A stretch of 64,000 nt of DNA from Haliscomenobacter hydrossis DSM 1100. Its GTDB lineage: Bacteria; Bacteroidota; Bacteroidia; Chitinophagales; Saprospiraceae. The stretch is taken from assembly GCF_000212735.1 (NCBI RefSeq), contig NC_015511.1:62001-126000 (forward strand), written 5' to 3'. The notes beneath the pieces were generated by a model. That model was not told the origin of the DNA. It searched no databases and saw only the letters and a program-made list of their open reading frames with translations. The position numbers were made by a program, and so were the translations under genes. This document shows, one piece after another, positions 1 to 64,000 of this stretch (position 1 is its first letter; every line of letters starts with the position of its first letter).

Positions 1-219
1 CTCGAAAGGAAGTGCAACTCCGGCCGATTTTGTCAGTACCTGACAATGTACCCGGCCATTGATTTTAAGATAATCGGCAATCGTGCAGGCAGTATAAAAG
101 GGATGACGATCTGGGCCATTGTGGCGCAAATAGCGGCGATAAGCACGGTTTAGTTCCAGTTCAGATACAGTACACTGAGGGCCCAGCTGCTGCCGGACCT
201 GGTCTTTGATGGCTTTCAT
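1..219 (-). CDS. hypothetical protein, 3' part cut by window edge
   Basis: The minus strand is open from an ATG at 219 to the first base of the window, giving 73 residues starting MKAIKDQVRQQLGPQ and running off the edge. It is rich in Tyr and Arg (a YRRYLRH stretch near residue 27) and I recognise no family. It lies 42 bp downstream of the gene ending at 262 on the same strand, so the two probably form one transcript. Codon pattern is gene-like and no stop interrupts it, but without the C-terminus nothing more can be said. Confidence 0.5.
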   Translation of the reverse strand, partial: MKAIKDQVRQQLGPQCTVSELELNRAYRRYLRHNGPDRHPFYTACTIADYLKINGRVHCQVLTKSAGVALPFE

Positions 220-229
220 AAGTGAATGG

Positions 230-261
230 TTGAGGAGGTTGAGAAAGTTGAGGAGGTTGAG
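230..261. repeat. 9-bp tandem repeat (TTGAGRARG, 3.5 copies)
   Basis: The plus strand reads TTGAGGAGG, TTGAGAAAG, TTGAGGAGG, TTGAG. It fills the gap between two minus-strand genes, immediately upstream of the ATG at 219, so it may affect translation start of that gene or simply be slippage-prone DNA. Confidence 0.6.
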
Positions 262-759
262 TTAAGCGCAATGTTGCGGGACGTAGATAGGAAGAATCGG
301 TTCCCTGGCTACCCGGCCAGGCAGGGCCGTGCTGTAGAATTTCCGCTTGACTTGCTGCCGCAGCAATCGGTAATTAACCAAGGCCATGTGCGCCTCGATG
401 CGGGCGGTGGTCAGTTCGAGCTGGGCTTTTTGGTAATCCAATAAAAGATCACAAGCGCGGAGCAGGTGGTTATGATCGTCGAAGTCATTGCAAGGTAGAA
501 ACAGCGACAGGGCAATGGCCTGATCTTCGAGCAAAAGTGCGCGAATATCGTGTTCTTGATTGAGGTAAATGGCAATTTCCCGTTTGGAAAGGGTGACGGG
601 TTCGGGGAGGAACAAAGTCCATTTGTTCAACCCATCGTGCCCCAGATTAAAATCATTTTTGGGCTGGTATTCGTTTTGCAAACGATCTTCCCAGTATTGA
701 TCCAAGGAACGGTGCAAGGCGGAATAATAGCTGTTTTCGATGAATGTGTCCGGTGTCAT
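262..759 (-). CDS. hypothetical protein
   Basis: The frame encodes 165 residues from the ATG at 759; a GTG at 801 would add 14 basic residues (179 in all). I prefer 759 because the 801 GTG lies inside the palindromic ACACATTTTGTGT element at 798-810, which looks like an operator, and because the extension is Lys-rich and promoter-like in base composition. The product is soluble with no signal peptide; it has a helical, Leu-rich middle (LLRACDLLLDYQKAQLEL) and a basic C-terminal third. No family recognised. It is divergent from the small gene at 953 and upstream of the partial gene at 1-219. Confidence 0.6.
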   Translation of the reverse strand: MTPDTFIENSYYSALHRSLDQYWEDRLQNEYQPKNDFNLGHDGLNKWTLFLPEPVTLSKREIAIYLNQEHDIRALLLEDQAIALSLFLPCNDFDDHNHLLRACDLLLDYQKAQLELTTARIEAHMALVNYRLLRQQVKRKFYSTALPGRVAREPILPIYVPQHCA

Positions 760-796
760 AACGTACAGTGTTTTTGTTGCTTTTCTTTTATAAATA

Positions 797-931
797 TACA
801 CATTTTGTGTTTAAATTCAAAATTTTATGCAACATTTTTTAACTATTTTTTACACTAATATTCAACAAAATAAACAAAATAACAGCATAAAAACTTATCA
901 AAAAGCTTGCAAATATAAAACAAAATGTGTA
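797..931. promoter_or_regulatory. divergent AT-rich intergenic region with paired operator-like repeats
   Basis: Between the minus gene (start 759 or 801) and the plus gene at 953 the DNA is very AT-rich. A palindrome with arms ACACA/TGTGT lies at 798-810. Its core returns in inverted form at 920-931, so that 797-808 and 920-931 are a 12-bp perfect inverted repeat (TACACATTTTGT / ACAAAATGTGTA). Two copies, one near each divergent gene, suggest a shared regulator; none of the neighbouring proteins is an obvious one. Confidence 0.45.
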
Positions 932-952
932 ATTTAAAGAAAAAACACCGAC

Positions 953-1099
953 ATGGACAACAAACTACAACAACTGACCGAGGCGCTGGCTACCGGTACT
1001 TTGGAACAACTCCTGAGCCTCCACGAAGAAGCCCTAAACGACCTGGAGGGTGACACCGAAAAACTGTACACAGCCATAGTCCAATACCTGGAGCAATGA
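953..1099 (+). CDS. small acidic hypothetical protein (48 aa)
   Basis: An ATG at 953 opens a 48-residue frame (MDNKLQQLTEALATG...) ending EQ at 1099. It is acidic and predicted helical, with Leu spacing typical of a short coiled coil. Its stop overlaps the next gene's start as ATGA (1096-1099), so the two are almost certainly translationally coupled and it may be a partner of the SLOG-like protein downstream. No known family recognised. Confidence 0.6.
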   Translation: MDNKLQQLTEALATGTLEQLLSLHEEALNDLEGDTEKLYTAIVQYLEQ

Positions 1100-1491
1100 A
1101 ACTACTGATCACGGGCAGCCGCCGGGCCACTGCGCAAGACTACGCAGGCCTGGCGGCTGCCATCCAAAAATATGCCCCCCAGGCCAGCGAGATCCTCCAC
1201 GGCGGAGCGATGGGCGCTGACCAACTGGCAGAACAATACGCCCGGGCGCAGGGACTACCCGTGACCGTGATCCGGCCTGACTATACCCAATGGCCCGCCA
1301 AAGTGGCCCCGCTGAAAAGGAACCACGACCTGGTGGCCCTGGCCGATGGGGTAATTGCGCTGTACAAAGGTAAGCGCAAAGGGGGCACCGCCTATACCGC
1401 CCGGCTGGCGCAGGATGCCGGTAAACTACTGGTGGAACTGCACGACAGCGGAGAATATAAACCTGGTGAGCAACTGAGCATGCCCATATAA
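1096..1491 (+). CDS. SLOG / YspA-like nucleotide-binding protein (DUF2493 type)
   Basis: The 131-residue product begins MKLLITGSRRA, has HGGAMGADQLAEQYA at about 35-49 and NHDLVALADGVIALYKG followed by GGTAYTARLAQ at about 75-105. This order (TGSR, GGAxGAD, then a Gly-rich switch to a second strand) is that of the cpYpsA-like SLOG Rossmann proteins, which bind nucleotide-derived ligands. Length fits a single SLOG domain. Some SLOG proteins serve as sensors or effectors in defence systems, but nothing here proves such a role. Coupled by ATGA to the 48-residue protein before it. Confidence 0.75.
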   Translation: MKLLITGSRRATAQDYAGLAAAIQKYAPQASEILHGGAMGADQLAEQYARAQGLPVTVIRPDYTQWPAKVAPLKRNHDLVALADGVIALYKGKRKGGTAYTARLAQDAGKLLVELHDSGEYKPGEQLSMPI

Positions 1492-1986
1492 GCACAAACT
1501 AGACTGCCCAACCCCGCACGCTGCTACGAGGGGGGAACTGCAATAGGGGAAAAAATCCCCCCCTGCTAAAAATAAAGTGGCGAAGCCGCCGCTTTGCCTT
1601 TCTCCCGACCGCAAGCTGCCCGCTGCGGAACTGCACTAGTACGAAAACTCCCCCCGGAAAAAAGGCCAAGCAATGTGCAGCCAGTGCCGGGCATAGATGC
1701 AAGGTGGAGCGCCCGCAGTGAGCGATTTTTTTTTCTGGTGCGTAGCTTTAGCGGAGCAAACCAGAAAAAAAAACGCGAGCGAGGACGTACGACCTTGCAG
1801 CGATGACTGGCACTGGCTAACTTGCTTTGGCCCTTTTTTGTGGGGGTTTTTGAGCTAGTGCTGGTATGGTGGTGGAGGGGGAATGTTTATCAATTCTAAA
1901 GCAAGATCGAAACCAAATTGTTTTTTATTCCCAAATTATACACTTAAATTTGTTCACAAGGGGTGTTTAAGCCTTTTCAAAAGTTT
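1492..1986. other. gene-free spacer with a T9/A9 hairpin
   Basis: No convincing gene is seen. The first 330 bp are GC-rich with several short hairpins (for example around 1536-1562). A 14-bp perfect inverted repeat lies at 1726-1739 and 1760-1773 (nine T then CTGGT, mirrored as ACCAG then nine A), with GCG/CGC extending both arms past one bulged A; either strand could read it as a terminator. The last 100 bp are AT-rich and probably hold the promoter of the RhuM gene. Confidence 0.5.
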
Positions 1987-3000
1987 ATGTCGATGGATGA
2001 CCAGCAAGCGAATGACCTTATTATTTACCAAACCGCCGATGGCAAAGCCACTGTAGCGCTTTTCGCCAAAGACGGAATGGTATGGATGAACCAAAGTCAA
2101 TTGGCAGAACTTTTTGACACCTCTGTCCCTAATATTAGCATGCACATATCTAACATTCTGAAAGAAGGAGAATTAGAGCAAATTTCAGTTATTAAGGATT
2201 ACTTAACAACTGCCACAGACGGCAAAGAATACAAGGTTACTTTTTATGCGCTTGACATGATCCTGGCCATCGGTTTTCGGGTGCGCAGCAAACGCGGAAC
2301 ACAGTTTCGGATTTGGGCCAACCGCAACCTCAAAGCATATATGGTAAAGGGCTTTGTGATGGATGATGAGCGCTTGAAAAACCCGGATGGGCGGCCCGAC
2401 TACTTTGATGAACTACTGGAACGTATCCGGGACATTCGAGCCTCAGAAAAGCGTTTTTATCAAAAAGTCCGCGATTTGTTTGCCTTGAGTAGTGACTATG
2501 ATCTGACGGACAAAGCCACTCAGATGTTTTTTGCCGAAACACAAAACAAGCTGCTTTACGCGGTTACAGGTCAAACCGCAGCAGAGTTGGTCTTGGCACG
2601 TGCCGACGCCAATGCGCCAAATATGGCACTGAGTTCCTGGAAAGGATCGGTGGTGCGCAAACAGGACATCTTCATTGCCAAAAACTACCTGAGTGATGAC
2701 GAGCTGGACACCTTGAACCGCCTAGTCGTTATTTTCCTGGAAACAGCGGAGTTGAGGGTCAAAAGTCGGAAAGACATTGCCATGCAGTTTTGGCGAGACA
2801 ACGTAGATCGGTTGCTGGAGTTCAATGACAAACAAGTACTCAGTGGTGCAGGGACGATCAGCAATGCCGAGATGGAAGAACGGGTACGGAAAATTTATGA
2901 AGTGTTTGACCAACATCGTAAAGCATATGACGCTAAATTGGCGGATGAAGCAGATTTGCGTGAACTGGAACAGCAGTTGAGCAAACGAAAAGACAAATAA
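1987..3000 (+). CDS. RhuM family protein
   Basis: The protein (337 residues from ATG 1987; a GTG at 1963 would add eight) matches the RhuM family as I know it: an N-terminal IIYQTADGK, then MVWMNQSQLAELFDTS with a helix-turn-helix-like segment, then YKVTFYALDMILAIGFRV and GTQFRIWANRNLKAYMVKGF, followed by the long helical C-terminal half and a charged tail. RhuM proteins were named in Salmonella pathogenicity island 3 and are common on mobile elements and in defence-rich islands; their biochemical role is unsettled. Its stop is 15 bp before the CHAT/NB-ARC gene, so the pair is likely one operon. Start 1987 chosen because family members begin just before the IIYQ strand. Confidence 0.8.
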   Translation: MSMDDQQANDLIIYQTADGKATVALFAKDGMVWMNQSQLAELFDTSVPNISMHISNILKEGELEQISVIKDYLTTATDGKEYKVTFYALDMILAIGFRVRSKRGTQFRIWANRNLKAYMVKGFVMDDERLKNPDGRPDYFDELLERIRDIRASEKRFYQKVRDLFALSSDYDLTDKATQMFFAETQNKLLYAVTGQTAAELVLARADANAPNMALSSWKGSVVRKQDIFIAKNYLSDDELDTLNRLVVIFLETAELRVKSRKDIAMQFWRDNVDRLLEFNDKQVLSGAGTISNAEMEERVRKIYEVFDQHRKAYDAKLADEADLRELEQQLSKRKDK

Positions 3001-3015
3001 TCAAACCCAAACACT

Positions 3016-5517
3016 ATGCCCCAACTGCCGGTCATCCTTACAGCCTTTGCCAACAGCTACGACGCTGATTACCTGGCTCACCTGGAGCAAGAGCACGACC
3101 GTTTGCAACTGATTCTTGCCCCCCTCTCCTACTTGCGGCATGTACCCCTGTCGAATGCCAAAACCGGGCAGCTGGTCAGCACCTTGACCCAGTACCAACA
3201 GGAATTGCTCATTTTCCATTTTGGTGGCCATGCCGATGGAGAACAATTGCAATTTCGGGATGCGGGCGGGCAAGTAGCGGGGTTGGCCGAAACCCTGTCG
3301 CTGCACCCGGAACTAAAACTCGTCTTTCTCAACGGCTGCAACACCCAGGCACAAGTCACGCAGTACCTCGATGCCGGAATCCCTGCTGTTATTGCGACCA
3401 CCTGTTCCGTAGGCGACGGAAAAGCCAAGCAATTTGCGGAGACGTTCTACACCGCACTAGCCACTGGGCATACTCTACAAGATGCATTTACCCGCGCCAA
3501 AGGAGCGATGAAACTGAGCGGGGCAACACCCGCTGGCGAGGAGATCGTAAACCTGCGCGGGGTGCGCCTACGGCAGGAACAAGTAACGGAGCTGCCCTGG
3601 AGGCTGTATGTAGCGGGGGATGAGGTGCTGGGGTGGAAGTTGGAAATGGTATCCAGCAAGGTTAATAGTCTACCCATTCTGCTCAATAACGTGCCGACAA
3701 ATTTTGACCCCAAAACAGACTGTATAGGTAGAGAAACTGAATTGGCTGAATTGCACCAAAAGCTCTCCAATTCCCCCAAAGTGGCCCTCGTGCGTGGCCT
3801 CGGTGGCATTGGCAAAACCACCCTGGCCATGGCATATGTGGCCATTCATCAAGACAAGTACCAGCATCTGGCCTGGATCACCCAGGGCGGTGACCTGATC
3901 AATACCATAGCCCTGGATCAAAGTCTGGCCCTGAGCCTGGAGATGCCCCTACAGCAGGGGGAAGACCTGTCCAGCCGCTTCGTCCAGCTCATGCAAGCCC
4001 TGCGCAGCATCCCTGGGCCCAATCTGTTGGTGATTGACAATGCTACGGAGCAAGTGGCAACCCGTGAATTTTTCCAGCAATTGCCCAAAGCACCCAACTG
4101 GAAGGTACTGGTGACTTCCCGGCAGGATTTGCCGGATTTTGTGGTGATGGAGTTGCAGGTGCTCAGGCCGGAGGCAGCGCTAGAACTGTTTCGATTGTAC
4201 TACCAAGGGGGTAGTGATGTAGAAGCGATGGAACTGCTCCAGGAAATTGGCTACCATACCCTAACGACAGAGCTACTGGCCAAAACCCTCCAACGCAAAA
4301 AGGGGCTACTCTCCATCCCCAAACTACTGGAGACCCTGCGCAAACGCCAACTGGATGACCCCAAACTGGCGGAAAGGCTTTGGGCCAGGCACAGCGGCGA
4401 GGAACGGGGGGTGTTCAAGTATTTAATGAGTCTTTATGAAATGGCCGATTTGGATGAGCAAGAAATCTGGGTCATGCAGCAGTTTGCCGTGCTGCCTGCG
4501 TTACCATTAGAACTTGCCCCATTAGCTGAGTGGCTGGAAATAGACGCTGAGGAACTTAACCAAATTTTGAATGAGTTAGCTGACAAAGGTTGGTTGAGCA
4601 TAAAGGAGGATACTTTTTTGGTGCATCGGTTGATGCAGGAAGTGGTGAAGTATCAGAAGGAACCAGATATTGAGGAATTAGAGCAATTAGTTGATGCAAT
4701 GGCTAACAAAATGACGACAAGTGAATTTGGAAATCCAATAATTGAAAATTTGCCTTGGCTAGAGTATGCAAAAAAAGTTGCAGATTATTTTACTAGCCAC
4801 ACACATTTACCAAAGAAAGCTGCTATTTTATGGAATAATCTTGCCAATGTACTCTCTTTAGCAGGAGACCTTAATGAGTCTACCGTCTTATTGAACCATG
4901 TTTTAGTAAGTTATACTCATATTTATGGTACTGAAAATTTAGAGGTTGCTGGAATAAAATCTAACCTCGCACTTAATTACATGGATTTAGGTGTATTCGA
5001 TCTTGCTGCTCAGTTACTAGAAGAAACACTTGATTCATTCATAAAAAATTATGGCCTAGAGCATATTGAGACTGCTTTGATACTTGGTAACTTGGGAGAG
5101 GCGCATAGAGCCATTGGAAAATACGATCAAGCTAAAGAGGAATTAGAAACAGCATTAAAAATCGACATTGCAAATTTCGGAGATAATCATCCAAGAGTAG
5201 CGACAGTACAATCAAATCTTGCAAATGTGCTTAGAGTTATGGGGAAATATTCCCAAGCCACTAAGTTATACCGAAAAGCGTTAACGATTAACATAAAATA
5301 TTTAGGGGCTGATCACCCAACTGTATCACTTGGTTACCTCAATCTTGCCAATGTCTTAAGTGATAAGGGAAACTTTAAAAAAGCAAAAAGTTTAGCAAAA
5401 AAGGGCTTAAATATTAACATCAAAAATTTCGGAAATAATCATCCTCGTGTTGCAAGTAGCAGATCCACATTAGGAAATATTTTAAACCATTTGGGGGGAA
5501 GCTTCTCAAGCGATTGA
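3016..5517 (+). CDS. CHAT protease - NB-ARC ATPase - TPR protein (STAND/NLR-like), truncated by frameshift
   Basis: N-terminal CHAT (caspase-like) domain, about residues 1-200, with candidate catalytic His72 in HFGGHADG and Cys108 in FLNGCNTQ. An NB-ARC/STAND ATPase follows: P-loop GLGGIGKTT at 261-269, Walker B LLVIDNAT at about 337-344, sensor TSRQ at 367-370, then a winged-helix-like stretch to about 560. From about 620 there are kinesin-light-chain-type TPRs (repeated NLA, GNxxxA, GxNHPRVA). The frame ends at 5517 just after a G6 run (5493-5498); removing one G joins it to the TPRs of 5528-6139, giving about 1040 residues. The architecture is that of bacterial NLR-like sensors in which ligand binding by TPRs triggers oligomerisation and protease activity (family knowledge). 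Lies 15 bp after rhuM. Confidence 0.85.
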   Translation: MPQLPVILTAFANSYDADYLAHLEQEHDRLQLILAPLSYLRHVPLSNAKTGQLVSTLTQYQQELLIFHFGGHADGEQLQFRDAGGQVAGLAETLSLHPELKLVFLNGCNTQAQVTQYLDAGIPAVIATTCSVGDGKAKQFAETFYTALATGHTLQDAFTRAKGAMKLSGATPAGEEIVNLRGVRLRQEQVTELPWRLYVAGDEVLGWKLEMVSSKVNSLPILLNNVPTNFDPKTDCIGRETELAELHQKLSNSPKVALVRGLGGIGKTTLAMAYVAIHQDKYQHLAWITQGGDLINTIALDQSLALSLEMPLQQGEDLSSRFVQLMQALRSIPGPNLLVIDNATEQVATREFFQQLPKAPNWKVLVTSRQDLPDFVVMELQVLRPEAALELFRLYYQGGSDVEAMELLQEIGYHTLTTELLAKTLQRKKGLLSIPKLLETLRKRQLDDPKLAERLWARHSGEERGVFKYLMSLYEMADLDEQEIWVMQQFAVLPALPLELAPLAEWLEIDAEELNQILNELADKGWLSIKEDTFLVHRLMQEVVKYQKEPDIEELEQLVDAMANKMTTSEFGNPIIENLPWLEYAKKVADYFTSHTHLPKKAAILWNNLANVLSLAGDLNESTVLLNHVLVSYTHIYGTENLEVAGIKSNLALNYMDLGVFDLAAQLLEETLDSFIKNYGLEHIETALILGNLGEAHRAIGKYDQAKEELETALKIDIANFGDNHPRVATVQSNLANVLRVMGKYSQATKLYRKALTINIKYLGADHPTVSLGYLNLANVLSDKGNFKKAKSLAKKGLNINIKNFGNNHPRVASSRSTLGNILNHLGGSFSSD
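5493..5498 (+). repeat. G6 homopolymer at the frameshift of the CHAT/NB-ARC/TPR gene
   Basis: Six G in a row. With five, the codons read through as HLGEASQAIELLTMALES, a perfect TPR continuation; with six, the protein ends SFSSD. This is the kind of site where polymerase slippage, phase variation or a base-calling error would act. Confidence 0.8.
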
Positions 5518-5527
5518 ACTATTAACG

Positions 5528-6139
5528 ATGGCATTAGAAAGCAATATCCAAAACTTTGGCGAGCACAGCTTCATTGTCGCTCAAGACTTATCGAACCTAG
5601 CTGACTTACTTCGAAAAAACGGCAAACCCGACGAAGCAGCTGAACTATATGCTAAATCTCTCGATATCAACTTATTAATTTACCAACCAAATCATCCTTT
5701 TATAGCTCAAGGTAGATCAAATCTTGCTGTTGGATATAGAGCAATAGGAAAATTAAAAGAAGCTAAAGAGCTACTCGAATCGGCTCTAAAAAGTGATATA
5801 AACTCATTTGGAGAGGATCACCCCAACGTAGCTAGGCGTCAAGCCAATTTGGCAATGGTATTCAGTGATCTTGGCAAAGATGATCTTGCGATGGAAATAA
5901 TGGAAAAGGCTCTAAAAAATATCGAACAAAATCATGGTCGAGAGCATCATGAATTTGCTGTTAATATCTGGAATCGTGGAATCATATTTTTTAGACAAAG
6001 AGTATACAGTCAAGCAAAAGTAGATTTTGAAAAAGCATTAAAAATTATTGAAAAAACACAAGGTATGAATCACCCACACTATGCAGCGATAGTAAGCTGG
6101 CTGGATGCTGTCAATGAAAAACTTGGTGCTTCCAGTTAA
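5528..6139 (+). CDS. C-terminal TPR part of the frameshifted STAND protein
   Basis: 203 residues of kinesin-light-chain-like TPRs (NLADLLRKNGKPDEAAELYAK; NLAVGYRAIGKLKEAKELLE; NLAMVFSDLGKDDLAMEIME), in the +1 frame relative to the upstream gene and open back through the G6 tract. The repeat register continues exactly across the junction, so it is the missing end of the protein at 3016 rather than an independent gene. If translated separately (ATG 5528) it would be a free TPR protein. Ends 118 bp before the next gene candidate; no T-rich terminator was identified. Confidence 0.8.
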   Translation: MALESNIQNFGEHSFIVAQDLSNLADLLRKNGKPDEAAELYAKSLDINLLIYQPNHPFIAQGRSNLAVGYRAIGKLKEAKELLESALKSDINSFGEDHPNVARRQANLAMVFSDLGKDDLAMEIMEKALKNIEQNHGREHHEFAVNIWNRGIIFFRQRVYSQAKVDFEKALKIIEKTQGMNHPHYAAIVSWLDAVNEKLGASS

Positions 6140-6278
6140 ACGCTTTAATCCATCCAATTTGAGGTAGTCAGAATCCAGTCATTCTGTTCAATATCTCAAA
6201 TTTGCCCTGGTCAAAATCCCGCAAAAGTGCCGTGCATTTTCCATTCTTTCGTTTATCTTGTTTCCCAAACCAGCACCC

Positions 6279-6659
6279 ATGAGTACCAAACCCACGCTCC
6301 TCCCCCCACAAGCCGGCTTTCTCCTCGTCCAAATCGTTTACGGCCTGGTATCCCGTGACTGTCGGGGGATGGGCATCTGCAAGCTACGTCCGGTGTCTCC
6401 TACCCTGGCACATGGAAGCACCAGTCCCTGCGGGTCGAGCATCGCCTGGGCGGGGATGGGGGAGCAAGGCAGCTTTGAGCTGCTGGTGCTCCGGAATACG
6501 GTCAGCGAGGAGCAATGGGAGCGGCGATTTGCCGGGGCCAGATTCGTGATGGAAGAGTCATTTGGGGTGCCGGAGGAGCTATTTGGAGAAAGCCGGGAAA
6601 TCAAAGCCGGGAGCTACCCAGTGGAAGCCATGGGGAATTATCTACGCATTAGCTTTTGA
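6279..6659 (+). CDS. hypothetical protein
   Basis: ATG 6279 gives 126 residues (a TTG at 6258 would add seven). It starts MSTKPTLLPPQAGFLLVQIVYGL, contains GMGICKLRPV at about 37 and a charged C-terminal half that ends GNYLRISF. No signal peptide or known motif. Cys-poor, Gly/Glu-rich. It follows the STAND gene by about 140 bp. I do not recognise a family; codon composition in the second half (VSEEQWERRFAGARFVMEESFG) looks like real protein. Confidence 0.5.
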   Translation: MSTKPTLLPPQAGFLLVQIVYGLVSRDCRGMGICKLRPVSPTLAHGSTSPCGSSIAWAGMGEQGSFELLVLRNTVSEEQWERRFAGARFVMEESFGVPEELFGESREIKAGSYPVEAMGNYLRISF

Positions 6660-6994
6660 GCCCTGTCGATGCTGCCAAGCTTAAAGCACTCATCCAAAAC
6701 CTCGCGCTCAAAGCACCCTTCGCAGCACCGGCGACCGCAGCGGCTTACCGAGCCGCGAGGTGGCGGGGGATGCGAAGATCTAGGGCACGGTGGAAAACGG
6801 ATGCAGGTACCTCACGCTAAATGGGGAAAGCCCAGCTACTGGCCCGAGGAACGCAGTGACGGAGGGCGAGTGGCTGGGCGCTGGTGTACGGTGGAAAGCG
6901 ACAAAAATGAGTACTTGTTGCCAACAAAAAAGGCGAAGCCGAAGCTTCGCCTGCAAATAACAACCCTATATCATAGCAATGCATCTTTGGTCAG
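6660..6994. other. GC-rich gene-free spacer
   Basis: No supported gene on either strand. It is GC-rich with frequent CGCAG/CGGAG/CGAG words that recur in the spacers at 1680-1800 and 8040-8290 (for example GAACGCAGTGACGGAGGGCG here and CCCGCAGCGATAGCGGAGGG at about 8180), suggesting a shared degenerate repeat or common origin of these spacers. Its right end holds the terminator at 6931-6952. Confidence 0.45.
6931..6952 (-). terminator. intrinsic terminator with UUCG tetraloop
   Basis: Arms AGGCGAAGC (6931-6939) and GCTTCGCCT (6944-6952). Read on the minus strand the loop is TTCG closed by C-G, the ultra-stable tetraloop, and the stem is followed by six T. It sits 42 bp after the stop of the small minus gene 6995-7156. 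The same hairpin is repeated at 7757-7778. Confidence 0.8.
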
Positions 6995-7156
6995 TTAAGG
7001 TCCAATCCGGCTGAGGGTCAGGTCGAGAGAGCCGATCTTGGTGCGTCCACTGCTTTCGGCAGTGCTTGGAGTTGCTGTGGAGGTAGTGGAGGCGGAAATG
7101 GAAGTTTGGTTGCCAGTCAGCAGGAGCTGTAGGAAGAGGAAAAAGATAGTGTTCAT
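6995..7156 (-). CDS. small secreted/membrane peptide, paralogue 1 (53 aa)
   Basis: The ATG at 7156 opens a 53-residue frame: hydrophobic start MNTIFFLFLQLLL, then a Ser/Thr-rich linker and a C-terminal TKIGSLDLTLSRIGP. The gene at 7804-7953 encodes a clear paralogue (MNTILFLLLQLLL, Ser/Thr linker, RGKVVDVDLTF). Both have the sequence TAAAGCT directly before ATGAAC and both are followed by the same tetraloop terminator, so they are evidently real transcription units. The N-terminus could be a signal peptide or single membrane helix. Function unknown. A palindromic element (7180-7341) is inserted just upstream. Confidence 0.6.
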   Translation of the reverse strand: MNTIFFLFLQLLLTGNQTSISASTTSTATPSTAESSGRTKIGSLDLTLSRIGP

Positions 7157-7179
7157 AGCTTTAGTTGATGTGCAGGTGG

Positions 7180-7341
7180 AGAGTGTGTTTGGGATTCTAC
7201 TTTGCGCTCCAAATGGCTAGAATTCACTCCAATTTCGTTCCAAAAATGCTCATTTAGCACTGCTAAACTCCGCTTTTTGTGCCTCACTGGAGTGGATTCT
7301 AGCTCATTTTCGCTTTCAAAGTAGAATCCCAAACACACTCT
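7180..7341. mobile_element. 162-bp near-palindromic foldback element (MITE-like)
   Basis: Perfect 24-bp terminal inverted repeats lie at 7180-7203 and 7318-7341 (outer end AGAGTGTGTTTGGGATTCTA). Inside, a second pair of arms (GCTAGAATTCACTCCA and its near-complement TGGAGTGGATTCTAGC) and a TTTAGCA/TGCTAAA centre make almost the whole element one hairpin. No transposase and no obvious target-site duplication at the ends. It separates the gene at 7156 from the promoter-like DNA expected upstream of it. Confidence 0.7.
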
Positions 7342-7367
7342 AGGAAGTAGTTTTCTCACAGAAAAGG

Positions 7368-7475
7368 TCAACAGGTGATGGAATCGTAGAAATTGGTGAT
7401 GGAGATGATCCAGAGGAGGAGGCCAGACATGGCGGTAGGGCCGCGCTGGCGGTAGAAGGATATTTGTTTGTTCAT
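7368..7475 (-). CDS. small peptide (35 aa), same gene group
   Basis: The ATG at 7475 opens a 35-residue frame (MNKQISFYRQRGPTAMSGLL... ending FYDSITC) with one hydrophobic stretch (LLLWIISI). The protein is not similar to its two neighbours, but the gene shares with 7953 the upstream blocks at 7483-7496 and 7523-7542 and the AAAGCTATGAAC start context. That conserved promoter/start context is the main evidence that it is expressed. Confidence 0.4.
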   Translation of the reverse strand: MNKQISFYRQRGPTAMSGLLLWIISITNFYDSITC

Positions 7476-7482
7476 AGCTTTA

Positions 7483-7542
7483 TTTGTTAAATTTTAAACA
7501 AAGTTATTGTTTTTTAAACATAATGCAAATTTTTTAGACTTT
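7483..7542 (-). promoter_or_regulatory. shared upstream block of the small minus-strand genes (copy 1)
   Basis: Two pieces match the region before the gene at 7953: 7523-7542 (ATGCAAATTTTTTAGACTTT on plus) equals 8014-8033 exactly, and TTTGTTAAATTTTA at 7483-7496 recurs near 7974. On the minus strand the first block reads AAAATTTG, one base from the Bacteroidota -7 element TAnnTTTG. Probably a duplicated promoter and leader. Confidence 0.5.
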
Positions 7543-7639
7543 TAATTTGGTGATGGTTAGGTTTTAGGTTGGGTAAAGGAGCAGCGCAACTTAAAGCCTG
7601 AACTCTTTTTAACCGCGGAGTAAAGGAGTGGACGCTGAG

Positions 7640-7710
7640 TTGCGCGGAGTTTTTTTAGGCCACCTGCGGTGGGGAGGAGGACACGGAGGTCGCTTTCGGT
7701 GAAGGTTTTT
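7640..7710. repeat. dispersed repeat, second copy at 56622-56683
   Basis: CGGAGTTTTTTTAGGCCACC with GACACGGAGGTCGC and GTGAAGG downstream; the stretch at 56622-56683 matches with few differences (TTTTTTAGGGGCACCTGCGG, TCACGGAGGTCGCC, TGAAGG). Both copies lie in gene-free DNA among CGCGGAG words, and both look like relics of a repeat family spread over the replicon. Confidence 0.55.
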
Positions 7711-7756
7711 GGTAGTGCGTTATAAAATTGGGACAAGCTGGGACAAGAAACAAAAG

Positions 7757-7778
7757 AGGCGAAGCCGAAGCTTCGCCT
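7757..7778 (-). terminator. intrinsic terminator with UUCG tetraloop (second copy)
   Basis: Same stem as at 6931-6952: AGGCGAAGC (7757-7765), loop CGAA on plus (TTCG on minus), GCTTCGCCT (7770-7778). It lies 25 bp after the stop of the minus gene 7804-7953 and is followed on minus by CTTTTG. Confidence 0.75.
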
Positions 7779-7803
7779 GTAGGTAGTACTTAGAGCCTAT
7801 TGT

Positions 7804-7953
7804 CTAAAACGTCAGGTCGACATCAACCACTTTGCCGCGGCTGCTGGTGGTGACCTGGGTAGTAGAAGCAGGTTCGTTGGTACTGGAAGTGGAAACAGGA
7901 GTTGTGCGGTCTGACAGCAGGAGCTGCAGGAGCAGGAATAGGATGGTGTTCAT
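7804..7953 (-). CDS. small secreted/membrane peptide, paralogue 2 (49 aa)
   Basis: The ATG at 7953 encodes 49 residues: MNTILFLLLQLLLS, a Thr/Ser-rich middle and the tail RGKVVDVDLTF. It is the paralogue of the product of 6995-7156 (hydrophobic N-terminus nearly identical, DLT in the tail). It has its own promoter-like block (8014-8033) and its own tetraloop terminator (7757-7778), so it is a self-contained unit. Possibly a signal peptide plus short exported peptide, or a single-helix membrane peptide of the type I toxin kind; no antisense RNA evidence was found, so function stays open. Confidence 0.6.
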   Translation of the reverse strand: MNTILFLLLQLLLSDRTTPVSTSSTNEPASTTQVTTSSRGKVVDVDLTF

Positions 7954-8013
7954 AGCTTTAGGTGTAAATGGATTTTGTTAAATTTTACACAATTTAATTA
8001 CAAATTTAACAAA

Positions 8014-8033
8014 ATGCAAATTTTTTAGACTTT
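8014..8033 (-). promoter_or_regulatory. shared upstream block of the small minus-strand genes (copy 2)
   Basis: Exact 20-bp copy of 7523-7542, about 60 bp upstream of the ATG at 7953 and reading AAAATTTG on the minus strand, near the TAnnTTTG consensus. Confidence 0.5.
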
Positions 8034-8296
8034 GTTCATTCCGCAGCGGTTCCGGGCACCACTCGTGCACGAATTTCAATCTCCGGAAGTGCTCAGCGGG
8101 GAGTAGGATGCAAACCTCCGGCCACGCTACACGAGGATTCCCAGCGCTAGGGGGCTGGAAGGTGCTGCGTTGAGCAGCAGCCCGCAGCGATAGCGGAGGG
8201 CCGAGCCGCGAGGCGAGCCTGGAAGACACCGACCCGACGCGGGAGGGGAGCGCCCAAAAGAGAAAAAAAGTGATTCTGGCCACTCCCCTACCCTCT
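8034..8296. other. GC-rich gene-free spacer
   Basis: No supported gene. Base words (CGCAG, GCGGAGGGC, GCCGCGAGG) resemble those in the spacers at 1680-1800 and 6680-6900. It directly follows the stop of the lipoprotein gene at 8297. Confidence 0.4.
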
Positions 8297-8884
8297 TTAA
8301 AGCGGCTGTTGCCCGAGGGTGCCTCCGTTCATTTTGAGCGGCTTCTTGGCCATGATCCGAAACACAAACGGCTTCGCTGGATCAAAGCATGCCCAAAACG
8401 AGTCCTCCATCTGGAGGATCAGGTAGCCCACGCTCCCGTAGCTGGGATCTCCCTCCTCGACGTGCATGACAGAGCAGGGTTTGGCACCGGTTTCCTGCTG
8501 GTAGAAGCGAAACGCTTCGTCCTGGCACCAGGCGGCGAAGTTTTTGGTGACGATGAGGATCTGCTTGTTGGGCGAACCGTCGTGCTTCTGGGAGCGGGTA
8601 GAGTCGATGCAGACCGTTAGGTTAGGCGTGTGCAGCGGGTACTTGCGGCAATTGAGCAGCACTTCATTTTTGGCGAAGTTGATGGTGCCCTCGTGAGTGT
8701 AAAGGCAGGGATTCGGGCAGTCCATTTGTCCGTTGATGATGCGCTGCGGCGGCTGGTAGAGGGAGGCTTTGCAGTCGGAGAAAGATTGTTCCTGGGCAGC
8801 GGCGGCGGTGTTGAGGGTGGTGTCGAAGGTAGCGGGGGTGCAGGCGGTGACGAAAAAGAGGATGGTGAAAAGTTTGGTTTTCAT
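8297..8884 (-). CDS. Cys-rich putative lipoprotein, unknown function
   Basis: 195 residues from ATG 8884. The N-terminus MKTKLFTILFFVTACTP has a lipobox-like VTAC at 12-15, so it is probably lipidated and exported. The mature part has many cysteines (SDCKASLYQPP, DCPNPCLYTHEG, LNCRKYP, TVCID, AAWCQDEAF, PCSVMH, WACFDP), which suggests disulfides in the periplasm or on the outer membrane. No family recognised. It shares the GCTATGAA start context with the small minus genes downstream (7953, 7475, 7156). The gene is monocistronic in appearance; a TATCTTTA at 9031-9038 (minus) could be its -7 element with a long leader. Confidence 0.65.
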   Translation of the reverse strand: MKTKLFTILFFVTACTPATFDTTLNTAAAAQEQSFSDCKASLYQPPQRIINGQMDCPNPCLYTHEGTINFAKNEVLLNCRKYPLHTPNLTVCIDSTRSQKHDGSPNKQILIVTKNFAAWCQDEAFRFYQQETGAKPCSVMHVEEGDPSYGSVGYLILQMEDSFWACFDPAKPFVFRIMAKKPLKMNGGTLGQQPL

Positions 8885-9167
8885 AGCAAGCTTTTTTTAG
8901 TGAAAAGTGAAAAGCGAAAAGCAGAGGTGCTTTTGGTTTTAGTGCTTGCGTTGCTATGAAAATAGAGTTGGGTTCAGGAACCGAGAAGCCTGTGCTTGAT
9001 AGAGTGATGGCTGTGTAGCGATTTGTGGGGTAAAGATAGTGGGATTTGGGGAATGGGTCAAGGGGTAGGGTTTTGGAGCTGCGGCCACGGGTCGTCCGTA
9101 CGGAGAAAAGGAAAATGGCGGCGTAATGAAAAATCCCTGGACTTGTTATATACCTGTTAAACCCTTC
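8885..9167. other. intergenic region between divergent genes
   Basis: No gene. The part next to 8884 has short GTGAAAAG/GCGAAAAG repeats (8900-8922). A minus-strand TATCTTTA lies at 9031-9038. The right end leads into the promoter of the metal region. Confidence 0.4.
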
Positions 9168-9205
9168 ATGAAACTAGTTTCATATTACCATCCTGTGTAA
9201 TTTTG
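9168..9205 (+). promoter_or_regulatory. promoter of the metal region with 16-bp palindromic operator
   Basis: TAATTTTG at 9198-9205 fits the Bacteroidota -7 element TAnnTTTG. A perfect 16-bp palindrome, ATGAAACTAGTTTCAT (9168-9183), covers the place where the -33 element should lie, so a dimeric regulator bound there would control the promoter. The first gene starts at 9239, giving a leader of about 27 nt. Confidence 0.55.
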
Positions 9206-9238
9206 TCATTATGAATTGATCACTCAAAACCATTGAAT

Positions 9239-9598
9239 ATGAAAAATGTATTTGCAACATTGTTAACACTGGCTTTTTTTGGCTTAACACAAGGGTTAAC
9301 TGCGCAAACTGCGCAAGCAGCAAAGGATGAAGTAAAAGTAGTCACGGTCAAAGTAAGCGGCGTTTGTTGCAATGGCGATCTAGCTACCATCAAAAAGAAA
9401 TTGGTCAACCAGGAAGGCATTGATGAAGTGACCGCCGACGATGCCAAAAAAGAAGCCACCAACATCAAGGTGAAATACCATACGGCCCTTGTTTCTGAGG
9501 CAAAAATCCGCAGTTTGATTGAAAAAACTGAAGGCTGTGAAAAAGATGGAGAACTACCTTACAAAGTAAAAGCGGTTACTTATTTATCCCCACAATAA
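9239..9598 (+). CDS. secreted heavy-metal-associated (HMA-like) domain protein
   Basis: 119 residues from ATG 9239 (TTG 9233 would add two). Signal peptide MKNVFATLLTLAFFGLTQGLTAQ is followed by an HMA-like ferredoxin fold: VKVVTVKVSGVCCNGDLATIKK, with adjacent Cys (GVCCNG) in place of the usual CxxC, then VTADDAKKEATNIKVKYHTA, and a second-half GCEKDGELPYKVKAV. A periplasmic metal-binding protein or chaperone is likely; the altered cysteine spacing makes the metal uncertain. First gene after the operator at 9168 and 57 bp before a TonB receptor. Confidence 0.7.
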   Translation: MKNVFATLLTLAFFGLTQGLTAQTAQAAKDEVKVVTVKVSGVCCNGDLATIKKKLVNQEGIDEVTADDAKKEATNIKVKYHTALVSEAKIRSLIEKTEGCEKDGELPYKVKAVTYLSPQ

Positions 9599-9655
9599 TA
9601 AACTTCCAGATACCTATACGCCGGATGCATGGTCATCCGGCAAAATCAACTTTCC

Positions 9656-11884
9656 ATGCGCTTACTGTTGCTGCTCACCTTTTTGGTGCCGTTCTCACTC
9701 TTTGGCCAATCGATTAAGGGTAAAATATTTGGTGAAACACCTTCGGGCAACGAAATTTTGCCTGGTGCCACCCTTACCCTCTTGGGCACTACTCAAGGTG
9801 TAGTAAGTAATGAATTTGGCGTTTTTGAACTTACCGTACCCAATGTGGCCGAAGCCAGGTTAGTGGTTTCTTTTTTAGGCTTTCAAACCGACACTGTAGC
9901 TGTGCAAGGCCGCACTTATTTTTCCATTTACCTCAGCCCCGACTCAAAAAACCTCGAAGCTGCTACCATCGTCGCGAAACAAGGCGGCTCTTTTATCTCT
10001 GCTTTACAAGGCATCAAGGTGGAAGTCATCAACCAAAAAGAACTCACCAAAGCAGCCTGCTGCGATCTCGCAGGTTGTTTTGAAACCCAGGGCACCATCC
10101 AGGCTCAAACTACCAACTTGCTACTCAACAGCAAAGAACTCCGCATCCTGGGCTTATCAGGGACCTACAATCAAATTCTGGTGGACGGCATGCCGATGAT
10201 TTTGGGTGGTTCTTTCACGTATGGCATCAGCAGCATTCCCGGCACTTTGGTGGATCAGATTTTTGTGGCCAAAGGTGCCAATTCGGTCTTGCAGGGCTTT
10301 GAAAGCATCAGCGGCCAGGTCAACGTCGTCTTGAAAGAACCGAACCCCGACAAAGAAAAAATTCTGCTCAACGCCTACCTCAATTCCTTTGGGGAAAAGC
10401 ACCTCAACGCCAATTTTTCGACCACCTTGGGCAAAAACTGGAAAAGCCTGACCTCGCTGCACTTGGTGCAACCCGCCAGCAAACGCGACCGCGATGAGGA
10501 TACTTTTTTGGATTTGCCCTTGCTGACCCGTTTGGCCATTTACCAAAAATTCACCCTGGGCGACGAACAAACTGCTGGCTGGAGTAGCAAAATCGGCCTG
10601 CGTTATTTGGATGAAAAACGCATCGGCGGGCAAAGCAATTTTGACGCCAAACGTGATCAGGGCTCCAACCAAGTCTATGGTCAGGTGGTGCAATACCAAC
10701 AACCCGAGTTGTACACCAAAACTGCATATCGCTTTAATCCTCAATCAAAAATATCTTTGATTGCCTCGGCTTTCCAGCACCAGCAATCGGCCTGGTTTGG
10801 CGTTACGCAATACACGTCCAAACACCTGAACGCCTACGCCAACCTACAATACGAACAACTTTGGGCGCAAAAACACGACCTGAAGTTTGGCTTCAGTTAC
10901 CGCCACCTCAACCTGGCCGAAAGCATCCGTTTTTCCAACAATGACCTGGAGCGTACCTTTGCTGGCGACTACCTGCGCCAGGAACGCACCCCCGGGATGT
11001 TTGCCGAAAACGTCTTCAATTTTGACCAATTCAGCATCATTGCTGGAGCCAGAGTCGACCACCATCGGCAGTTTGGTTGGCAATTCGTACCCCGCCTGAC
11101 CCTGCGCTACAATGCGGGGGATGCCACGGTGATCCGCGCCAATGTAGGCCGGGGCTTGCGCTCGGTCAACTTATTTGCGGAAAACATCTCTTTGCTCATC
11201 AGTTCACGCGACATTCAATTTGCGGAGAAACTTGATCTGGAAAAAGCCTGGAATACAGGCATTAACCTTACGCATACCGCCAGTGGGGAGAATTTAGTCG
11301 CAACTTTTTCAACGGATTTGTACCATACTCGCTTCCAAAATCAAATTTTTCCCGATTACGATAGCGACCCAAGTTTGGCCATCATCCAAAATTTTCGGGG
11401 TACTTCAATTTCCAATGGCTTCCAGTTCGACGCCAAGTTTGTGGTAGCTAAAATTTTTGAAGCCAAGTTTGCCTACAACTTTCTGGATGTGTACCGCCGC
11501 ACTGGAGAACGGAAAATCCAGTTGCCTTTTAATGCGAAGCACCGTTTGATGGCTGCTTTTTCCTACGAACCCAAAAACAAACAATGGCACGCTGATGTGA
11601 ACATGCATTGGATGGGGCCACAACGTTTGCCAGATACACGATCTTTACCACAATCTTTCCAACAGCCTGAGTTTTCACGTGCTTTTTCAGTAGCCAATGT
11701 CCAGTTTACCAAAGTTTGGAAAAAGCTGGACCTATATGGAGGTTGTGAAAACCTTTTCGATTTCCGACAAATTCGCCCCATCATCAATTGGCAAAATCCC
11801 TTTGGTGATTATTTTGATACGGCTTTTGCCTGGGGACCTACGCGGGGAAGGGAGTTGTATGTGGGGGTAAGGATGAGGTTATAA
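9656..11884 (+). CDS. TonB-dependent receptor with carboxypeptidase-like N-domain
   Basis: 742 residues from ATG 9656, which gives a clean signal peptide MRLLLLLTFLVPFSLFGQS; an ATG at 9629 lies in the loop of a small hairpin (CCGGATG/CATCCGG, 9621-9640) and is less likely. A CarboxypepD-reg-like domain follows (PGATLTLLGTTQGVVSNEFG), then a plug (ELRILGLSGTYNQILVDGMP; GANSVLQGFESISGQVNVVL) and a beta-barrel ending YVGVRMRL. The plug carries a Cys cluster, AACCDLAGCF, unusual in this family and possibly a metal site. It probably imports a metal complex or other substrate across the outer membrane. Its last ~65 codons are repeated as a relic at 14698-14921. Confidence 0.85.
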   Translation: MRLLLLLTFLVPFSLFGQSIKGKIFGETPSGNEILPGATLTLLGTTQGVVSNEFGVFELTVPNVAEARLVVSFLGFQTDTVAVQGRTYFSIYLSPDSKNLEAATIVAKQGGSFISALQGIKVEVINQKELTKAACCDLAGCFETQGTIQAQTTNLLLNSKELRILGLSGTYNQILVDGMPMILGGSFTYGISSIPGTLVDQIFVAKGANSVLQGFESISGQVNVVLKEPNPDKEKILLNAYLNSFGEKHLNANFSTTLGKNWKSLTSLHLVQPASKRDRDEDTFLDLPLLTRLAIYQKFTLGDEQTAGWSSKIGLRYLDEKRIGGQSNFDAKRDQGSNQVYGQVVQYQQPELYTKTAYRFNPQSKISLIASAFQHQQSAWFGVTQYTSKHLNAYANLQYEQLWAQKHDLKFGFSYRHLNLAESIRFSNNDLERTFAGDYLRQERTPGMFAENVFNFDQFSIIAGARVDHHRQFGWQFVPRLTLRYNAGDATVIRANVGRGLRSVNLFAENISLLISSRDIQFAEKLDLEKAWNTGINLTHTASGENLVATFSTDLYHTRFQNQIFPDYDSDPSLAIIQNFRGTSISNGFQFDAKFVVAKIFEAKFAYNFLDVYRRTGERKIQLPFNAKHRLMAAFSYEPKNKQWHADVNMHWMGPQRLPDTRSLPQSFQQPEFSRAFSVANVQFTKVWKKLDLYGGCENLFDFRQIRPIINWQNPFGDYFDTAFAWGPTRGRELYVGVRMRL

Positions 11885-11980
11885 CTTTAGGTAGGTTTAA
11901 ATTTTTTCTTTCAATCCAAAAAACATTGGGCATTGGTTTTACTGCTAAAGCAATTGTTCAAAAGAGTAAAAATAAGAAAC

Positions 11981-11988
11981 TACCTTTG
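11981..11988 (+). promoter_or_regulatory. TAnnTTTG promoter, nearly leaderless
   Basis: TACCTTTG ends only five bases before the ATG at 11994, so the transcript would start at or next to the start codon. Confidence 0.55.
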
Positions 11989-11993
11989 GCAAC

Positions 11994-12317
11994 ATGAAAA
12001 TTATTTCGTGCATACTTGCTATTTATATTGTACTCTTATCAATAAATCCCTGCTGCTCAGAAAGCAACTGTACGGGCGGCGACCACTATACTAACCAAGA
12101 GCACACGACAGGCCACCATCACCAAGACAAGGATTGCACAGACAATTGTTCACCATTTTTTACATGTGGAACTTGTTTGGGTTTCATTTTACCCGCCACA
12201 ACTTTTCTCTTATTAACTGAACAAGCAGTTACTTTGACACAGTCGGATTTTATTTACAATCCCTTTTTCATTTCAGAGTTCAATCACTCTATCTGGCAAC
12301 CACCAACCATTAGTTAG
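11994..12317 (+). CDS. small Cys/His-rich exported protein (DUF6660-like)
   Basis: 107 residues with a signal peptide or membrane anchor (MKIISCILAIYIVLLSINPC), a Cys/His-rich middle (CCSESNCTGGDHY, HTTGHHHQDKDCTDNC, FTCGTC) and the tail SIWQPPTIS. The CC...HHH...CxxC layout and the terminal WQPP are those of the small Bacteroidota proteins I know as DUF6660, typically beside metal efflux genes or TonB receptors. It probably binds Cu or Zn in the periplasm. It starts the AT-richer segment 11.9-14.7 kb and precedes a TonB receptor by 87 bp. The protein at 15020 ends similarly (IWQPPQIKA). Confidence 0.7.
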   Translation: MKIISCILAIYIVLLSINPCCSESNCTGGDHYTNQEHTTGHHHQDKDCTDNCSPFFTCGTCLGFILPATTFLLLTEQAVTLTQSDFIYNPFFISEFNHSIWQPPTIS

Positions 12318-12404
12318 TGTTTTTGTGGTTTAGACGCAAACTATTTTATGTGGTACGTAGTACCGCTCACAATCCTTTGTTAAACATTAACTAAGTAGTC
12401 AACA

Positions 12405-14576
12405 ATGAAAAAATTTATCCTACTGCTCATCGCAGCAATTAACATAGTAACCGTATTCGGACAAAATTCCTTTAAAGCAGTCATCAAAGACAGCGAAACC
12501 AAAGAACCTTTAATTGGTGCGACAGCTCTTTTAGAAAAAACGGCCAAGGGAGCAATTGTCGATGTAAATGGGATGTTATTAATTGAAGATATCCCAGACG
12601 GTAAACAATTAATCGTGTTCAGTTATGTTGGATACGAAACCCGAAAAGACACTTTCGATTTTCCGCTTTCGTCTACAGAAGCTGTTGAAATACTCTTGAT
12701 GAGTAGTGAAGAAGAATTGGAAGAAATTGTTGTTTCGACAACGAGAAGTACCCGAACAATTGAGAATATCCCAACCCGGTTAGAATTTATTGCAGGAGAA
12801 GAACTAGAGGAAAAAGGGAACATGAAGCCTGGTGATATTCGAATGATGCTAAACGAAAGCACGGGCATTCAAACACAACAAACATCGGCCACGAGTTACA
12901 ATTCATCCATTCGCATACAAGGTCTGGATGGGAAATACACCCAGATTTTGCGGGACGGTTTTCCCCTTTACTCCGGTTTTTCGGGGGGATTAAGTTTGTT
13001 GCAAATTGTCCCACTTGATTTAAAGCAAGTGGAAGTGATCAAAGGAGCATCATCAACGCTTTATGGCGGTGGTGCGATAGCAGGTTTAGTGAATTTGGTT
13101 TCCCAAACCCCGAAGGAAGAAAGAGAACTTAAATTTTTGCTCAACGGAACTTCCGCTTTGGGACTGGACGCTAGTGGTTTTTATGCCCAAAAGTTCAAAA
13201 AAATCGGAACAACTGTTTTTGCATCTTACAATTTAGGAACGCCTTATGACCCTGCTAATATTGGCCTGACTGCTATTCCGAAATTTAGTCGCTACACGGT
13301 TAATCCAAGATTGTTTTTGTATTTTAATGACAAAACTACGTTGAATGTCGGTTTCAATAACACGGCAGAAGTCCGTACCGGAGGCGATATAAAATACATT
13401 CAAGGAAATGGCAATAATATTCACTCTTATTTTGATAGGAATGAAACAAATCGGTTTAGCACACAATTAGGTTTTGACAGAATTCTCAATGAAAAGTCAA
13501 AATTCTCCCTAAAAAACAGTGTGAGCTATTATGACCGAACTATTGAAGTTTCCGATTACGTATTTTCGGGTAAACAGTTGTCTTCATTCAGTGAAATAAA
13601 CTTCACCCATGAAAAAGAAAAAACAGAATGGGTTGGCGGCTTGAATTTGTGGACAGATGAGTTTTCTCAGCAAAAAATTGACACTCAAAAAGTAGTTGAT
13701 TACAATTACACTACTGTTGGCGCATTTGTTCAAAACATTTTTAACGCAACGGAAAAATTCTCTCTTGAGACTGGTTTGAGAGGCGATTACCATAATCAAT
13801 TTGGCTTTTTTGTTTTACCAAGAATTTCCGCAATGCTAAAATTAAATCAAAAATTTACTGTACGATTGGGCGGTGGAATGGGCTACAAAGCACCGACAGT
13901 TTTTACAGAGGATGCAGAGCGAATACAGTTCAGAAATGTTTTGCCCATTAGCATTTCAAAAACAAAAGCCGAGCAGTCCATTGGTGGAAATTTTGACCTC
14001 AACTATAGAACAGCTCTTTCAAAAAAATTATTTTTTAGTATTAATACGCTTTTGTTTTATACACAAGTTAAAAATCCTTTATTACTCGTTGCAAATCCAA
14101 ACGGCTATCATGAATTTCAACAGCCAAAAGGGTTCATCGATACCAAAGGGATTGAAACCAATATCAAATTGACGTATGGAGATTTTAAACTTTTCATCGG
14201 CTACACCTTGGCAGATGTAAAACAGCATTACTCCTCCACTACGACAGATTTTCCCCTTGTGGCAAGACACCGATTGAACAATGTTTTGATGTATGAAATT
14301 GAGGATAAATTAAAAATTGGTCTGGAAGCCTATTATTTCAGCCCGCAAAAATTAAATGACGGTGCAACCGGGAAGCCATATTGGATTAATGGACTAATGG
14401 TTGAAAAACTTTGGGAACGTTTTTCAATATTTGTCAACTTTGAAAACTTCCTTGACACCCGCCAAACACGCTTTGACACCATTTACACAGGGACAATTAC
14501 TAATCCAACTTTCAGAGATATTTACGCCCCTGTGGACGGTTTTGTAATTAATGGAGGGCTAAAACTCAAACTGTGA
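12405..14576 (+). CDS. TonB-dependent receptor
   Basis: 723 residues: signal peptide MKKFILLLIAAINIVTVFGQ, a carboxypeptidase-like N-domain (EPLIGATALLEKTAKGAIVD), a TonB-box-like EEIVVSTTR at about 110, the plug (SSIRIQGLDGKYTQILRDGF; GGGAIAGLVNLVS) and a barrel ending GLKLKL. Full length for the family. Substrate unknown; the DUF6660-like gene before it and efflux genes after it suggest a metal or metallophore. The gene is visibly more AT-rich than its neighbours, in line with separate acquisition of the 11.9-14.7 kb segment. Confidence 0.85.
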   Translation: MKKFILLLIAAINIVTVFGQNSFKAVIKDSETKEPLIGATALLEKTAKGAIVDVNGMLLIEDIPDGKQLIVFSYVGYETRKDTFDFPLSSTEAVEILLMSSEEELEEIVVSTTRSTRTIENIPTRLEFIAGEELEEKGNMKPGDIRMMLNESTGIQTQQTSATSYNSSIRIQGLDGKYTQILRDGFPLYSGFSGGLSLLQIVPLDLKQVEVIKGASSTLYGGGAIAGLVNLVSQTPKEERELKFLLNGTSALGLDASGFYAQKFKKIGTTVFASYNLGTPYDPANIGLTAIPKFSRYTVNPRLFLYFNDKTTLNVGFNNTAEVRTGGDIKYIQGNGNNIHSYFDRNETNRFSTQLGFDRILNEKSKFSLKNSVSYYDRTIEVSDYVFSGKQLSSFSEINFTHEKEKTEWVGGLNLWTDEFSQQKIDTQKVVDYNYTTVGAFVQNIFNATEKFSLETGLRGDYHNQFGFFVLPRISAMLKLNQKFTVRLGGGMGYKAPTVFTEDAERIQFRNVLPISISKTKAEQSIGGNFDLNYRTALSKKLFFSINTLLFYTQVKNPLLLVANPNGYHEFQQPKGFIDTKGIETNIKLTYGDFKLFIGYTLADVKQHYSSTTTDFPLVARHRLNNVLMYEIEDKLKIGLEAYYFSPQKLNDGATGKPYWINGLMVEKLWERFSIFVNFENFLDTRQTRFDTIYTGTITNPTFRDIYAPVDGFVINGGLKLKL

Positions 14577-14585
14577 CAGCATACT

Positions 14586-14676
14586 AAAGAGCAGTAGTCA
14601 CAACTAATTTTGGTTTAATAAATCGAATAAGCATTTTCAATCGTTAAAACAAGATTAGTTGTGACTACTGCTCTTT
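14586..14676. repeat. perfect 23-bp inverted repeat (91-bp hairpin) at a recombination boundary
   Basis: Arms at 14586-14608 and 14654-14676 are exact complements (outer end AAAGAGCAGTAGTCACAACT), loop 45 bp. It lies 9 bp after the TonB receptor stop and about 20 bp before the relic at 14698. It could be a strong terminator, but the long loop without a T-run and the position at the edge of the AT-rich segment look more like the end of an inserted element. Confidence 0.65.
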
Positions 14677-14697
14677 ATGTTCAAGTAGTGAGTTATT

Positions 14698-14921
14698 AAC
14701 AACCCGAATTTTCCCGCGCTTTTTCCGTGACCAATGTACAGTTCACCAAGGTTTGGAAAAAACTGGATCTGTATGGAGGTTGTGAAAACCTCTTTGATTT
14801 CCGCCAGATTCGGCCCATCATCAATTGGCAAAATCCCTTTGGGGATTATTTTGATACGGCTTTTGCCTGGGGGCCTACGCGGGGGAGGGAGTTGTATGTT
14901 GGAGTAAGGATGAGATTGTAA
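14698..14921 (+). pseudogene. 3' relic of a TonB-dependent receptor
   Basis: This stretch encodes QPEFSRAFSVTNVQFTKVW and on to the terminal YVGVRMRL, nearly identical to the last ~70 residues of the receptor at 9656-11884 but with silent differences at the DNA level. There is no start or upstream part; homology begins at about 14698. A GTG at 14727 could only start the last 64 residues. It is the remaining 3' end of a paralogous receptor whose 5' part was lost when the 11.9-14.7 kb segment was placed here, or of a tandem duplication. Confidence 0.85.
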
Positions 14922-14980
14922 CCCACAAGATGTTATGTACTTGTTAAAATCCTGATTTTTAACACTGAACCCTGATTTTT

Positions 14981-15012
14981 TTTGTCTTACAAGTATAAAG
15001 ATGTTATCTTTG
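14981..15012 (+). promoter_or_regulatory. complete TTTG-N20-TATCTTTG promoter
   Basis: TTTG at 14981-14984 and TATCTTTG at 15005-15012, 20 bp apart, match the Bacteroidota -33/-7 pattern (TTTG, about 19-20 bp, TAnnTTTG). The next ATG is at 15020, so the transcript would be leaderless or nearly so. Confidence 0.7.
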
Positions 15013-15019
15013 CACCCGA

Positions 15020-15442
15020 ATGATGCACCAACGTTTAGGCATATTATTACTACTCAGCGCACTGTTTTCCGTTACATCGGTCAATAGTGGCAGCGCGTGT
15101 AATGATGTTTCTAAATACCATGTGGGCATAGTCAGTGAAAATATCGCTGAACAAGCCAGGCATGGAGAAGACCTTGACAATTGTACTCAAGTCTTTGATG
15201 ATTGCACACTTGCCCATCCAGGCCAAGATTGCCCCCCCGATTCAGATGGTTGTGGACATTGCCACTGTCCAGGCTGTGGCTCTATTTTTAACATGCTAGT
15301 GGTACATACCGCATTTTCTCCTTGCGTTTGTCATACTTTAATTCGTCAGTCAACTCTTGACCGACAGGCATTTTACTTTGCCAAGTATGTACCCGAGCGC
15401 CCTTTCCTTCCCATCTGGCAACCGCCGCAAATAAAAGCATAA
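15020..15442 (+). CDS. small Cys/His-rich exported protein (DUF6660-like)
   Basis: 140 residues: signal peptide MMHQRLGILLLLSALFSVTS, then a Cys/His-rich segment (CNDVSKYH, DNCTQVFDDCTLAH, DCPPDSDGCGHCHCPGCG) and the tail PFLPIWQPPQIKA. The WQPP ending and the CxxCHCxxC cluster are shared in kind with 11994-12317. Probably a periplasmic metal-binding accessory of the RND system that starts 78 bp downstream. An ATG at 15023 is equally possible. Confidence 0.65.
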   Translation: MMHQRLGILLLLSALFSVTSVNSGSACNDVSKYHVGIVSENIAEQARHGEDLDNCTQVFDDCTLAHPGQDCPPDSDGCGHCHCPGCGSIFNMLVVHTAFSPCVCHTLIRQSTLDRQAFYFAKYVPERPFLPIWQPPQIKA

Positions 15443-15520
15443 TAACTTTTCTGTTGTACAATTGAGCCACTCTAACCCGGTTTTGAGTGGTTGATTTTTA
15501 TGCTTTTATTTGAAAACATC

Positions 15521-18500
15521 ATGTTGGATAAAATCATTCTTTTTTCCATCAAGAATAAGTTCATCATTGGCTTATTCACGCTGGCCTTGGTGCTAGTGGG
15601 GATTTATTCCTTATCTAGACTGCCCATCGATGCCCTGCCTGACATCACCAATAATCAGGTACAAATCATCACTTCTTCGCCCACCTTGGCTGCACAAGAA
15701 GTGGAGCAATTCATCACCTACCCCATCGAACAATCGGTTAAGCCCATTCCTAAAGTGTTGGAGTTGCGTTCCATCAGTCGCTTTGGTTTGAGCGTAGTGA
15801 CGGTTGTATTTGAAGAGGAGGTCGATATCTATTGGGCGCGTGCTCAGATATCCGAACGCCTCAAAGAAGCGGAGGACAACATTCCGCCTGGCTTGGGAAT
15901 ACCTGAAATGGCCCCGATCAGCACGGGTTTGGGGGAGATTTATCAATACGTAGTTTTTCCTAAAAAAGGCTTTGAGCACAAGTACGACGCCATGCAATTG
16001 CGTAGCATTCAGGACTGGATCATCAAACCCCAGTTGATCGGTACTAAAGGTGTGGCAGAGGTAAACACCCTGGGCGGTATGCTCAAACAATACGAGATAG
16101 CCGTACAACCGGATAAGCTGCGCAGCATGAACACGACCATGGTGGAAATTTTTGATGCCCTGCGTCGGAACAATGAAAATACGGGTGGAGCGTACATCGA
16201 TAAAAAACCCAATGCCTACTTCATTCGGGGTGTAGGAATGATCAATTCGTTGGAAGACATCCAAAAAATTGTCATCAAAAACCAAAATGGCATTCCCATC
16301 CTGGTTCGCGATGTGGCCAGTGTACAGTATGGGAGTTCCGTGCGCTACGGGGCTACCACCAAGGATGGCAAAGGGGAAGTGGTGAGTGGCATGGTCATGA
16401 TGTTGAAAGGGGCAAATAGCGCCGAAGTGGTAGGTTTGGTCAAAGAAAAAATGGAACAAATCCGCAAATCGCTGCCCAAAGGTGTCGATGTGGAGCCGTT
16501 TCTGGATCGTACCAAACTAGTCGATAATGCCATAGGTACTGTTGAAAAAAACCTCCTCGAAGGGGCTTTAATCGTGGTATTCATTTTGGTGCTCTTGATT
16601 GGTAATTTCCGCGCTGGCCTGGTAGTTGCCTCCGTGATTCCGCTGGCTTTGCTCTTTGCCGTCACCATGATGAATATTTTTGGGGTGAGCGGCAACCTGA
16701 TGAGTCTGGGCGCTATTGACTTTGGATTGATTGTGGATGGAGCGGTGATCATTGTGGAAGCCATTGTCCATCGTTTGCAAATCGGCAACAAAGGGAAACT
16801 CAGCGCTGCTGAAATGGACAACGAAGTGTACCAGGCTTCTTCTAAAATCAGAAGCAGTGCTGCTTTTGGTGAAATCATCATCCTGATTGTTTATCTCCCA
16901 ATTTTGGCGCTCATTGGTATCGAAGGCAAGATGTTTAAACCCATGGCCCAAACGGTTTCTTTTGCCATTTTGGGCGCATTCATTTTGTCTTTGACCTATG
17001 TCCCCATGATGAGCGCCTTGTTTTTGAGTAAAAATACGGGGCACAAGCTCAATTTATCCGACCGCATCATTGCTTTTTGTTATCGGGTGTATCGCCCACT
17101 TTTGGAGGGCGCTCTAAAAATGAAAGTGTTGGTGGTGGGATTGGCTTTTGCTTTTTTTATCATTGCAATGTTCATCTTCAGTCGCTTGGGGGGTGAGTTC
17201 ATCCCCACTTTGGAAGAAGGCGATATTGCTACCCATATCATCATCCCTCCCGGCAGTTCCCTTTCTCAGGAAATCGAAGCAACCACTAAGGCGGAGCAAA
17301 TGCTCAAGGCCAAATTTCCTGAAATAATTGAAATTGTTTCCAAAATTGGCAGTGCCGAAATTCCAACCGACCCGATGCCCATGGAGGCCGCCGATGCCAT
17401 GGTGATCATGAAGGACAAATCAGAATGGACTTCAGCCAGTACCAAAGAGGAAATGATGGAAAAAATGGAAGAAACCCTGGACAACATCCCGGGGGTGACT
17501 ACTGAATTTACCCAGCCCATCCAGATGCGTTTCAATGAATTGATGACTGGAGTGCGCAGCGATGTAGCCGTCAAAATCTTTGGAGAAGACATCGGTCTTT
17601 TGGCATCCCTGGCTGAACAAGCCCTGCCGATGATCCAAAGTGTAACTGGGGTAGAGGATGCTCGCGCCGAGGCTGTATCGGGCTTGCCCCAAATAACCGT
17701 CCGCTACAACAAAGACAAACTGGCGCTATACGGCTTAAATGTGGGTGACCTCAACCAGGTGGTGCGTACAGGATTCGCGGGTGAAAAAGCCGGAGTGGTT
17801 TACGAAGGTGAAAAACGCTACGACCTGGTGGTACGCCTGGACAAAAGCCAGCGACAAGACATCACTGACCTAAAAACCCTTTACGTATCACTGCCTTCGG
17901 GTAGCCAAATCCCACTGGAACAGGTGGCTGATATTGATTTTGAACCGGGCCCCATCCAGATCAGCCGCGAAGAGGGCAAAAGGCGCATCGTGATTGGCTT
18001 CAATGTACGCAACCGGGATGTAAAAAGCGTCGTCAACGATATTCAAGCCATTCTGGAGCAAAAAATGGATTTGCCTGCCGGGTACTATGTAACCTATGGG
18101 GGGCAGTTCGAAAACCTGGTCGAAGCCAATAAACGTCTCGCCGTGGCTGTACCCGGAGCTTTGGCACTCATTTTTGTACTGCTGTACTTTACTTTTGGCA
18201 GCATTAAACAGTCTCTGCTCATTTTTACTGCGATCCCCTTATCGGCCATCGGAGGGGTATTTGCGCTTTGGCTACGGGGAATGCCCTTCAGTATTTCGGC
18301 TGGGGTTGGGTTCATCGCCTTGTTTGGGGTAGCGGTGTTGAATGGCATTGTGCTCATCGGTTATTTTAACCAACTCAAAGCCGAAGGAATGAGCGATGTG
18401 CTGGAACGGATTAGAGAAGGCACCAAAGTCCGCTTACGGCCAGTCATCATGACCGCTGCGGTAGCCTCGCTGGGTTTTTTACCGATGGCGATGAGCAATG

Positions 18501-19876
18501 GCGCTGGCGCGGAGGTGCAAAAGCCCCTGGCCACGGTGGTCATTGGGGGCTTGCTTACCGCGACATTACTCACCCTCATTGTGCTGCCCATCCTGTACTA
18601 TGTTTTTGAAGAAAAACTAAAAGGCAGGATAAAAAAAGTTGCTTCCGTTTCCGTTCTGCTTTTGTTGCTTTTTGGGCTTTCGAGTCCCTTGAATGCGCAA
18701 GTGTCAACCATCTCGCTGCCACAAGCCCTGGAAATGGCCTACCAAAACAACCAACTGCTGCAAGCCAATGCTTATGCGTTACAGTCGCAACAAGCGCTAC
18801 AAGGGGCTGCGACAGCGTTGCCCAAAACCGACATTAGTGCTTTGTTGGGGCAGACGAATAGTTATCGTTTTGACGAAAACATCTCCATTGCTCAGGACAT
18901 CCCCAATCCTGCTCTGGTTAAAGCTCGGCGAAGTTTGGCCTTACAAAAAGTAGGTATCAGCCAAAGCCAACTGAACATCAGCAAACAGGAGTTGAGCTAT
19001 CAAATTCGGCAAACCTGGTATCAAGTGCTGTATTTTCAAGCGCTGAAAAAGGTACTGCTGCAAGAAGATAGCTTACTGCGAGAGTTTGTACGCAGCGCAT
19101 CGCTGAAATTGAAAACAGGCGAAAGCAATCTATTGGAAAAAACCACAGCGGAGACCAAACAACAACAATTGCTGCAAAGCATTCAACAAACTGAGGTTTT
19201 GCTCGCTACCGAAAAGCTTCGCTTGCAGCAGTGGCTGAATACCACCACGGATTTTGCACCTGCGGAAACAAACTACACTGCGCTTACTTTCAACGAGGCA
19301 GTGGACACCAGTTTGTTGAGCCGCAATCCAATGTTGCTGTTTGCCCAACAACAAATTGCAGTACTGGAAGCTGAAAAAAAAGTGACCAAAACCGAGGCAC
19401 TACCCGATTTCACACTAGGCTACTTCATTCAATCCCTGGGGGGTCCGCAGGAAAGAGATGGCCAAGTAGTAAATTACAATGGAGTTCCCAGGTTTCAAGG
19501 CATACAATTGGGCATCAGTTTGCCGCTGTTTGGAGGAAAAGTATACAAGGCTAGAAATGAAGCAGCCAACTGGCAAGTGCAGGCACAACAGAAAAATCGC
19601 GAGTACCTGCAAGCCCAATTGCACAGTCAACTCCGTGGGTATGCCGGGCAGTATACCTTTTGGCAAAGCAACATCGCGTATTACCGCAATTCCGCTCTAC
19701 CCAATGCCCGATCCATCGTCAGCAATGCCACCCGTGGCTATCAAAGTGGTGACATTGGTTATGTCGAATATGCCCAAGCTTTACAAACGAACCTGGACAT
19801 TCAAAAAGCTTACCTGGAGGCCATCAACAATGCCAACCAGGCCGTGATTTCCATCCAATACCTCATCAACCAATAA
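15521..19876 (+). CDS. CzcA/CusA-family metal RND pump fused to a TolC-like outer membrane factor
   Basis: 1451 residues from ATG 15521 (MLDKIILFSIKNKF, the usual start of these pumps; TTG 15491 and ATG 15500 lie upstream). Residues 1 to about 1035 are a complete heavy-metal RND permease: LPIDALPDITNNQVQI near 40, IDFGLIVDGAVIIVEA in TM4, and FIPTLEEGDIATHIIIPPGS after TM7. After the last helices a second signal-like hydrophobic stretch (about 1045-1065, ending SSPLNAQ) leads into a TolC/OEP domain (LPQALEMAYQNNQLLQANAY and coiled-coil repeats). The LEEGDIATH motif is nearer CzcA (Zn/Co/Cd) than CusA. Such pump-TolC fusions are known in Bacteroidota. Followed by adaptor and P-ATPase genes. 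Confidence 0.9.
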   Translation: MLDKIILFSIKNKFIIGLFTLALVLVGIYSLSRLPIDALPDITNNQVQIITSSPTLAAQEVEQFITYPIEQSVKPIPKVLELRSISRFGLSVVTVVFEEEVDIYWARAQISERLKEAEDNIPPGLGIPEMAPISTGLGEIYQYVVFPKKGFEHKYDAMQLRSIQDWIIKPQLIGTKGVAEVNTLGGMLKQYEIAVQPDKLRSMNTTMVEIFDALRRNNENTGGAYIDKKPNAYFIRGVGMINSLEDIQKIVIKNQNGIPILVRDVASVQYGSSVRYGATTKDGKGEVVSGMVMMLKGANSAEVVGLVKEKMEQIRKSLPKGVDVEPFLDRTKLVDNAIGTVEKNLLEGALIVVFILVLLIGNFRAGLVVASVIPLALLFAVTMMNIFGVSGNLMSLGAIDFGLIVDGAVIIVEAIVHRLQIGNKGKLSAAEMDNEVYQASSKIRSSAAFGEIIILIVYLPILALIGIEGKMFKPMAQTVSFAILGAFILSLTYVPMMSALFLSKNTGHKLNLSDRIIAFCYRVYRPLLEGALKMKVLVVGLAFAFFIIAMFIFSRLGGEFIPTLEEGDIATHIIIPPGSSLSQEIEATTKAEQMLKAKFPEIIEIVSKIGSAEIPTDPMPMEAADAMVIMKDKSEWTSASTKEEMMEKMEETLDNIPGVTTEFTQPIQMRFNELMTGVRSDVAVKIFGEDIGLLASLAEQALPMIQSVTGVEDARAEAVSGLPQITVRYNKDKLALYGLNVGDLNQVVRTGFAGEKAGVVYEGEKRYDLVVRLDKSQRQDITDLKTLYVSLPSGSQIPLEQVADIDFEPGPIQISREEGKRRIVIGFNVRNRDVKSVVNDIQAILEQKMDLPAGYYVTYGGQFENLVEANKRLAVAVPGALALIFVLLYFTFGSIKQSLLIFTAIPLSAIGGVFALWLRGMPFSISAGVGFIALFGVAVLNGIVLIGYFNQLKAEGMSDVLERIREGTKVRLRPVIMTAAVASLGFLPMAMSNGAGAEVQKPLATVVIGGLLTATLLTLIVLPILYYVFEEKLKGRIKKVASVSVLLLLLFGLSSPLNAQVSTISLPQALEMAYQNNQLLQANAYALQSQQALQGAATALPKTDISALLGQTNSYRFDENISIAQDIPNPALVKARRSLALQKVGISQSQLNISKQELSYQIRQTWYQVLYFQALKKVLLQEDSLLREFVRSASLKLKTGESNLLEKTTAETKQQQLLQSIQQTEVLLATEKLRLQQWLNTTTDFAPAETNYTALTFNEAVDTSLLSRNPMLLFAQQQIAVLEAEKKVTKTEALPDFTLGYFIQSLGGPQERDGQVVNYNGVPRFQGIQLGISLPLFGGKVYKARNEAANWQVQAQQKNREYLQAQLHSQLRGYAGQYTFWQSNIAYYRNSALPNARSIVSNATRGYQSGDIGYVEYAQALQTNLDIQKAYLEAINNANQAVISIQYLINQ

Positions 19877-19887
19877 ATTTTAAAGCA

Positions 19888-21138
19888 ATGAACAAACAAC
19901 TCAAAATATACGGCGGCTTGGCTTTGGCCGCAATCCTTGCGCTATCCTTGTATTTTGCCTTTCGCCCTGCTGCTGTACATGCCGAAGGGGATGGGCACAA
20001 CCATGAAGCAACGGAAGCGCACGATGAGGAAGGACATGCCGAGAACCCAATGGTCAAAGAAGTCCACCTCAATCAAGCTCAGTACCAGGCCGCAGGTGTT
20101 GTATTGGGCGGTTTTGAACAAAAGAACCTCAGTGATGTGATCAACGCCAATGGCTACACCAAACTGCCGCCCCAAAACCAGGCCCAGGTCAGCGTCCCCT
20201 TGCCCGGCAACATCAAAACCATTAGAGTCATCGAAGGGCAATACGTCAAAGCAGGGCAGGTTTTGGCCACCATGGTAAGTATGGCGTACAACAACTTGCG
20301 CCTGGAGCGGGCAAAACTCAACGAGCAATTGAGCGCTGCACAAACCAATTTGGAATACTTAAAGTTAGAATTCGCCCGCCAAAAAGAATTGAGCGATGAA
20401 AATGTAAACGCCAAAAAAGTATTTCAAAAAGTCAGCGCCGACCTGAATGCGGAGGAAGGTAAAATCAAAGCTTTGCAGTCCCAGATCACCATTTTAAGCC
20501 AAAACATCCAAATTGGCGGCAACTCCAATTCACCCCTGATCAGCATCACTGCACCCATCAGCGGCCACATCACGGAAGTAAACGTGACCATTGGTACAGC
20601 AGTTGATGTGGCTAAAGCGTTGTTCAGCATCGTAGACAATTCCAAAATGCACGTCGATTTGTTGGTGTATGAAAAAGATTTATTCAAAGTAAAACCGGGT
20701 CAAACGGTACGTTTTGTGCTAACCAATCAAGACAATCAGGAAATCCGGGGCAAGATCTTCAGCGTAGGCAAATCCTTCGAAAGTGAGACCAAATCCGTAG
20801 CCGTTCATGCCGATATTGTCAATGAAAAACAAATGCTCATCCCCGGCATGTACGTCAATGCCCTGATTGATGTAGGCAGCAACGCCGTAGAAGCATTACC
20901 CATTGATGCCATCATCAAAGCGGATGGACGGGAATTTATCTTTGTTTTGGAAGAAAAAGACCAAGATGAATACCATTTTCAGCGGATTGAGGTAAAAACG
21001 GGCACTGCACAATTGGGCTATACCCAGTTGAGCGTATTGCAGCCGCTTGAAAAAAGCCAAAATATCGTGATAAAAGGAGCATATTACTTGCAATCGCACT
21101 TGACCAAATCAGAAGGCGGCGGCGGGCATGAGCATTAA
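19888..21138 (+). CDS. RND periplasmic adaptor (CzcB/CusB family)
   Basis: 416 residues, starting 11 bp after the pump-TolC gene. N-terminal membrane anchor (LALAAILALSLYFAFRP), a His-rich metal-catching stretch (HAEGDGHNHEATEAHDEEGH) at about 30-50, then the adaptor core: lipoyl-like half motif VSVPLPGNIKTIRVIEGQYV, a helical hairpin, the second half ITAPISGHITEVNVTIGTAV, barrel domain, and a C-terminal GGGGHEH. It bridges the inner-membrane pump and the fused TolC domain; the His clusters suggest that it hands over a soft metal such as Zn. Confidence 0.9.
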   Translation: MNKQLKIYGGLALAAILALSLYFAFRPAAVHAEGDGHNHEATEAHDEEGHAENPMVKEVHLNQAQYQAAGVVLGGFEQKNLSDVINANGYTKLPPQNQAQVSVPLPGNIKTIRVIEGQYVKAGQVLATMVSMAYNNLRLERAKLNEQLSAAQTNLEYLKLEFARQKELSDENVNAKKVFQKVSADLNAEEGKIKALQSQITILSQNIQIGGNSNSPLISITAPISGHITEVNVTIGTAVDVAKALFSIVDNSKMHVDLLVYEKDLFKVKPGQTVRFVLTNQDNQEIRGKIFSVGKSFESETKSVAVHADIVNEKQMLIPGMYVNALIDVGSNAVEALPIDAIIKADGREFIFVLEEKDQDEYHFQRIEVKTGTAQLGYTQLSVLQPLEKSQNIVIKGAYYLQSHLTKSEGGGGHEH

Positions 21139-21203
21139 TCCCTTAAATTCAATATCGGCACCATCAGTAGTATTTCTGGTGGTGCTGCGCAAATACCAAA
21201 AAC

Positions 21204-23213
21204 ATGGAACATCAACATATTTATGACAAAGATGGCAAACAACTTTGCTGTACCTTGGAAGAAAAGATCAACAAAAAGGCCGAAGCACACCAGGATCACG
21301 ACGACCATGATGGCCACGATCACGACCATGCTTCTGCTAGTGGTGAAAGCAATTTCAAATTGTTTTTGCCTGCTTTGATTTCTTTTGTTTTGCTCATGCT
21401 GGCCATCGCATTCGACTCCAGTTGGTTGCCCAAACCTGACTTTTTTTCAGGCAACATTCGTTTGATTTGGTACATTTTGGCTTATCTGCCAGTCGGACTT
21501 CCCGTGTTGAAGGATGCACTACAAGCAATGGGTAAAGCCGAATTTTTCACCGAATTCCTGCTGATGAGCATCGCCACCATTGGCGCTTTTGCCATTGGGG
21601 AATACCCGGAAGGAGTGGCGGTTATGCTTTTTTACGCAGTAGGTGAAATATTTCAAACCTTGGCCGTCAGACGGGCCAAAAGCAACATCAAAGCCCTGCT
21701 CGACCAACGCCCCGATGAAGTGAACATCCTGGAAAATGGGCAACCCAAAAACATGAAGGCCGAAAAAGTGGAGATCGGAGCGATCATCCAACTCAAGCCC
21801 GGCGAAAAACTTGCTTTGGATGGCGAATTATTGTCTGAAACGGCATCTTTCAATACGGCAGCCTTAACGGGCGAAAGCAAACCCGACACCAAAGCAAAAG
21901 GGGAAATGGTCTTGGCGGGGATGATCAACCTCAACACCGTATCGCAGGTAAAAGTCACAGTGGCGTATACAGACAGCAAACTTTCCAAAATTTTGGATTT
22001 GGTACAAAACGCTACCGCCCAAAAAGCACCAACGGAGTTGTTTATCCGCAAGTTTGCCAAGTACTACACGCCTGCGGTGGTGCTGTTGGCGGTCTTGATT
22101 TGTCTGGCTCCTTATTTTATCGTAGCCGATTACAACTTTCGAGACTGGCTTTACCGGGCATTGATCTTTTTGGTTATTTCTTGTCCTTGTGCTTTGGTCA
22201 TTTCAATCCCACTGGGTTATTTTGGAGGAATCGGAGCAGCTTCCCGCAATGGGATTTTGTTCAAAGGTAGCAATTTTTTGGACATCATGGCCTCGGTCAA
22301 AAACGTGGTGATGGACAAAACGGGGACACTGACCGAAGGGGTATTCAAAGTGCAGGAAGTCAAGCTCCAACCCGGATTTGATCAAGCTGAAACGCTAAGC
22401 TGGGTAAATGCCTTGGAAAGCAAAAGTACCCACCCGGTTGCAACGGCCATCAGTGAATACGTAGGCGCACTGGATCATACCTTGGCATTCAGCGAAACCG
22501 AAGAAATTGCCGGGCATGGTCTACGGGCGCTGTTGAACGGCAAAGAGGTTTTGGTCGGCAATTTTAAACTCATGGACAAATATGGCATCACTTATGATCT
22601 TGATCCCGAACAGGTCGTCTATACCGTCATTGCCATTGCCACGGACAAGCAATTTGTAGGCTACCTTACCATCGCGGATCAAATCAAGGAAGATGCTCAG
22701 GCAGCAGTTGATCAACTGCATCAGATGGGTATAAAACTCACCATGCTGAGTGGAGATAAAACGTCGGTGGTCAAATTTGTGGCAGAAAAATTGGGAATTG
22801 ACCATGCCTTTGGCGATCTATTACCCGAAGACAAAGTGAACAAAGTCAAGGAAATAAAAGCTAGGAATGAAAGCGTGGCTTTTGTAGGTGATGGCGTTAA
22901 TGATGCTCCGGTAGTAGCCCTCAGTGACGCCGGAATCGCGATGGGCGGCTTGGGCAGCGATGCGACGATTGAAACCGCCGACATCGTGATTCAGGATGAT
23001 AAACCATCAAAAATACCCATGGCGATCCAGATCGGCAAAACCACCCGGCAAATCGTTTGGCAAAACATCACCATGGCATTTGTGGTCAAAGCTATCGTAT
23101 TGATACTCGGTGCTGGAGGGTTGGCTACCATGTGGGAAGCAGTATTTGCTGATGTGGGCGTAGCTCTTTTGGCTATTTTGAATGCAGTACGGATACAAAG
23201 GATGAAATTTTAG
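21204..23213 (+). CDS. heavy-metal P1B-type ATPase (Zn/Cd/Pb, ZntA/CadA-like)
   Basis: 669 residues. N-terminal Cys pair (QLCCTLEEK) and His/Asp-rich tail (HQDHDDHDGHDHDHA) instead of an HMA domain; eight-helix layout; TGES near residue 220; the transmembrane metal site SCPC at 326-329; phosphorylation DKTGT with Asp371; HP motif (THPVATA); MLSGDKTSVV; and GDGVNDAP. CPC with GYFGGIGAASRNGILFKG after it fits the P1B-2 (Zn/Cd/Pb) group. It would pump cytosolic ions to the periplasm where the RND pump before it takes over. A terminator follows directly. Confidence 0.9.
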   Translation: MEHQHIYDKDGKQLCCTLEEKINKKAEAHQDHDDHDGHDHDHASASGESNFKLFLPALISFVLLMLAIAFDSSWLPKPDFFSGNIRLIWYILAYLPVGLPVLKDALQAMGKAEFFTEFLLMSIATIGAFAIGEYPEGVAVMLFYAVGEIFQTLAVRRAKSNIKALLDQRPDEVNILENGQPKNMKAEKVEIGAIIQLKPGEKLALDGELLSETASFNTAALTGESKPDTKAKGEMVLAGMINLNTVSQVKVTVAYTDSKLSKILDLVQNATAQKAPTELFIRKFAKYYTPAVVLLAVLICLAPYFIVADYNFRDWLYRALIFLVISCPCALVISIPLGYFGGIGAASRNGILFKGSNFLDIMASVKNVVMDKTGTLTEGVFKVQEVKLQPGFDQAETLSWVNALESKSTHPVATAISEYVGALDHTLAFSETEEIAGHGLRALLNGKEVLVGNFKLMDKYGITYDLDPEQVVYTVIAIATDKQFVGYLTIADQIKEDAQAAVDQLHQMGIKLTMLSGDKTSVVKFVAEKLGIDHAFGDLLPEDKVNKVKEIKARNESVAFVGDGVNDAPVVALSDAGIAMGGLGSDATIETADIVIQDDKPSKIPMAIQIGKTTRQIVWQNITMAFVVKAIVLILGAGGLATMWEAVFADVGVALLAILNAVRIQRMKF

Positions 23214-23217
23214 GCAT

Positions 23218-23258
23218 AAACTTTAGCCGTTCACTTCTGTATTGAACGGCTAAAGTTT
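23218..23258 (+). terminator. rho-independent terminator
   Basis: Perfect 16-bp stem: AAACTTTAGCCGTTCA (23218-23233) and TGAACGGCTAAAGTTT (23243-23258), 9-nt loop, starting five bases after the P-ATPase stop. It closes the operon that begins at 15020. Confidence 0.85.
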
Positions 23259-23319
23259 AATGAATAAAAAAATAATTTAGACTGGTCTAAAATAATTTTT
23301 CAACTAAACGAAATATATT

Positions 23320-23327
23320 TAACTTTG
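23320..23327 (+). promoter_or_regulatory. TAACTTTG promoter of the cytochrome operon
   Basis: A TAnnTTTG match 22 bp before the ATG at 23350, following the terminator at 23218-23258. The -33 region is only TTTT-like. Confidence 0.55.
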
Positions 23328-23349
23328 TACCAAGATAAACCACTTGGTC

Positions 23350-24552
23350 ATGGGAAAAAACTTCATTTACCTTTTATTCACCCTCTTTTGCTGTGCCATT
23401 TTGTTCAGCACCTGCGAAAAAATCCTACCTCCCACTCCAGCTGAAAACGAGCTGCTCGATGGCCCCATTCCAGGACTCACCGGAGCCGAAAATGCGCGAT
23501 TCTTAAAGGGAGACATCGCGTTCAATGACGAAATTTTTACCCCACAAACGGGTTTAGGCCCTTTGTTTGTAGCTACCTCCTGCGGCAGTTGTCATGCTGG
23601 AGACGGCAAGGGCACTCCGTTTACCACCCTGACCCGTTTTGGCCAAACAGACCATACAGGCAATCGTTTTTTGCACCAAGGTGGCCCTCAATTGCAACAC
23701 CGTGCACTGGCTGGTATTCAACCGGAAGGCGTCCCCAGTGGGGCAACTTTTGCAAAGTTCACCCCACCTGCCAATACGGGCCTGGGCTTTTTAGACTTTG
23801 TAGCTGACGCTGATATTATGTCCATGGCCGATCCCGATGACGCCAATGGCGATGGAATTTCGGGGGTGCCCAATTGGATCAACTTGCGCGGATATGTAAC
23901 ACCCCGTGCAAACGCGATGGTTCAAAATGGTCAACACATTGGCCGTTTTGGTAAAAAAGCGGCGACTTACGACCTCTTGCAACAAACGGCAACGGCCTAC
24001 AATCAAGACATGGGCATTAGCTCCAATTTTGAACCCTATGACACCTATACTGGTCATGAAATTGACCCCGAAGTGTCCAATCAAACCATTCAGGACGTAG
24101 TTTTTTACTTACAAACGCTCAAGGTGCCAGTTCCTAGAAAAGAAGACAATTCCGAGGTAAAGGCTGGGAAACAGCTTTTCCAAAAAATCCAGTGTGCGAG
24201 CTGTCATCGCCCCGAACTCAAAACGGGCTACTCACCCATTGCGGTACTTTCATTCAAGACCTTTCAACCTTATACCGACCTGCTTTTGCACGACATGGGC
24301 ACTGCACTCGACGACGGCTACACGGAGGGCTCGGCGACAACTGCTGAATGGCGCACGCCCCCGCTATGGGGCTTGGGATTATCCAAAAACTCCCAGGGTG
24401 GTAAATATTTTTTGTTGCACGACGGGCGAGCCAAAAGCATCGAGGAAGCCATCTTGCTGCACGGGGGTGAAGCCCAAAATAGCAAAGCCCTGTACCAGGC
24501 ACTTTCGCCGCAAGAAAAACAACAATTGATTCAATTTTTAGAAAGCCTGTAA
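23350..24552 (+). CDS. di-haem c-type cytochrome lipoprotein (DHOR/DUF1111-like)
   Basis: 400 residues from ATG 23350 (TTG 23344 is upstream). Lipoprotein signal MGKNFIYLLFTLFCCAILFSTCEK. Two haem-c motifs: C78-GS-C81-H82 and C282-AS-C285-H286. The middle contains ADPDDANGDGISGVPNWI, the Asp/Asn-rich stretch typical of the di-haem oxidoreductase (DUF1111) family, and the C-terminus has HDGRAKSIEEAILLHGGEA, also typical. A periplasmic-facing electron-transfer or peroxidase-like enzyme, partner unknown. It starts a tight set with a Rieske protein and a porin, which suggests a dedicated redox module inside the metal region. Confidence 0.85.
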   Translation: MGKNFIYLLFTLFCCAILFSTCEKILPPTPAENELLDGPIPGLTGAENARFLKGDIAFNDEIFTPQTGLGPLFVATSCGSCHAGDGKGTPFTTLTRFGQTDHTGNRFLHQGGPQLQHRALAGIQPEGVPSGATFAKFTPPANTGLGFLDFVADADIMSMADPDDANGDGISGVPNWINLRGYVTPRANAMVQNGQHIGRFGKKAATYDLLQQTATAYNQDMGISSNFEPYDTYTGHEIDPEVSNQTIQDVVFYLQTLKVPVPRKEDNSEVKAGKQLFQKIQCASCHRPELKTGYSPIAVLSFKTFQPYTDLLLHDMGTALDDGYTEGSATTAEWRTPPLWGLGLSKNSQGGKYFLLHDGRAKSIEEAILLHGGEAQNSKALYQALSPQEKQQLIQFLESL

Positions 24553-24556
24553 ACCG

Positions 24557-24997
24557 ATGGAAAGACGAGAATTTATCAAAAAATCCTGCCTGACCTGCGC
24601 AGGCCTGAGTTTGTCCACCGCATTGATGCAAAGTTGTAGTTCTGCATATGTAGTAATGGGGAGCATTGAGGACAACCGTATTGCGTTGAAAAAATCAGAG
24701 TTTTTTTACCTCAAAAAGGAAAAACCCATGATCAGGGAATGGGTATTGGTGAAAACCGAAAAAATCCCGCTACCCATTGGCGTGTATCGCTTTGATGACC
24801 ACAAATATGCCGCGACTTATTTGGAATGTGCTCACCAGCAATGTGAAGTTGAACCCGAAGGTGACCACCTACAATGCCCTTGTCACGGCTCCGAGTATTC
24901 CAATACGGGCAAGTTACAAAAAGGACCCGCCGAGGCTGATTTAAAATCCTTTTCCCTCACTACCGACGAGGAGAACATCTATATCCTGTTAAAATGA
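24557..24997 (+). CDS. Rieske 2Fe-2S protein, exported
   Basis: 146 residues starting four bases after the cytochrome gene. The N-terminus MERREFIKKSCLTCAGLSLS has RR followed by a hydrophobic stretch, as for Tat export, and a possible lipobox (MQSC). Rieske cluster ligands are C91-x-H93 and C107-x-x-H110, with C96 and C109 placed to form the usual disulfide. There is no transmembrane bc1 partner nearby, so it probably shuttles electrons to or from the di-haem cytochrome. Ends in ATGA overlap with the porin gene. Confidence 0.85.
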   Translation: MERREFIKKSCLTCAGLSLSTALMQSCSSAYVVMGSIEDNRIALKKSEFFYLKKEKPMIREWVLVKTEKIPLPIGVYRFDDHKYAATYLECAHQQCEVEPEGDHLQCPCHGSEYSNTGKLQKGPAEADLKSFSLTTDEENIYILLK

Positions 24998-26226
24998 AGT
25001 CACAATTCTACCTTACACTCTGTTTCTGGCTCTTTGTTGTGCTGGTAATACAGGCGCAAAATGACAGCACATTTTTTAAAAGAATCACCAGCGATTCTTC
25101 CAAAAATCAGCTCAATCTGGATGCCGTATACAACCGTCCGTTTTTGCAAGCAGGCAAAACACCCGTGGCAGTAGGCGGTTACGTAGAAAGCAAGGTAGAA
25201 TACCTACAAACGGATGGCGTTTCGGAGGGCTACCAATTTCAGATGCAACGCATGACTTTGTTTGTATCTTCCTCCATCCATCGGCGCATCAAGTTTTTGT
25301 CTGAAATAGAATTTGAAGAAGGCACCAAGGAGATCAACATCGAGTTTGCTTCCCTGGACGTACAGTTCAATCCAATGTTCAACCTGCGTGGTGGCATTTT
25401 GATGAATCCAATTGGTGCGTTCAACCAAAACCACGATGGCCCCAAATGGGAATTCAACGACCGCCCTTTTTCTGCCACCCAAATGTTGCCCGCCACTTTT
25501 AGCAACGTGGGTATGGGAATCTGGGGTAAATACGCCAAAAAGAACTGGATTTTTGGATATGAGGCCTATCTGACCAACGGTTTTGATGAGCAGATCATCA
25601 ACAACACCGAAAACAAAACATTTTTGCCTGCTTCCAAATTGAACCCTAACCGCTTTGAGGAAAATACCAATGGCCGCCCCCTATTTACCGGGAAAATAGC
25701 CTTGCGCAATCGCAAGTTTGGTGAAATTGGCCTGTCCACCATGCAGGGCATTTATAATAAATTTGTTGATGATGGGTTGATCCTGGACGAAAAACGTGCT
25801 GTGCGGGTTTGGGCAGTCGATTTTAATACCACAATCAATAAGTGGAATACCTTTATCAATGGAGAATGGGCTTGGGTGGCGGTGGATGTCCCTGAAACTT
25901 TTACCCAACAGTATGGCAATCGACAAAGTGGTGGCTTTATCGATATTGTCCAACCTATTATCAAACGAAAGATTTTTGGTTTTGACAACGCCGTCTTAAA
26001 TTTAGCTTGCCGTTTGGAGTACGTAGACTGGAACATTGGCACGTTTAAAGAAACAGGTGACAAGATCGGAGACAGCATTTGGGCGTTTGTACCAGCCCTA
26101 AGTTTTCGGCCTTCGGCTCAAACCGTGTTACGTTTGAATTATCGGTATCACGCCCAGACAGATATTTTAGGCAATCCACCTGCTTTGACAGCTGGATTTC
26201 AGCTTGGGTTGGCTAGCTATTTTTAG
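24994..26226 (+). CDS. outer-membrane porin (phosphate-selective porin O/P-like)
   Basis: 410 residues beginning with a signal peptide (MKSQFYLTLCFWLFVVLVIQAQ). The body alternates polar and hydrophobic residues as in a 16-strand barrel (GYVESKVEYLQTDG; MTLFVSSSIHRRIKFLSEIE; FNLRGGILMNPIG-like stretches) and ends with an aromatic (GLASYF), as outer-membrane barrels do. The layout resembles porin O/P-type proteins. Start overlaps the Rieske stop (ATGA at 24994-24997), indicating translational coupling; it may admit a substrate for the redox pair. Confidence 0.75.
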   Translation: MKSQFYLTLCFWLFVVLVIQAQNDSTFFKRITSDSSKNQLNLDAVYNRPFLQAGKTPVAVGGYVESKVEYLQTDGVSEGYQFQMQRMTLFVSSSIHRRIKFLSEIEFEEGTKEINIEFASLDVQFNPMFNLRGGILMNPIGAFNQNHDGPKWEFNDRPFSATQMLPATFSNVGMGIWGKYAKKNWIFGYEAYLTNGFDEQIINNTENKTFLPASKLNPNRFEENTNGRPLFTGKIALRNRKFGEIGLSTMQGIYNKFVDDGLILDEKRAVRVWAVDFNTTINKWNTFINGEWAWVAVDVPETFTQQYGNRQSGGFIDIVQPIIKRKIFGFDNAVLNLACRLEYVDWNIGTFKETGDKIGDSIWAFVPALSFRPSAQTVLRLNYRYHAQTDILGNPPALTAGFQLGLASYF

Positions 26227-26269
26227 CTACCTCAAATTTTAACAACTCATTACCAACTAAATAAAGCAA

Positions 26270-26306
26270 TTAGGTGCAATAAAATGCAGCACCTAAGCAT
26301 TTTATT
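26270..26306. promoter_or_regulatory. two interleaved perfect inverted repeats (pseudoknot-type geometry)
   Basis: Order of arms: TTAGGTGC (26270-26277), AATAAAATGC (26278-26287), a single A, GCACCTAA (26289-26296), GCATTTTATT (26297-26306). Arm 1 pairs with arm 3 (8 bp) and arm 2 with arm 4 (10 bp), both perfectly and with almost no spare bases. In RNA this is an H-type pseudoknot or two mutually exclusive hairpins at the end of the porin transcript; in DNA it is two overlapping operators just upstream of the promoter at 26309. Confidence 0.65.
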
Positions 26307-26308
26307 TG

Positions 26309-26316
26309 TATCTTTG
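26309..26316 (+). promoter_or_regulatory. TATCTTTG promoter
   Basis: TATCTTTG, 24 bp before the ATG at 26341. Its -33 region falls inside the interleaved inverted repeats at 26270-26306, so those could regulate it. Confidence 0.6.
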
Positions 26317-26340
26317 CAAAAGAATTGACAAAAAAAGAGT

Positions 26341-26787
26341 ATGCTTAAGTTTTTGCACATCATTTTGGCGCTCAATGTGCTGTTATCCACCAGTGGGGTA
26401 ACGGTATTTGAGCACTTGTGCCAAATGAATGGTAGAACGATAAGTATTTTTATTCAGCCTAAAGGATGTTGTAAATCTCAAAAGGTTACACAAAATTCTT
26501 GTCAAAAGGCAAAATGTAGCCTCAAAGATCACCACCACTCCTCTTTATCTAAAAAACCTTGCTGCGAGGATAAGTCACAACTCCTAAAATCAACTCCTGA
26601 GGGATCTACCCCGAAGATTGTTACCCTTGATTTCAATTTTGACTTTATAGCAGTCAACTTTTTGCCTTCTATTGTATGGACAAATACGATTACCCCAACC
26701 AGCCAAAAAGCACTCCGCTTCTACCTGTATAAACCACCACCTACGGTGACCGATATTCGGGTGTTTATACAGTCTTTCCTTTGTTAG
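26341..26787 (+). CDS. HYC_CC_PP-type small exported Cys-rich protein
   Basis: 148 residues: signal peptide MLKFLHIILALNVLLSTSGV, then EHLCQMNG (the HYC-like motif), KGCCKSQKV, a Cys/His-rich stretch (CQKAKCSLKDHHHSS), KKPCCED (the CC motif) and YKPPP near the end (the PP motif). This order matches the Bacteroidota family named HYC_CC_PP, whose members accompany TonB receptors and metal genes; a metal-binding role is likely but unproven. It is preceded by its own promoter and followed by terminator hairpins. Confidence 0.75.
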   Translation: MLKFLHIILALNVLLSTSGVTVFEHLCQMNGRTISIFIQPKGCCKSQKVTQNSCQKAKCSLKDHHHSSLSKKPCCEDKSQLLKSTPEGSTPKIVTLDFNFDFIAVNFLPSIVWTNTITPTSQKALRFYLYKPPPTVTDIRVFIQSFLC

Positions 26788-26801
26788 ATCATTCCTGCTC
26801 T

Positions 26802-26840
26802 ATTTTGCCGTTCTGGCAAAATTCGAAGCCAATCCGGCTT
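26802..26840 (+). terminator. two consecutive hairpins
   Basis: ATTTTGCC-GTTCT-GGCAAAAT (26802-26822) and AAGCC-AATCC-GGCTT (26826-26840) follow the HYC_CC_PP gene by 15 bp; the second is followed by a T-rich stretch. Confidence 0.65.
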
Positions 26841-26929
26841 TGTATTCATCTCAAGTTTTCTTTATCCACAAGATCAGCTACTTGTTGCTTTGAGCAATAA
26901 GGTCTAATGATGTTGTAAACTTTTCAGCA

Positions 26930-27817
26930 ATGAAAAAGTTATTGATGGCTAGCCTGTCACTGCTTTTTGTATGGGCTAGCTATGCCCAAACACCAACTAA
27001 AAAAGTAGACTTTAAAGTCCCTACCGCAAGCCCAGATGCTACTTTTACCCAACATTTTGGGGAAAGTGAAATCAAAGTTACTTATGGTCGTCCCCTTGCC
27101 CGAGGGCGTAAGGTTTTTGGCAACTTGGTTCCTTTTGATAGCTTATGGCGTACCGGAGCGGGCGATTGTACCACAATTGAACTGTCAGAAGAGGTCGGTA
27201 TTGGTGGTAAAAAAATGGCTCCGGGCAAATACGCACTATTCACCATTCCAGGCATCGAAGAATGGACCATTGTCCTCAACAGTGATGTAAGCTTGCATGG
27301 AGCTTTTGGGTATACCGCTCAAAAAGACGTACATCGCTTCAAAGTGAAGTCCCAAAAGGCAGAACGTTTCTACGAGACTTTTACCACCGAGATCAATGAT
27401 TTTGCAGCGGATGGAAGTGCTTCTTTGAATTTGATTTGGGAAAATACTCAGGTTAAAATTCCACTGACTACTACTTCCGATGAGAGAATTATGACCGAGA
27501 TTCGCCAAAGGCTTTTGGAGAACAAGGAGCAGGACGCAGACTTGCTCTTCCAGGCTGCCAATTATTACTACACTACTCGACGTGATCTTAAGCAAGCGAC
27601 TACTTGGGTATCAGCAGCCGAAAAACTGGATGCAGAAAACTTTGCCATTCCTAATCTTGCTCAGAAAATTTTTGCGGATACAAAACAGTACAGCTTGGCC
27701 ATCGATGCGGCCAAACGAGCCATTGTTTTGGCAGAAAAGCAAAATCGTACCAGCGCGGTAACCAGTTTGAAAAAACGCATTGCCGAGTGGCAACAACTAC
27801 TGAAATCCAAACCATAA
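26930..27817 (+). CDS. DUF2911 domain protein with TPR-like C-terminus
   Basis: 295 residues. Signal peptide MKKLLMASLSLLFVWASYAQ, then the DUF2911 domain: FGESEIKVTYGRPLARGRKV, VPFDSLWRTGAGDCTTIELS, KMAPGKYALFTIPG and EWTIVLNSD are its hallmark blocks. The C-terminal third (ADLLFQAANYYYTTRRDLKQA, AIDAAKRAIVLAEKQ) is helical and TPR-like. Exported, role unknown; common in Bacteroidota. Lies between the HYC_CC_PP gene and a beta-propeller lipoprotein, 52 bp before the latter's start. Confidence 0.85.
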   Translation: MKKLLMASLSLLFVWASYAQTPTKKVDFKVPTASPDATFTQHFGESEIKVTYGRPLARGRKVFGNLVPFDSLWRTGAGDCTTIELSEEVGIGGKKMAPGKYALFTIPGIEEWTIVLNSDVSLHGAFGYTAQKDVHRFKVKSQKAERFYETFTTEINDFAADGSASLNLIWENTQVKIPLTTTSDERIMTEIRQRLLENKEQDADLLFQAANYYYTTRRDLKQATTWVSAAEKLDAENFAIPNLAQKIFADTKQYSLAIDAAKRAIVLAEKQNRTSAVTSLKKRIAEWQQLLKSKP

Positions 27818-27869
27818 TCCTTGGGTAAAACCCAAGTTACATTCCTTGAATCACCAAAATTTATTAACC

Positions 27870-28895
27870 ATGAAACTATCACATTTTTTAGGGACATTTC
27901 TGTTGTTGAGTGCTGTTTTTTCTTGCAAAAAATCAGAACAGCTCAATATTGATTATCCCGCAGCTTTTGTCGTGAATGGAGCTTCCAATAACGTGGTGGT
28001 AATTGATTTAAATACCGACCTGAAGACAGGGACACTAGGCTTAGACGGTGCTACCTTTCCTCACCACATTTACCTCAGCCCCGACAAATCTCAAATCGCC
28101 GTGGCCATCACTTCTACCGATTTGAGTGCCGGTCATGGTGGGCATGGTACAGGAACCGCTGCCTACCAGGTAATCATCCTTGATACAAAAACTGGCGAAA
28201 TACATCACTCTATTGCACTGGATAAGTTGCCCCACAATGCAGCCTATTCTCCTGATGGCAAAGAGCTATGGGTGGGACAGGCGGACGCTGCGCAAAGCAA
28301 AATTTTGGTATTTAATACTTCGGATTTTTCACAGAAGGCCAGCATCAATGTGGGAAAAGGCCTTTCTGAAACTACCTTTTCTGTAGATGGTACCAAGGTT
28401 TATGCCGCCAATACCGATGACAACACCATTGCCATCATCAAAGCTGCGGATAAATCGATCCTGACCACTTTGTCCGTAGGCACTGCTCCAGTTGGTGCTT
28501 GGCCTGCTGAGAATGGCAAAATGTATGCCGACAATGAAACCAGCAAAACAGTATCCGAGATTGATGTGGCTACCAACGCCATTACAGCTACCATCAACCT
28601 GGGCTTCAAACCCGGCTACGTAGCCTACAGCGATCACCACGCAGAATTGTGGGTGAGTGATGCGGATAATGGCAAGGTGGTTTATTTCAAGTTAGTGGCT
28701 GGTAAATGGACAAAAGAGGGCGAAATCAGCACTGGAGCCGATGCTCATGCCATCGCTTTCAACGCGGATGGTACCAAAGCCTTTGTTACCAATCAAGGTG
28801 CTGGTACATTGTCCATCATCAAAATGAGCGACCATACCAAAATAAAAGACATTGCCGTGGGTGATATGCCTAATGGTATTGCCCTGAATCTCTGA
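27870..28895 (+). CDS. YncE-like beta-propeller lipoprotein
   Basis: 341 residues from ATG 27870 (a TTG at 27846 is upstream). Lipoprotein signal MKLSHFLGTFLLLSAVFSC with Cys19. The rest is a seven-bladed-propeller pattern of YVTN/SMP-30-like repeats: VVIDLNTDLKTGTL, PHHIYLSPDKSQIAVA, AYSPDGKELWVGQ, TTFSVDGTKVYAAN, AIAFNADGTKAFVTNQ. A His/Gly-rich insertion (GHGGHGTG) lies near residue 90. Such proteins resemble YncE and the cytochrome cd1 propeller fold; a scaffold or metal-sensing role is possible. A hairpin follows. Confidence 0.8.
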   Translation: MKLSHFLGTFLLLSAVFSCKKSEQLNIDYPAAFVVNGASNNVVVIDLNTDLKTGTLGLDGATFPHHIYLSPDKSQIAVAITSTDLSAGHGGHGTGTAAYQVIILDTKTGEIHHSIALDKLPHNAAYSPDGKELWVGQADAAQSKILVFNTSDFSQKASINVGKGLSETTFSVDGTKVYAANTDDNTIAIIKAADKSILTTLSVGTAPVGAWPAENGKMYADNETSKTVSEIDVATNAITATINLGFKPGYVAYSDHHAELWVSDADNGKVVYFKLVAGKWTKEGEISTGADAHAIAFNADGTKAFVTNQGAGTLSIIKMSDHTKIKDIAVGDMPNGIALNL

Positions 28896-28916
28896 TTATT
28901 ATTCGTCAATCTGGCT

Positions 28917-28934
28917 CCGACTGAGTACAGTCGG
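28917..28934 (+). terminator. hairpin after the propeller gene
   Basis: CCGACTG-AGTA-CAGTCGG, 21 bp after the stop. There is no T-run, so it may stabilise the transcript end or separate genes rather than terminate fully. Confidence 0.5.
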
Positions 28935-28962
28935 TAAAACAAAGCTTTAAACAATCAATTGT

Positions 28963-29970
28963 ATGAAAAACGGATTCATCGCAAGCTTGGTTCTTGCACT
29001 TTCTTTTGGCTTGTTCAGTGCTTGCCAAAATTCAGCCTCCAAAACACCTGTAGAAACTGTCGCTGCTGGGGTAAAGTACATCTGCCCCATGAACTGTGAA
29101 GATGGCAAAACGTATGACAAACCTGGTTCTTGCCCAGTTTGCCATATGGATTTGGAACTAATGAAAGCTGAAGTTGAAGCGAATAAAGCTGAATACTATA
29201 CTGCTTTTACAATTAGCCCTGCTCAACTGGAAGTGGGCAAATCGGGCATGATGTCTTTTACCCCCAAGATCAAAGACAAGGATGGGACTGCTGTTCCGCT
29301 GGATTTGGTGCATGAGAAAAAAATGCACTTGATTTTGGTGAGTGACGACTTGTCTTCGTTTGATCACATTCACCCCGAATATTCGGCTTCGGGTAGCTAC
29401 GACATCAAAGTGCTGGCTAAAGGGGAGAATTTCACCAATGGCCGTGGACACAATGAAACCCGCTTTGAGGGCGGCGGCAAGTATTGGGCTTTTGCTGATT
29501 TCAAACCCACAGGTGGCCTGAATCAGGTCAACAAAATTGAAGTGGATGTGGCAGGGGCGCCCGCTAAAGCACTCAGCTTTCCGCAAGCAAAAATGACTAC
29601 TTCGATAGATGGATATTCGCTAACAATGGAAGCAGGTCACTCCGGTACTGGCCTTGTTTCAGGTAGCCAACAACACATTCCTGTTTCCATCAAACAAGGC
29701 GGGCAAGCGGTTGACCCAGCTACTTTTGAAAACTACTTGGGTGAAAAAGCACACCTGGTTATGATTGAAGTGGATTCAAAAGAATATGTACACACCCACC
29801 CAGCTGTAGAAAACGGTAAACTGGATGTACACACCACTTTTGCAAAGCCAGGTACTTATCGGGGCTGGTTGCAGTTTCAAACAGCTGGCAAAGTCCACAC
29901 TGCCGATTTTGTAATCAAAGTTCAAGAGGGCTCAGCGCAGGCTGAACAAGATGGCCATGCAGGTCATTAA
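28963..29970 (+). CDS. lipoprotein with heavy-metal-binding domain (HMBD)
   Basis: 335 residues. Lipoprotein signal ending FGLFSAC at about 20, then the HMBD zinc-ribbon-like motif YICPMNCEDG...KPGSCPVCHMDLELM at about 42-65 (the same domain that occurs on CusB-type adaptors at 41744 and 43054). The remaining 270 residues contain two His-bearing beta modules (SSFDHIHPEYSASGSYDI; KEYVHTHPAVENGKLDVHTT) and a C-terminal DGHAGH. Unlike the adaptors it has no lipoyl or hairpin domain, so it is a stand-alone periplasmic metal binder, probably for Cu or Ag. Confidence 0.75.
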   Translation: MKNGFIASLVLALSFGLFSACQNSASKTPVETVAAGVKYICPMNCEDGKTYDKPGSCPVCHMDLELMKAEVEANKAEYYTAFTISPAQLEVGKSGMMSFTPKIKDKDGTAVPLDLVHEKKMHLILVSDDLSSFDHIHPEYSASGSYDIKVLAKGENFTNGRGHNETRFEGGGKYWAFADFKPTGGLNQVNKIEVDVAGAPAKALSFPQAKMTTSIDGYSLTMEAGHSGTGLVSGSQQHIPVSIKQGGQAVDPATFENYLGEKAHLVMIEVDSKEYVHTHPAVENGKLDVHTTFAKPGTYRGWLQFQTAGKVHTADFVIKVQEGSAQAEQDGHAGH

Positions 29971-30009
29971 AAACGACAATACGATTTAAAATCATTAAAA
30001 AATTCAACC

Positions 30010-30405
30010 ATGAGAATTTCCATCATCTTGTTTTTCTCTTTCTGTTTTGCACAGCTTGCGGTGGCGCAACAGGCCACTACAGGCAATGACAATTTGCAAA
30101 CCGCCCAATTCAAAGTTTTGGGCAATTGTGGCATGTGCAAAAAGACCATCGAAAAGGCCGCCTTGGGCGCCCAGGCTTCTACTGCCGTATGGGATGTTAA
30201 GACGGATATGATCAGTGTCGCTTTTGATGGCAAAAAGACATCAAAGGAGGCTCTCCAAAAAGCCATCGCTTTAGCTGGTTACGACAATGCAGGCTACAAA
30301 GCCGATGATGAAGCATACAAGAAACTTCACGGTTGCTGCCAGTACGACCGGACGGGTGAAGCAGGCGGAACGAAATCATGTACCGCCAACGATCAGGAGC
30401 ATTAA
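30010..30405 (+). CDS. exported HMA-domain metal-binding protein
   Basis: 131 residues. Signal peptide MRISIILFFSFCFAQLAVAQ; HMA domain with the classical GNCGMCKKTIEKA (CxxC) motif at about 38-50 and the expected beta-alpha-beta-beta-alpha-beta pattern through YDNAGYKADDEAY. The C-terminal tail adds HGCCQYDR and SCTANDQEH, extra thiol and His ligands. Probably a periplasmic Cu/Zn-binding protein or chaperone feeding the RND system that follows 82 bp later. Unlike the HMA-like protein at 9239 it keeps the normal CxxC. Confidence 0.8.
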   Translation: MRISIILFFSFCFAQLAVAQQATTGNDNLQTAQFKVLGNCGMCKKTIEKAALGAQASTAVWDVKTDMISVAFDGKKTSKEALQKAIALAGYDNAGYKADDEAYKKLHGCCQYDRTGEAGGTKSCTANDQEH

Positions 30406-30450
30406 ATAGTAGAACTGAATCGTACCATAAATTTTATTGATGAGTTGGGT

Positions 30451-30469
30451 TCCGGGCCATAGGCCCGGA
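30451..30469 (+). terminator. GC-rich hairpin before the second RND operon
   Basis: TCCGGGCC-ATA-GGCCCGGA followed by GCCTTTATTCC. It lies 46 bp after the HMA gene and 18 bp before the RND start, so it could terminate the upstream transcript partly. Confidence 0.6.
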
Positions 30470-30486
30470 GCCTTTATTCCTTCCCT

Positions 30487-33400
30487 ATGTTGAATCGAGT
30501 TATTCAATTTTCCTTACAGAATCGACTGTTTGTTGTTGCTTCTGCAGCACTCTTACTGGTGTGGGGCACCTGGACTACGGTACATTTACCCGTTGACGTG
30601 CTGCCCGACCTCAATCGTCCTCGCGTGACCGTGTTTTTGGAAGCAGGTGGGATGTCTCCTGAGGAAATAGAAGTGCAAGCGGTTTTGCCCATCGAAACGG
30701 CGCTAAATGGCTCTCCAGGGGTCGAAGTGGTGCGCAGTAGCTCCTCGCGTGGGATCGGACTCGTGTTTATAGAGTTTGACTGGGATGTAGATTTGTACCG
30801 CGCCCGCCAATTGGTGGCAGAAAAACTCAGCACCGTACCACTTCCCAATGGGATTGTACCCGTGATGGGGCCAATATCTTCGGTCATGGGTCAAATCATG
30901 TTGGTTGGCGTAACGGCTAAAGTCCCCAAAGGTAAAACCATCGACCCTGAAAAGGCTGCGGAGATTCGCACTTTGGCTGATTTTACCATTCGCCGCCGAT
31001 TGCTGGCCATCAAAGGGGTTGCCCAGGTGATTCCCATCGGTGGAGACCGCCTGCAATACCAGGTGCTGGTGTCTTCAGCTAAACTCAAACAATACAACTT
31101 AACCCTCGAAGACATTAATTTGGCTTTGGAAAATGCCAACCTGAATTCCACTGGAAGTTTTTTTAATCGTTACGGTTCGGAGGTGTTGATTAGTGTACTG
31201 GGGCGGGCAAAAAACCTGGAGGATTTACAAGGTACGGTTGTGGTCAATCGAGGGGGCAGCCCTGTACTGCTGAGCCAGGTAGCAGACGTACAGTTTGGCG
31301 CAGCCATCAAACGGGGCGATGCTTCAATCAATGCCAAACCTGCGGTAATCCTTACCGTTGAAAAACAACCTGGTGCCAATACCGTTACTTTAACGGAAGA
31401 CATTGAGCAGGCACTGAACGAACTGAAACTTTCTCTTCCCTCCGATATTGAACTCAATCCAAAGGTTTTTCAACAAAAAAACTTTATCGTACATGCTCTC
31501 ACCAATGTGGAAGAGGCACTACGTGATGGGTTCATCCTGGTGATCATTGTCTTGTTTTTGTTTCTGCTTAATTTCCGAACGACCATCATCACGCTTACAG
31601 CGATTCCGCTTTCTTTGGTCATCACCGCATTGATTTTTAAATGGTTCAATATTTCCATTAACACGCTAACCCTGGGTGGTTTGGCCATTGCCATTGGCGA
31701 ATTGGTGGATGATGCAATTGTGGATGTAGAAAACGTATTCCGGCGCTTGCGGGAAAACAAAGAGCTGGAAAACCCAAAAAACCCCTTGCAAGTCATTTAC
31801 GATGCCAGTAGTGAGGTGCGCAATTCGATTGTGTACGCTACCATTATTGTGGTGCTGGTATTTCTGCCGCTCTTCCAACTTCAGGGCATTGAGGGACGAA
31901 TATTCGCCCCACTGGGTATCGCTTACATTACCTCCATTTTGGCGTCACTTTTGGTGTCTCTTTCCGTTACACCAGCACTCTGCGCCTACTTATTGCCCCG
32001 ATCCAACCTGAATGAAGGCAAAGAGTCCGCTTTGGTGAGATGGCTCAAAAAACAGGATGTAAAACTCCTGCACCTTGGTTTATCTCATCCTCGGATGGTG
32101 CTTGGCTTTGCTTCGGCATTGGTTGTAGCAGCTTTGCTGGTTGCCATGCGCTTTGGTACCGAGTTTTTGCCCCCTTTTAACGAAGGTAGCTTTACGGTCA
32201 ATCTCTATGCTCCCGCTGGCACTTCTTTGGAAGAAAGCAATAAGATCGGTACAGTTGCGGAGCAACTCATGCTCAGGGTAAAGGATGTAGAATATACTGC
32301 TCGCCGCACGGGGCGAGCAGAGTTGGACGAACACGTTGAACCCGTAAGCAACTCCGAAATTGAAGTAGAGCTAAAAGAGGATGCGCGGCCACGTTCCGAA
32401 GTAGTGGCGGATATTCGGAAACAGTTAGCCAATCTCGCTGGGGTTTCAGTGAGCATCGGTCAGCCTATTTCGCATCGCCTCGACCACTTGTTGAGCGGGG
32501 TCAGAGCACAGATTGCCATCAAGATTTTTGGAGAGGACCTTACGGAGTTACGCGCATTGGCTGCCCAGGTTCAAGGGGTGGTAAAGGATATCCCTGGAGC
32601 GGTTGATGTTCAAGTTGAACGGCAGGTCTTGGTTCCACAACTAACCATTCGTATCGACCGACAGGCTTTGCAACGCTACGGCATGCAAACGGGTGAAGTG
32701 GCACGAGATCTGGAGATTTTGTACGGAGGACTAGTCGTTTCTCAAATTTTGGAAGGTCAAAAGACCTTTGACCTGGTCTTGCGTTCAGTCGCAAAGGATC
32801 GGGAGAATTTGGAAAATATTCGCAATACGCAAATCCATACTCCTGAAGGCGTGCTCATCCCACTCAATAGTATCGCGCACATTGAATACGAAAAAGGCAT
32901 CAATACCGTCAGCCATGAAAACAGCCAGCGGCGCATCATCGTCTCTGCCAACGTTCAGGGGAGAGACCTGGGAAGTACAGCAGCCGCCATCCAAAAGGCA
33001 GTAGGGGATAAGTTGAAAATGCCCCAAGGGTATTTTTTGGAATACGGGGGACAGTTTGAAGCTCAAAAAGAGGCTTCTCGGCTCATCGGCATACTGAGTG
33101 TGTTTGCACTTTTAGGCATCTTCCTGGTGTTGTATGCACATTTTCGTTCTTGGCGCATTGTGCTCCAGGTGATGCTGAATATTCCATTGGCACTGGTGGG
33201 TAGTGTCATTGCAGTATGGTTGACCGGGGGCACTTTTTCCGTAGCCACGCTGGTGGGCTTCATTACCCTTACGGGGATTGCCTCGCGCAACGGAATCATG
33301 ATGATTTCGCACTACTTGCATTTGATGGAACACGAGGGGGAAAAGTTTGATCAACAAATGATCATCCGCGGATCATTGGAACGTTTGGTCCCCGTGTTGA

Positions 33401-33633
33401 TGACGGCACTGGTTGCTGCGCTGGCCTTAATTCCACTTACCCTCGATGCCCAGGCTGCGGGCAAGGAAATTCTTTACCCGGTAGCTACGGTGATTTTGGG
33501 AGGTTTACTTTCATCCACCTTGTTAGACATGATTGTTACCCCATCTATATTCTGGCTTTGGGGTGAACAAGCTGTTCACGACTATTTTCAAGGCAAGAAC
33601 CAATCGGTCTCTTTAACTCAAGATAAGCATTGA
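30487..33633 (+). CDS. heavy-metal RND efflux permease (system B)
   Basis: 1048 residues, full length for a CzcA/CusA-family pump. MLNRVIQFSLQNRLFVV start, PVDVLPDLNRPRVTVF near 40, the TM4 proton-relay segment IAIGELVDDAIVDVENVFRR, EFLPPFNEGSFTVNLYAPAG after TM7, and GFITLTGIASRNGIMM in the second half. The FNEGSFTVN motif differs from both the CzcA-like (EEGDIATH, gene 15521) and CusA-like (DEGSLLFMP, gene 38567) pumps here, so its metal cannot be told. Stop overlaps the region of the next gene's start by a few bases. Confidence 0.9.
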   Translation: MLNRVIQFSLQNRLFVVASAALLLVWGTWTTVHLPVDVLPDLNRPRVTVFLEAGGMSPEEIEVQAVLPIETALNGSPGVEVVRSSSSRGIGLVFIEFDWDVDLYRARQLVAEKLSTVPLPNGIVPVMGPISSVMGQIMLVGVTAKVPKGKTIDPEKAAEIRTLADFTIRRRLLAIKGVAQVIPIGGDRLQYQVLVSSAKLKQYNLTLEDINLALENANLNSTGSFFNRYGSEVLISVLGRAKNLEDLQGTVVVNRGGSPVLLSQVADVQFGAAIKRGDASINAKPAVILTVEKQPGANTVTLTEDIEQALNELKLSLPSDIELNPKVFQQKNFIVHALTNVEEALRDGFILVIIVLFLFLLNFRTTIITLTAIPLSLVITALIFKWFNISINTLTLGGLAIAIGELVDDAIVDVENVFRRLRENKELENPKNPLQVIYDASSEVRNSIVYATIIVVLVFLPLFQLQGIEGRIFAPLGIAYITSILASLLVSLSVTPALCAYLLPRSNLNEGKESALVRWLKKQDVKLLHLGLSHPRMVLGFASALVVAALLVAMRFGTEFLPPFNEGSFTVNLYAPAGTSLEESNKIGTVAEQLMLRVKDVEYTARRTGRAELDEHVEPVSNSEIEVELKEDARPRSEVVADIRKQLANLAGVSVSIGQPISHRLDHLLSGVRAQIAIKIFGEDLTELRALAAQVQGVVKDIPGAVDVQVERQVLVPQLTIRIDRQALQRYGMQTGEVARDLEILYGGLVVSQILEGQKTFDLVLRSVAKDRENLENIRNTQIHTPEGVLIPLNSIAHIEYEKGINTVSHENSQRRIIVSANVQGRDLGSTAAAIQKAVGDKLKMPQGYFLEYGGQFEAQKEASRLIGILSVFALLGIFLVLYAHFRSWRIVLQVMLNIPLALVGSVIAVWLTGGTFSVATLVGFITLTGIASRNGIMMISHYLHLMEHEGEKFDQQMIIRGSLERLVPVLMTALVAALALIPLTLDAQAAGKEILYPVATVILGGLLSSTLLDMIVTPSIFWLWGEQAVHDYFQGKNQSVSLTQDKH

Positions 33634-33635
33634 TT

Positions 33636-34802
33636 ATGAAAACCTGGTTTTGTGGAATAATCCTGTTTTGCTTTTTGGCTTTTGCTGCCAATGCTCAGAC
33701 CAATGCCGATGCTGCCGTAGCTGCTGCGCTTCGCAACAATCCGCTGATCCGAGCCGCTACACTCGAAACCGAGGCTAAAAAATACGCTGAAAAAAATGCG
33801 CTCCGCTTGCCCAATCCCGAGGTAAATGCAGAAAGCCCTACTGGAGAGTTTTATGCCATAGGCATATTGCAGTCCTTCGAATTTCCTACGGTTTACAATC
33901 GACAAAAAAAGGTGGCGCAAGCAGAAACAGCTTTAGCTCAGGTAGGTCAAAGGGTGAGTGAAAATGACCTGCGTTTTGCGGTACGTTCGCTCTACCTGGA
34001 AACGCAAGCCACGGAATTCCTGGCGCGGCAATGGGTTCAACGCGATAGCTTGTATCAGGTGATCAATGGTACTGCTCAACGACAATTTACCGCTGGTGAA
34101 ATCGATTTGTTGCAAAAAACTTTGGTGGAAAATGAATTGGGTAAAATTCACCAGGAGCGCCTGAGCGCTGAACAACTACTCAATGCGCTCCGGCAGCAAT
34201 TGTCTACGCTGACAGGTATAGGCCAAGTGGGCGCTTTGACCCCGCTAAGCTTGGATTCGATTCCGCCAAGTTTTGTGCAAAATGTCACCGGCAATCCAAA
34301 CTTGGCTTTTGCTCAGCAATCGGCTCAATTGGCGAACCAACAACTTGAATTGTCAAAAACGCAAGGCTTGCCCAATTTTTCAGCAGGTTACCTTAACCAG
34401 GGCGTGCGGGGCACCCCGCTCGACTACCGTTTTAGGGTGACCGTTGGTATTCCCCTTTGGGTTGGGCAGTATCGTGCTGGGCGACAAAGTGCCGCAAGCC
34501 AGGCACAAGCTGCCCAAAGTCGAGCCGCAGGCGAACTGCAAACGCTTAACCTTGAATTATTTCGAGCACAAGCGGATTGGACTACAGGGCTGAACCAGGT
34601 GCGCTATTACGAACGGGAGGCATTGCCGCGTGGTCGCACCATTATTGCTACTGCTACCCGCATGCGCGAGGCTGGTCAGGTAGACTACCTCAATTTTCTA
34701 CGTACTCTCGACGAAGCTTTTACGATTCAACGTGAATATGTTGCGCAGCTTCAAAATGCCAACTTGTCCCGCATCAAATTACTTTATCTCGCTGGCCAAT
34801 GA
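33636..34802 (+). CDS. TolC-family outer membrane efflux protein (system B)
   Basis: 388 residues from ATG 33636 (a TTG at 33630 is inside the previous stop region). Signal peptide MKTWFCGIILFCFLAFAANAQ, then two OEP repeats with long coiled-coil helices (AAALRNNPLIRAATLETEAK; NPNLAFAQQSAQLANQQLEL) and PNFSAGYLNQGVRGTPLDYR, RVTVGIPLWVGQYR, the strand-turn regions of TolC-like proteins. Starts two bases after the pump gene and provides the outer-membrane duct of system B. Confidence 0.9.
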   Translation: MKTWFCGIILFCFLAFAANAQTNADAAVAAALRNNPLIRAATLETEAKKYAEKNALRLPNPEVNAESPTGEFYAIGILQSFEFPTVYNRQKKVAQAETALAQVGQRVSENDLRFAVRSLYLETQATEFLARQWVQRDSLYQVINGTAQRQFTAGEIDLLQKTLVENELGKIHQERLSAEQLLNALRQQLSTLTGIGQVGALTPLSLDSIPPSFVQNVTGNPNLAFAQQSAQLANQQLELSKTQGLPNFSAGYLNQGVRGTPLDYRFRVTVGIPLWVGQYRAGRQSAASQAQAAQSRAAGELQTLNLELFRAQADWTTGLNQVRYYEREALPRGRTIIATATRMREAGQVDYLNFLRTLDEAFTIQREYVAQLQNANLSRIKLLYLAGQ

Positions 34803-34865
34803 ACATTTATTTTTGCTTGCCCCACTACTAATACCAAGCTTTTTCATCTTTTTAAATCAGCAGTC

Positions 34866-36575
34866 ATGAATTCGCTTTCGCTTTATCTACGCATATTTTC
34901 AGTAGTTCTGCTTTGTCTGAGCAGTGCTCCACTTGCTTTTTCGCATGGAGACGCAATTCCTACGGATCCTGGGGTTGCCAAAGACCATTTTACGGTATAT
35001 GGCCAATCCGAACGGTATGAACTTAGCCTTTACTACCCCGAGTTGAAACCCGGCGAAGATGCTCACCTGCGCTTATTTGTGGCCGATTACCAAAGCAACA
35101 AACCAATTGATAAGGCTTCACTAAAAATCAGCAATGCCGATGGCAGCGCTCTAAATGTTGAGGTCAAAGCCATCGCCCCAGGAGTGTACGAATTACATAC
35201 TAAATTTCCTGCGGTCAAAACTTATAACTTGAATGTCCAAATTAATCACCCCAATGGAGCGGACTTAATTGGTATTCAAGGCTTGCAGGTGGGCAAAGCC
35301 CTCATGCTTGCCGAAGAGGCAGCAAGTAACGATGCGTCTGGTATGTCCACGCCCTGGTTATGGTTGTTAGGCGGTGTAGCACTTGGTGTGCTGTTGATGA
35401 GTTTGATTAGTCGCCGCAAACGTATACTTACCATTGTGCTTTTGCTGTTGAGCGCTTGGTTTACCATGCCAAACACAAACGCGGTCTTCGCCCATGGAGA
35501 CGAGGAACATGGCCCCAGCGCAGCTGGTGGAAGCAGTTTTGGAACGGCAGTATACACACCTAAAGAAACCCAGTTTTTGTTTGAGATCTTCACCCAAGCC
35601 ATTGCCATCGGTGATTATCAATCGGCTGCCACGGTTTTTGGAACGATCATTCCTGCTTCCGAAGGTTTAGGGGTAGTGGTAGCTCCGCAGGCTGGTCGGA
35701 TCACTAAAGTGAATGTTAAAGTAGGTCAAAAGGTAAATGCAGGTCAGGTTTTGGCCATCATGCGTCAAAACATTGGTACGCCTGATCAGGTTGGAATTGT
35801 GGCCAATAATGCTGGTTTAGCCGTGCAGATCGAAACGGCTAAAACCCGCCTTGCCGCTGCTAAGCGCGAGTATGAACGCTTGAAGAAAATTGAAGACATC
35901 GCGGCTGGTCGGGACATACAAGCTGCAGAGGCTACTTATAATGCGGCTTTGGCTGAATTACAAACACTGGAACGCCAGGCTGTGGGTGCCAATACTTCTG
36001 CCAATAGCCGTACTATTACGCTGCTGGCACCCATCTCAGGCGTGGTGGGTGCTTTTACCCTGACACCCGGTTCGGAAGTCGTCGCTGGGCAGGCTTTACT
36101 GACTGTAACCAATTTAAACAAGGTATATGTAGAGGCTCAGGTTTTTGATCGCGATATTCCTTTGATTCAGGCAAATAATGATTTTATGGTCTATCGCTCT
36201 ACTACGGAACATAAAGCGGTCAAAGTACGCCTGCTCTCTCCAGCACAGTCCATGAATGCCAGCAACCAAAGTCAACGGGTGCTTTTTGAAATGGATAACC
36301 CTCAAAATGAGTTCAAAATTGGAGAGTTCGTTACCGTCAAAGTGCTGAATCAACAACGCAGTCGTCAGCTTACTGTGCCCAACTCGGCGCTGACTGAAAT
36401 CAATGGCCGATCGGCTGTCTTCATCAAACACGCTCCTGAGGAATACGAATTGGCTTATGTCCAAACGGGTGAAGATGATGGTACTCGTACCCAGATCCTG
36501 AAGGGACTGGAAGAAAGCAATAAGATTGTTATCAACGGAGCTTACGAAGTAAAAATGATGTACCTAAATCAATAG
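34866..36575 (+). CDS. RND periplasmic adaptor with extra N-terminal Ig-like domain and membrane helix (system B)
   Basis: 569 residues, about 150 longer than a normal adaptor. Signal peptide, then a beta-rich domain (ELSLYYPELKPGEDAHLRLF, VYELHTKFPAVKTYNLNVQI) resembling YtkA/FixH-type modules; a transmembrane helix with positive charges (LGVLLMSLISRRKRI) and a second hydrophobic stretch at about 165-205; a His-rich HGDEEHG; and then the adaptor core with lipoyl halves (VVVAPQAGRITKVNVKVGQK; ITLLAPISGVVGAFTLTPGS) and a C-terminal barrel. Probably the membrane-anchored adaptor of system B; the N-domain may bind metal or a partner. Confidence 0.8.
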   Translation: MNSLSLYLRIFSVVLLCLSSAPLAFSHGDAIPTDPGVAKDHFTVYGQSERYELSLYYPELKPGEDAHLRLFVADYQSNKPIDKASLKISNADGSALNVEVKAIAPGVYELHTKFPAVKTYNLNVQINHPNGADLIGIQGLQVGKALMLAEEAASNDASGMSTPWLWLLGGVALGVLLMSLISRRKRILTIVLLLLSAWFTMPNTNAVFAHGDEEHGPSAAGGSSFGTAVYTPKETQFLFEIFTQAIAIGDYQSAATVFGTIIPASEGLGVVVAPQAGRITKVNVKVGQKVNAGQVLAIMRQNIGTPDQVGIVANNAGLAVQIETAKTRLAAAKREYERLKKIEDIAAGRDIQAAEATYNAALAELQTLERQAVGANTSANSRTITLLAPISGVVGAFTLTPGSEVVAGQALLTVTNLNKVYVEAQVFDRDIPLIQANNDFMVYRSTTEHKAVKVRLLSPAQSMNASNQSQRVLFEMDNPQNEFKIGEFVTVKVLNQQRSRQLTVPNSALTEINGRSAVFIKHAPEEYELAYVQTGEDDGTRTQILKGLEESNKIVINGAYEVKMMYLNQ

Positions 36576-36624
36576 GGTATTTGCACTATTGATATTTTTT
36601 CATATTTAAAATAATAAACATGAA
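36559..36624 (+). repeat. 66-bp repeated upstream region, copy 1 (copy 2 at 44334-44399)
   Basis: Runs from the last codons of the adaptor gene (TACCTAAATCAA) to the start of the gene at 36620. Copy 2 before the multicopper oxidase shares TACCTAAATCAA, GTAT, TTGAT and TTCATATTTAAA at the same spacing, with the ATG nine bases after the last block in both. Confidence 0.7.
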
Positions 36625-37066
36625 AACGCTACTGTGTGCTGTTATTTTACTACTTGCTGGGCAAATGTTGTTGGCTCAGCCGATGACGGATTCTAAAGGC
36701 CACCGAATCCTTGATTACAAAGGCCGAGTCTACCTGGAAAGTATGAAGCTGGGAAAAATCACCAAAGACAGCATTGTCAAAAATGCCCAAGGCAAAAAAA
36801 TCGCTTTCGTTCGACCAGGTGGAATACTAGTGGATGAAAATGGAAAAACGCTTGGACAGATGGGCAAAGACGGAAAAACTTACTACGATGCAAATGGGCA
36901 ATTGGTTTTTAAAGTCAAAGAAAATACAGACTCTGAAACCTGCGACATTCTGGATGCCGAAGGCAACGTGATCGGTAATGTGCACAACACGTATAAACCT
37001 TTGGTTTGTGCTATGCATTGCTTTATGAATGGCATGGATCCTCGGACGCATAAAAAGGTCAAGTAA
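36620..37066 (+). CDS. exported hypothetical protein, Cys/His motif at C-terminus
   Basis: 148 residues. Signal peptide MKTLLCAVILLLAGQMLLAQ, then a run of short beta repeats with DxxG turns (DSKGHRILDYKGRVYLES; DENGKTLGQMGKDGKTYYD; DAEGNVIGN) and a C-terminal PLVCAMHCFMNGMD, a possible Cys-Met-His copper site. No named family recognised. It follows the system B adaptor by 44 bp and precedes the CusA-like system C, so it probably belongs to periplasmic copper handling. A hairpin terminator follows. Confidence 0.6.
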   Translation: MKTLLCAVILLLAGQMLLAQPMTDSKGHRILDYKGRVYLESMKLGKITKDSIVKNAQGKKIAFVRPGGILVDENGKTLGQMGKDGKTYYDANGQLVFKVKENTDSETCDILDAEGNVIGNVHNTYKPLVCAMHCFMNGMDPRTHKKVK

Positions 37067-37082
37067 TGGCTTCCTAATGAAT

Positions 37083-37126
37083 GGTATAATCGTAGTGGAT
37101 TACAAAATAACACTTACGATTATACC
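37083..37126 (+). terminator. hairpin terminator
   Basis: GGTATAATCGTA (37083-37094) and TACGATTATACC (37115-37126), extended inward by GTG/CAC with a bulge, 16 bp after the stop of the gene at 36620 and followed by TTCAGC. Confidence 0.7.
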
Positions 37127-37274
37127 TTCAGCTTGACGCTATGAAAGCCATGAATCAATCCTGCTTTAAGGCATATTTTGATGTCATTCCTGTTTTTAGA
37201 AATGTCATAAAGAATTGGCTATCGGGAAGCTATTCTTTAAAAATGCCGCCAATAAATGTGCACAAAACTTTGTC

Positions 37275-38564
37275 ATGGTTCAAAAAATAATTGAGCTGGC
37301 GTTACAAAACAAGTTGATGGTATTGATGATCTCAACTGCTTTGTTCGCATATGGTCTTTACTCCATCCAGAAAAACCCCATTGATGCGATTCCTGATCTA
37401 AGTGAGAATCAGGTCATCGTTTTCACGGAGTGGATGGGACGTAGCCCTCAGGTCATCGAAGATCAAGTTACTTATCCTTTGGTGAGTAACCTGCAAGGTA
37501 TCCCACAGATTAAAAATATCCGTGGCACTTCGATGTTCGGGATGAGTTTCGTCTATGTGATTTTTGAAGACAATGTAAACACTTATTGGGCCAGAACCAG
37601 GGTCTTGGAGCGACTGAACTTTGCACAACGATTGTTGCCGCAGGGCGTAACGCCTTCATTGGGGCCGGATGGAACAGGTGTTGGACACATCTTTTGGTAC
37701 CATTTGGATGCACCAAAAATGGACCTCGGCGAACAAAGGGCTTTGCAAGATTGGTATGTCAAATTTGCCTTGCAAACTGTCCCAGGAGTGGCCGAGGTAG
37801 CTTCTTTTGGTGGCTTTGAAAAGCAATACCAGTTGGTCATTGATCCGGTGAAATTACAGTACTACAATATTTCACTGATGGACGTCATGAATAAAGTCAA
37901 AGCGAACAATAATGATGTCGGCGGCAGGAAATTTGAAATGGCAGATATGGCCTACATCATTCGTGGCCTGGGGTACATCAAGAACAAGCAGGATATAGAA
38001 GAGATCGCCTTGAACAATTACAATGGTATTCCAATAAAGGTAAAAGACATCGGCAGAGTACAAATGGGTGGAGACTTGCGCCTTGGAATTTTTGACATGG
38101 ACGGCCAAGGCGAGGTAGTAGGCGGGATTGTTGTGATGAGGTATGGCGAAAATGCCAATAAGGTGATTGAAGCCATTAAAGAAAAAATGCAAGAAGTGGA
38201 AAAAGGACTGCCAGAAGGTGTGACCTTTAAAACCTCTTACGACCGCAGTAGCTTGATTCAAGAAGCAATAGCATCCGTAAGAGGTACCCTGATTGAAGAA
38301 ATCATTACCGTTTCAATTGTAGTTCTCCTTTTCCTTTTTCATTGGCGAAGTGCCTTGATCATCATCATTCAATTACCCATTTCTGTTGCGGCTGGTTTTA
38401 TTTTCCTTGAGTTATTTGGCATCTCTTCCAACATCATGTCTTTAACGGGCATCGCCCTGGCCATCGGTGTTGTAGTGGACGATGGTATTGTAATGGTAGA
38501 AAATGCTTATCGACACATCAGTGAGGCTCAGTCAGAAAAATTCAATTCAACGCCTAAAGTGTGA
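37275..38564 (+). CDS. CusA-like RND permease, N-terminal fragment (split gene)
   Basis: 429 residues from ATG 37275 (MVQKIIELALQNKLMVLM; a start at 37215 would prepend unrelated residues). It carries the first half of a copper/silver RND pump: NPIDAIPDLSENQVIVFTEW, FEDNVNTYWARTRVLERL and the TM4 relay GVVVDDGIVMVENAYRHISE, then ends NSTPKV at a TGA (38562-38564) in the TM4-TM5 loop. The rest of the pump is in the next frame, overlapping by GTGA. Removing one GT from the GTGT at 38559-38562 restores a single ~1080-residue pump. Either a recent frameshift or a coupled split protein. Confidence 0.85.
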   Translation: MVQKIIELALQNKLMVLMISTALFAYGLYSIQKNPIDAIPDLSENQVIVFTEWMGRSPQVIEDQVTYPLVSNLQGIPQIKNIRGTSMFGMSFVYVIFEDNVNTYWARTRVLERLNFAQRLLPQGVTPSLGPDGTGVGHIFWYHLDAPKMDLGEQRALQDWYVKFALQTVPGVAEVASFGGFEKQYQLVIDPVKLQYYNISLMDVMNKVKANNNDVGGRKFEMADMAYIIRGLGYIKNKQDIEEIALNNYNGIPIKVKDIGRVQMGGDLRLGIFDMDGQGEVVGGIVVMRYGENANKVIEAIKEKMQEVEKGLPEGVTFKTSYDRSSLIQEAIASVRGTLIEEIITVSIVVLLFLFHWRSALIIIIQLPISVAAGFIFLELFGISSNIMSLTGIALAIGVVVDDGIVMVENAYRHISEAQSEKFNSTPKV

Positions 38565-38566
38565 GC

Positions 38567-40492
38567 ATGGCAAACTGGTTCAAACAAAAAAAAGACCCAC
38601 TAACTGCTGAAGAAAGGGTTGCAATCATTGAAAAATCTTCTCAGCAAGTTGGTCCGGGGGTGTTCAATTCCACTATCATTGTGGTTGCTTCATTCCTTCC
38701 GGTATTTCTGTTGACTGGCATGGAGGGCAAACTCTTTCATCCACTGGCCTGGACAAAGACATTCATTCTGCTGATTGATGCAGTTTTGGCGATTACCCTT
38801 ACTCCGGTATTAATTACTTTTTTTCTGAAAGGAAATCTGAAACCTGAAAGCGCCAACCCCATCACCAGAACTTTGGAAAAAATCTATACGCCCATATTGA
38901 CTTTGTGTTTGAAGTGGCGCAAGACGACCCTGCTGTTCAATATTGCTGCTTTGGCCGCCGGTTTTTTGATGCTAACCCGCCTGGGCTCGGAGTTTATGCC
39001 TCCATTGGATGAAGGCTCTTTGTTGTTCATGCCTGTTACTTTACCTGATGTTTCCAATTCTGAGGTTAAGCGATTGTTACAAGTGCAGGATAAATTAATT
39101 CGCACCGTGCCTGAGGTTGCTCATGTATTGGGCAAAGCTGGACGGGCAAATACGGCAACGGACAATTCTCCCATCAGCATGATCGAAACCATCATTCTGT
39201 TGAAACCCAAAAATGAATGGCGGGAAGGTTTAACCAAAGAAACCATCATCAATGAATTGAACGCCAAAATGCAAATACCTGGAGTGACCAACGGATGGAC
39301 GCAACCCATCATCAACCGGATCAACATGCTTTCCACGGGCATCCGTACCGACGTAGGCATCAAAGTATACGGCCAAAACCTGGATAGCATCTATTCCTTT
39401 GCTCAGACCATTAAAAAACACTTGGAAGGAATAGATGGGGTAAAAGATTTGTATGTGGAACCCATCACTGGCGGAAAGTACATCGACATCATCCTCAAAC
39501 GGGACGAGGTTGGCCGCTATGGGTTGAGTGTAGACGATGTAAATGTAATCATTGAAAGTGCACTCGGTGGGATGAAGCTGACCACCACCATTGAAGGACG
39601 TCAGCGTTTTTCGGTGAATGCACGGTATGGGCAAGACTTCCGCAATAACCTCCAAGCCTTAAAAAGACTACAAGTGCAGACCATGAATTTTGGCCCTATT
39701 CCTTTGGAGGCAGTTGCTGACATTCAACTTAGCAACGGCCCACCCATGATTAATTCCGAAAATGCTATGCTGAGAGGTACAGTGTTGTTCAACGTGCGAG
39801 AAAGGGATTTGGGCAGTACAGTACAGGAGGCCAAAATGAAATTGGACCAGATGCTGACCAAACTCCCTAAAGGATATTTTTTAGCCTGGAGCGGACAGTG
39901 GGAAAACCAAATCCGCGCCAATCGTACCCTGAAAATGATCATCCCTATCGTACTCAGTATCATTTTTATGATATTGTATTTTACTTATCATTCCGTTAAA
40001 GAAGCCCTGATCACGATCATTACAGTACCATTTGCACTCATTGGTGGGGTATTTATGGTGTACTTCTATGGAGTGAATTTATCTGTTGCTGTTGCAGTTG
40101 GCTTTATAGCGTTGTTTGGCATGGCTGTAGAAACCGCTATGCTCATGACCATTTACCTCAATGAAGCTATGCAAAACATGGTTAAAAAACATGGCAACTC
40201 CAAGGCAACGCTCACCCCGGCAATCATCCGATCCTTTGTCATAGAAGGCTCTGCCAAAAGATTGCGGCCTAAACTAATGACTGTGTCGGTCGGATTATTT
40301 GGCTTGATTCCAATCCTATGGGCCAGCGGAGTAGGTAGCGACATCATGCGACCCATTACCATTCCTCTGATTGGAGGGACAATTAGCTCGACCATTTATG
40401 TTCTACTGATCACTCCAGTGATCTTTGAAATGATCAAGGAAAGGGAATTGAATCGAAATGGCAAAATTGAATTGATCGATGTCAAAGAATAA
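38567..40492 (+). CDS. CusA-like RND permease, C-terminal fragment (split gene)
   Basis: 641 residues from ATG 38567 (a GTG at 38561 overlaps the previous stop). It begins in the linker (MANWFKQKKDPLTAEERVAI), continues with TM5 (QVGPGVFNSTIIVVASFLPV) and holds the second periplasmic loop and TM7-TM12. EFMPPLDEGSLLFMPVTLPD has the Met-rich CusA signature, so Cu(I)/Ag(I) is the likely substrate. Both halves together contain every segment of a normal pump and no other damage is seen, so if the overlap allows reinitiation the pump could still work. Overlaps the TolC gene start by 14 bp. Confidence 0.85.
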   Translation: MANWFKQKKDPLTAEERVAIIEKSSQQVGPGVFNSTIIVVASFLPVFLLTGMEGKLFHPLAWTKTFILLIDAVLAITLTPVLITFFLKGNLKPESANPITRTLEKIYTPILTLCLKWRKTTLLFNIAALAAGFLMLTRLGSEFMPPLDEGSLLFMPVTLPDVSNSEVKRLLQVQDKLIRTVPEVAHVLGKAGRANTATDNSPISMIETIILLKPKNEWREGLTKETIINELNAKMQIPGVTNGWTQPIINRINMLSTGIRTDVGIKVYGQNLDSIYSFAQTIKKHLEGIDGVKDLYVEPITGGKYIDIILKRDEVGRYGLSVDDVNVIIESALGGMKLTTTIEGRQRFSVNARYGQDFRNNLQALKRLQVQTMNFGPIPLEAVADIQLSNGPPMINSENAMLRGTVLFNVRERDLGSTVQEAKMKLDQMLTKLPKGYFLAWSGQWENQIRANRTLKMIIPIVLSIIFMILYFTYHSVKEALITIITVPFALIGGVFMVYFYGVNLSVAVAVGFIALFGMAVETAMLMTIYLNEAMQNMVKKHGNSKATLTPAIIRSFVIEGSAKRLRPKLMTVSVGLFGLIPILWASGVGSDIMRPITIPLIGGTISSTIYVLLITPVIFEMIKERELNRNGKIELIDVKE

Positions 40493-41732
40493 ACTCTTAC
40501 TGCTCTTACTTGCGCTTGGCTTTGGAGCAAGTAGTTTTGCGCAAATCATGAAGCTGGACGCTATCATCGACAGTCTCATTGCATCTCACCCAGTGGTAAA
40601 GATGTACAACCATGAAATCCGCTCAATGGATGAAGCGGCTAAGGGTGCACGAAGCTGGATGCCCCCACAATTTGGTTTAGGGCAGTTCATGACTCCCTAC
40701 AACGTAGGGCTTTGGCGCAAAAATGGCGACATGAATGGTATGGGCTCAGTTATGTTTTCCGGCGAACAAATGTTTGCCAACAAGAAAAAACTGGACGCTG
40801 ATGAACGCTATATGAAAACCATGTCTTCGGTAGAAAAAGAAAAACTAAACGCCTCACTGAATGAGCTGATCAACGACGCTAAACAAGCTTACTTCGAATT
40901 GATCATTTTGAAAAAAAAGATAAAAATTCTTGAGCAAAATGAAAAACTCTTGAATTTCATGATCAAGAATGCGGAAATACGGTACAAGAATGGCCTGGAA
41001 AAAATCAGCGCCTATTATAAAGCCAAAGCAGCCTTGGGCAATTTGTTGAACATGCGGCTGATGTTTGAAAATGATATCCAGGAGAAATTTGTGCGCCTTA
41101 ATGTACTCATGGGCAAAAATGAAGTGCGGGTTTTTGAAGTAGATACAACCTACCTATTGAAAGACTATGCAGGAATCGTTTTCGACAGCACACTGTTTTA
41201 CAATAAACGCAGCGACATCAAAGCCATTGACAAAGACATCAACCTGATCCATTTAAAGCAGGAAACGGAAAAACAAAACCTTAAGCCACAATTTGGCATT
41301 CGTTACGAAAATATGATTGGTTTTGGTGGCCAACCTATGTTGTATACCCTCATGGGCATGGTCAAGGTGCCGATGGCCAAATGGTCCTCCAAAATGAGTC
41401 AAGCCAACATTGAAAGCCTTAAATGGAAGGTCAACGCCTTGCAATCGCAAAAGGAAATGATGGTCAATGAATACAGCGGCATGGCCCAAAGCATGCGGAA
41501 CGAAATGGAGTTGAAGAAAAGACAACTTAAACTCTACGATGACAACATCATACCGGCTTTAAGAAACAATTACAAAACCATGCAATTGGGGTACGAGCAA
41601 AATACCGAAGAACTGTTCATGCTTTACGATGCTTGGGAAACTCTGTACATGACGCAATTGGACTATACCGAATTATTGAACCAGGCGCTCCAGATGCAAG
41701 TCAACCTTGAGCGAGTTATGGAAACAAAATAG
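40479..41732 (+). CDS. TolC-family outer membrane protein (CusC-like, system C)
   Basis: 417 residues, start ATG 40479 inside the end of the pump gene, which marks an operon. Signal peptide MSKNKLLLLLLALGFGASSFAQ; coiled-coil regions (LNASLNELINDAKQAYFELI; RQLKLYDDNIIPALRNNYKT) and the internal repeat of TolC proteins. Unusually Met-rich in the first third (WMPPQFGLGQFMTPYNVG; GDMNGMGSVMFSGEQMF), in keeping with copper contact. Forms the outer-membrane channel for the split CusA-like pump. Confidence 0.85.
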   Translation: MSKNKLLLLLLALGFGASSFAQIMKLDAIIDSLIASHPVVKMYNHEIRSMDEAAKGARSWMPPQFGLGQFMTPYNVGLWRKNGDMNGMGSVMFSGEQMFANKKKLDADERYMKTMSSVEKEKLNASLNELINDAKQAYFELIILKKKIKILEQNEKLLNFMIKNAEIRYKNGLEKISAYYKAKAALGNLLNMRLMFENDIQEKFVRLNVLMGKNEVRVFEVDTTYLLKDYAGIVFDSTLFYNKRSDIKAIDKDINLIHLKQETEKQNLKPQFGIRYENMIGFGGQPMLYTLMGMVKVPMAKWSSKMSQANIESLKWKVNALQSQKEMMVNEYSGMAQSMRNEMELKKRQLKLYDDNIIPALRNNYKTMQLGYEQNTEELFMLYDAWETLYMTQLDYTELLNQALQMQVNLERVMETK

Positions 41733-41743
41733 GCTTAAAATGT

Positions 41744-43051
41744 ATGGTCATGAAAAATGAAAAAAGATATTTCGCGTCCAATTCCAATATTGCTCGGCCT
41801 TTATGGTTTGCCTTGCTTGCAGCCTTGCTGGCTGCAAGCTGTACCAAGAAAGACTCTCCTGCTCAACATTCACACCCTGAGTCAGTCGAAATAGAGTACA
41901 CTTGCCCCATGGATCCTGAGGTGATCAGCGACAAACCAGGTTCTTGCCCGATTTGTAAAATGGATTTGGTGTTGAAACAAACTGCTGCAATTAAACCAGT
42001 TGAAAAACCTGAGGCAAAAGAGGTCAAACTTGAAGCCTTACTCAGTCCAACCAATGAATTTGTGGTGTCGAACATCCCGGTTACCAGCCCCCAAAAAAAT
42101 GCAGAGCAGATCGAAATAGAAGCCTTGGGAAATATTGCCTACGATACAAGACAAGTGGGCAGCATTTCTGCCAGGGTGGCTGGCAGAATTGAAAAACTGT
42201 ATGTGCGTTATCGCTTTCAAAAAATCACCAAAGGACAGCGACTACTGGATATTTACAGTCCGGAATTGATGACTGCTCAACAAAACTTGCTATTTCTGCT
42301 GAAAAATGACCCTAGCAATATCCCATTCATTGAAGCAGCCCAAGAAAAACTGCGCTTGCTTGGTTTGAACGACGAGCAAATCAAGCAACTGACCCAGTCG
42401 GGTAAACCTTCGCTGACGATTCCCATTTACAGCAACTACACTGGACACGTGCATGAAGGTGCCAATGGCAGCACTATGCCCGCTAAGTCCGGTGCGATGA
42501 ACGATCTTTCTCTGCTCACAGAAGAGCTTACACTAAAAGAAGGAATGTACTTACAGAAAGGCGAATCCATTTTTACTGTGTACAATCCAGATCGCGCTTG
42601 GGCCATCTTGAGCATTTATGGAGAAAGCCAAGGATTGGTAAAAACGGGTAACCTGGTGCAAATCACGCCAGAAACTGCTCCAGAAAAAGCGTTCGGCGCT
42701 TCCATTGATTTCATCGAACCCTTCTTCCGCAACGACAGTAAAACTTTAAGCGCAAGGGTTTACTTCAACAATAGCCAGTTGAAAATCCCCATTGGCAGCC
42801 AAGTAAAAGCTACCATTACCGGAAACACGAAAGCTACTTATTGGTTGCCCAGCTCAGCAGTTCTGTCTTTGGGACTTGATGCAGTTGTCTTTCGAAAAAC
42901 CCAAAGTGGGTTTAAAACCCTTAAGGTTACAACCGGAATCAGCTACCAGGATTACATTCAAGTACTAAACGGCATCAGCAGCAGCGATACAGTAGCCATC
43001 AATGCACAGTACTTAATGGACAGCGAAAGTTTTATCAAGATAAAAAAATAA
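41744..43051 (+). CDS. CusB-type adaptor with HMBD, first of two
   Basis: 435 residues (a second ATG at 41750 is close). Lipoprotein signal ending LLAASCTKKD, a His stretch (AQHSHPE), the HMBD motif (YTCPMDPEVISDKPGSC and PICKMDL) at about 50-72, then the adaptor core: ISARVAGRIEKLYVRYRFQK, the helical hairpin, YSNYTGHVHEGANGSTMPAK with extra His/Met, and the barrel domain. Works with the CusA-like pump and TolC of system C. The very similar gene 43054 follows two bases later; two adaptors per pump is unusual and may allow mixed hexamers. Confidence 0.9.
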   Translation: MVMKNEKRYFASNSNIARPLWFALLAALLAASCTKKDSPAQHSHPESVEIEYTCPMDPEVISDKPGSCPICKMDLVLKQTAAIKPVEKPEAKEVKLEALLSPTNEFVVSNIPVTSPQKNAEQIEIEALGNIAYDTRQVGSISARVAGRIEKLYVRYRFQKITKGQRLLDIYSPELMTAQQNLLFLLKNDPSNIPFIEAAQEKLRLLGLNDEQIKQLTQSGKPSLTIPIYSNYTGHVHEGANGSTMPAKSGAMNDLSLLTEELTLKEGMYLQKGESIFTVYNPDRAWAILSIYGESQGLVKTGNLVQITPETAPEKAFGASIDFIEPFFRNDSKTLSARVYFNNSQLKIPIGSQVKATITGNTKATYWLPSSAVLSLGLDAVVFRKTQSGFKTLKVTTGISYQDYIQVLNGISSSDTVAINAQYLMDSESFIKIKK

Positions 43052-43053
43052 AC

Positions 43054-44259
43054 ATGCGACGCATCGCCATAACTATATCATTGCTCTTGTTGCTGGTAGC
43101 CTGCCACAACCAAATGGAAACTCCCCAAGCTACTGATGTCTATTACACCTGCTCCATGGATCCACAGGTGGTAGCGCACAAACCAGGTAAATGCCCCATT
43201 TGTAAAATGGATTTGACTCCTGTAAAGAAAAAAACGGGCAAAAACAACGATGAAATCGAATTGAGCGAGCAGCAAATCCAACTCGGCAATATTCAGACCG
43301 ATACCATCCGAAATGGTGCAATTGACGACCAACTGCTACTGAATGCAACATTGAATTTTGACCAGATGAAAGCTTCTTCTGTGAGTTCAAGGCTGAGTGG
43401 TAGAATTGAAAAATTGTATTTTAAGAGCATTGGTGATTTTATCAAAAAAGGTGATCCCTTGTATGACTTGTACAGCGAAGAATTGAACAATGCCAAACAA
43501 GAATATTTACTAGTGTTGGAGCAACGTAAGGAATTTGTTTCCGAAACGGTCATGGATTTTGAGCAATTGCTGCAAAGCGCCAAAAACAAATTGCTACTGT
43601 GGGGCCTCTCCGAAGCTCAAATTCAGCACTTGGCCAAACAGAAAAAAACTACACCTACTACCACTTTTTACAACACTGCATCAGGCTACCTGACTTCACT
43701 GGAAATCCAAGAAGGGAGTTATGTGATGGAGGGAAGTACAATGGTTAAACTGGCCGATTTATCCACGCTGTGGGCAGAGGCACAAATGTATACAGCTCAA
43801 TTCTCCGCACTAAACCGCAACAGCATTGCTACAGTCCAAATCCCCAATACAGACGGTAAAGAAATACCAGGGAAGATCGAGTTTGTAAATCCCGAAATCA
43901 ACCCGGATACAAGAATTAACTTGATTCGTGTCTCTATTCCCAATCCTGACAATCAACTCAAACCGGGCATGCTTGCTTATGTATCGCTGAAAAGCCCAGC
44001 TCGGAATACCCTGTCTTTGCCAATTGATGCAGTTATCCGGGATGGAAAAGGAGCAACGGTGTGGATACAAACTGACAATCGAATTTTTAAAAGTGTAATG
44101 GTACAAACGGGCCTGGAAAGTGATGATCGAATCGAAATTACTTCCGGCTTGAAATCAGGAGATATCGTAGTGATTTCAGGGGCTTATTTGTTGCAAAGTG
44201 AATACATTTTCAAAAAAGGAGCAAATCCTATGGCTGAGCATGATATGAGTAAAATGTAG
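43054..44259 (+). CDS. CusB-type adaptor with HMBD, second of two
   Basis: 401 residues. Lipoprotein signal MRRIAITISLLLLLVACHN, HMBD (YYTCSMDPQVVAHKPGKC, PICKMDLTPV) at about 30-55, then the adaptor core (SSRLSGRIEKLYFKSIGDFI, TASGYLTSLEIQEGSYVMEG) and the C-terminal barrel, with a Met/His end (MAEHDMSKM). Clearly homologous to, but diverged from, the adaptor before it; starts two bases after that stop. The 3' flank holds a repeat of the end of the system B adaptor gene region (44334-44399). Confidence 0.9.
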   Translation: MRRIAITISLLLLLVACHNQMETPQATDVYYTCSMDPQVVAHKPGKCPICKMDLTPVKKKTGKNNDEIELSEQQIQLGNIQTDTIRNGAIDDQLLLNATLNFDQMKASSVSSRLSGRIEKLYFKSIGDFIKKGDPLYDLYSEELNNAKQEYLLVLEQRKEFVSETVMDFEQLLQSAKNKLLLWGLSEAQIQHLAKQKKTTPTTTFYNTASGYLTSLEIQEGSYVMEGSTMVKLADLSTLWAEAQMYTAQFSALNRNSIATVQIPNTDGKEIPGKIEFVNPEINPDTRINLIRVSIPNPDNQLKPGMLAYVSLKSPARNTLSLPIDAVIRDGKGATVWIQTDNRIFKSVMVQTGLESDDRIEITSGLKSGDIVVISGAYLLQSEYIFKKGANPMAEHDMSKM

Positions 44260-44394
44260 TTCTTGAGTGAAAATAAAACGTGTCCGGAATCAGTGAAGAG
44301 ATTGCAAGCGATGGATTTTACTGAGTGAAATGGATATACCTAAATCAACGGAGTATAAGCTCTTTGATGTTCCTTCATATTTAAATTGACAATC
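44260..44394 (+). other. intergenic region with adaptor-gene relic and repeated promoter block
   Basis: 135 bp without a gene. Its last 60 bp (44334-44394) repeat 36559-36619: the TACCTAAATCAA that encodes the C-terminus of the system B adaptor is here non-coding, so this is DNA carried along from such a locus. The shared TTCATATTTAAA (44374-44385) lies nine bases before the ATG, as at 36599-36610. Confidence 0.65.
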
Positions 44395-46092
44395 ATGAAA
44401 AAGCTATTTTGTATTGTTGTTTCGCTGCTTGCTGTGCAAATTGTGTTTGCTCAAATAACAGTGCCCATTCCAGCTACCTTGGAAGGAAGCATCTTTAACC
44501 TAAAAGTACAAAAAGGCACTTCAGAAATCTTCCCCGGACAACGTACCAACACCATTGGGTACAATGGTGCACAGTTAGGGCCTACCCTGATTTTGCAGAA
44601 GGGCGAAACGGTGACGATTAATGTAGACAATCAACTTGATGATACTACTACGGTTCATTGGCATGGACTACACCTATCTCCTGCCAACGATGGAGGCCCA
44701 CACACGCCGATTATGGCTGGCAATACCTGGTCTCCAAGCTTTAAAGTAATGGATCAAGCTTCAACTTATTGGTACCATCCTCATTTGCATCGCAAAACTT
44801 TAAACCAGGTTGTGAAGGGTGCCTCTGGTTTTATTATTGTACGTGATCCGGCAGAAGCCTCCTTGAATCTACCGCGTACCTATGGCGTTGATGATGTTCC
44901 TTTGGTTTTTCAATGGAAAACTTTTGATGAGTCTAAGCAAATCGTGGAAATGGATGAAGTGGATAATGAAGTATTGGTAAACGGGGTTTTAAAAGGGGCC
45001 ACCCTTAATTTACCGGCTCAAGTTGTGCGCTTGCGCTTGTTGAATGGCTCAAGTCACCGATATTTCAATTTTGGGTTTTCCAATAACTTGGAATTTAAAC
45101 AAATAGCTGGTGATGGGGGCTTGCTGGATGCCCCAGTAGCGATGACTAAACTAATTTTAGCGCCTGGTGAACGTGCTGAGGTTTTGTTAGACTTAAGCAA
45201 GTCATTGGGCCAAAAACTGCTCCTGCAACACTTCGGTACAGAATTGCCTATGGGGTATCCCGGTGGAATGATGATGATGATGATGGGAGGTACGGAGAAC
45301 ATGATGGGGCCGCTTGATGATACCGACTTTGACCTAATGCAAATCCAGGTACTTGCTCCAACACCTAATGCCATTGGCTCTATTCCTCCTGCCTTGATCA
45401 CCAATACCCCTTTGTCAAGCAATGGTGCGTTCAATCGCGACCTGACCATGACTGCACGGCCTCAAATGAGCATGACCAATTTTTTTCTCAATGAATCAAA
45501 ATTTGAGATGAATACCATCAACTTTAAGGTTTCAAAGGGTGCCGCTGAGGTTTGGACACTAACCAATCAGACGATGATGGCTCATCCTTTTCATCTACAT
45601 GGAAATTCATTCTGGGTAATTTCGGTCAACAATCGCAAACCTGCGGCAAATCTTCTCGGGCGTAAAGATGTGATTACAGTTCCACCCATTAATGGTGCGG
45701 TAAAAATCGTGGTGCGCTACGACGATTTTAGCGACTCCGTCACACCATATATGTACCATTGCCATATCCTGAGCCATGAAGACAATGGTATGATGGGACA
45801 ATTTTTAGTCGCTCCTTTGTTGAGTGGTACCCATGATAACTTGAGTAAAGAAAAACTAAAGTTTTACCCAAATCCTGCGGATAAAATGCTGGTATTTGAA
45901 ATTTCAGAGAAGTCTCTTGAAAAAGCAAAGTTTCAAGTTATAGACGTGATGGGTAGAGTGGTGTTAGAGCAACAAATACAAGTCATCAACGGCCAGGGTA
46001 ATATTCCAGTTGAACAGCTTACACCAGGTACTTACACGGCGAAGATGTTATTGCTGGGTAAATTGTATGCCGGAGTTTTTATAAAACAATAA
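44395..46092 (+). CDS. multicopper oxidase with T9SS sorting domain
   Basis: 565 residues from ATG 44395 (TTG 44386 upstream). Signal peptide MKKLFCIVVSLLAVQIVFAQ. All four copper motifs are present: H88-W-H90 (TVHWHGLHLSP), YWYHPHLHRKT, H397-P-F-H400-L-H402 and H455-C456-H457-ILS-H461 with Met-rich context. A Met-rich insert (GGMMMMMMGG, NMMGP) resembles the copper-sensing Met segments of CueO/CopA. The C-terminus (LKFYPNPADKMLVFEI ... LYAGVFIKQ) is a type A T9SS sorting domain, so the enzyme is exported to the cell surface. Likely oxidises Cu(I). Confidence 0.9.
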   Translation: MKKLFCIVVSLLAVQIVFAQITVPIPATLEGSIFNLKVQKGTSEIFPGQRTNTIGYNGAQLGPTLILQKGETVTINVDNQLDDTTTVHWHGLHLSPANDGGPHTPIMAGNTWSPSFKVMDQASTYWYHPHLHRKTLNQVVKGASGFIIVRDPAEASLNLPRTYGVDDVPLVFQWKTFDESKQIVEMDEVDNEVLVNGVLKGATLNLPAQVVRLRLLNGSSHRYFNFGFSNNLEFKQIAGDGGLLDAPVAMTKLILAPGERAEVLLDLSKSLGQKLLLQHFGTELPMGYPGGMMMMMMGGTENMMGPLDDTDFDLMQIQVLAPTPNAIGSIPPALITNTPLSSNGAFNRDLTMTARPQMSMTNFFLNESKFEMNTINFKVSKGAAEVWTLTNQTMMAHPFHLHGNSFWVISVNNRKPAANLLGRKDVITVPPINGAVKIVVRYDDFSDSVTPYMYHCHILSHEDNGMMGQFLVAPLLSGTHDNLSKEKLKFYPNPADKMLVFEISEKSLEKAKFQVIDVMGRVVLEQQIQVINGQGNIPVEQLTPGTYTAKMLLLGKLYAGVFIKQ

Positions 46093-46111
46093 TCTTTTCA
46101 AGTACGAGATC

Positions 46112-48196
46112 ATGATTAGTAGTGGGGCAAGACCTTGTTTTTTAATTGTCTTTATTGTAATGACTTATGGATTCAACATCCTGTGGCCATATCAATGTGC
46201 ATTTGCCCAAACACCAACTAAGCGCCCTGGTTTGTGCCTTTTTGATTCACTTTATCCTTCTGCTAAACTTTATGCTGTTGAACCGAAGTTTCAAAAGTTG
46301 TTGAGTACTCATCTGCCGATTCCCTTAAAGAGTGACCCAGAAGCGTTTAGTACGATTCCTGTAGTCGTTCACATCATTCACAATGGTGGAACCGAAAACA
46401 TCAGCAATGCACAGATTGAACGACAGATTGCAATTCTAAATGAAGATTTTGGGAAACTCTCAGGAACACCTGGTGAGGGCAAAGGTGTAGATACTCATGT
46501 GCGCTTTTGTTTGGCTAAGCTCGACCCTTTTGGTCGCTGTACCGATGGTATTGTGAGGATAAATACCCCCTTAACCAATCATCAACCTGCTGACCGAAGT
46601 GCGCTCAAAAATTTATCTTTTTGGAATCCAGCACGCTACCTCAATATTTATGTGGTTCGTACCATCAGCGGCGAAGTAGGGGGCTATGCTTCCTTTCCGT
46701 ATGCTCCTCCTGATGAAGATGGTGTTGTAGTTCGACATCATCTTTTTGGAGATTCTGGAACGGCAGCAGCTTCTGGTGGCCGTACCTTGACCCACGAGGT
46801 AGGGCATTGGTTAGGGCTTTATCATACTTTTAGTGCTGGCTGCGGTCAGGATACTTGCACCGAAGGAGATTTTGTCTGTGACACACCACCAGTAGCTGCA
46901 CCCAATTATTCTTGTAATTTGAATAGCAATTCTTGTTCCAATGATTTACCCAACCTACCCGATCAGGTGCGCAATTATATGGACTACACCCCGGATGATT
47001 GCAAAAATATGTTTACTCCAGGACAAAAGAATCGTATTGCAGCCACCCTCAAGGGCGTCCGCTCCTTGATCGTGTCCGCCAGTAATTTGGCGCTTACAGG
47101 TTGCGATAGTGCTTATGTTAGGCCACTGATGTGCCCGGTGGCAGCGGATTTCATAACCTTAACTACACAGGTGTGCTCTGGTACAAAAGTCTATTTTATG
47201 GATCGGTCGCTAAATACAGCTACCTCCTGGGAATGGTCTTTTCCCGGTGGTACACCTGCTTTTTCTATTTTACCCAATCCTACCGTAACTTATGACACTC
47301 CAGGTTCTTTTTCAGCAGAGCTGATTGCTAGTAATGGCAACGGTTCAGATACTTTGCAGTTGAACAATTATATTCTGGTTTCTAAACCCCAAATTGGGCT
47401 GCATTTACCTTTTATGGTAAACTTTGATGATGGTGCATTTCCTTCCCAAGGCATTGGTGTAAATAACCCTGATTTCAATATTGGCTGGGAACTAGATACA
47501 CTTGCTGCTCACTCCTTGCCTTACTCGGTCAGTATTGACAACCTGCAAAACCTCAACTATGGTACAAGGGATGAGCTCGTATTACCAGCCCTCGATTTAA
47601 GTTCGACACGAGTAGGGAACAACTTAATGCTGAATTTCTGGTGGGCTTATGCGCGTTCTGATCCCAATTATTCTGATCAATTGATTGTACAAATTTCTAA
47701 AGACTGTGGTGCGAATTATTCCAATATCTGGAGTAAATCTGGGGATGACCTCGCTACCGGCCCCACCCAAACTACCCCTTTTGTTCCCAACTCAACTCAA
47801 TGGAATAAAGCCTCTGTTCGCCTTTTTCAATACAAGACCGAACAACACCTCCAAATTCGTTTCGTAAATGTAACGGATGGTGGCAATCGGCTTTACCTGG
47901 ATGACATACAAATCAACGATGGTATTCCTACTGCATCAAAGGAACCTCAAAATTTGAACTTGCCACTTCAGCTCATTCCTAACCCTGCTCAGGAGCAAGT
48001 ATTTGTGCATGGTAAGGACAACTGGAGAGAGCCTATCTACTGTAAAGTATACGATGGCTTTGGGCGCTTATTACGCGATTTTGGAATGTTGACCGCACCT
48101 GTGCTTGACCTGATTGGCCTGCCAGCAGGCTTGCTGCTTGTAAGGTTTGAATCAACTGGACGGATTGCTACTTTTCGTTTGATTAAAGGAAGTTAA
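46112..48196 (+). CDS. M43 (pappalysin-like) zinc metalloprotease with PKD and T9SS domains
   Basis: 694 residues. After an N-terminal hydrophobic stretch comes the M43 protease domain (PVVVHIIHNGGTENISNAQI; zinc motif H228-E229-VGH232-WLGLYH238; Met-turn region RNYMDYTPDDC), then a PKD domain (TSWEWSFPGGTPAFSILPNP), a MAM/jelly-roll-like stretch (FDDGAFPSQGIGVNNPDFNI) and a T9SS type A domain (LQLIPNPAQEQVF ... RLIKGS). A secreted or surface protease; its link to metal resistance is unclear, but it sits 19 bp after the multicopper oxidase. The zinc motif is intact. Confidence 0.9.
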   Translation: MISSGARPCFLIVFIVMTYGFNILWPYQCAFAQTPTKRPGLCLFDSLYPSAKLYAVEPKFQKLLSTHLPIPLKSDPEAFSTIPVVVHIIHNGGTENISNAQIERQIAILNEDFGKLSGTPGEGKGVDTHVRFCLAKLDPFGRCTDGIVRINTPLTNHQPADRSALKNLSFWNPARYLNIYVVRTISGEVGGYASFPYAPPDEDGVVVRHHLFGDSGTAAASGGRTLTHEVGHWLGLYHTFSAGCGQDTCTEGDFVCDTPPVAAPNYSCNLNSNSCSNDLPNLPDQVRNYMDYTPDDCKNMFTPGQKNRIAATLKGVRSLIVSASNLALTGCDSAYVRPLMCPVAADFITLTTQVCSGTKVYFMDRSLNTATSWEWSFPGGTPAFSILPNPTVTYDTPGSFSAELIASNGNGSDTLQLNNYILVSKPQIGLHLPFMVNFDDGAFPSQGIGVNNPDFNIGWELDTLAAHSLPYSVSIDNLQNLNYGTRDELVLPALDLSSTRVGNNLMLNFWWAYARSDPNYSDQLIVQISKDCGANYSNIWSKSGDDLATGPTQTTPFVPNSTQWNKASVRLFQYKTEQHLQIRFVNVTDGGNRLYLDDIQINDGIPTASKEPQNLNLPLQLIPNPAQEQVFVHGKDNWREPIYCKVYDGFGRLLRDFGMLTAPVLDLIGLPAGLLLVRFESTGRIATFRLIKGS

Positions 48197-48363
48197 TTCA
48201 AGTAATATGAAAATTTTGATTAGCCCTAGTGAAAGAAGCTGGATTTGTTGTGCGCGAAGTAATTGCTGCTTGATACAGTCTATGGAATGTGTCCTGCCAG
48301 TTTGCTACCCCAAAGTCCAGACTGGTAGCTTATAGTTTATGTTCACTTCTAAAATCGTTTGAA

Positions 48364-48483
48364 ATGGAAAATCGAGAGCTTCAATCAAGTGCCCAATCCC
48401 AATTTTTACGCACCCTAATGCGGGTTGCCGGCTTTATTGTCTGGCTCTTTAAAAAGCTATTTGTCAAAAAATGTTGCCGTTGA
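48364..48483 (+). CDS. small basic membrane peptide (39 aa)
   Basis: ATG 48364 opens 39 residues (MENRELQSSAQSQFLRTLMR, then a hydrophobic AGFIVWLFKKLF and the end VKKCCR). One amphipathic/membrane helix and a terminal Cys pair next to basic residues. It is 25 bp before the CopB-type ATPase and could be a leader or an accessory such as a small copper-binding peptide. Too short for a family call. Confidence 0.4.
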   Translation: MENRELQSSAQSQFLRTLMRVAGFIVWLFKKLFVKKCCR

Positions 48484-48508
48484 TTACCTAAAAGTTAAAT
48501 CTCCCATC

Positions 48509-50560
48509 ATGGAAAACCATAACCACCACAACCATCAGGAAAACCAAGTCACCCAACCAGCCCAAATGAAAGGCCATGCTGGGCACCATTCGCCAAACCC
48601 TCCAATGCACCAGACTGGCCACGACCATCATGCCATGATGATTGCTGATTTTCGAAAAAGATTTTACATCGTCCTGATTCTGACCATTCCTATCATGCTT
48701 ATATCGCCCATGATCCAGCAATTTATGGGGGTGAATTGGCAGTTTTTCGGGTCTTCCTACCTCCTGTTGGCATTGTCCTCCGTCGTGTTTTTTTATGGCG
48801 GCTGGCCCTTTTTAACCGGCTGGATGGAAGAGATAAAGGCAAGGAATCCCGGCATGATGTTTTTGATCGGTTTTGCCGTTACCGTTGCTTACATCTACAG
48901 TGTAGCCATTGTATTTGGTTTGCAGGGCATGGATTTTTTCTGGGAACTGGCCACCTTAATCCTCATCATGCTTCTAGGCCACTGGATAGAAATGAAATCG
49001 GTGGCCGGAGCCTCCAAAGAATTAGAACTCTTGGTGCAGTTGATGCCAGCGGAAGCTCACCTGGTGATGTCAGATGTAATCCATGAAGTAAAAACCGATA
49101 CACTCAAAGCGAACGATGTCATTTTGGTGAAACCTGGCGAAAAAGTGGCTGCGGATGGCATTGTTTCGGAAGGAGAAAGTTACCTGAATGAATCGATGTT
49201 GACGGGGGAATCAAAACCCGTAAAAAAATCCACTGGAGATAAAGTCATTGCCGGTGCCATCAATGGCAACGGCGCCATTAAAGTTAACGTGTCTCATGCC
49301 GCCAAAGATTCGTACCTCTCGCATGTCATCAAACTGGTGGATGACGCCCAAAAATCAAAATCCAAAACCCAATTGTTGGCCGACCAGGCCGCTAGATGGC
49401 TTACTCTCATCGCCATTGTGGCGGGGCTTGTTACTTTTTTCTACTGGTATTTAACGGGCCAATCTTTGGTATTTGCCATGGAAAGAATGGTTACAGTCAT
49501 TGTCATTTGTTGTCCACATGCGCTGGGTTTAGCCGTCCCATTGGTTGTGGCAAAGTCAACGGCCTTGTCTGCAAAACATGGGCTGCTCATCAAAAATCGG
49601 ACAGCTTTTGAGAATTCCAGAAAGATCAGCACCATCGTATTCGATAAGACGGGGACGCTTACCGTAGGCAAATTTGAGGTGTCCAAAATCGTGGCCTTGC
49701 AAAGTGGCCTAACTGAAAATGAAATCATCCGTTTAGCCGCTGCATTGGAACAAAAATCAGAACACCCCATTGCCACTGGAATCTTGAAAAAGGCTAAAGA
49801 CACAGCGATCCCTATTCCTGTCACGGATAATTTTAATGCCATTACAGGCAAAGGGGTGGAGGCTACCGTAGAGGGCAAAAAGGTATTGGTGGTCAGTCCC
49901 GGCTATCTGACCGAAAACAATATTACACTTCCCGAGCGTTTCACGGCAAACGCTACCGAAACGGTGGTTTTTGTGCTCGTCAACAATGAATTGGCTGGGT
50001 ACATTGCATTATCAGATGAAATCCGCCCTGAATCGGCAGACGCAATCAAAACCTTGGCCGATAACAAAATCAAATCCATTTTGCTCACGGGTGACAACGC
50101 CAAAGTTGCCAAAAGTGTAAGTGAAACGTTGGGTATGGACAGTTTTATGGCAGAAGTATTGCCGCATCAAAAACTGGAAAAAATCAAAGAATTGCAAAGC
50201 AAAGGAGAGTTTGTAGCTATGACGGGCGACGGCGTAAACGATGCTCCAGCCTTGGCTCAGGCAAACGTGGGTATTGCGGTAGGTTCTGGTAGCGACATTG
50301 CCGCAGAAACTGCGGGAATCATTCTGGTAAACAGCAATCCAAAAGATGTGGTGAGTCTGATCCTCTTTGGCAAAGCAACTTACCGCAAGATGATTCAAAA
50401 CCTCATTTGGGCGACTGGGTACAATGTGATTGCCTTGCCTTTGGCTGCTGGTGTGTTGTACAATTGGGGCATATTGCTCAGCCCGGCTGCTGGTGCGGTG
50501 TTGATGACGGTGAGCACGGTGGTTGTGGCGATCAATGCGAGCTTGTTGAAAGTCAAGTAA
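48509..50560 (+). CDS. copper-type P1B-ATPase (CopB-like)
   Basis: 683 residues from ATG 48509 (the frame is open to TTG 48425, but the His-rich start MENHNHHNHQENQ is typical). The N-terminal His/Met tail (MKGHAGHHSPNPPMHQTGHD, HHAMM) replaces HMA domains. TGES near 228, the transmembrane site C335-P336-H337 (CCPHALGLAVP), DKTGT with Asp379, HP motif SEHPIATG, GDGVNDAP, and a C-terminal YNVIALPLAAGVLYNWGILL. CPH marks the P1B-3 group (Cu/Ag, CopB). Moves copper out of the cytoplasm to be taken by system C. Confidence 0.9.
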   Translation: MENHNHHNHQENQVTQPAQMKGHAGHHSPNPPMHQTGHDHHAMMIADFRKRFYIVLILTIPIMLISPMIQQFMGVNWQFFGSSYLLLALSSVVFFYGGWPFLTGWMEEIKARNPGMMFLIGFAVTVAYIYSVAIVFGLQGMDFFWELATLILIMLLGHWIEMKSVAGASKELELLVQLMPAEAHLVMSDVIHEVKTDTLKANDVILVKPGEKVAADGIVSEGESYLNESMLTGESKPVKKSTGDKVIAGAINGNGAIKVNVSHAAKDSYLSHVIKLVDDAQKSKSKTQLLADQAARWLTLIAIVAGLVTFFYWYLTGQSLVFAMERMVTVIVICCPHALGLAVPLVVAKSTALSAKHGLLIKNRTAFENSRKISTIVFDKTGTLTVGKFEVSKIVALQSGLTENEIIRLAAALEQKSEHPIATGILKKAKDTAIPIPVTDNFNAITGKGVEATVEGKKVLVVSPGYLTENNITLPERFTANATETVVFVLVNNELAGYIALSDEIRPESADAIKTLADNKIKSILLTGDNAKVAKSVSETLGMDSFMAEVLPHQKLEKIKELQSKGEFVAMTGDGVNDAPALAQANVGIAVGSGSDIAAETAGIILVNSNPKDVVSLILFGKATYRKMIQNLIWATGYNVIALPLAAGVLYNWGILLSPAAGAVLMTVSTVVVAINASLLKVK

Positions 50561-50631
50561 GTTACGCGACGTAGAGCTTGAACTCAAACCTCCAGATAAG
50601 TTCCGGGTCTATTCATGTAAATTCAAAGGCT

Positions 50632-52614
50632 ATGCAACGACTTTTCTTATGTATAACCGCTATGGCGATCGCAATCCCAACGTTTGCGCAAATAATTATC
50701 GGTAAAGTTCTCGAATTGAACAATCAGCCTGCTGTTAATGCACGGGTAACCCTTTTTCAGGATAGCGGCGCTACTTTTTTGGAGGTGCGTACCAATACCA
50801 ATGGAGATTATCGTTTTGAAAACCTGGAAACAGCAAAATATCGCATTGGTGTGGCTAAGCCAGGTTTTCAGTATTTAGAAAAAGAACTTGTTAGCATTGG
50901 CAGCACTCTTGTTTTTAATATCCAGCTTGAGGTCTTAACTGAAAAAGGACGCTGGGACATCATTATGGACTCTCCTGAGCCCTTGGGAGGTACTGATCTT
51001 GGGGTACTGATGCCCAATGGTAACATCTATTATTGCCATAATACTAAAGACCCTTTCTTTTTTCTGCCTAAGCAAAATGATACGGCTAGCGCTGTTGGGA
51101 GTATACAGGTACAAGGTTGTGTTGGCCCTGCACTTCTTTCTAATGGACAGGTATTGTTTCTAGGGGGAACATTGCAGGAGGTCTACGGACCGGGTTCCAA
51201 AAAGGTTAAAACCTTTGACAGCTTTACCAACAAATGGATGGATCAACCTGATTTATTAGACTATCGCTGGTATCCCACCGTGGTTCCTTTATTTGATCAA
51301 CGATTGCTTGTAGTGGGAGGTGGTGGCTTGAACAACCCACTCCGAGTCAAAACTTCAGAGGTATATGACCCTTTTAAGGGAATCAGTAAATGGTCGGGAA
51401 ACGTGCAGATTGGGAATGAAGTGTCGGCTATTGTTCCCTTGTATACTGGTAAAATTTTGATGACTCATCGACCTCCTCAACTTTTTGACCCCGTTACTCT
51501 AGAATGGAACTTGGCTGCAGATTTTGTTCAAGGCAACCGAATGCCAAATGGTGACCACTGTGATCACGAATTGGTTCAGTTATCCGATGGTAGAGTAGTA
51601 GCCGTGGGTTATAAATCTTTTACCCCAGATCGCCCAGGGGTGAGTGTTGAATTATACGACCCCCTTGCAAATAAATGGACCCTCGCAAATCATTTTCCAC
51701 CTACTCGTTCGCGGGCTAAAGCAGTACTCCTACCCGATCAAAATGTTTTAGTTTTAGGAGGATTTAAAGAAGAATCTAAAGACCCGACCCCTACAAATAA
51801 ATGGGGGTATATGAATCTGAGTGATCTGTACAATCCTCTGACCAATTCTTGGCGGAGACTGGCCAACATGAACATCCAACGAGAGTATCATGCTATTTCT
51901 ACCTTAGTTCCAGATGGCCGGGTCATCGTGGTTGGCGGAGAGGGAACCCCAGGGAATGAACCTCCCAAAAGTGTGATCGAAGCATTTTATCCTCCGTACC
52001 TCTTTCGTGGCGTTCGGCCTGAGTTGAACAATTTTAATAAAACAACCTTTGGCCTTGGCGAAAACATCCATTTTGAAGTGCACAAAACCAATGCACTTTC
52101 AAAAGTAGTACTCTTGTCTCATGCAGTTATGACCCATTTTATGAATTCAGGCAATAGCCGTTTTCTTGAGTTAGATTTTACTCAAAACGGCAGCCTAGTG
52201 AGTGCCAAATTGCCAAATGATCCCTTACTCCTTATGTCTGGTTGGTACATGTTGTTTGGTTTAGTAGATGATATACCCTCCGTTGCCCAAATTGTAAAGA
52301 TTGAAGCAGATAAGTTGGTATCTTCTAACCAAAGTTTAGTTGTGGTAAACAACAAGATTCAAATATCGCCCAACCCAACTAATTTGGAGTATGGAGTGAA
52401 GATTGAAATGACTTTAGCCAAAAGCAGCAGGGTTAAATTTATACTGCATAATGTCCTGGGGGAAAAAGTGCAAGAATTTTCATTTATGGAGATGGGAGCA
52501 GGAAATCACATGTTTTCACTGCCTTTAAACGGACTGTCCGCTGGGGTTTTTTTCCTTAGTACATGGATAAATGGAGAAGCAATTGGTACTGAAAAAATAG
52601 TCATCAAACAGTAA
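50632..52614 (+). CDS. galactose/glyoxal-oxidase-like copper radical oxidase with T9SS domain
   Basis: 660 residues from ATG 50632. Signal peptide MQRLFLCITAMAIAIPTFAQ, a carboxypeptidase-like regulatory domain (NQPAVNARVTLFQDSGATFL) to about 115, then a kelch propeller (GPALLSNGQVLFLGG, RVVAVGY, VLVLGG, GRVIVVGG) and a DUF1929-type C-domain, ending in a T9SS type A domain. The copper-radical ligands have matches in position and context: Cys163 (VQGCVGPAL) and Tyr214 (DYRWYPTVVP) for the Cys-Tyr cofactor, Tyr419-His420 (REYHAIS) and His502 (HAVMTHFMN). A copper enzyme at the surface, encoded beside copper export genes; substrate unknown. Confidence 0.8.
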   Translation: MQRLFLCITAMAIAIPTFAQIIIGKVLELNNQPAVNARVTLFQDSGATFLEVRTNTNGDYRFENLETAKYRIGVAKPGFQYLEKELVSIGSTLVFNIQLEVLTEKGRWDIIMDSPEPLGGTDLGVLMPNGNIYYCHNTKDPFFFLPKQNDTASAVGSIQVQGCVGPALLSNGQVLFLGGTLQEVYGPGSKKVKTFDSFTNKWMDQPDLLDYRWYPTVVPLFDQRLLVVGGGGLNNPLRVKTSEVYDPFKGISKWSGNVQIGNEVSAIVPLYTGKILMTHRPPQLFDPVTLEWNLAADFVQGNRMPNGDHCDHELVQLSDGRVVAVGYKSFTPDRPGVSVELYDPLANKWTLANHFPPTRSRAKAVLLPDQNVLVLGGFKEESKDPTPTNKWGYMNLSDLYNPLTNSWRRLANMNIQREYHAISTLVPDGRVIVVGGEGTPGNEPPKSVIEAFYPPYLFRGVRPELNNFNKTTFGLGENIHFEVHKTNALSKVVLLSHAVMTHFMNSGNSRFLELDFTQNGSLVSAKLPNDPLLLMSGWYMLFGLVDDIPSVAQIVKIEADKLVSSNQSLVVVNNKIQISPNPTNLEYGVKIEMTLAKSSRVKFILHNVLGEKVQEFSFMEMGAGNHMFSLPLNGLSAGVFFLSTWINGEAIGTEKIVIKQ

Positions 52615-52644
52615 GTTATGCGTTTTGACAGGTATCTGCAACCT

Positions 52645-52677
52645 ACCCTTCAATCCGATCAAGGGTTGATTTTTTTC
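52645..52677. terminator. terminator between convergent genes
   Basis: ACCCTT (52645-52650), 10-nt loop, AAGGGT (52661-52666), then TGA and seven T. It ends the plus-strand metal region and overlaps the 3' end of the minus-strand kilA-N gene (stop at 52659). Confidence 0.65.
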
Positions 52678-53510
52678 GATTCATCGGGCTGTTTTAAGCC
52701 TTTGGTCACTCCAGGATCAGCAAGCAATCCCATTTGGTAAATAGCCACCTCGTTGAGTTTTTCCAGGCGTTCATCCTGGGATAGTCCTTCTTTGATGAAG
52801 TGAGCATTGAGGTTTTCCAAATTTGCCAGGACGAGCAATTGTTCAGCACTCGCATAATCTCGGACATTCCCTTTGAACTCGGGGTTCATGGCCTGCCACT
52901 GCTTGGCAGTGAAGCCAAACAAAGCGATGTTGAGCATATCCGCTTCGCTGGCGTAGACGATACCTGCCTGTTTGGGGTTGGTGATGCGCGGAGGAATAAG
53001 GTGCATTTTGACCGCATCCGTGTGAATCCGGTAATTGATTTTGGCCAGCGTTCGTTTAACGTTCCACTCCAGGGCCAGTTGTTCGTACTCTTCGTGTTTC
53101 AGTCGATCAAATTCACGAACCACATACAACTTGAAGAGAGGGCTTAACCAAGTGCAAAACTCCAGGGCAATATCTTTGTGGGCATAGGTACCACCACCAC
53201 GTCCGGCTTTGGCGGTGATACCAAGCGCTCCAGTCCGTTCGATCCATTTTTTGGCGGAGAGCATAAACGTATTGAGGCCAGCCTGATTGGCAATCTCTTT
53301 GAACGCTGCCTCGTTGAACTGAGGGTTATAGATTTTCTCCCACATGCCTAAAAATTCAACCGTATTGCGATTGCGAAACCACTTTTCAATCAGTCCAGCC
53401 CCTCCTTCAAAGTTTTGAGTAAGATCGGTCAAGGAGATGAAGTCGTTTTGGTTATCAGTTAATAGCCTAATATCTGTGCCTTCTACGGTGATGGTTGTTT
53501 TCTTTGCCAT
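52659..53510 (-). CDS. KilA-N domain protein (copy 1)
   Basis: 283 residues. It follows the KilA-N pattern: TDNQNDFISLTDLTQNFEGG, KWFRNRNTVEFLGMWEKIYN, GRGGGTYAHKDIALEFCTWL and FKLYVVREFDRLKHEE, then a longer C-terminal part with YASEADMLNIALFGFTAKQW and AEQLLVLANLENLNA. KilA-N is a DNA-binding fold of phage and plasmid proteins. The protein is a clear paralogue of 61839-62699 over its full length. It lies at the end of the minus-strand partition cluster; a 28-bp palindrome (53533-53560) precedes it. Role likely plasmid-borne regulation; unknown in detail. Confidence 0.85.
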   Translation of the reverse strand: MAKKTTITVEGTDIRLLTDNQNDFISLTDLTQNFEGGAGLIEKWFRNRNTVEFLGMWEKIYNPQFNEAAFKEIANQAGLNTFMLSAKKWIERTGALGITAKAGRGGGTYAHKDIALEFCTWLSPLFKLYVVREFDRLKHEEYEQLALEWNVKRTLAKINYRIHTDAVKMHLIPPRITNPKQAGIVYASEADMLNIALFGFTAKQWQAMNPEFKGNVRDYASAEQLLVLANLENLNAHFIKEGLSQDERLEKLNEVAIYQMGLLADPGVTKGLKQPDESKKINP

Positions 53511-53532
53511 TTGTTCAAGGTTTAGAGCATGA

Positions 53533-53560
53533 CTAAAACCCCCGAATTCGGGGGTTTTAG
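53533..53560. terminator. 28-bp perfect palindrome (bidirectional terminator or operator)
   Basis: CTAAAACCCCCGAA and its exact complement TTCGGGGGTTTTAG meet in a GAATTC centre. It lies between the toprim gene (stop 53668) and the kilA-N start (53510) and has T-runs inside both arms, so it could end transcription from either side, or serve as operator for kilA-N. Confidence 0.65.
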
Positions 53561-53584
53561 AGCGGTGAAACTCTTCCAGTTTCG

Positions 53585-53665
53585 AATTAGATAAAATAAC
53601 TTCATTTCAAAGTTAAAACAACTTTACGATAAGGTTATTTTAACACTATTATGAAGTTGATTTAA
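53585..53665. repeat. AAGTT/AACTT phased elements, array 1
   Basis: Several AACTT, AAGTT and AGGTT words about one helical turn apart fill the gap after the toprim gene. See the array at 55692-57362. Confidence 0.6.
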
Positions 53666-53667
53666 CT

Positions 53668-54570
53668 TCAAGAAAGATCAACTTTGCTATTGTAATCCAC
53701 AAAACCACTGTAGCGCTGATTTTGAGGAATCACCACTCCGGAGGGGAAGCTGGACAAAAAATCCTCAGTTGCCAACTCTCCCGTGCGGTCATTGTCGAAA
53801 AAAGTCAGGATGCGGGTGTAGCGTCTTGCCTGGAGATAAGACTTAGCCCGCTGAAGGAATGAAATGGAGTTGAGGATGATGACATCTTCGGGCATCCGGA
53901 GGCGTTTTTCCTCGGTCAGGTAAGTCAAAAAGTCCATCACCCCCTCAAAGACGGAGACCACTCCCCTACCCTCTTCACCCGGGGCAAAACTCAGGTCTTT
54001 TTTGCCAATGGAAGATTTGAAATAAGGATTGCGGATTTCGTAGCCACCGGAGACGTTTTTGATGCCCGCAGCGAAATAGTTTTTGCCGGTATTCGTGTTG
54101 ATGAAGTGAACCTCCTTCAAGTACAACTTGGCCACGGCCTCATCGATGCCACGTTGGGCAATGTACGGCAAGGACATTTTCAGTGGAGTGACCCGTTTCA
54201 GTTCCAGAACGGGGTTTTCAACCTGCGCTACGGAGTCAAATAAAGCCCCCTGAGGCGATTTCTCCTCCTGAGCGGCACTTGGAGCCATTCCGGCCTTAAA
54301 AATAGCCTCAAGAAACTGCAAAGCTTCCTGAACATGATGATAGCCCTTGTAGCGCATCACAAAATCGATGACCGTGCCACCGGTATCCCCAAAATCGTTC
54401 CAGATCCACTTGCCGCCCAAGAAGGAGGTGTGGAAGCTGGCGATCATCTCCTGGCGGAATGGAGAGAGGTACCAGTACTCCTTGCCCCCTTTGGTGATTT
54501 GAGTGGGTTGATGACCCAATCGCTCCAACAAAGCAGGTAAGGAAAGTTTTTTGGCCTGGTCGCTGTTCAT
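53668..54570 (-). CDS. CHC2-like/Toprim primase-type protein
   Basis: 300 residues. N-terminal part (LGHQPTQITKGGKEYWYLSP, GGKWIWNDFGDTGGTVIDFV) resembles the zinc-finger-less half of CHC2 DNA primases; the C-terminal Toprim domain shows the acidic strand VVSVFEGVMDFLTYL and LTFFDNDRTGE (DxD-type). Such short primase-like proteins are common on Bacteroidota plasmids and mobilisable elements, where they prime lagging-strand synthesis. It is in the minus-strand row with the RHH and ParA genes; both flanking gaps hold AAGTT arrays. Confidence 0.8.
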   Translation of the reverse strand: MNSDQAKKLSLPALLERLGHQPTQITKGGKEYWYLSPFRQEMIASFHTSFLGGKWIWNDFGDTGGTVIDFVMRYKGYHHVQEALQFLEAIFKAGMAPSAAQEEKSPQGALFDSVAQVENPVLELKRVTPLKMSLPYIAQRGIDEAVAKLYLKEVHFINTNTGKNYFAAGIKNVSGGYEIRNPYFKSSIGKKDLSFAPGEEGRGVVSVFEGVMDFLTYLTEEKRLRMPEDVIILNSISFLQRAKSYLQARRYTRILTFFDNDRTGELATEDFLSSFPSGVVIPQNQRYSGFVDYNSKVDLS

Positions 54571-54583
54571 CGAAAGTGGAGCA

Positions 54584-54655
54584 ATGAAGTTGTTTTAAAG
54601 TTGAAATGAAGTTGAATTAAGTTTAATATAACTTCATTTCAACTTTAAACCAAGG
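54584..54655. repeat. AAGTT/AACTT phased elements, array 2
   Basis: AAGTT words 11 and then 10 bp apart, followed after 11 bp by an inverted AACTT, within the gap between the RHH gene and the toprim gene. The regular spacing puts all elements on one face of the helix. Confidence 0.7.
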
Positions 54656-54667
54656 TTTGAAGCAGGA

Positions 54668-54952
54668 TTATTCCTGAATTCTGGTCAATTTTTCGGCGAT
54701 GGCCTCCATGATCCAGGTATGGCGGGAGAGTTTGCCCGGGCGACTTTTCACGTTGCGGTCAATTTCCTGCAAAGTCTGAGGGTCGATGCGCAACTGGACA
54801 AAAATGAGTTTGGAATTGTCTACAAGCTCTTCTTTTGCCGTTGCTTTAAGATCAACAGGGGGCGTAGCTGGCAATTCTGTAACACTCCCCTTATTGATGA
54901 GGGCATCGACCATCTTCTCATCTACGTCCTGTTTGCGTCTTGATAATGCCAT
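54668..54952 (-). CDS. ribbon-helix-helix DNA-binding protein, likely ParA partner (ParB-type)
   Basis: 94 residues. The first half is a flexible, charged tail; the second half (KLIFVQLRIDPQTLQEIDRN, HTWIMEAIAEKL) has one beta strand and two helices in the order of ribbon-helix-helix proteins of the CopG/ParG/omega kind. It lies 79 bp downstream of parA on the same strand, the usual place for a centromere-binding partner of a small ParA. The mobile tail could stimulate ParA ATPase, as in ParG. The phased AAGTT arrays around it are candidate binding sites. Confidence 0.75.
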   Translation of the reverse strand: MALSRRKQDVDEKMVDALINKGSVTELPATPPVDLKATAKEELVDNSKLIFVQLRIDPQTLQEIDRNVKSRPGKLSRHTWIMEAIAEKLTRIQE

Positions 54953-54967
54953 GGTGGAGTTGATATT

Positions 54968-55028
54968 TTGATTGTAAAATCAAGTTAGAATAACTTTATT
55001 TTAAGTTAAAAACAACTTTAACATAAAG
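54968..55028. repeat. AAGTT/AACTT phased elements, array 3
   Basis: CAAGTT, AACTTT, AAGTT and AACTTT words in the gap between parA and the RHH gene, again about a helical turn apart. Confidence 0.6.
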
Positions 55029-55031
55029 TCA

Positions 55032-55691
55032 TTATCCTGCCATCTCCTTTTCAGTGATGGATAGAATCTCTGCAAACAGCGCAGTGGTTTCGGCGACAGC
55101 TTTTTCGTTTTTGGGTTTGAATTCGGTCACGATGAGGCCAGATGCGGCGGCATTGGCAAAAACCTTGCGTTCGTGCAGGGGGCTTTGGAGGACTTCCAGG
55201 ATGCCCGACTCCTGGATGTACTCCCGCGCTTCGGATAAATCCTTTTCGTTGCCATCTACGCGGTTCAGGAGGGCGTAGGCTTTAAGATCGGGATTCACCA
55301 TGCGCATTTCGTCCACCAGTTGAGTGACCAGCTCCAGCGTCCAGATGTCGAAGGACTTGGGCGCAAAAGGAGCGATGAACAGGTCGGCGACGGTGAGCGC
55401 GGCCCGCTGGCTGGCGGTATCGCGGCCACCAGCGTCAATGACGATGTCGTCGAAACTAGGTTTGAGCTTGAGCACTTCGTCGCGCACGGCGCGGTCGGCC
55501 AGCTGGACGGAGGTAAAGCCGGTTTCCCCTTTGGTGTCGGTACGCCAGCGGGCAAACTCGGTTGCAGTAGCCTGCTTATCAGCATCGACCAATAGTACTT
55601 TTCTACCACTGTTGGCAAGCATTGCGGTGAGTGTGACAGCCAGGGTAGTTTTGCCACTACCACCTTTGATTCCCCCAATTGTGTAGATCAT
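55032..55691 (-). CDS. parA: ParA-family partition ATPase
   Basis: 219 residues, the size of the small (type Ib) ParA/ParF class without N-terminal HTH. Deviant Walker A GGIKGGSGKTTLA at 6-18, Walker A' VLLVDADKQATA at about 33-44, and Walker B DIVIDAGGRD at about 82-91, followed by the usual PFAPKSFDIWTLEL segment. It would form ATP-dependent patterns on the nucleoid and position plasmid copies via the RHH protein encoded next to it. Its upstream DNA (55692-57362) is the main AAGTT array and probably holds promoter and centromere. Confidence 0.9.
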   Translation of the reverse strand: MIYTIGGIKGGSGKTTLAVTLTAMLANSGRKVLLVDADKQATATEFARWRTDTKGETGFTSVQLADRAVRDEVLKLKPSFDDIVIDAGGRDTASQRAALTVADLFIAPFAPKSFDIWTLELVTQLVDEMRMVNPDLKAYALLNRVDGNEKDLSEAREYIQESGILEVLQSPLHERKVFANAAASGLIVTEFKPKNEKAVAETTALFAEILSITEKEMAG

Positions 55692-55994
55692 AACGTTATT
55701 TTAAAGTTAAAATGAAGTTACAATGTAGTCAAAAACGACTTATTTTGACTTCATCGCAAAGTTAGTTTAAGTTTTAAAAGGGAGAAGGATCAAGTAGAGT
55801 TTTTTGAAATGGGAGTTGATTTTTGGTGGGGAGTCGTGGAAAATCAGGGAAAGCTTGGAGGGGAAATTTAACGGGAAGGTTGAGGGAAAAATCTTGGTGA
55901 CGTTATTTCAACGTTGGTTTAAGTTTAAAATAACGTTGTTGTTGTTTTGGGTGACTGGGTATCTCTTTTCATGGGGGACTTCTCCTGGATGGTT

Positions 55995-56016
55995 GGGCAG
56001 CCACAAAGGGCTGCCC
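55995..56016. repeat. REP-like hairpin
   Basis: GGGCAGCC and GGCTGCCC arms around ACAAAG, followed by CCTACGG. Short palindromes of the form GTAGGGGCAGCCC...GGGCTGCCC occur as dispersed repeats in many environmental bacteria; here it lies inside the gene-free region. Confidence 0.55.
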
Positions 56017-56104
56017 CTACGGTGGTGACTGTGTGTAACTTTTCATTGGGCCTCTCCCCTACTCTACCAGGCTAAGCATGCCGATTGTGGCCTTTGACGT
56101 TGAA

Positions 56105-56265
56105 TTGAAGTTATTGTAACGTTGTTTTGACTTTGAAATGAAGTTGAAGCGCCATTTGTGGCTGTTGAGTGATCACCATGGGTCAAGTTGCCGGTTTTGG
56201 AAAGTGTCAAGGGTTGAAGTCATGAGGTAAGTCGGTTTTGAAGTTGTTGTGACTTTGGTTTGAAG
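56105..56265. repeat. ~160-bp direct repeat, copy 1
   Basis: Starts TTGAAGTTATTGTAACGTTG and ends in GTGACTTTGGTTTGAA. Copy 2 is at 56886-57046. The first ~45 bp are identical and the rest has scattered differences, including conserved TCAAGTTGCC/ACAAGTTGCC and TTGAAGTCA words. Confidence 0.75.
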
Positions 56266-56621
56266 TGAGATTGACGTTTATTTGAACTTAAAATGAAGTT
56301 GTTTTGGTTTTTGAAGTGAATCTGTTCGTGGTACTCTGCAGTGGTTGGTCTACAGCCGGTGATTGGTGCACGCTCTGGAGTGATGATAGATATGGCTTTG
56401 AGCTTGCCGATAAAGTGGCGGGTACTAAGATGAAAAGATGTGGTGGTGCTGGTATATCTGGGGCAGTTTTGTCATTTTGACTTTACAATAACTTTATTAT
56501 AACTTTGAAATAACGTTATTATAAGTTGATTTTGGTTGGAGGATGGGATCATGAGCAAATGATGTAACTCCCATTACGCATTTTTTTACCGCAGAGTTTC
56601 TCGGAGTACACGCGGAGTTTC

Positions 56622-56683
56622 TCGGAGTTTTTTAGGGGCACCTGCGGTGCGGAGAGGTCACGGAGGTCGCCTTTGTTGAAGGT
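56622..56683. repeat. dispersed repeat, second copy of 7640-7710
   Basis: TTTTTTAGGGGCACCTGCGG followed by CACGGAGGTCGCC and TGAAGG, preceded by repeated CGGAGTTTCTCGGAG words. It matches the spacer copy near 7.6 kb and lies outside any gene. Confidence 0.55.
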
Positions 56684-56885
56684 TGGGACTTTGCCTTTTA
56701 TCAAGACCGATTTTCATGGGTTTGATCTAGTGCTGATTTTTTGGAGCACAAACTCTGGCTATCGCTGGTGGCTAACTTTTTGAAACTAAAAAACTCAGCG
56801 TTTTCTCTGCGTGGGTGACGCAAAAGTCCAGGATTCTGATCAGTTCGGAGGGAATTGAGTTGAGGAAGGTTAGAAAAACGTTGTT

Positions 56886-57046
56886 TTGAAGTTATTGTAA
56901 CGTTGTTTTGACTTTGAAATGAAGTTGAAGCGCTATTTGTGCCGTTGAGGAGTCACTTGGAACAAGTTGCCAGTTTTGGAAGGTGTCAAAAGTTGAAGTC
57001 ACGTGGTAAGTCAGTTTTGAAGTTATGTTGACTTTGATTTGAACTT
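56886..57046. repeat. ~160-bp direct repeat, copy 2
   Basis: Partner of 56105-56265, about 780 bp away in the same orientation, carrying the same set of AAGTT-type elements. Confidence 0.75.
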
Positions 57047-57362
57047 AAAATGAGGTTATTTGGAGTTTTAAAAATAAATCTGTCCGTATCCCCGTCCCGT
57101 TCAACCACTGCCGTGGTTGTGGCCAGTCCACCATAATTTTTTCCCCGGACGACTGGGGCTATTCAAAATTCAATCACTCCGCGATTAGATTTTACCCCGA
57201 ATTTGGCTTCTTAAAATTCGGGATGGCGAACAGGCTGACGTTAAAATGAACTTACAATAACGTTGATTTAAGTGTAAACAAAGTCCCGTTGCTGGGTTAT
57301 GGACTCAAACCAACTTTACTGTAAGTTCATTTTGACGTTATTAACATCCCTCAAGCTCCTGC

Positions 57363-58835
57363 CTAGATACCAGCCGCCTTGAGTTTGGCCAGTAGTTGAT
57401 CCTCCAGCGATTTCCAATACACCAGTTTTTCCTGAAAATTGAGCAAGCTGTCGCGGAGCGATTCATTGAGTGGATCCTCCAGGATTTTTTGTTGCGCTTT
57501 CAGCACCTGGTCATTGTACTTGGTCACGTACCACTTGATGCGCTCTTTGCCGTGGCGAATCACTTTGCCATCGGTGAAGCGACGATGTTCAACCGTGTAA
57601 ATGTCATCAAGCGGGGGTTCAGCCGGAAGCAGGTTCTCCGCTTCACGTTCAATTTGGAGGATCTCTTCGTTGCAAGGCGTTGCAACAGGTTGCAACTGCA
57701 CTTTGGGCAAATCGGCAGCAGCAGAGCGCTCCGGTAATTTGAACCCAATGGGGACGCGCGTTCGATTGGGCGTTTCGATAGGAGTGGAGCCCTCAGGATG
57801 AGCAGGAGAGTTGGGCAACAAATGAATACTTGAGCGATCCAGGTTGTCCAGGCGTTTGACGATGCTGAGCAGTAAGGGTTCAAGATCAGTTGACGTTGGG
57901 GTAGGGGAGGAGGCCAGTGGAATTGAAGGAGCAGGCAAAGCCGATTGAGTAGCCTTGAGTTCAGCATATTTTTGATCCAAATACTCCTGGGTTTTCTTTT
58001 TGTATTTGAACTGGAACCAGATGCAAACGTACATCAGGATTGTGGTAAGTACACTCAGTACCCCAAAGACAGAACCGTTGCCCTTGGTTTCGCGGCGCCA
58101 GCGAGCCAGGTCTTGTTGGTATTTTTGCTCAGCCATGGTTTGCTTGTCGCCATTGGCTTTGGGAACATTGATGATCGCGTTGATCAAATCCTGTTCCCGT
58201 TGCTCGGCCACCTCGGTACGGCGTTTCCACTCGGTCGCATCCTTGTCGGAAAGTTTACCCCGCCAACTGCGCGAAGACTTGTATTCCTTGACCCGGTTTT
58301 GAGCCTCCTCGATGTAAGGATTGAGGATAGCGGCGACATCCTCCGGTTTTTCTTCCTTGACCGTCGGGCGTTCCGGTTTTTTCTGGATGTTGGAGACCAG
58401 GTCAAAGCCACCCGGAATCGACATACCCAGAGAAACCAGTGCACAGAGGAGCAAGCCCAGCAAAGCACCATTGTTGTCGCTCTGATGTTTGCCACCATCC
58501 AGCCAAAATTCCTTGAAATACGTATTCCCCGCAAAACGATGTAAGAGTTCAAAACCAACAATCAGTAGAAGGGTAACAATCACCGCAAGCACAAGACCAA
58601 AAGACAGTTGGTTGAGCAAGCCGAACACAAAAGCAAAAACAGCGCTGTACTCAGTAAGGGCACTCAAAGCCAGAATAAACCAAACGCCGATACAAGCGAA
58701 AAGGTAAAGTGGCCGGAAACGCAGATGGTAGGGTAGGGGGTTGAACTCGCGCGAGAGGTTTTGGTGCAGGCGCAGTTCATCATCCTCTTTCTCGCTTTCA
58801 CGAAAAGGGCTTTGGATAATCAGTCGATTTTCCAT
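57363..58835 (-). CDS. membrane protein of the plasmid backbone, unknown function
   Basis: 490 residues. Cytoplasmic N-tail; two membrane helices at about 43-65 (YLFACIGVWFILALSAL) and 75-98 (FGLVLAVIVTLLLIVGFELL), a third at about 127-143 (ALLGLLLCALVSLGMSI), a long charged coiled-coil-like segment (EEAQNRVKEYKSSRSWRGKL; AEVEQREQD-like repeats) and a fourth helix at about 255-275 (VFGVLSVLTTILMYVCIWFQ). The C-terminal 200 residues are soluble, Pro-rich and then charged. No family recognised. It lies between the centromere-like region and the origin, which suggests a plasmid maintenance or transfer role. Confidence 0.7.
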   Translation of the reverse strand: MENRLIIQSPFRESEKEDDELRLHQNLSREFNPLPYHLRFRPLYLFACIGVWFILALSALTEYSAVFAFVFGLLNQLSFGLVLAVIVTLLLIVGFELLHRFAGNTYFKEFWLDGGKHQSDNNGALLGLLLCALVSLGMSIPGGFDLVSNIQKKPERPTVKEEKPEDVAAILNPYIEEAQNRVKEYKSSRSWRGKLSDKDATEWKRRTEVAEQREQDLINAIINVPKANGDKQTMAEQKYQQDLARWRRETKGNGSVFGVLSVLTTILMYVCIWFQFKYKKKTQEYLDQKYAELKATQSALPAPSIPLASSPTPTSTDLEPLLLSIVKRLDNLDRSSIHLLPNSPAHPEGSTPIETPNRTRVPIGFKLPERSAAADLPKVQLQPVATPCNEEILQIEREAENLLPAEPPLDDIYTVEHRRFTDGKVIRHGKERIKWYVTKYNDQVLKAQQKILEDPLNESLRDSLLNFQEKLVYWKSLEDQLLAKLKAAGI

Positions 58836-58907
58836 AGATTTGCAACAGCTATTTTATAGTTAAACCATACCCTGTTTAGTTATTCTCCGTAACTATTCAG
58901 GGTTTTT

Positions 58908-59114
58908 TCATTTTTGCCTGATTTCTTCCTCTTCGTCGGACTCCTCTTCATCCGTAATTCGTCCCTGAGCCTTGTAATGATTCTCAACAATTTTGCTCAC
59001 GATGTAACTTACTCCGCGATCCTGATCTCCGGCATCTTTGAGGGCTTCACGGTGTGCTTTTTGGCTCAGGTAAATTCCGACTGAGATTCCCTTCTGTTTT
59101 TTCGCTTTTGCCAT
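58908..59114 (-). CDS. small RHH-like protein with acidic tail
   Basis: 68 residues: basic start MAKAKKQKG, then ISVGIYLSQKAHREALKDAG and SYIVSKIVENHYKAQ (strand-helix-helix, as in ribbon-helix-helix proteins), then an acidic tail of DE repeats ending IRQK. It lies between the membrane protein gene and the iteron region, so it could be a copy-number or partition regulator of the replicon. Short, so the family call is tentative. Confidence 0.6.
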   Translation of the reverse strand: MAKAKKQKGISVGIYLSQKAHREALKDAGDQDRGVSYIVSKIVENHYKAQGRITDEEESDEEEEIRQK

Positions 59115-59289
59115 AAAGGAATGTTTGTTATCGGGCTAAGTTAACAAAGCTATGACAAAAGGGGGCGATTTAAATTTTCTGCAATTTATGCAGAATGTGC
59201 AGAAATATCAAAACTTTCAATTTATTTTCTAAAAATGTATTCCTAAAAACTCATAAATAGTTGAATGATAAAAAGATAAAACAGATACT

Positions 59290-60225
59290 ATGGAGTTTTC
59301 AGGAAGAAAAGGAATCTATTCCATATTACCATTGGATGGAGCAAGCACTAAAGTATGTAGAGGGGTAGAAGAGAGCCGCATTACTGAAAACTCCATAATA
59401 AGATGTGATTTTAGGCCAGAAATGAACCTGAAAACTCCATAGAAAGACCTCAAAATGACCCGTCCAGTGGAGGGAGTGCCCTTGGATGAGGTAAAATATG
59501 GAGTTCTCCCCTCAAAAAATTCAAAGATTCGATTACTTTAGCAGGGGATAAGGGTAAATAAAGCAGCTGAGATGAAGACAAGCCTAATAAACAAAATGCG
59601 CACGCCCGGGAAGATGAACTTTTCTTTTCAAAAGCAAAAAGTTCTTAATTACCTGCGATCTTCCAGGCAAATATGGAGTTTTCAGGATTTGCCGACCTTT
59701 TTTGTTGTTGTCTCTTTAACTTGTTTTTTTCTTGTTTTTACTTGTTTTAAGACTTCATAAATATATTGTTTATCAAAGCGTTACGACAATTAATATGGAG
59801 TTCTCAGGAAAAAATATGGATTTATCAGGAGCAAATATGAAGTTTTCAGGAAACAAGTATGGAATTTTCAGGAGAAACAATGGAGTTTTCAGTTTGGAGA
59901 AATGAGCAAATCCATATAAGTATGGGGTTTTCAGGAGCATAGAAAGGTTAGGAGACAAGAATAAATGGCTCGTTTAATATGGAGTTTTCAGGAGAGTTTC
60001 AGGGGAATTTTAGGTGAAATGCCACCTTTACACTTAGCAGAGGCATCCAGGAGAAGGCCCTGCGGTATAAATAAACCCAGAGTGTAGCGATTTGAGCCAA
60101 TGTTGCACTTCCAAATATGGAGTTTTCAGTAGAAAGTAAACCCAGGAAAAAGCACTCCATAGTAAGTCAAATCTAATCATAGTTCAGGTTTCAGTAAATC
60201 ATCAATAATTTATTATGGAGTTTTT
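59290..60225. other. plasmid replication origin with iteron array (oriV)
   Basis: About 13 copies of a 17-bp element, consensus ATATGGAGTTTTCAGGA, lie in the DNA before the rep gene. Direct copies start at about 59290, 59496, 59671, 59793, 59814, 59835, 59857, 59880, 59921, 59977, 60115 and 60213 (some partial); inverted copies are at 59384-59396, 59427-59440 and 60154-60160. Between 59793 and 59873 four copies follow every 21-22 bp, two helical turns. Iterons next to a Rep_3 initiator gene are the hallmark of theta-replicating plasmids. The region is AT-rich and has no gene. Confidence 0.85.
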
Positions 60226-60283
60226 TATAAGCATTCATACTTAATGCCTATCTTGTCATCTTATTCTTTAGCAACGTATCGCT

Positions 60284-61714
60284 ATGGCAAAAAAGAACGC
60301 TTCGAAAGGCAACTTTCCAGTGGTGACCCAGGCCAATCAATTGGTAGAGGCACACTACTCCCCAGGCTTGACCACCAGGGCGCACAAGATTGCCCGGATG
60401 CTGGTATCCCTGATCAGCCCGGATGACAAAGAACTCAAGTTTTACAAAGTAAAAGTAGATTTCATCAAACGTTTTTTGGGTCAAAGTGAGTCCACGACCT
60501 GGGGCAGTTTTGTGGAAGAGATGAAAATGGTATTCAAAAAACTGTCCAGCGAACCCATTGTCATTAACCGGGAAAAAGGCGCGGTGATTGCCCATTTTTT
60601 GGCTGGGGTAGACATTGACCCAGTGTCAGGTTACGTCACCTTTGAGATTTCGGGTTTGCTTAAACCCTACCTCATTGAGCTCAAGAATAATTTCACCTCT
60701 TATTCCTTGGCGTACATTCCAGCCCTGCGGAGTTCCTACTCCATTCGGGTGTATGAGCTATTGAGCCAGTACAAAAAAATTGGTTTCCGGGTGATGGAGG
60801 TAGACGAGTTACAACGGAAAGTAGGATCGAACTATACCTTATATGGAGACTTCAAGCGCACGGTGATCAACGTAGCGCAGCGCGATCTGGAGAAACATAC
60901 CGACATCAGCTTTGAGTTTGAGGAGTTGAAAGTAGGTAAAAAAGTTACCCGCATCAAATTTTACATTTATCCAAACAAGCCCCAGGAGCAAAACAAACCC
61001 AATCAGCTCTTGCTGGATCTCTTTGACAACAGTGAGAAAAACGCAAAAGCCCCCAACGCCATTGCCGACCAGGTGAGGGAATCAATACTCAAGTTGGGCA
61101 TTGCCGAAGAAGTCTTGCAGGAAATACTGCGGCTGGGTTTTGACTTCATCGAAGCAGATGACAAACGAGCACCCGCCAATGAGCGCTGCAACAACCTGGA
61201 AGCCTGGCTGATTGAAAAACTGATTTTGGTAGAAAAAAAGAAAGCCGTATTGGGCAATGACAACCCTGGCGGCTATTTCGTCAACGCCTTGAAAGGGGAC
61301 TGGGTATCGCGTTCGGCCAGCAGTGAGATCAAGAACAAACAAGTTCAAAAAGAGACACAAGATAAAAAGAGGCAGTTGAAAGTATTGGAGCAGCAGTTGA
61401 AGGAACTACAAAAACAATACGACCGAGAAATGGGTACCATCTATGCCCGACTGGTGGAAGACGAAGCCATTTTTAAGGCCTGTTACACGGAAGCCCGACA
61501 TGAGCAAAGCAAACCAGGGTTGTTTTTTGATGACTTGTTTACGCCCCGGGAGCAATACGAAAAAGGAGGATTTGCCACCACGCTGGTGAACGATAAGCTC
61601 AAGGAGAAATACCCGGATGAATTCAATGAAGTCATTGCGATGTACCATCCTAAGTTGCATGAGTTGAAAGAAGGAGTGAAGGTGTTGAAGAAGGAGTTGG
61701 GCGTAAGTTATTGA
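60284..61714 (+). CDS. plasmid replication initiator, Rep_3 (RepB) family
   Basis: 476 residues. Residues ~15-235 follow the two-winged-helix Rep_3 pattern (VVTQANQLVEAHYSPGLTTR, KIARMLVSLISPDDKELKFY, ALRSSYSIRVYELLSQYKKI, VINVAQRDLEKHTDISFEFE). The C-terminal half has charged helical segments (KKRQLKVLEQQLKELQKQYD) not found in the shortest family members. It binds the iterons at 59290-60225 to start replication. Start ATG 60284 is preceded by AT-rich DNA; an AAGTT array follows the stop (61725-61795). Confidence 0.9.
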   Translation: MAKKNASKGNFPVVTQANQLVEAHYSPGLTTRAHKIARMLVSLISPDDKELKFYKVKVDFIKRFLGQSESTTWGSFVEEMKMVFKKLSSEPIVINREKGAVIAHFLAGVDIDPVSGYVTFEISGLLKPYLIELKNNFTSYSLAYIPALRSSYSIRVYELLSQYKKIGFRVMEVDELQRKVGSNYTLYGDFKRTVINVAQRDLEKHTDISFEFEELKVGKKVTRIKFYIYPNKPQEQNKPNQLLLDLFDNSEKNAKAPNAIADQVRESILKLGIAEEVLQEILRLGFDFIEADDKRAPANERCNNLEAWLIEKLILVEKKKAVLGNDNPGGYFVNALKGDWVSRSASSEIKNKQVQKETQDKKRQLKVLEQQLKELQKQYDREMGTIYARLVEDEAIFKACYTEARHEQSKPGLFFDDLFTPREQYEKGGFATTLVNDKLKEKYPDEFNEVIAMYHPKLHELKEGVKVLKKELGVSY

Positions 61715-61724
61715 TTGGGGAGAA

Positions 61725-61795
61725 TCAACTTTATGTTAAGTTTAAAATAACTTCATTTTAAAGTTGATTTGAGTTTATTTTGAGTTGTAATGCTC
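61725..61795. repeat. AAGTT/AACTT phased elements, array behind rep
   Basis: AACTT, AAGTT, AACTT, AAGTT, GAGTT and GAGTT start at spacings of 11, 11, 12, 10 and 11 bp. It is the same pattern as in the partition region 4-8 kb away, so the same protein probably binds here too. Confidence 0.7.
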
Positions 61796-61838
61796 CATTT
61801 TATTTTGCAAGGAATGGTTAACTAGAAAAAGCTCGTCG

Positions 61839-62699
61839 ATGCCGAAGAAAGCAATAGTAGTACAAGGAACAGCAATCAGCCTCTTGCAGCGCACCAACGC
61901 AGAGGATTATATTTCGCTGACTGACATCATGAAAAAGTTCGATGATGAGTTTGCCATCTATTCGTGGATGCGCAATAAAAATACGGTTGAATTTTTGGGC
62001 GTGTGGGAACAACTGCACAATCCAGATTTTAAAGGTAACGAATTCGTTACCTTTAAAAATGAGGCAGGATCCAACAGTTTCAATCTTACGCCCAGAAAAT
62101 GGATTGACGCGACCAATGCAAAAGGCTTGGAAATCAAGGCAGGTCGGCATGGAGGAGGCACCTTTGCCCATCGAGATATCGCGATTAATTTTTGTTACTG
62201 GCTCAGTCCAACCTTTCAGCTTTATTTGATCAATGAATTTCAGCGATTAAAGCAGGAAGAAGCGGAAAATCAAAAAGAGACGCTGGAGTGGAGCGTAAAA
62301 AGAATGCTCTCTAAAGTGAACTATGTCATCCATACCGAGGCAGTAAAAGAACACCTGGTGCCTATCCGCCTGCAAAACACTAAGATGGATGGGATGTATT
62401 ATGCGAGTGAAGCGGATTTGATCAACCTCGCTCTTTTTGGATGCACCGCCAAACAATGGAAACTGGCCAATCCTACCTTGAAAGGGAATATGCGGGATCA
62501 CGCCACAGCGCTACAACTGTTGGTGCTTTCGAATCTGGAAAACTTAAATGCCGAGTACCTGAAGATGGGCATGTCCAAGGAACAGCGGTTAGAACGATTG
62601 AATGAAGTGGCCATTCACCAAATTGAAATATTGATTGACAACAGTCAAGTCAAACGGCTTAATGGGCCAAAAAGGGATCAGTTGGGAAAAGGGGAGTAG
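61839..62699 (+). CDS. KilA-N domain protein (copy 2)
   Basis: 286 residues with the same layout as copy 1: AISLLQRTNAEDYISLTDIM, NKNTVEFLGVWEQLHNPDFK, GRHGGGTFAHRDIAINFCYW, FQLYLINEFQRLKQEE, YYASEADLINLALFGCTAKQ and NLENLNAEYL. The coding DNA contains a perfect palindrome at 62027-62058 (codons for FKGNEFVTFK), and a damaged fragment of the same region lies at 62799-62886. Probably a plasmid-borne DNA-binding regulator; copy 1 and copy 2 flank the backbone. Confidence 0.85.
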   Translation: MPKKAIVVQGTAISLLQRTNAEDYISLTDIMKKFDDEFAIYSWMRNKNTVEFLGVWEQLHNPDFKGNEFVTFKNEAGSNSFNLTPRKWIDATNAKGLEIKAGRHGGGTFAHRDIAINFCYWLSPTFQLYLINEFQRLKQEEAENQKETLEWSVKRMLSKVNYVIHTEAVKEHLVPIRLQNTKMDGMYYASEADLINLALFGCTAKQWKLANPTLKGNMRDHATALQLLVLSNLENLNAEYLKMGMSKEQRLERLNEVAIHQIEILIDNSQVKRLNGPKRDQLGKGE

Positions 62700-62798
62700 T
62701 TGGGTTGGCCAGTGCTACGGACGAATCTTCGTATCAAAAAACAAGAAGACACTACGGATTGGTCAAAGTTTGGCACCTCGCCTTTAACAATCAACAAT

Positions 62799-62886
62799 AA
62801 AAATACGGTTTAATTTGGGTGTATAGGAACAATTGTCCTAGCCAGATTTACATTTTAAAGGTAACGAATTCGTTACCTTTAAAATG
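62799..62886 (+). pseudogene. relic of a KilA-N gene
   Basis: This non-coding stretch aligns with 61976-62060 of the kilA-N gene (AAATACGG, AATTTGGGTGTATAGGAAC, CAGATTT, then AAAGGTAACGAATTCGTTAC) but has substitutions and an in-frame TAA after AAATACGGT, so it is a remnant. It has been kept around a palindromic core. Confidence 0.7.
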
Positions 62887-62888
62887 TA
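62849..62888. repeat. 40-bp perfect palindrome
   Basis: Starts TACATTTTAAAGGTAACGAA and reads as its own complement, with a GAATTC centre. It lies 15 bp before the 3' end of the minus-strand gene at 62904, so it may be a bidirectional terminator; its inner 24 bp equal the palindrome inside kilA-N copy 2 (62031-62054). Confidence 0.75.
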
Positions 62889-62903
62889 TCAATGTTTAAA
62901 TTT

Positions 62904-64000
62904 TTAAATGATTACTGCTACCTTCAGCACACCGGTAAACAGCAATTTACCCGGCAAATTTCGCGCCCAATCCACCTCCAACTCCGCCGCCTGCTGTAAA
63001 TTCTGCAAGCGATTATCCAACTGCAATTCACGCAACTGAGTTTCCAATTCCACCACCCTGGCCTCGTGCAGTTCAGGGACTTTGACCTTGCGCAGTTCCT
63101 TAATGCGCTGGGTACGCTTTTGATCCAGGTAAATGTCGTCGGAAGGTTGCATGGCCTCCAGGTTGGCGAGTTCGGCCATTAGGTTGCGGTATTCCGCCAG
63201 TGCAGCCCGATCCGCCTGGCGGAGGTTTTGGCTTTGCACCCGCAGCACCTCGATGCGAGGATCGATTTGAGGGACAAAAGTCTCCTTGGCCGTAGCGGCT
63301 TGCGGGCGCATAATCACCAGGTCGTGGAGGTACTTGCCGCTGAACTGCTGGCCTTCCTGCATCTGGCCACCCGTACGGGCCACAAAGTTGTCGGTCGCGT
63401 GGAGTTTGAGCTCCAGGATCAGTTGCTGGTGGAGCAGTTTGTTCAGGCTATCCAGGTCCACCTCGACGAGGAGCTGTTCGGAAAACTGAAACCGGCGCCC
63501 GGTATGGCGCGGGATGGTGTGGTGGATGATCTGTTTCGATTTGTCCAGCAACAAGAATTTGCCGTCCTTGAGTAAAGTCGCCCGGTTGTCGTGCGCCTCG
63601 ATGCAGAGCGCTTTGCCGCTGAAAACCTGGCTCCCGCTGCGGTAGCGGTAATCCACCTCCAGGACATCCGACGACTTTTTGAACTCCGAAGCCAGGTGTT
63701 TGAGGGTGCCGAAAGTGCGGTTGTAGGTTGTCCAGAAGCCCTGTTTGTACAGCGGTTGCATGGCCAGACCGCCGAGGATGAACACAAAAAACCAGATCGT
63801 TTCCTTTTGCACGTCGCCCGTACGGATGCGCATGTTGGGGTCGCCCGGAAGCACACAGGGATTTTTGGCAAAAGGATAAAACAGGATTACGCCCTGCAAG
63901 GTGACCATGTCAAAAAGGATATGCGAGATCATGGCAATCACCGCCACGGCCGTCAGGCGCTGGGATTGCCAGAGGGTTTGTTCCAGGAGTCCAGCCGCCA
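62904..64000 (-). CDS. YdjM-like membrane-bound metal-dependent hydrolase, cut by window edge
   Basis: The frame is open from 62904 to the window end with no start needed (AAGLLEQTLWQSQRLTAVAV precedes the GTG at 63947), so the gene begins outside. The visible 365 residues begin inside the YdjM/DUF457-type domain: MISHILFDMVTLQGVILFYP has the conserved SHxxFD and a following helix, and TIWFFVFILGGLAM is another helix. A long cytoplasmic, Gln/Glu/Leu-rich C-terminal region (VELETQLRELQLDNRLQNLQ) is not usual for the family. It may modify lipids or membranes; its place next to the replicon is unexplained. Confidence 0.7.
   Translation of the reverse strand, partial: AAGLLEQTLWQSQRLTAVAVIAMISHILFDMVTLQGVILFYPFAKNPCVLPGDPNMRIRTGDVQKETIWFFVFILGGLAMQPLYKQGFWTTYNRTFGTLKHLASEFKKSSDVLEVDYRYRSGSQVFSGKALCIEAHDNRATLLKDGKFLLLDKSKQIIHHTIPRHTGRRFQFSEQLLVEVDLDSLNKLLHQQLILELKLHATDNFVARTGGQMQEGQQFSGKYLHDLVIMRPQAATAKETFVPQIDPRIEVLRVQSQNLRQADRAALAEYRNLMAELANLEAMQPSDDIYLDQKRTQRIKELRKVKVPELHEARVVELETQLRELQLDNRLQNLQQAAELEVDWARNLPGKLLFTGVLKVAVII

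Follow-up and report, generated by a model that had tools for sequence, protein, structure and literature searches.

A plasmid locus of Haliscomenobacter hydrossis with a RhuM gene beside a predicted NLR-like CHAT receptor and variable modules

Results

The locus and its genomic setting

In plasmid C2 of Haliscomenobacter hydrossis DSM 1100, a gene predicted to encode a RhuM family protein ends 15 bp before, and lies in the same direction as, a gene predicted to encode a protein with an N-terminal CHAT domain, an NB-ARC switch, a winged-helix region and a C-terminal array of TPRs (Table 1). The reading frame of this array breaks at a tract of six G and continues in a second ORF one base on. 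An imperfect palindrome, which we call the hairpin leader, precedes RhuM; a gene for a SLOG-type protein lies further upstream and a gene for a small 126-aa protein lies downstream. The window is the whole 64,000-nucleotide stretch that was analysed, positions 62001-126000 of C2.

Table 1. Features of the locus, in window coordinates
Feature	Position	Strand	Basis
SLOG-type protein (YAcAr, 131 aa)	1096..1491	+	Pfam PF10686 1.1e-11
Hairpin leader, imperfect palindrome of ~229 nt, about 90 base pairs	1633..1861		DNA fold z -10.1 vs shuffles, on 1610-1883
Putative exchangeable slot, leader to CHAT gene; RhuM here	1884..3003		96% pHALHY02 identity stops at 1883, resumes at 3004
RhuM family protein, 337 aa	1987..3000	+	PF13310 1.4e-108; PADLOC PDC-S05 8.4e-146
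CHAT - NB-ARC - winged-helix region - TPR protein, 833 aa as read	3016..5517	+	ORF, Pfam, model, Foldseek
CHAT (caspase-like) domain, His72/Cys108	3016..3663	+	PF12770 2.4e-9
NB-ARC switch region, P-loop residues 261-269	3733..4500	+	PF00931 1.0e-9
TPR sensor block of low GC, apparently swapped	4500..6011	+	GC break; G125:C191 identity stops at 4499, resumes at 6012
GGGGGG tract, break of the TPR reading frame	5493..5498	+	ORF frames, sequence
Downstream ORF, remaining TPR array, 203 aa	5528..6139	+	TPR_12 1.7e-29
Small 126-aa protein	6279..6659	+	Behind the CHAT-STAND-TPR genes of four slot loci
Second long palindrome, far side of locus	7180..7341		Palindrome search

The genome of DSM 1100 has 8,771,651 bases in four contigs: a chromosome of 8,371,686 bases and the plasmids C2 (164,019 bases), C3 (143,757 bases) and C4 (92,189 bases). 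By the plasmid order in a section of the genome report (PMC3156403), C2 is pHALHY01, and we refer to C3 as pHALHY02. The same report describes H. hydrossis as a sheathed bacterium of freshwater origin, and a passage of PMC8195603 terms it filamentous. The second species of the genus is represented by Saprospiraceae bacterium C1_MAG_00026, here called G125. Positions 48338-52608 of the window, which read as genes for a copper-type ATPase and kelch-like proteins, share 99.0% identity with G125 contig C159, suggesting that the two species have recently shared plasmid DNA; this contig also bears a related CHAT-NB-ARC-TPR gene. Elsewhere in the window (37215-40492), what reads as a CusA-like RND efflux gene consists of two ORFs (449 and 643 aa) that overlap by 4 bp at a join without a long homopolymer. 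It is the second large gene in the window that looks broken or split.

The CHAT gene is predicted to encode an NLR-like receptor

The Pfam match at the N-terminus together with a His72/Cys108 dyad, each residue being conserved in at least 90% of 24 aligned CHAT sequences, identifies a predicted CHAT protease. Both residues are missing in one of eight aligned sequences, a G125 paralog (L084:8178). Within the NB-ARC P-loop, G261, G264, G266, K267 and T268 are invariant in eight of eight aligned sequences, the window's own included. TPR_12 matches the C-terminal part of this first ORF at 9.6e-35. The predicted model (pLDDT 84.5, with a modest pTM of 0.55) has helices for about five TPRs plus the opening helix of a further one, and the best Foldseek matches of these repeats are TPR structures of kinesin light chain. 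The protein thus appears to combine a STAND NTPase with an intact P-loop, an N-terminal effector and C-terminal repeats, the architecture of NLR-like antiviral STAND proteins. The Foldseek list includes Avs3 (E 3.6e-9), the plant NLR RPP1 and a wheat NB-ARC resistosome, with low TM-scores of 0.26 or less on full NLR chains (Avs3 0.10-0.19; RPP1 0.20-0.26). A PADLOC scan of the ORF at 0.001 returned a TPR model alone and no Avs or NLR model, and the lack of an Avs profile match at this threshold argues against membership in Avs1-4 proper. An earlier note on this DNA had read the gene order and 15-bp gap, the catalytic dyad, the P-loop, the kinesin-type repeats, the broken array, the NLR-like layout and the upstream SLOG ORF from the letters and their translations, and the ORF, Pfam and Foldseek results agree with it on each of these points.

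The order of effector, STAND NTPase and repeat sensor is the one seen in Avs and other bacterial NLR-like proteins. According to a section of PMC10907252, such proteins bind phage proteins with their C-terminal TPR sensors and cause death by way of their N-terminal effectors. The window protein differs in that its effector is a CHAT domain and its switch is of the NB-ARC type, besides its lack of a PADLOC Avs match. It also resembles fungal NLRs with near-identical TPR repeats, in which TPR arrays serve as interchangeable units of recognition: Foldseek lists the Podospora TPR structure 4y6c among the matches of the window ORF, and the TPRs of the related pHALHY02 receptor are encoded by 126-bp DNA repeats matching at 83%, whereas the window array has no such DNA repeats. 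A passage of PMC10907252 on fungal non-self recognition suggests an alternative role of this kind in multicellular bacteria, and by analogy the window receptor may serve non-self recognition as an alternative to anti-phage defence.

RhuM has a predicted phage Bro-N-type domain

The RhuM gene starts at ATG 1987 or at GTG 1963. The -7 element of Bacteroidetes reads TAnnTTTG, and the sequence TAAATTTG at 1945-1952, about 35 bp 5' of the ATG and present in the G125 copy also, is presumably a match to it. The PF13310 and PDC-S05 profiles match over the whole length of the protein, which places it in the RhuM family; PDC-S05 is a candidate phage-defence family. The window gene differs from this family at large in its neighbor, since most RhuM loci examined here lack CHAT.

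The AlphaFold2 model of RhuM (pLDDT 86.5, with a modest pTM of 0.63) has an N-terminal domain of strands and helices and a helical C-terminal part. Searching viral models (BFVD, Foldseek) with it gave 37 matches at 0.001 or better, many of them nameless; those with names include Bro-N, Ant, KilA-N and repressor-domain proteins. The N-terminal domain aligns with Bro-N/Ant proteins (for example, TMt 0.68 over 105 columns), pointing to a Bro-N fold, and PHROG gave a match to the anti-repressor Ant at 1.9e-4. The Pfam search contained no Bro-N match for RhuM. Whole-fold matches had low TM-scores, as did the only match to reach 0.001 in the PDB search, DdrC of Deinococcus. The modeled N-terminal fold fits with DNA binding. 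A section of PMC3710099 proposed RhuM as a toxin adjoining restriction systems, whereas the model obtained here has an N-terminal domain of the phage Bro-N type; RhuM, with its helical C-terminal part beyond that domain, may nevertheless have a toxin role. Viral contigs searched for close RhuM relatives gave none, and a search for distant ones gave identities of up to 67% among the best 80 of 193 stretches. Two other proteins encoded in the window on the same plasmid (52659-53510 and 61839-62699) are ones that we take, from their motif, to be KilA-N phage-type DNA-binding proteins.

Four loci share their ends and differ in between

Four loci, all from one genus, were compared: the window, pHALHY02, G125:C191 and a second G125 locus spread over contigs C57 and C159. 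All share the hairpin leader, which is cut by a contig end in the C57 copy, and the start of the CHAT gene. The leader occurs in two of the five genomes of the genus, with two copies in each. Its 91 pairs were compared in three copies, of which two are nearly identical: six pairs had compensatory double changes, one had a one-sided change and five had an unpaired cell, and six double changes were not reached in any of 500 shuffles. It had no Rfam match and was therefore rejected as a known RNA element, while the far-side palindrome gave one miRNA hit in Rfam, far below threshold. Nor are long palindromes a mark unique to this locus, since those scoring over 40 bits are common across the plasmids and a chromosome sample (18 on C2, 17 on C3, 9 on C4 and 14 in 78 kb of chromosome). 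The leader may act as an insulating terminator, a recombination site or an RNA.

The slot between leader and CHAT gene holds RhuM in two loci, a PDC-M62 ATPase/nuclease pair with a CHAT-NACHT gene in one and almost nothing in one. The near-empty locus is that of pHALHY02, which is 96% identical to the window over 1-1883 (100% over 1801-1883) and then has a 352-bp RhuM-less stretch with a short ORF. Its CHAT head starts at 96% identity (3004-3103) and falls below 55% past 3600 (44-54% over 3604-4000), the gene continuing with another NTPase and TPR array as an uninterrupted 1041-aa protein; downstream, identity is again 82-98% over 6150-7049. The short ORF in this slot (L045 11470-11821) has a CxxCH motif and may be the remnant of an HNH nuclease gene. 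The second G125 locus has, in order, the leader, an ATPase gene and an HNH-like gene (PDC-M62A and B), a CHAT-NACHT gene and a CHAT-NB-ARC-TPR gene. The last of these is split over two contigs whose ends overlap by an exact 119 bp, and its C159 part has an open frame of 804 aa, with the 126-aa gene behind it. A Septu-like ATPase/HNH pair occupies the same slot there; it lies outside the window, and its best match is PDC-M62, with PtuA/PtuB distant.

Composition also changes within the receptor gene, GC being 34-39% across the TPR block and 52-58% over 3001-4500 (36% for the TPR block vs 54.5% for NB-ARC). These breaks in identity and GC indicate that leader, slot, receptor body and tail have different histories. 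The ends are fixed among the four loci, whereas companion gene, NTPase and TPR sensor, as predicted from the sequences, vary from one locus to another, and exchange between loci would most simply have occurred by recombination. The 126-aa protein had no match in Pfam or PADLOC. Its relatives, mostly distant in similarity, occur in 50 of 298 genomes, and it was rejected as a dedicated partner for that reason. In G125:C191, the 126-aa gene 3' of the RhuM-CHAT pair is interrupted by an ORF that reads as transposase-like (L084 4626-5804). The SLOG protein is 97.7% identical in amino acids to its copy on plasmid C3. It sits on a backbone common to the window and the RhuM-less pHALHY02 locus, the two loci compared here (G125:C191 begins inside the leader), so we rejected it as a third component; it is probably not part of the RhuM-CHAT pair.

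The RhuM-CHAT pair is old in the genus and rare in the family

G125:C191 has RhuM followed by a CHAT-NB-ARC-TPR gene at an equal gap of 15 bp, and the DNA is 84.6% identical over window positions 1567-4499. Between the two species, dN/dS is 0.054 for RhuM (dS 0.82), 0.133 for CHAT (dS 1.03) and 0.125 for NB-ARC (dS 0.38; 91.4% amino acid identity over residues 217-495). Parts of core genes from the same two genomes gave a dS of 0.685 (rpoB) and 0.983 (recA). The dS of RhuM is in the range of the core genes and dN/dS is low, so the pair dates from about the time of the species split and selection has kept both genes. The lower dS of NB-ARC, and thus the unequal dS across the gene, suggests recombination and a mosaic gene.

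At E 0.001, RhuM was found in at least 90 and the CHAT head in at least 100 of 298 family genomes. At least 67 RhuM matches scored 293 bits or more; 66 were used, representing 65 distinct loci including the window (G048:C51 was left out, and G018:C8, present as both L092 and L152, was counted once). Dropping four with broken RhuM ORFs left 61 loci, several of them cut by contig ends. Only the window and G125 had CHAT nearby, as sought with the window protein at 1e-8, a search that very distant CHAT proteins would escape. Conversely, RhuM occurred at one of 79 CHAT loci, again that of G125 (named genomes; the best 80 of 136 relatives, giving 79 loci). On these counts we rejected RhuM-CHAT as a widespread system: independent, recurrent pairing was not found among the matches listed, which contain one orthologous pair in two species of one genus. 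Among the papers searched, none mentions both 'RhuM' and 'CHAT domain'.

The genome of DSM 1100 has three other RhuM genes. Two have no CHAT nearby, and the third reads as a RhuM-Fic-like protein between type I restriction genes. Two close relatives of the window RhuM (about 72%) have different neighbors, by reading a PLD-like/helicase cluster in one case and type I restriction genes in the other. Upstream partners were surveyed at 75 of the 79 CHAT loci (L216, L224, L226 and L248, with little or no upstream sequence, were omitted), and 53 of these had an upstream ORF. It encoded a caspase protein at 16 of 53 by Pfam or 15 of 53 by PADLOC, so many of the distant CHAT proteins belong to another system. 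Elsewhere on plasmid C2, outside the window (L008 502-2205), and at L088 3867-6452, CHAT heads 71% and 64% identical to that of the window sit on another body followed by a gene that reads as a MoxR-like ATPase; by this reading, the same effector head is reused in a ternary-type system. Another CHAT-headed gene of G125 (L087 4722-9053) and the gene before it (9064-13794) have long arrays of a different kind, with a very regular repeat of ~34 residues.

The frame break lies in a short, ordinary G tract

TPRs are matched before the break as well as after it. The coding DNA of the three plasmids (328 kb; ORFs of 150 aa or more) contains 67 runs of exactly six G or C and 20 longer runs, and a second G6 at 4406 in the same CHAT gene is without a frame break. 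In relatives the receptor is uninterrupted (872, 1041 and 1030 aa, and the 804-aa stretch, which starts at the CHAT end). In three of four relatives the TPR part lacks G runs of five or longer; in the fourth (G125:C159) there are two runs of five G, neither at the aligned place. Thus, a long tract kept at the same site in relatives, as phase variation would have it, was not found: the tract has six G here and is absent at that place in the four relatives compared. For the last 42 codons, dN/dS was 0.81 against G125 and 0.25 against pHALHY02, with too few sites to judge constraint. The ~1040 aa given for a full form is an arithmetic figure only. We conclude that the frame break is either a private one-base change or an assembly error.

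Discussion

We consider it probable (roughly 0.7) that positions 3016-6139 encode an NLR-like receptor for defence or cell death and that this plasmid locus exchanges modules, with RhuM as the receptor's current companion and the frame break as a derived change or an assembly error. By analogy with such receptors, the TPR array would bind an invader or self ligand, the NB-ARC module would assemble after ligand binding, and the N-terminal CHAT domain would be set free to act as a caspase-like protease, killing or arresting the cell and so limiting phage. The locus would have a fixed front, formed by the hairpin leader and CHAT head, and a fixed rear, formed by the C-terminal end and the 126-aa gene; between them the companion gene, NTPase and TPR sensor would be exchanged, most simply by recombination. 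RhuM would be the present occupant of the companion slot and most likely a phage-antirepressor-like DNA-binding protein, acting as a regulator or as a second defence gene. The frame break, if real, would leave an 833-aa receptor with about half its TPRs, probably impaired.

The earlier note had suggested that RhuM and the receptor could form a two-gene defence system, a reading that the match of RhuM to PDC-S05 supports, and that the pairing should recur in other genomes. In its strict form, RhuM and the CHAT receptor would be one obligatory defence system in which RhuM either signals to the TPR sensor after sensing or marking invading DNA, or restrains the CHAT protease. The conservation of order, orientation and the 15-bp gap in two species at a dS of about 0.8-1.0, with strong purifying selection on both genes and no gene between them, argues for this. 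However, pHALHY02 and the second G125 locus have CHAT receptors behind the same leader without RhuM, CHAT was not seen at 59 of 61 distinct RhuM loci (some of which are cut by contig ends), and the two ~72% RhuM relatives adjoin, by reading, a PLD-like/helicase cluster or type I restriction genes. We therefore regard an obligatory system as unlikely: the pair itself persists under selection in a second species, but in the loci examined it is not widespread and recurrence was not borne out, and RhuM is one of several contents of the slot. The locus could also be a dedicated cassette that diversifies NLR-like receptors, with the hairpin, CHAT head, C-terminal cap and 126-aa gene guiding recombination between plasmids of one cell, the companion defence gene, NTPase and sensor being exchanged, and antirepressor-like RhuM serving as one partner that gates the receptor. 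We hold this to be a speculative and rather improbable extension. Modular swapping of effectors and sensors and expansion of paralogs are features shared with the diversifying conflict systems of multicellular bacteria described by the Aravind group. According to a passage of PMC8195603, another conflict family (GT4) has 11 paralogs in H. hydrossis, and the effector differs in each; the likeness has its limits, as word searches of that paper returned no RhuM and no CHAT domain, and those of PMC7159879 returned neither.

Three rival explanations concern the frame break. The earlier note had proposed that the G tract is a slippage-prone, phase-variable site toggling a long and an 833-aa receptor. 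After the tract, the second frame runs for over 200 codons without a stop and matches TPRs well, which would suit such a switch, although the same observation would also fit a break that is recent, tolerated or recoded. Against it, a tract of six G is short and ordinary (67 such runs in 328 kb), the four relatives have uninterrupted arrays and no tract at the aligned place, and the shift needed is +1, which ordinary -1 ribosomal slippage would not supply. We rejected the switch as the main reading and consider it highly improbable. Homopolymers are the classic fault of 454 sequencing, and the far side of the tract is fully open, as it would be if the gene were one intact ORF and the tract length an assembly error. 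According to a section of PMC3156403, the genome was assembled from 454 and Illumina data with a stated error rate below 1 in 100,000, a rate at which a 164-kb plasmid could still contain one or two errors; in the same section, however, the assembly is said to have been corrected with Illumina reads at 165x. An assembly error is a realistic possibility that falls short of an even chance. Finally, a break within the sensor could mark the receptor as a decaying pseudogene and the locus as no longer functional in DSM 1100. This is doubtful, since there is no other break in 3016-6139 and CHAT and NB-ARC are under purifying selection, as judged from pairwise comparisons that are blind to very recent loss.

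The G-tract switch, the most striking part of the first reading of this DNA, falls to a low-priority idea. RhuM, a "virulence protein family" in Pfam, gains a testable structural identity as a phage Bro-N/antirepressor-type protein. If the locus were indeed a dedicated cassette, one promoter and one effector would serve changing sensors. Two plasmids of one cell and a second species carry the same locus assembled differently, and together they offer a natural comparison set for how NLR-like receptors change sensors and partners.
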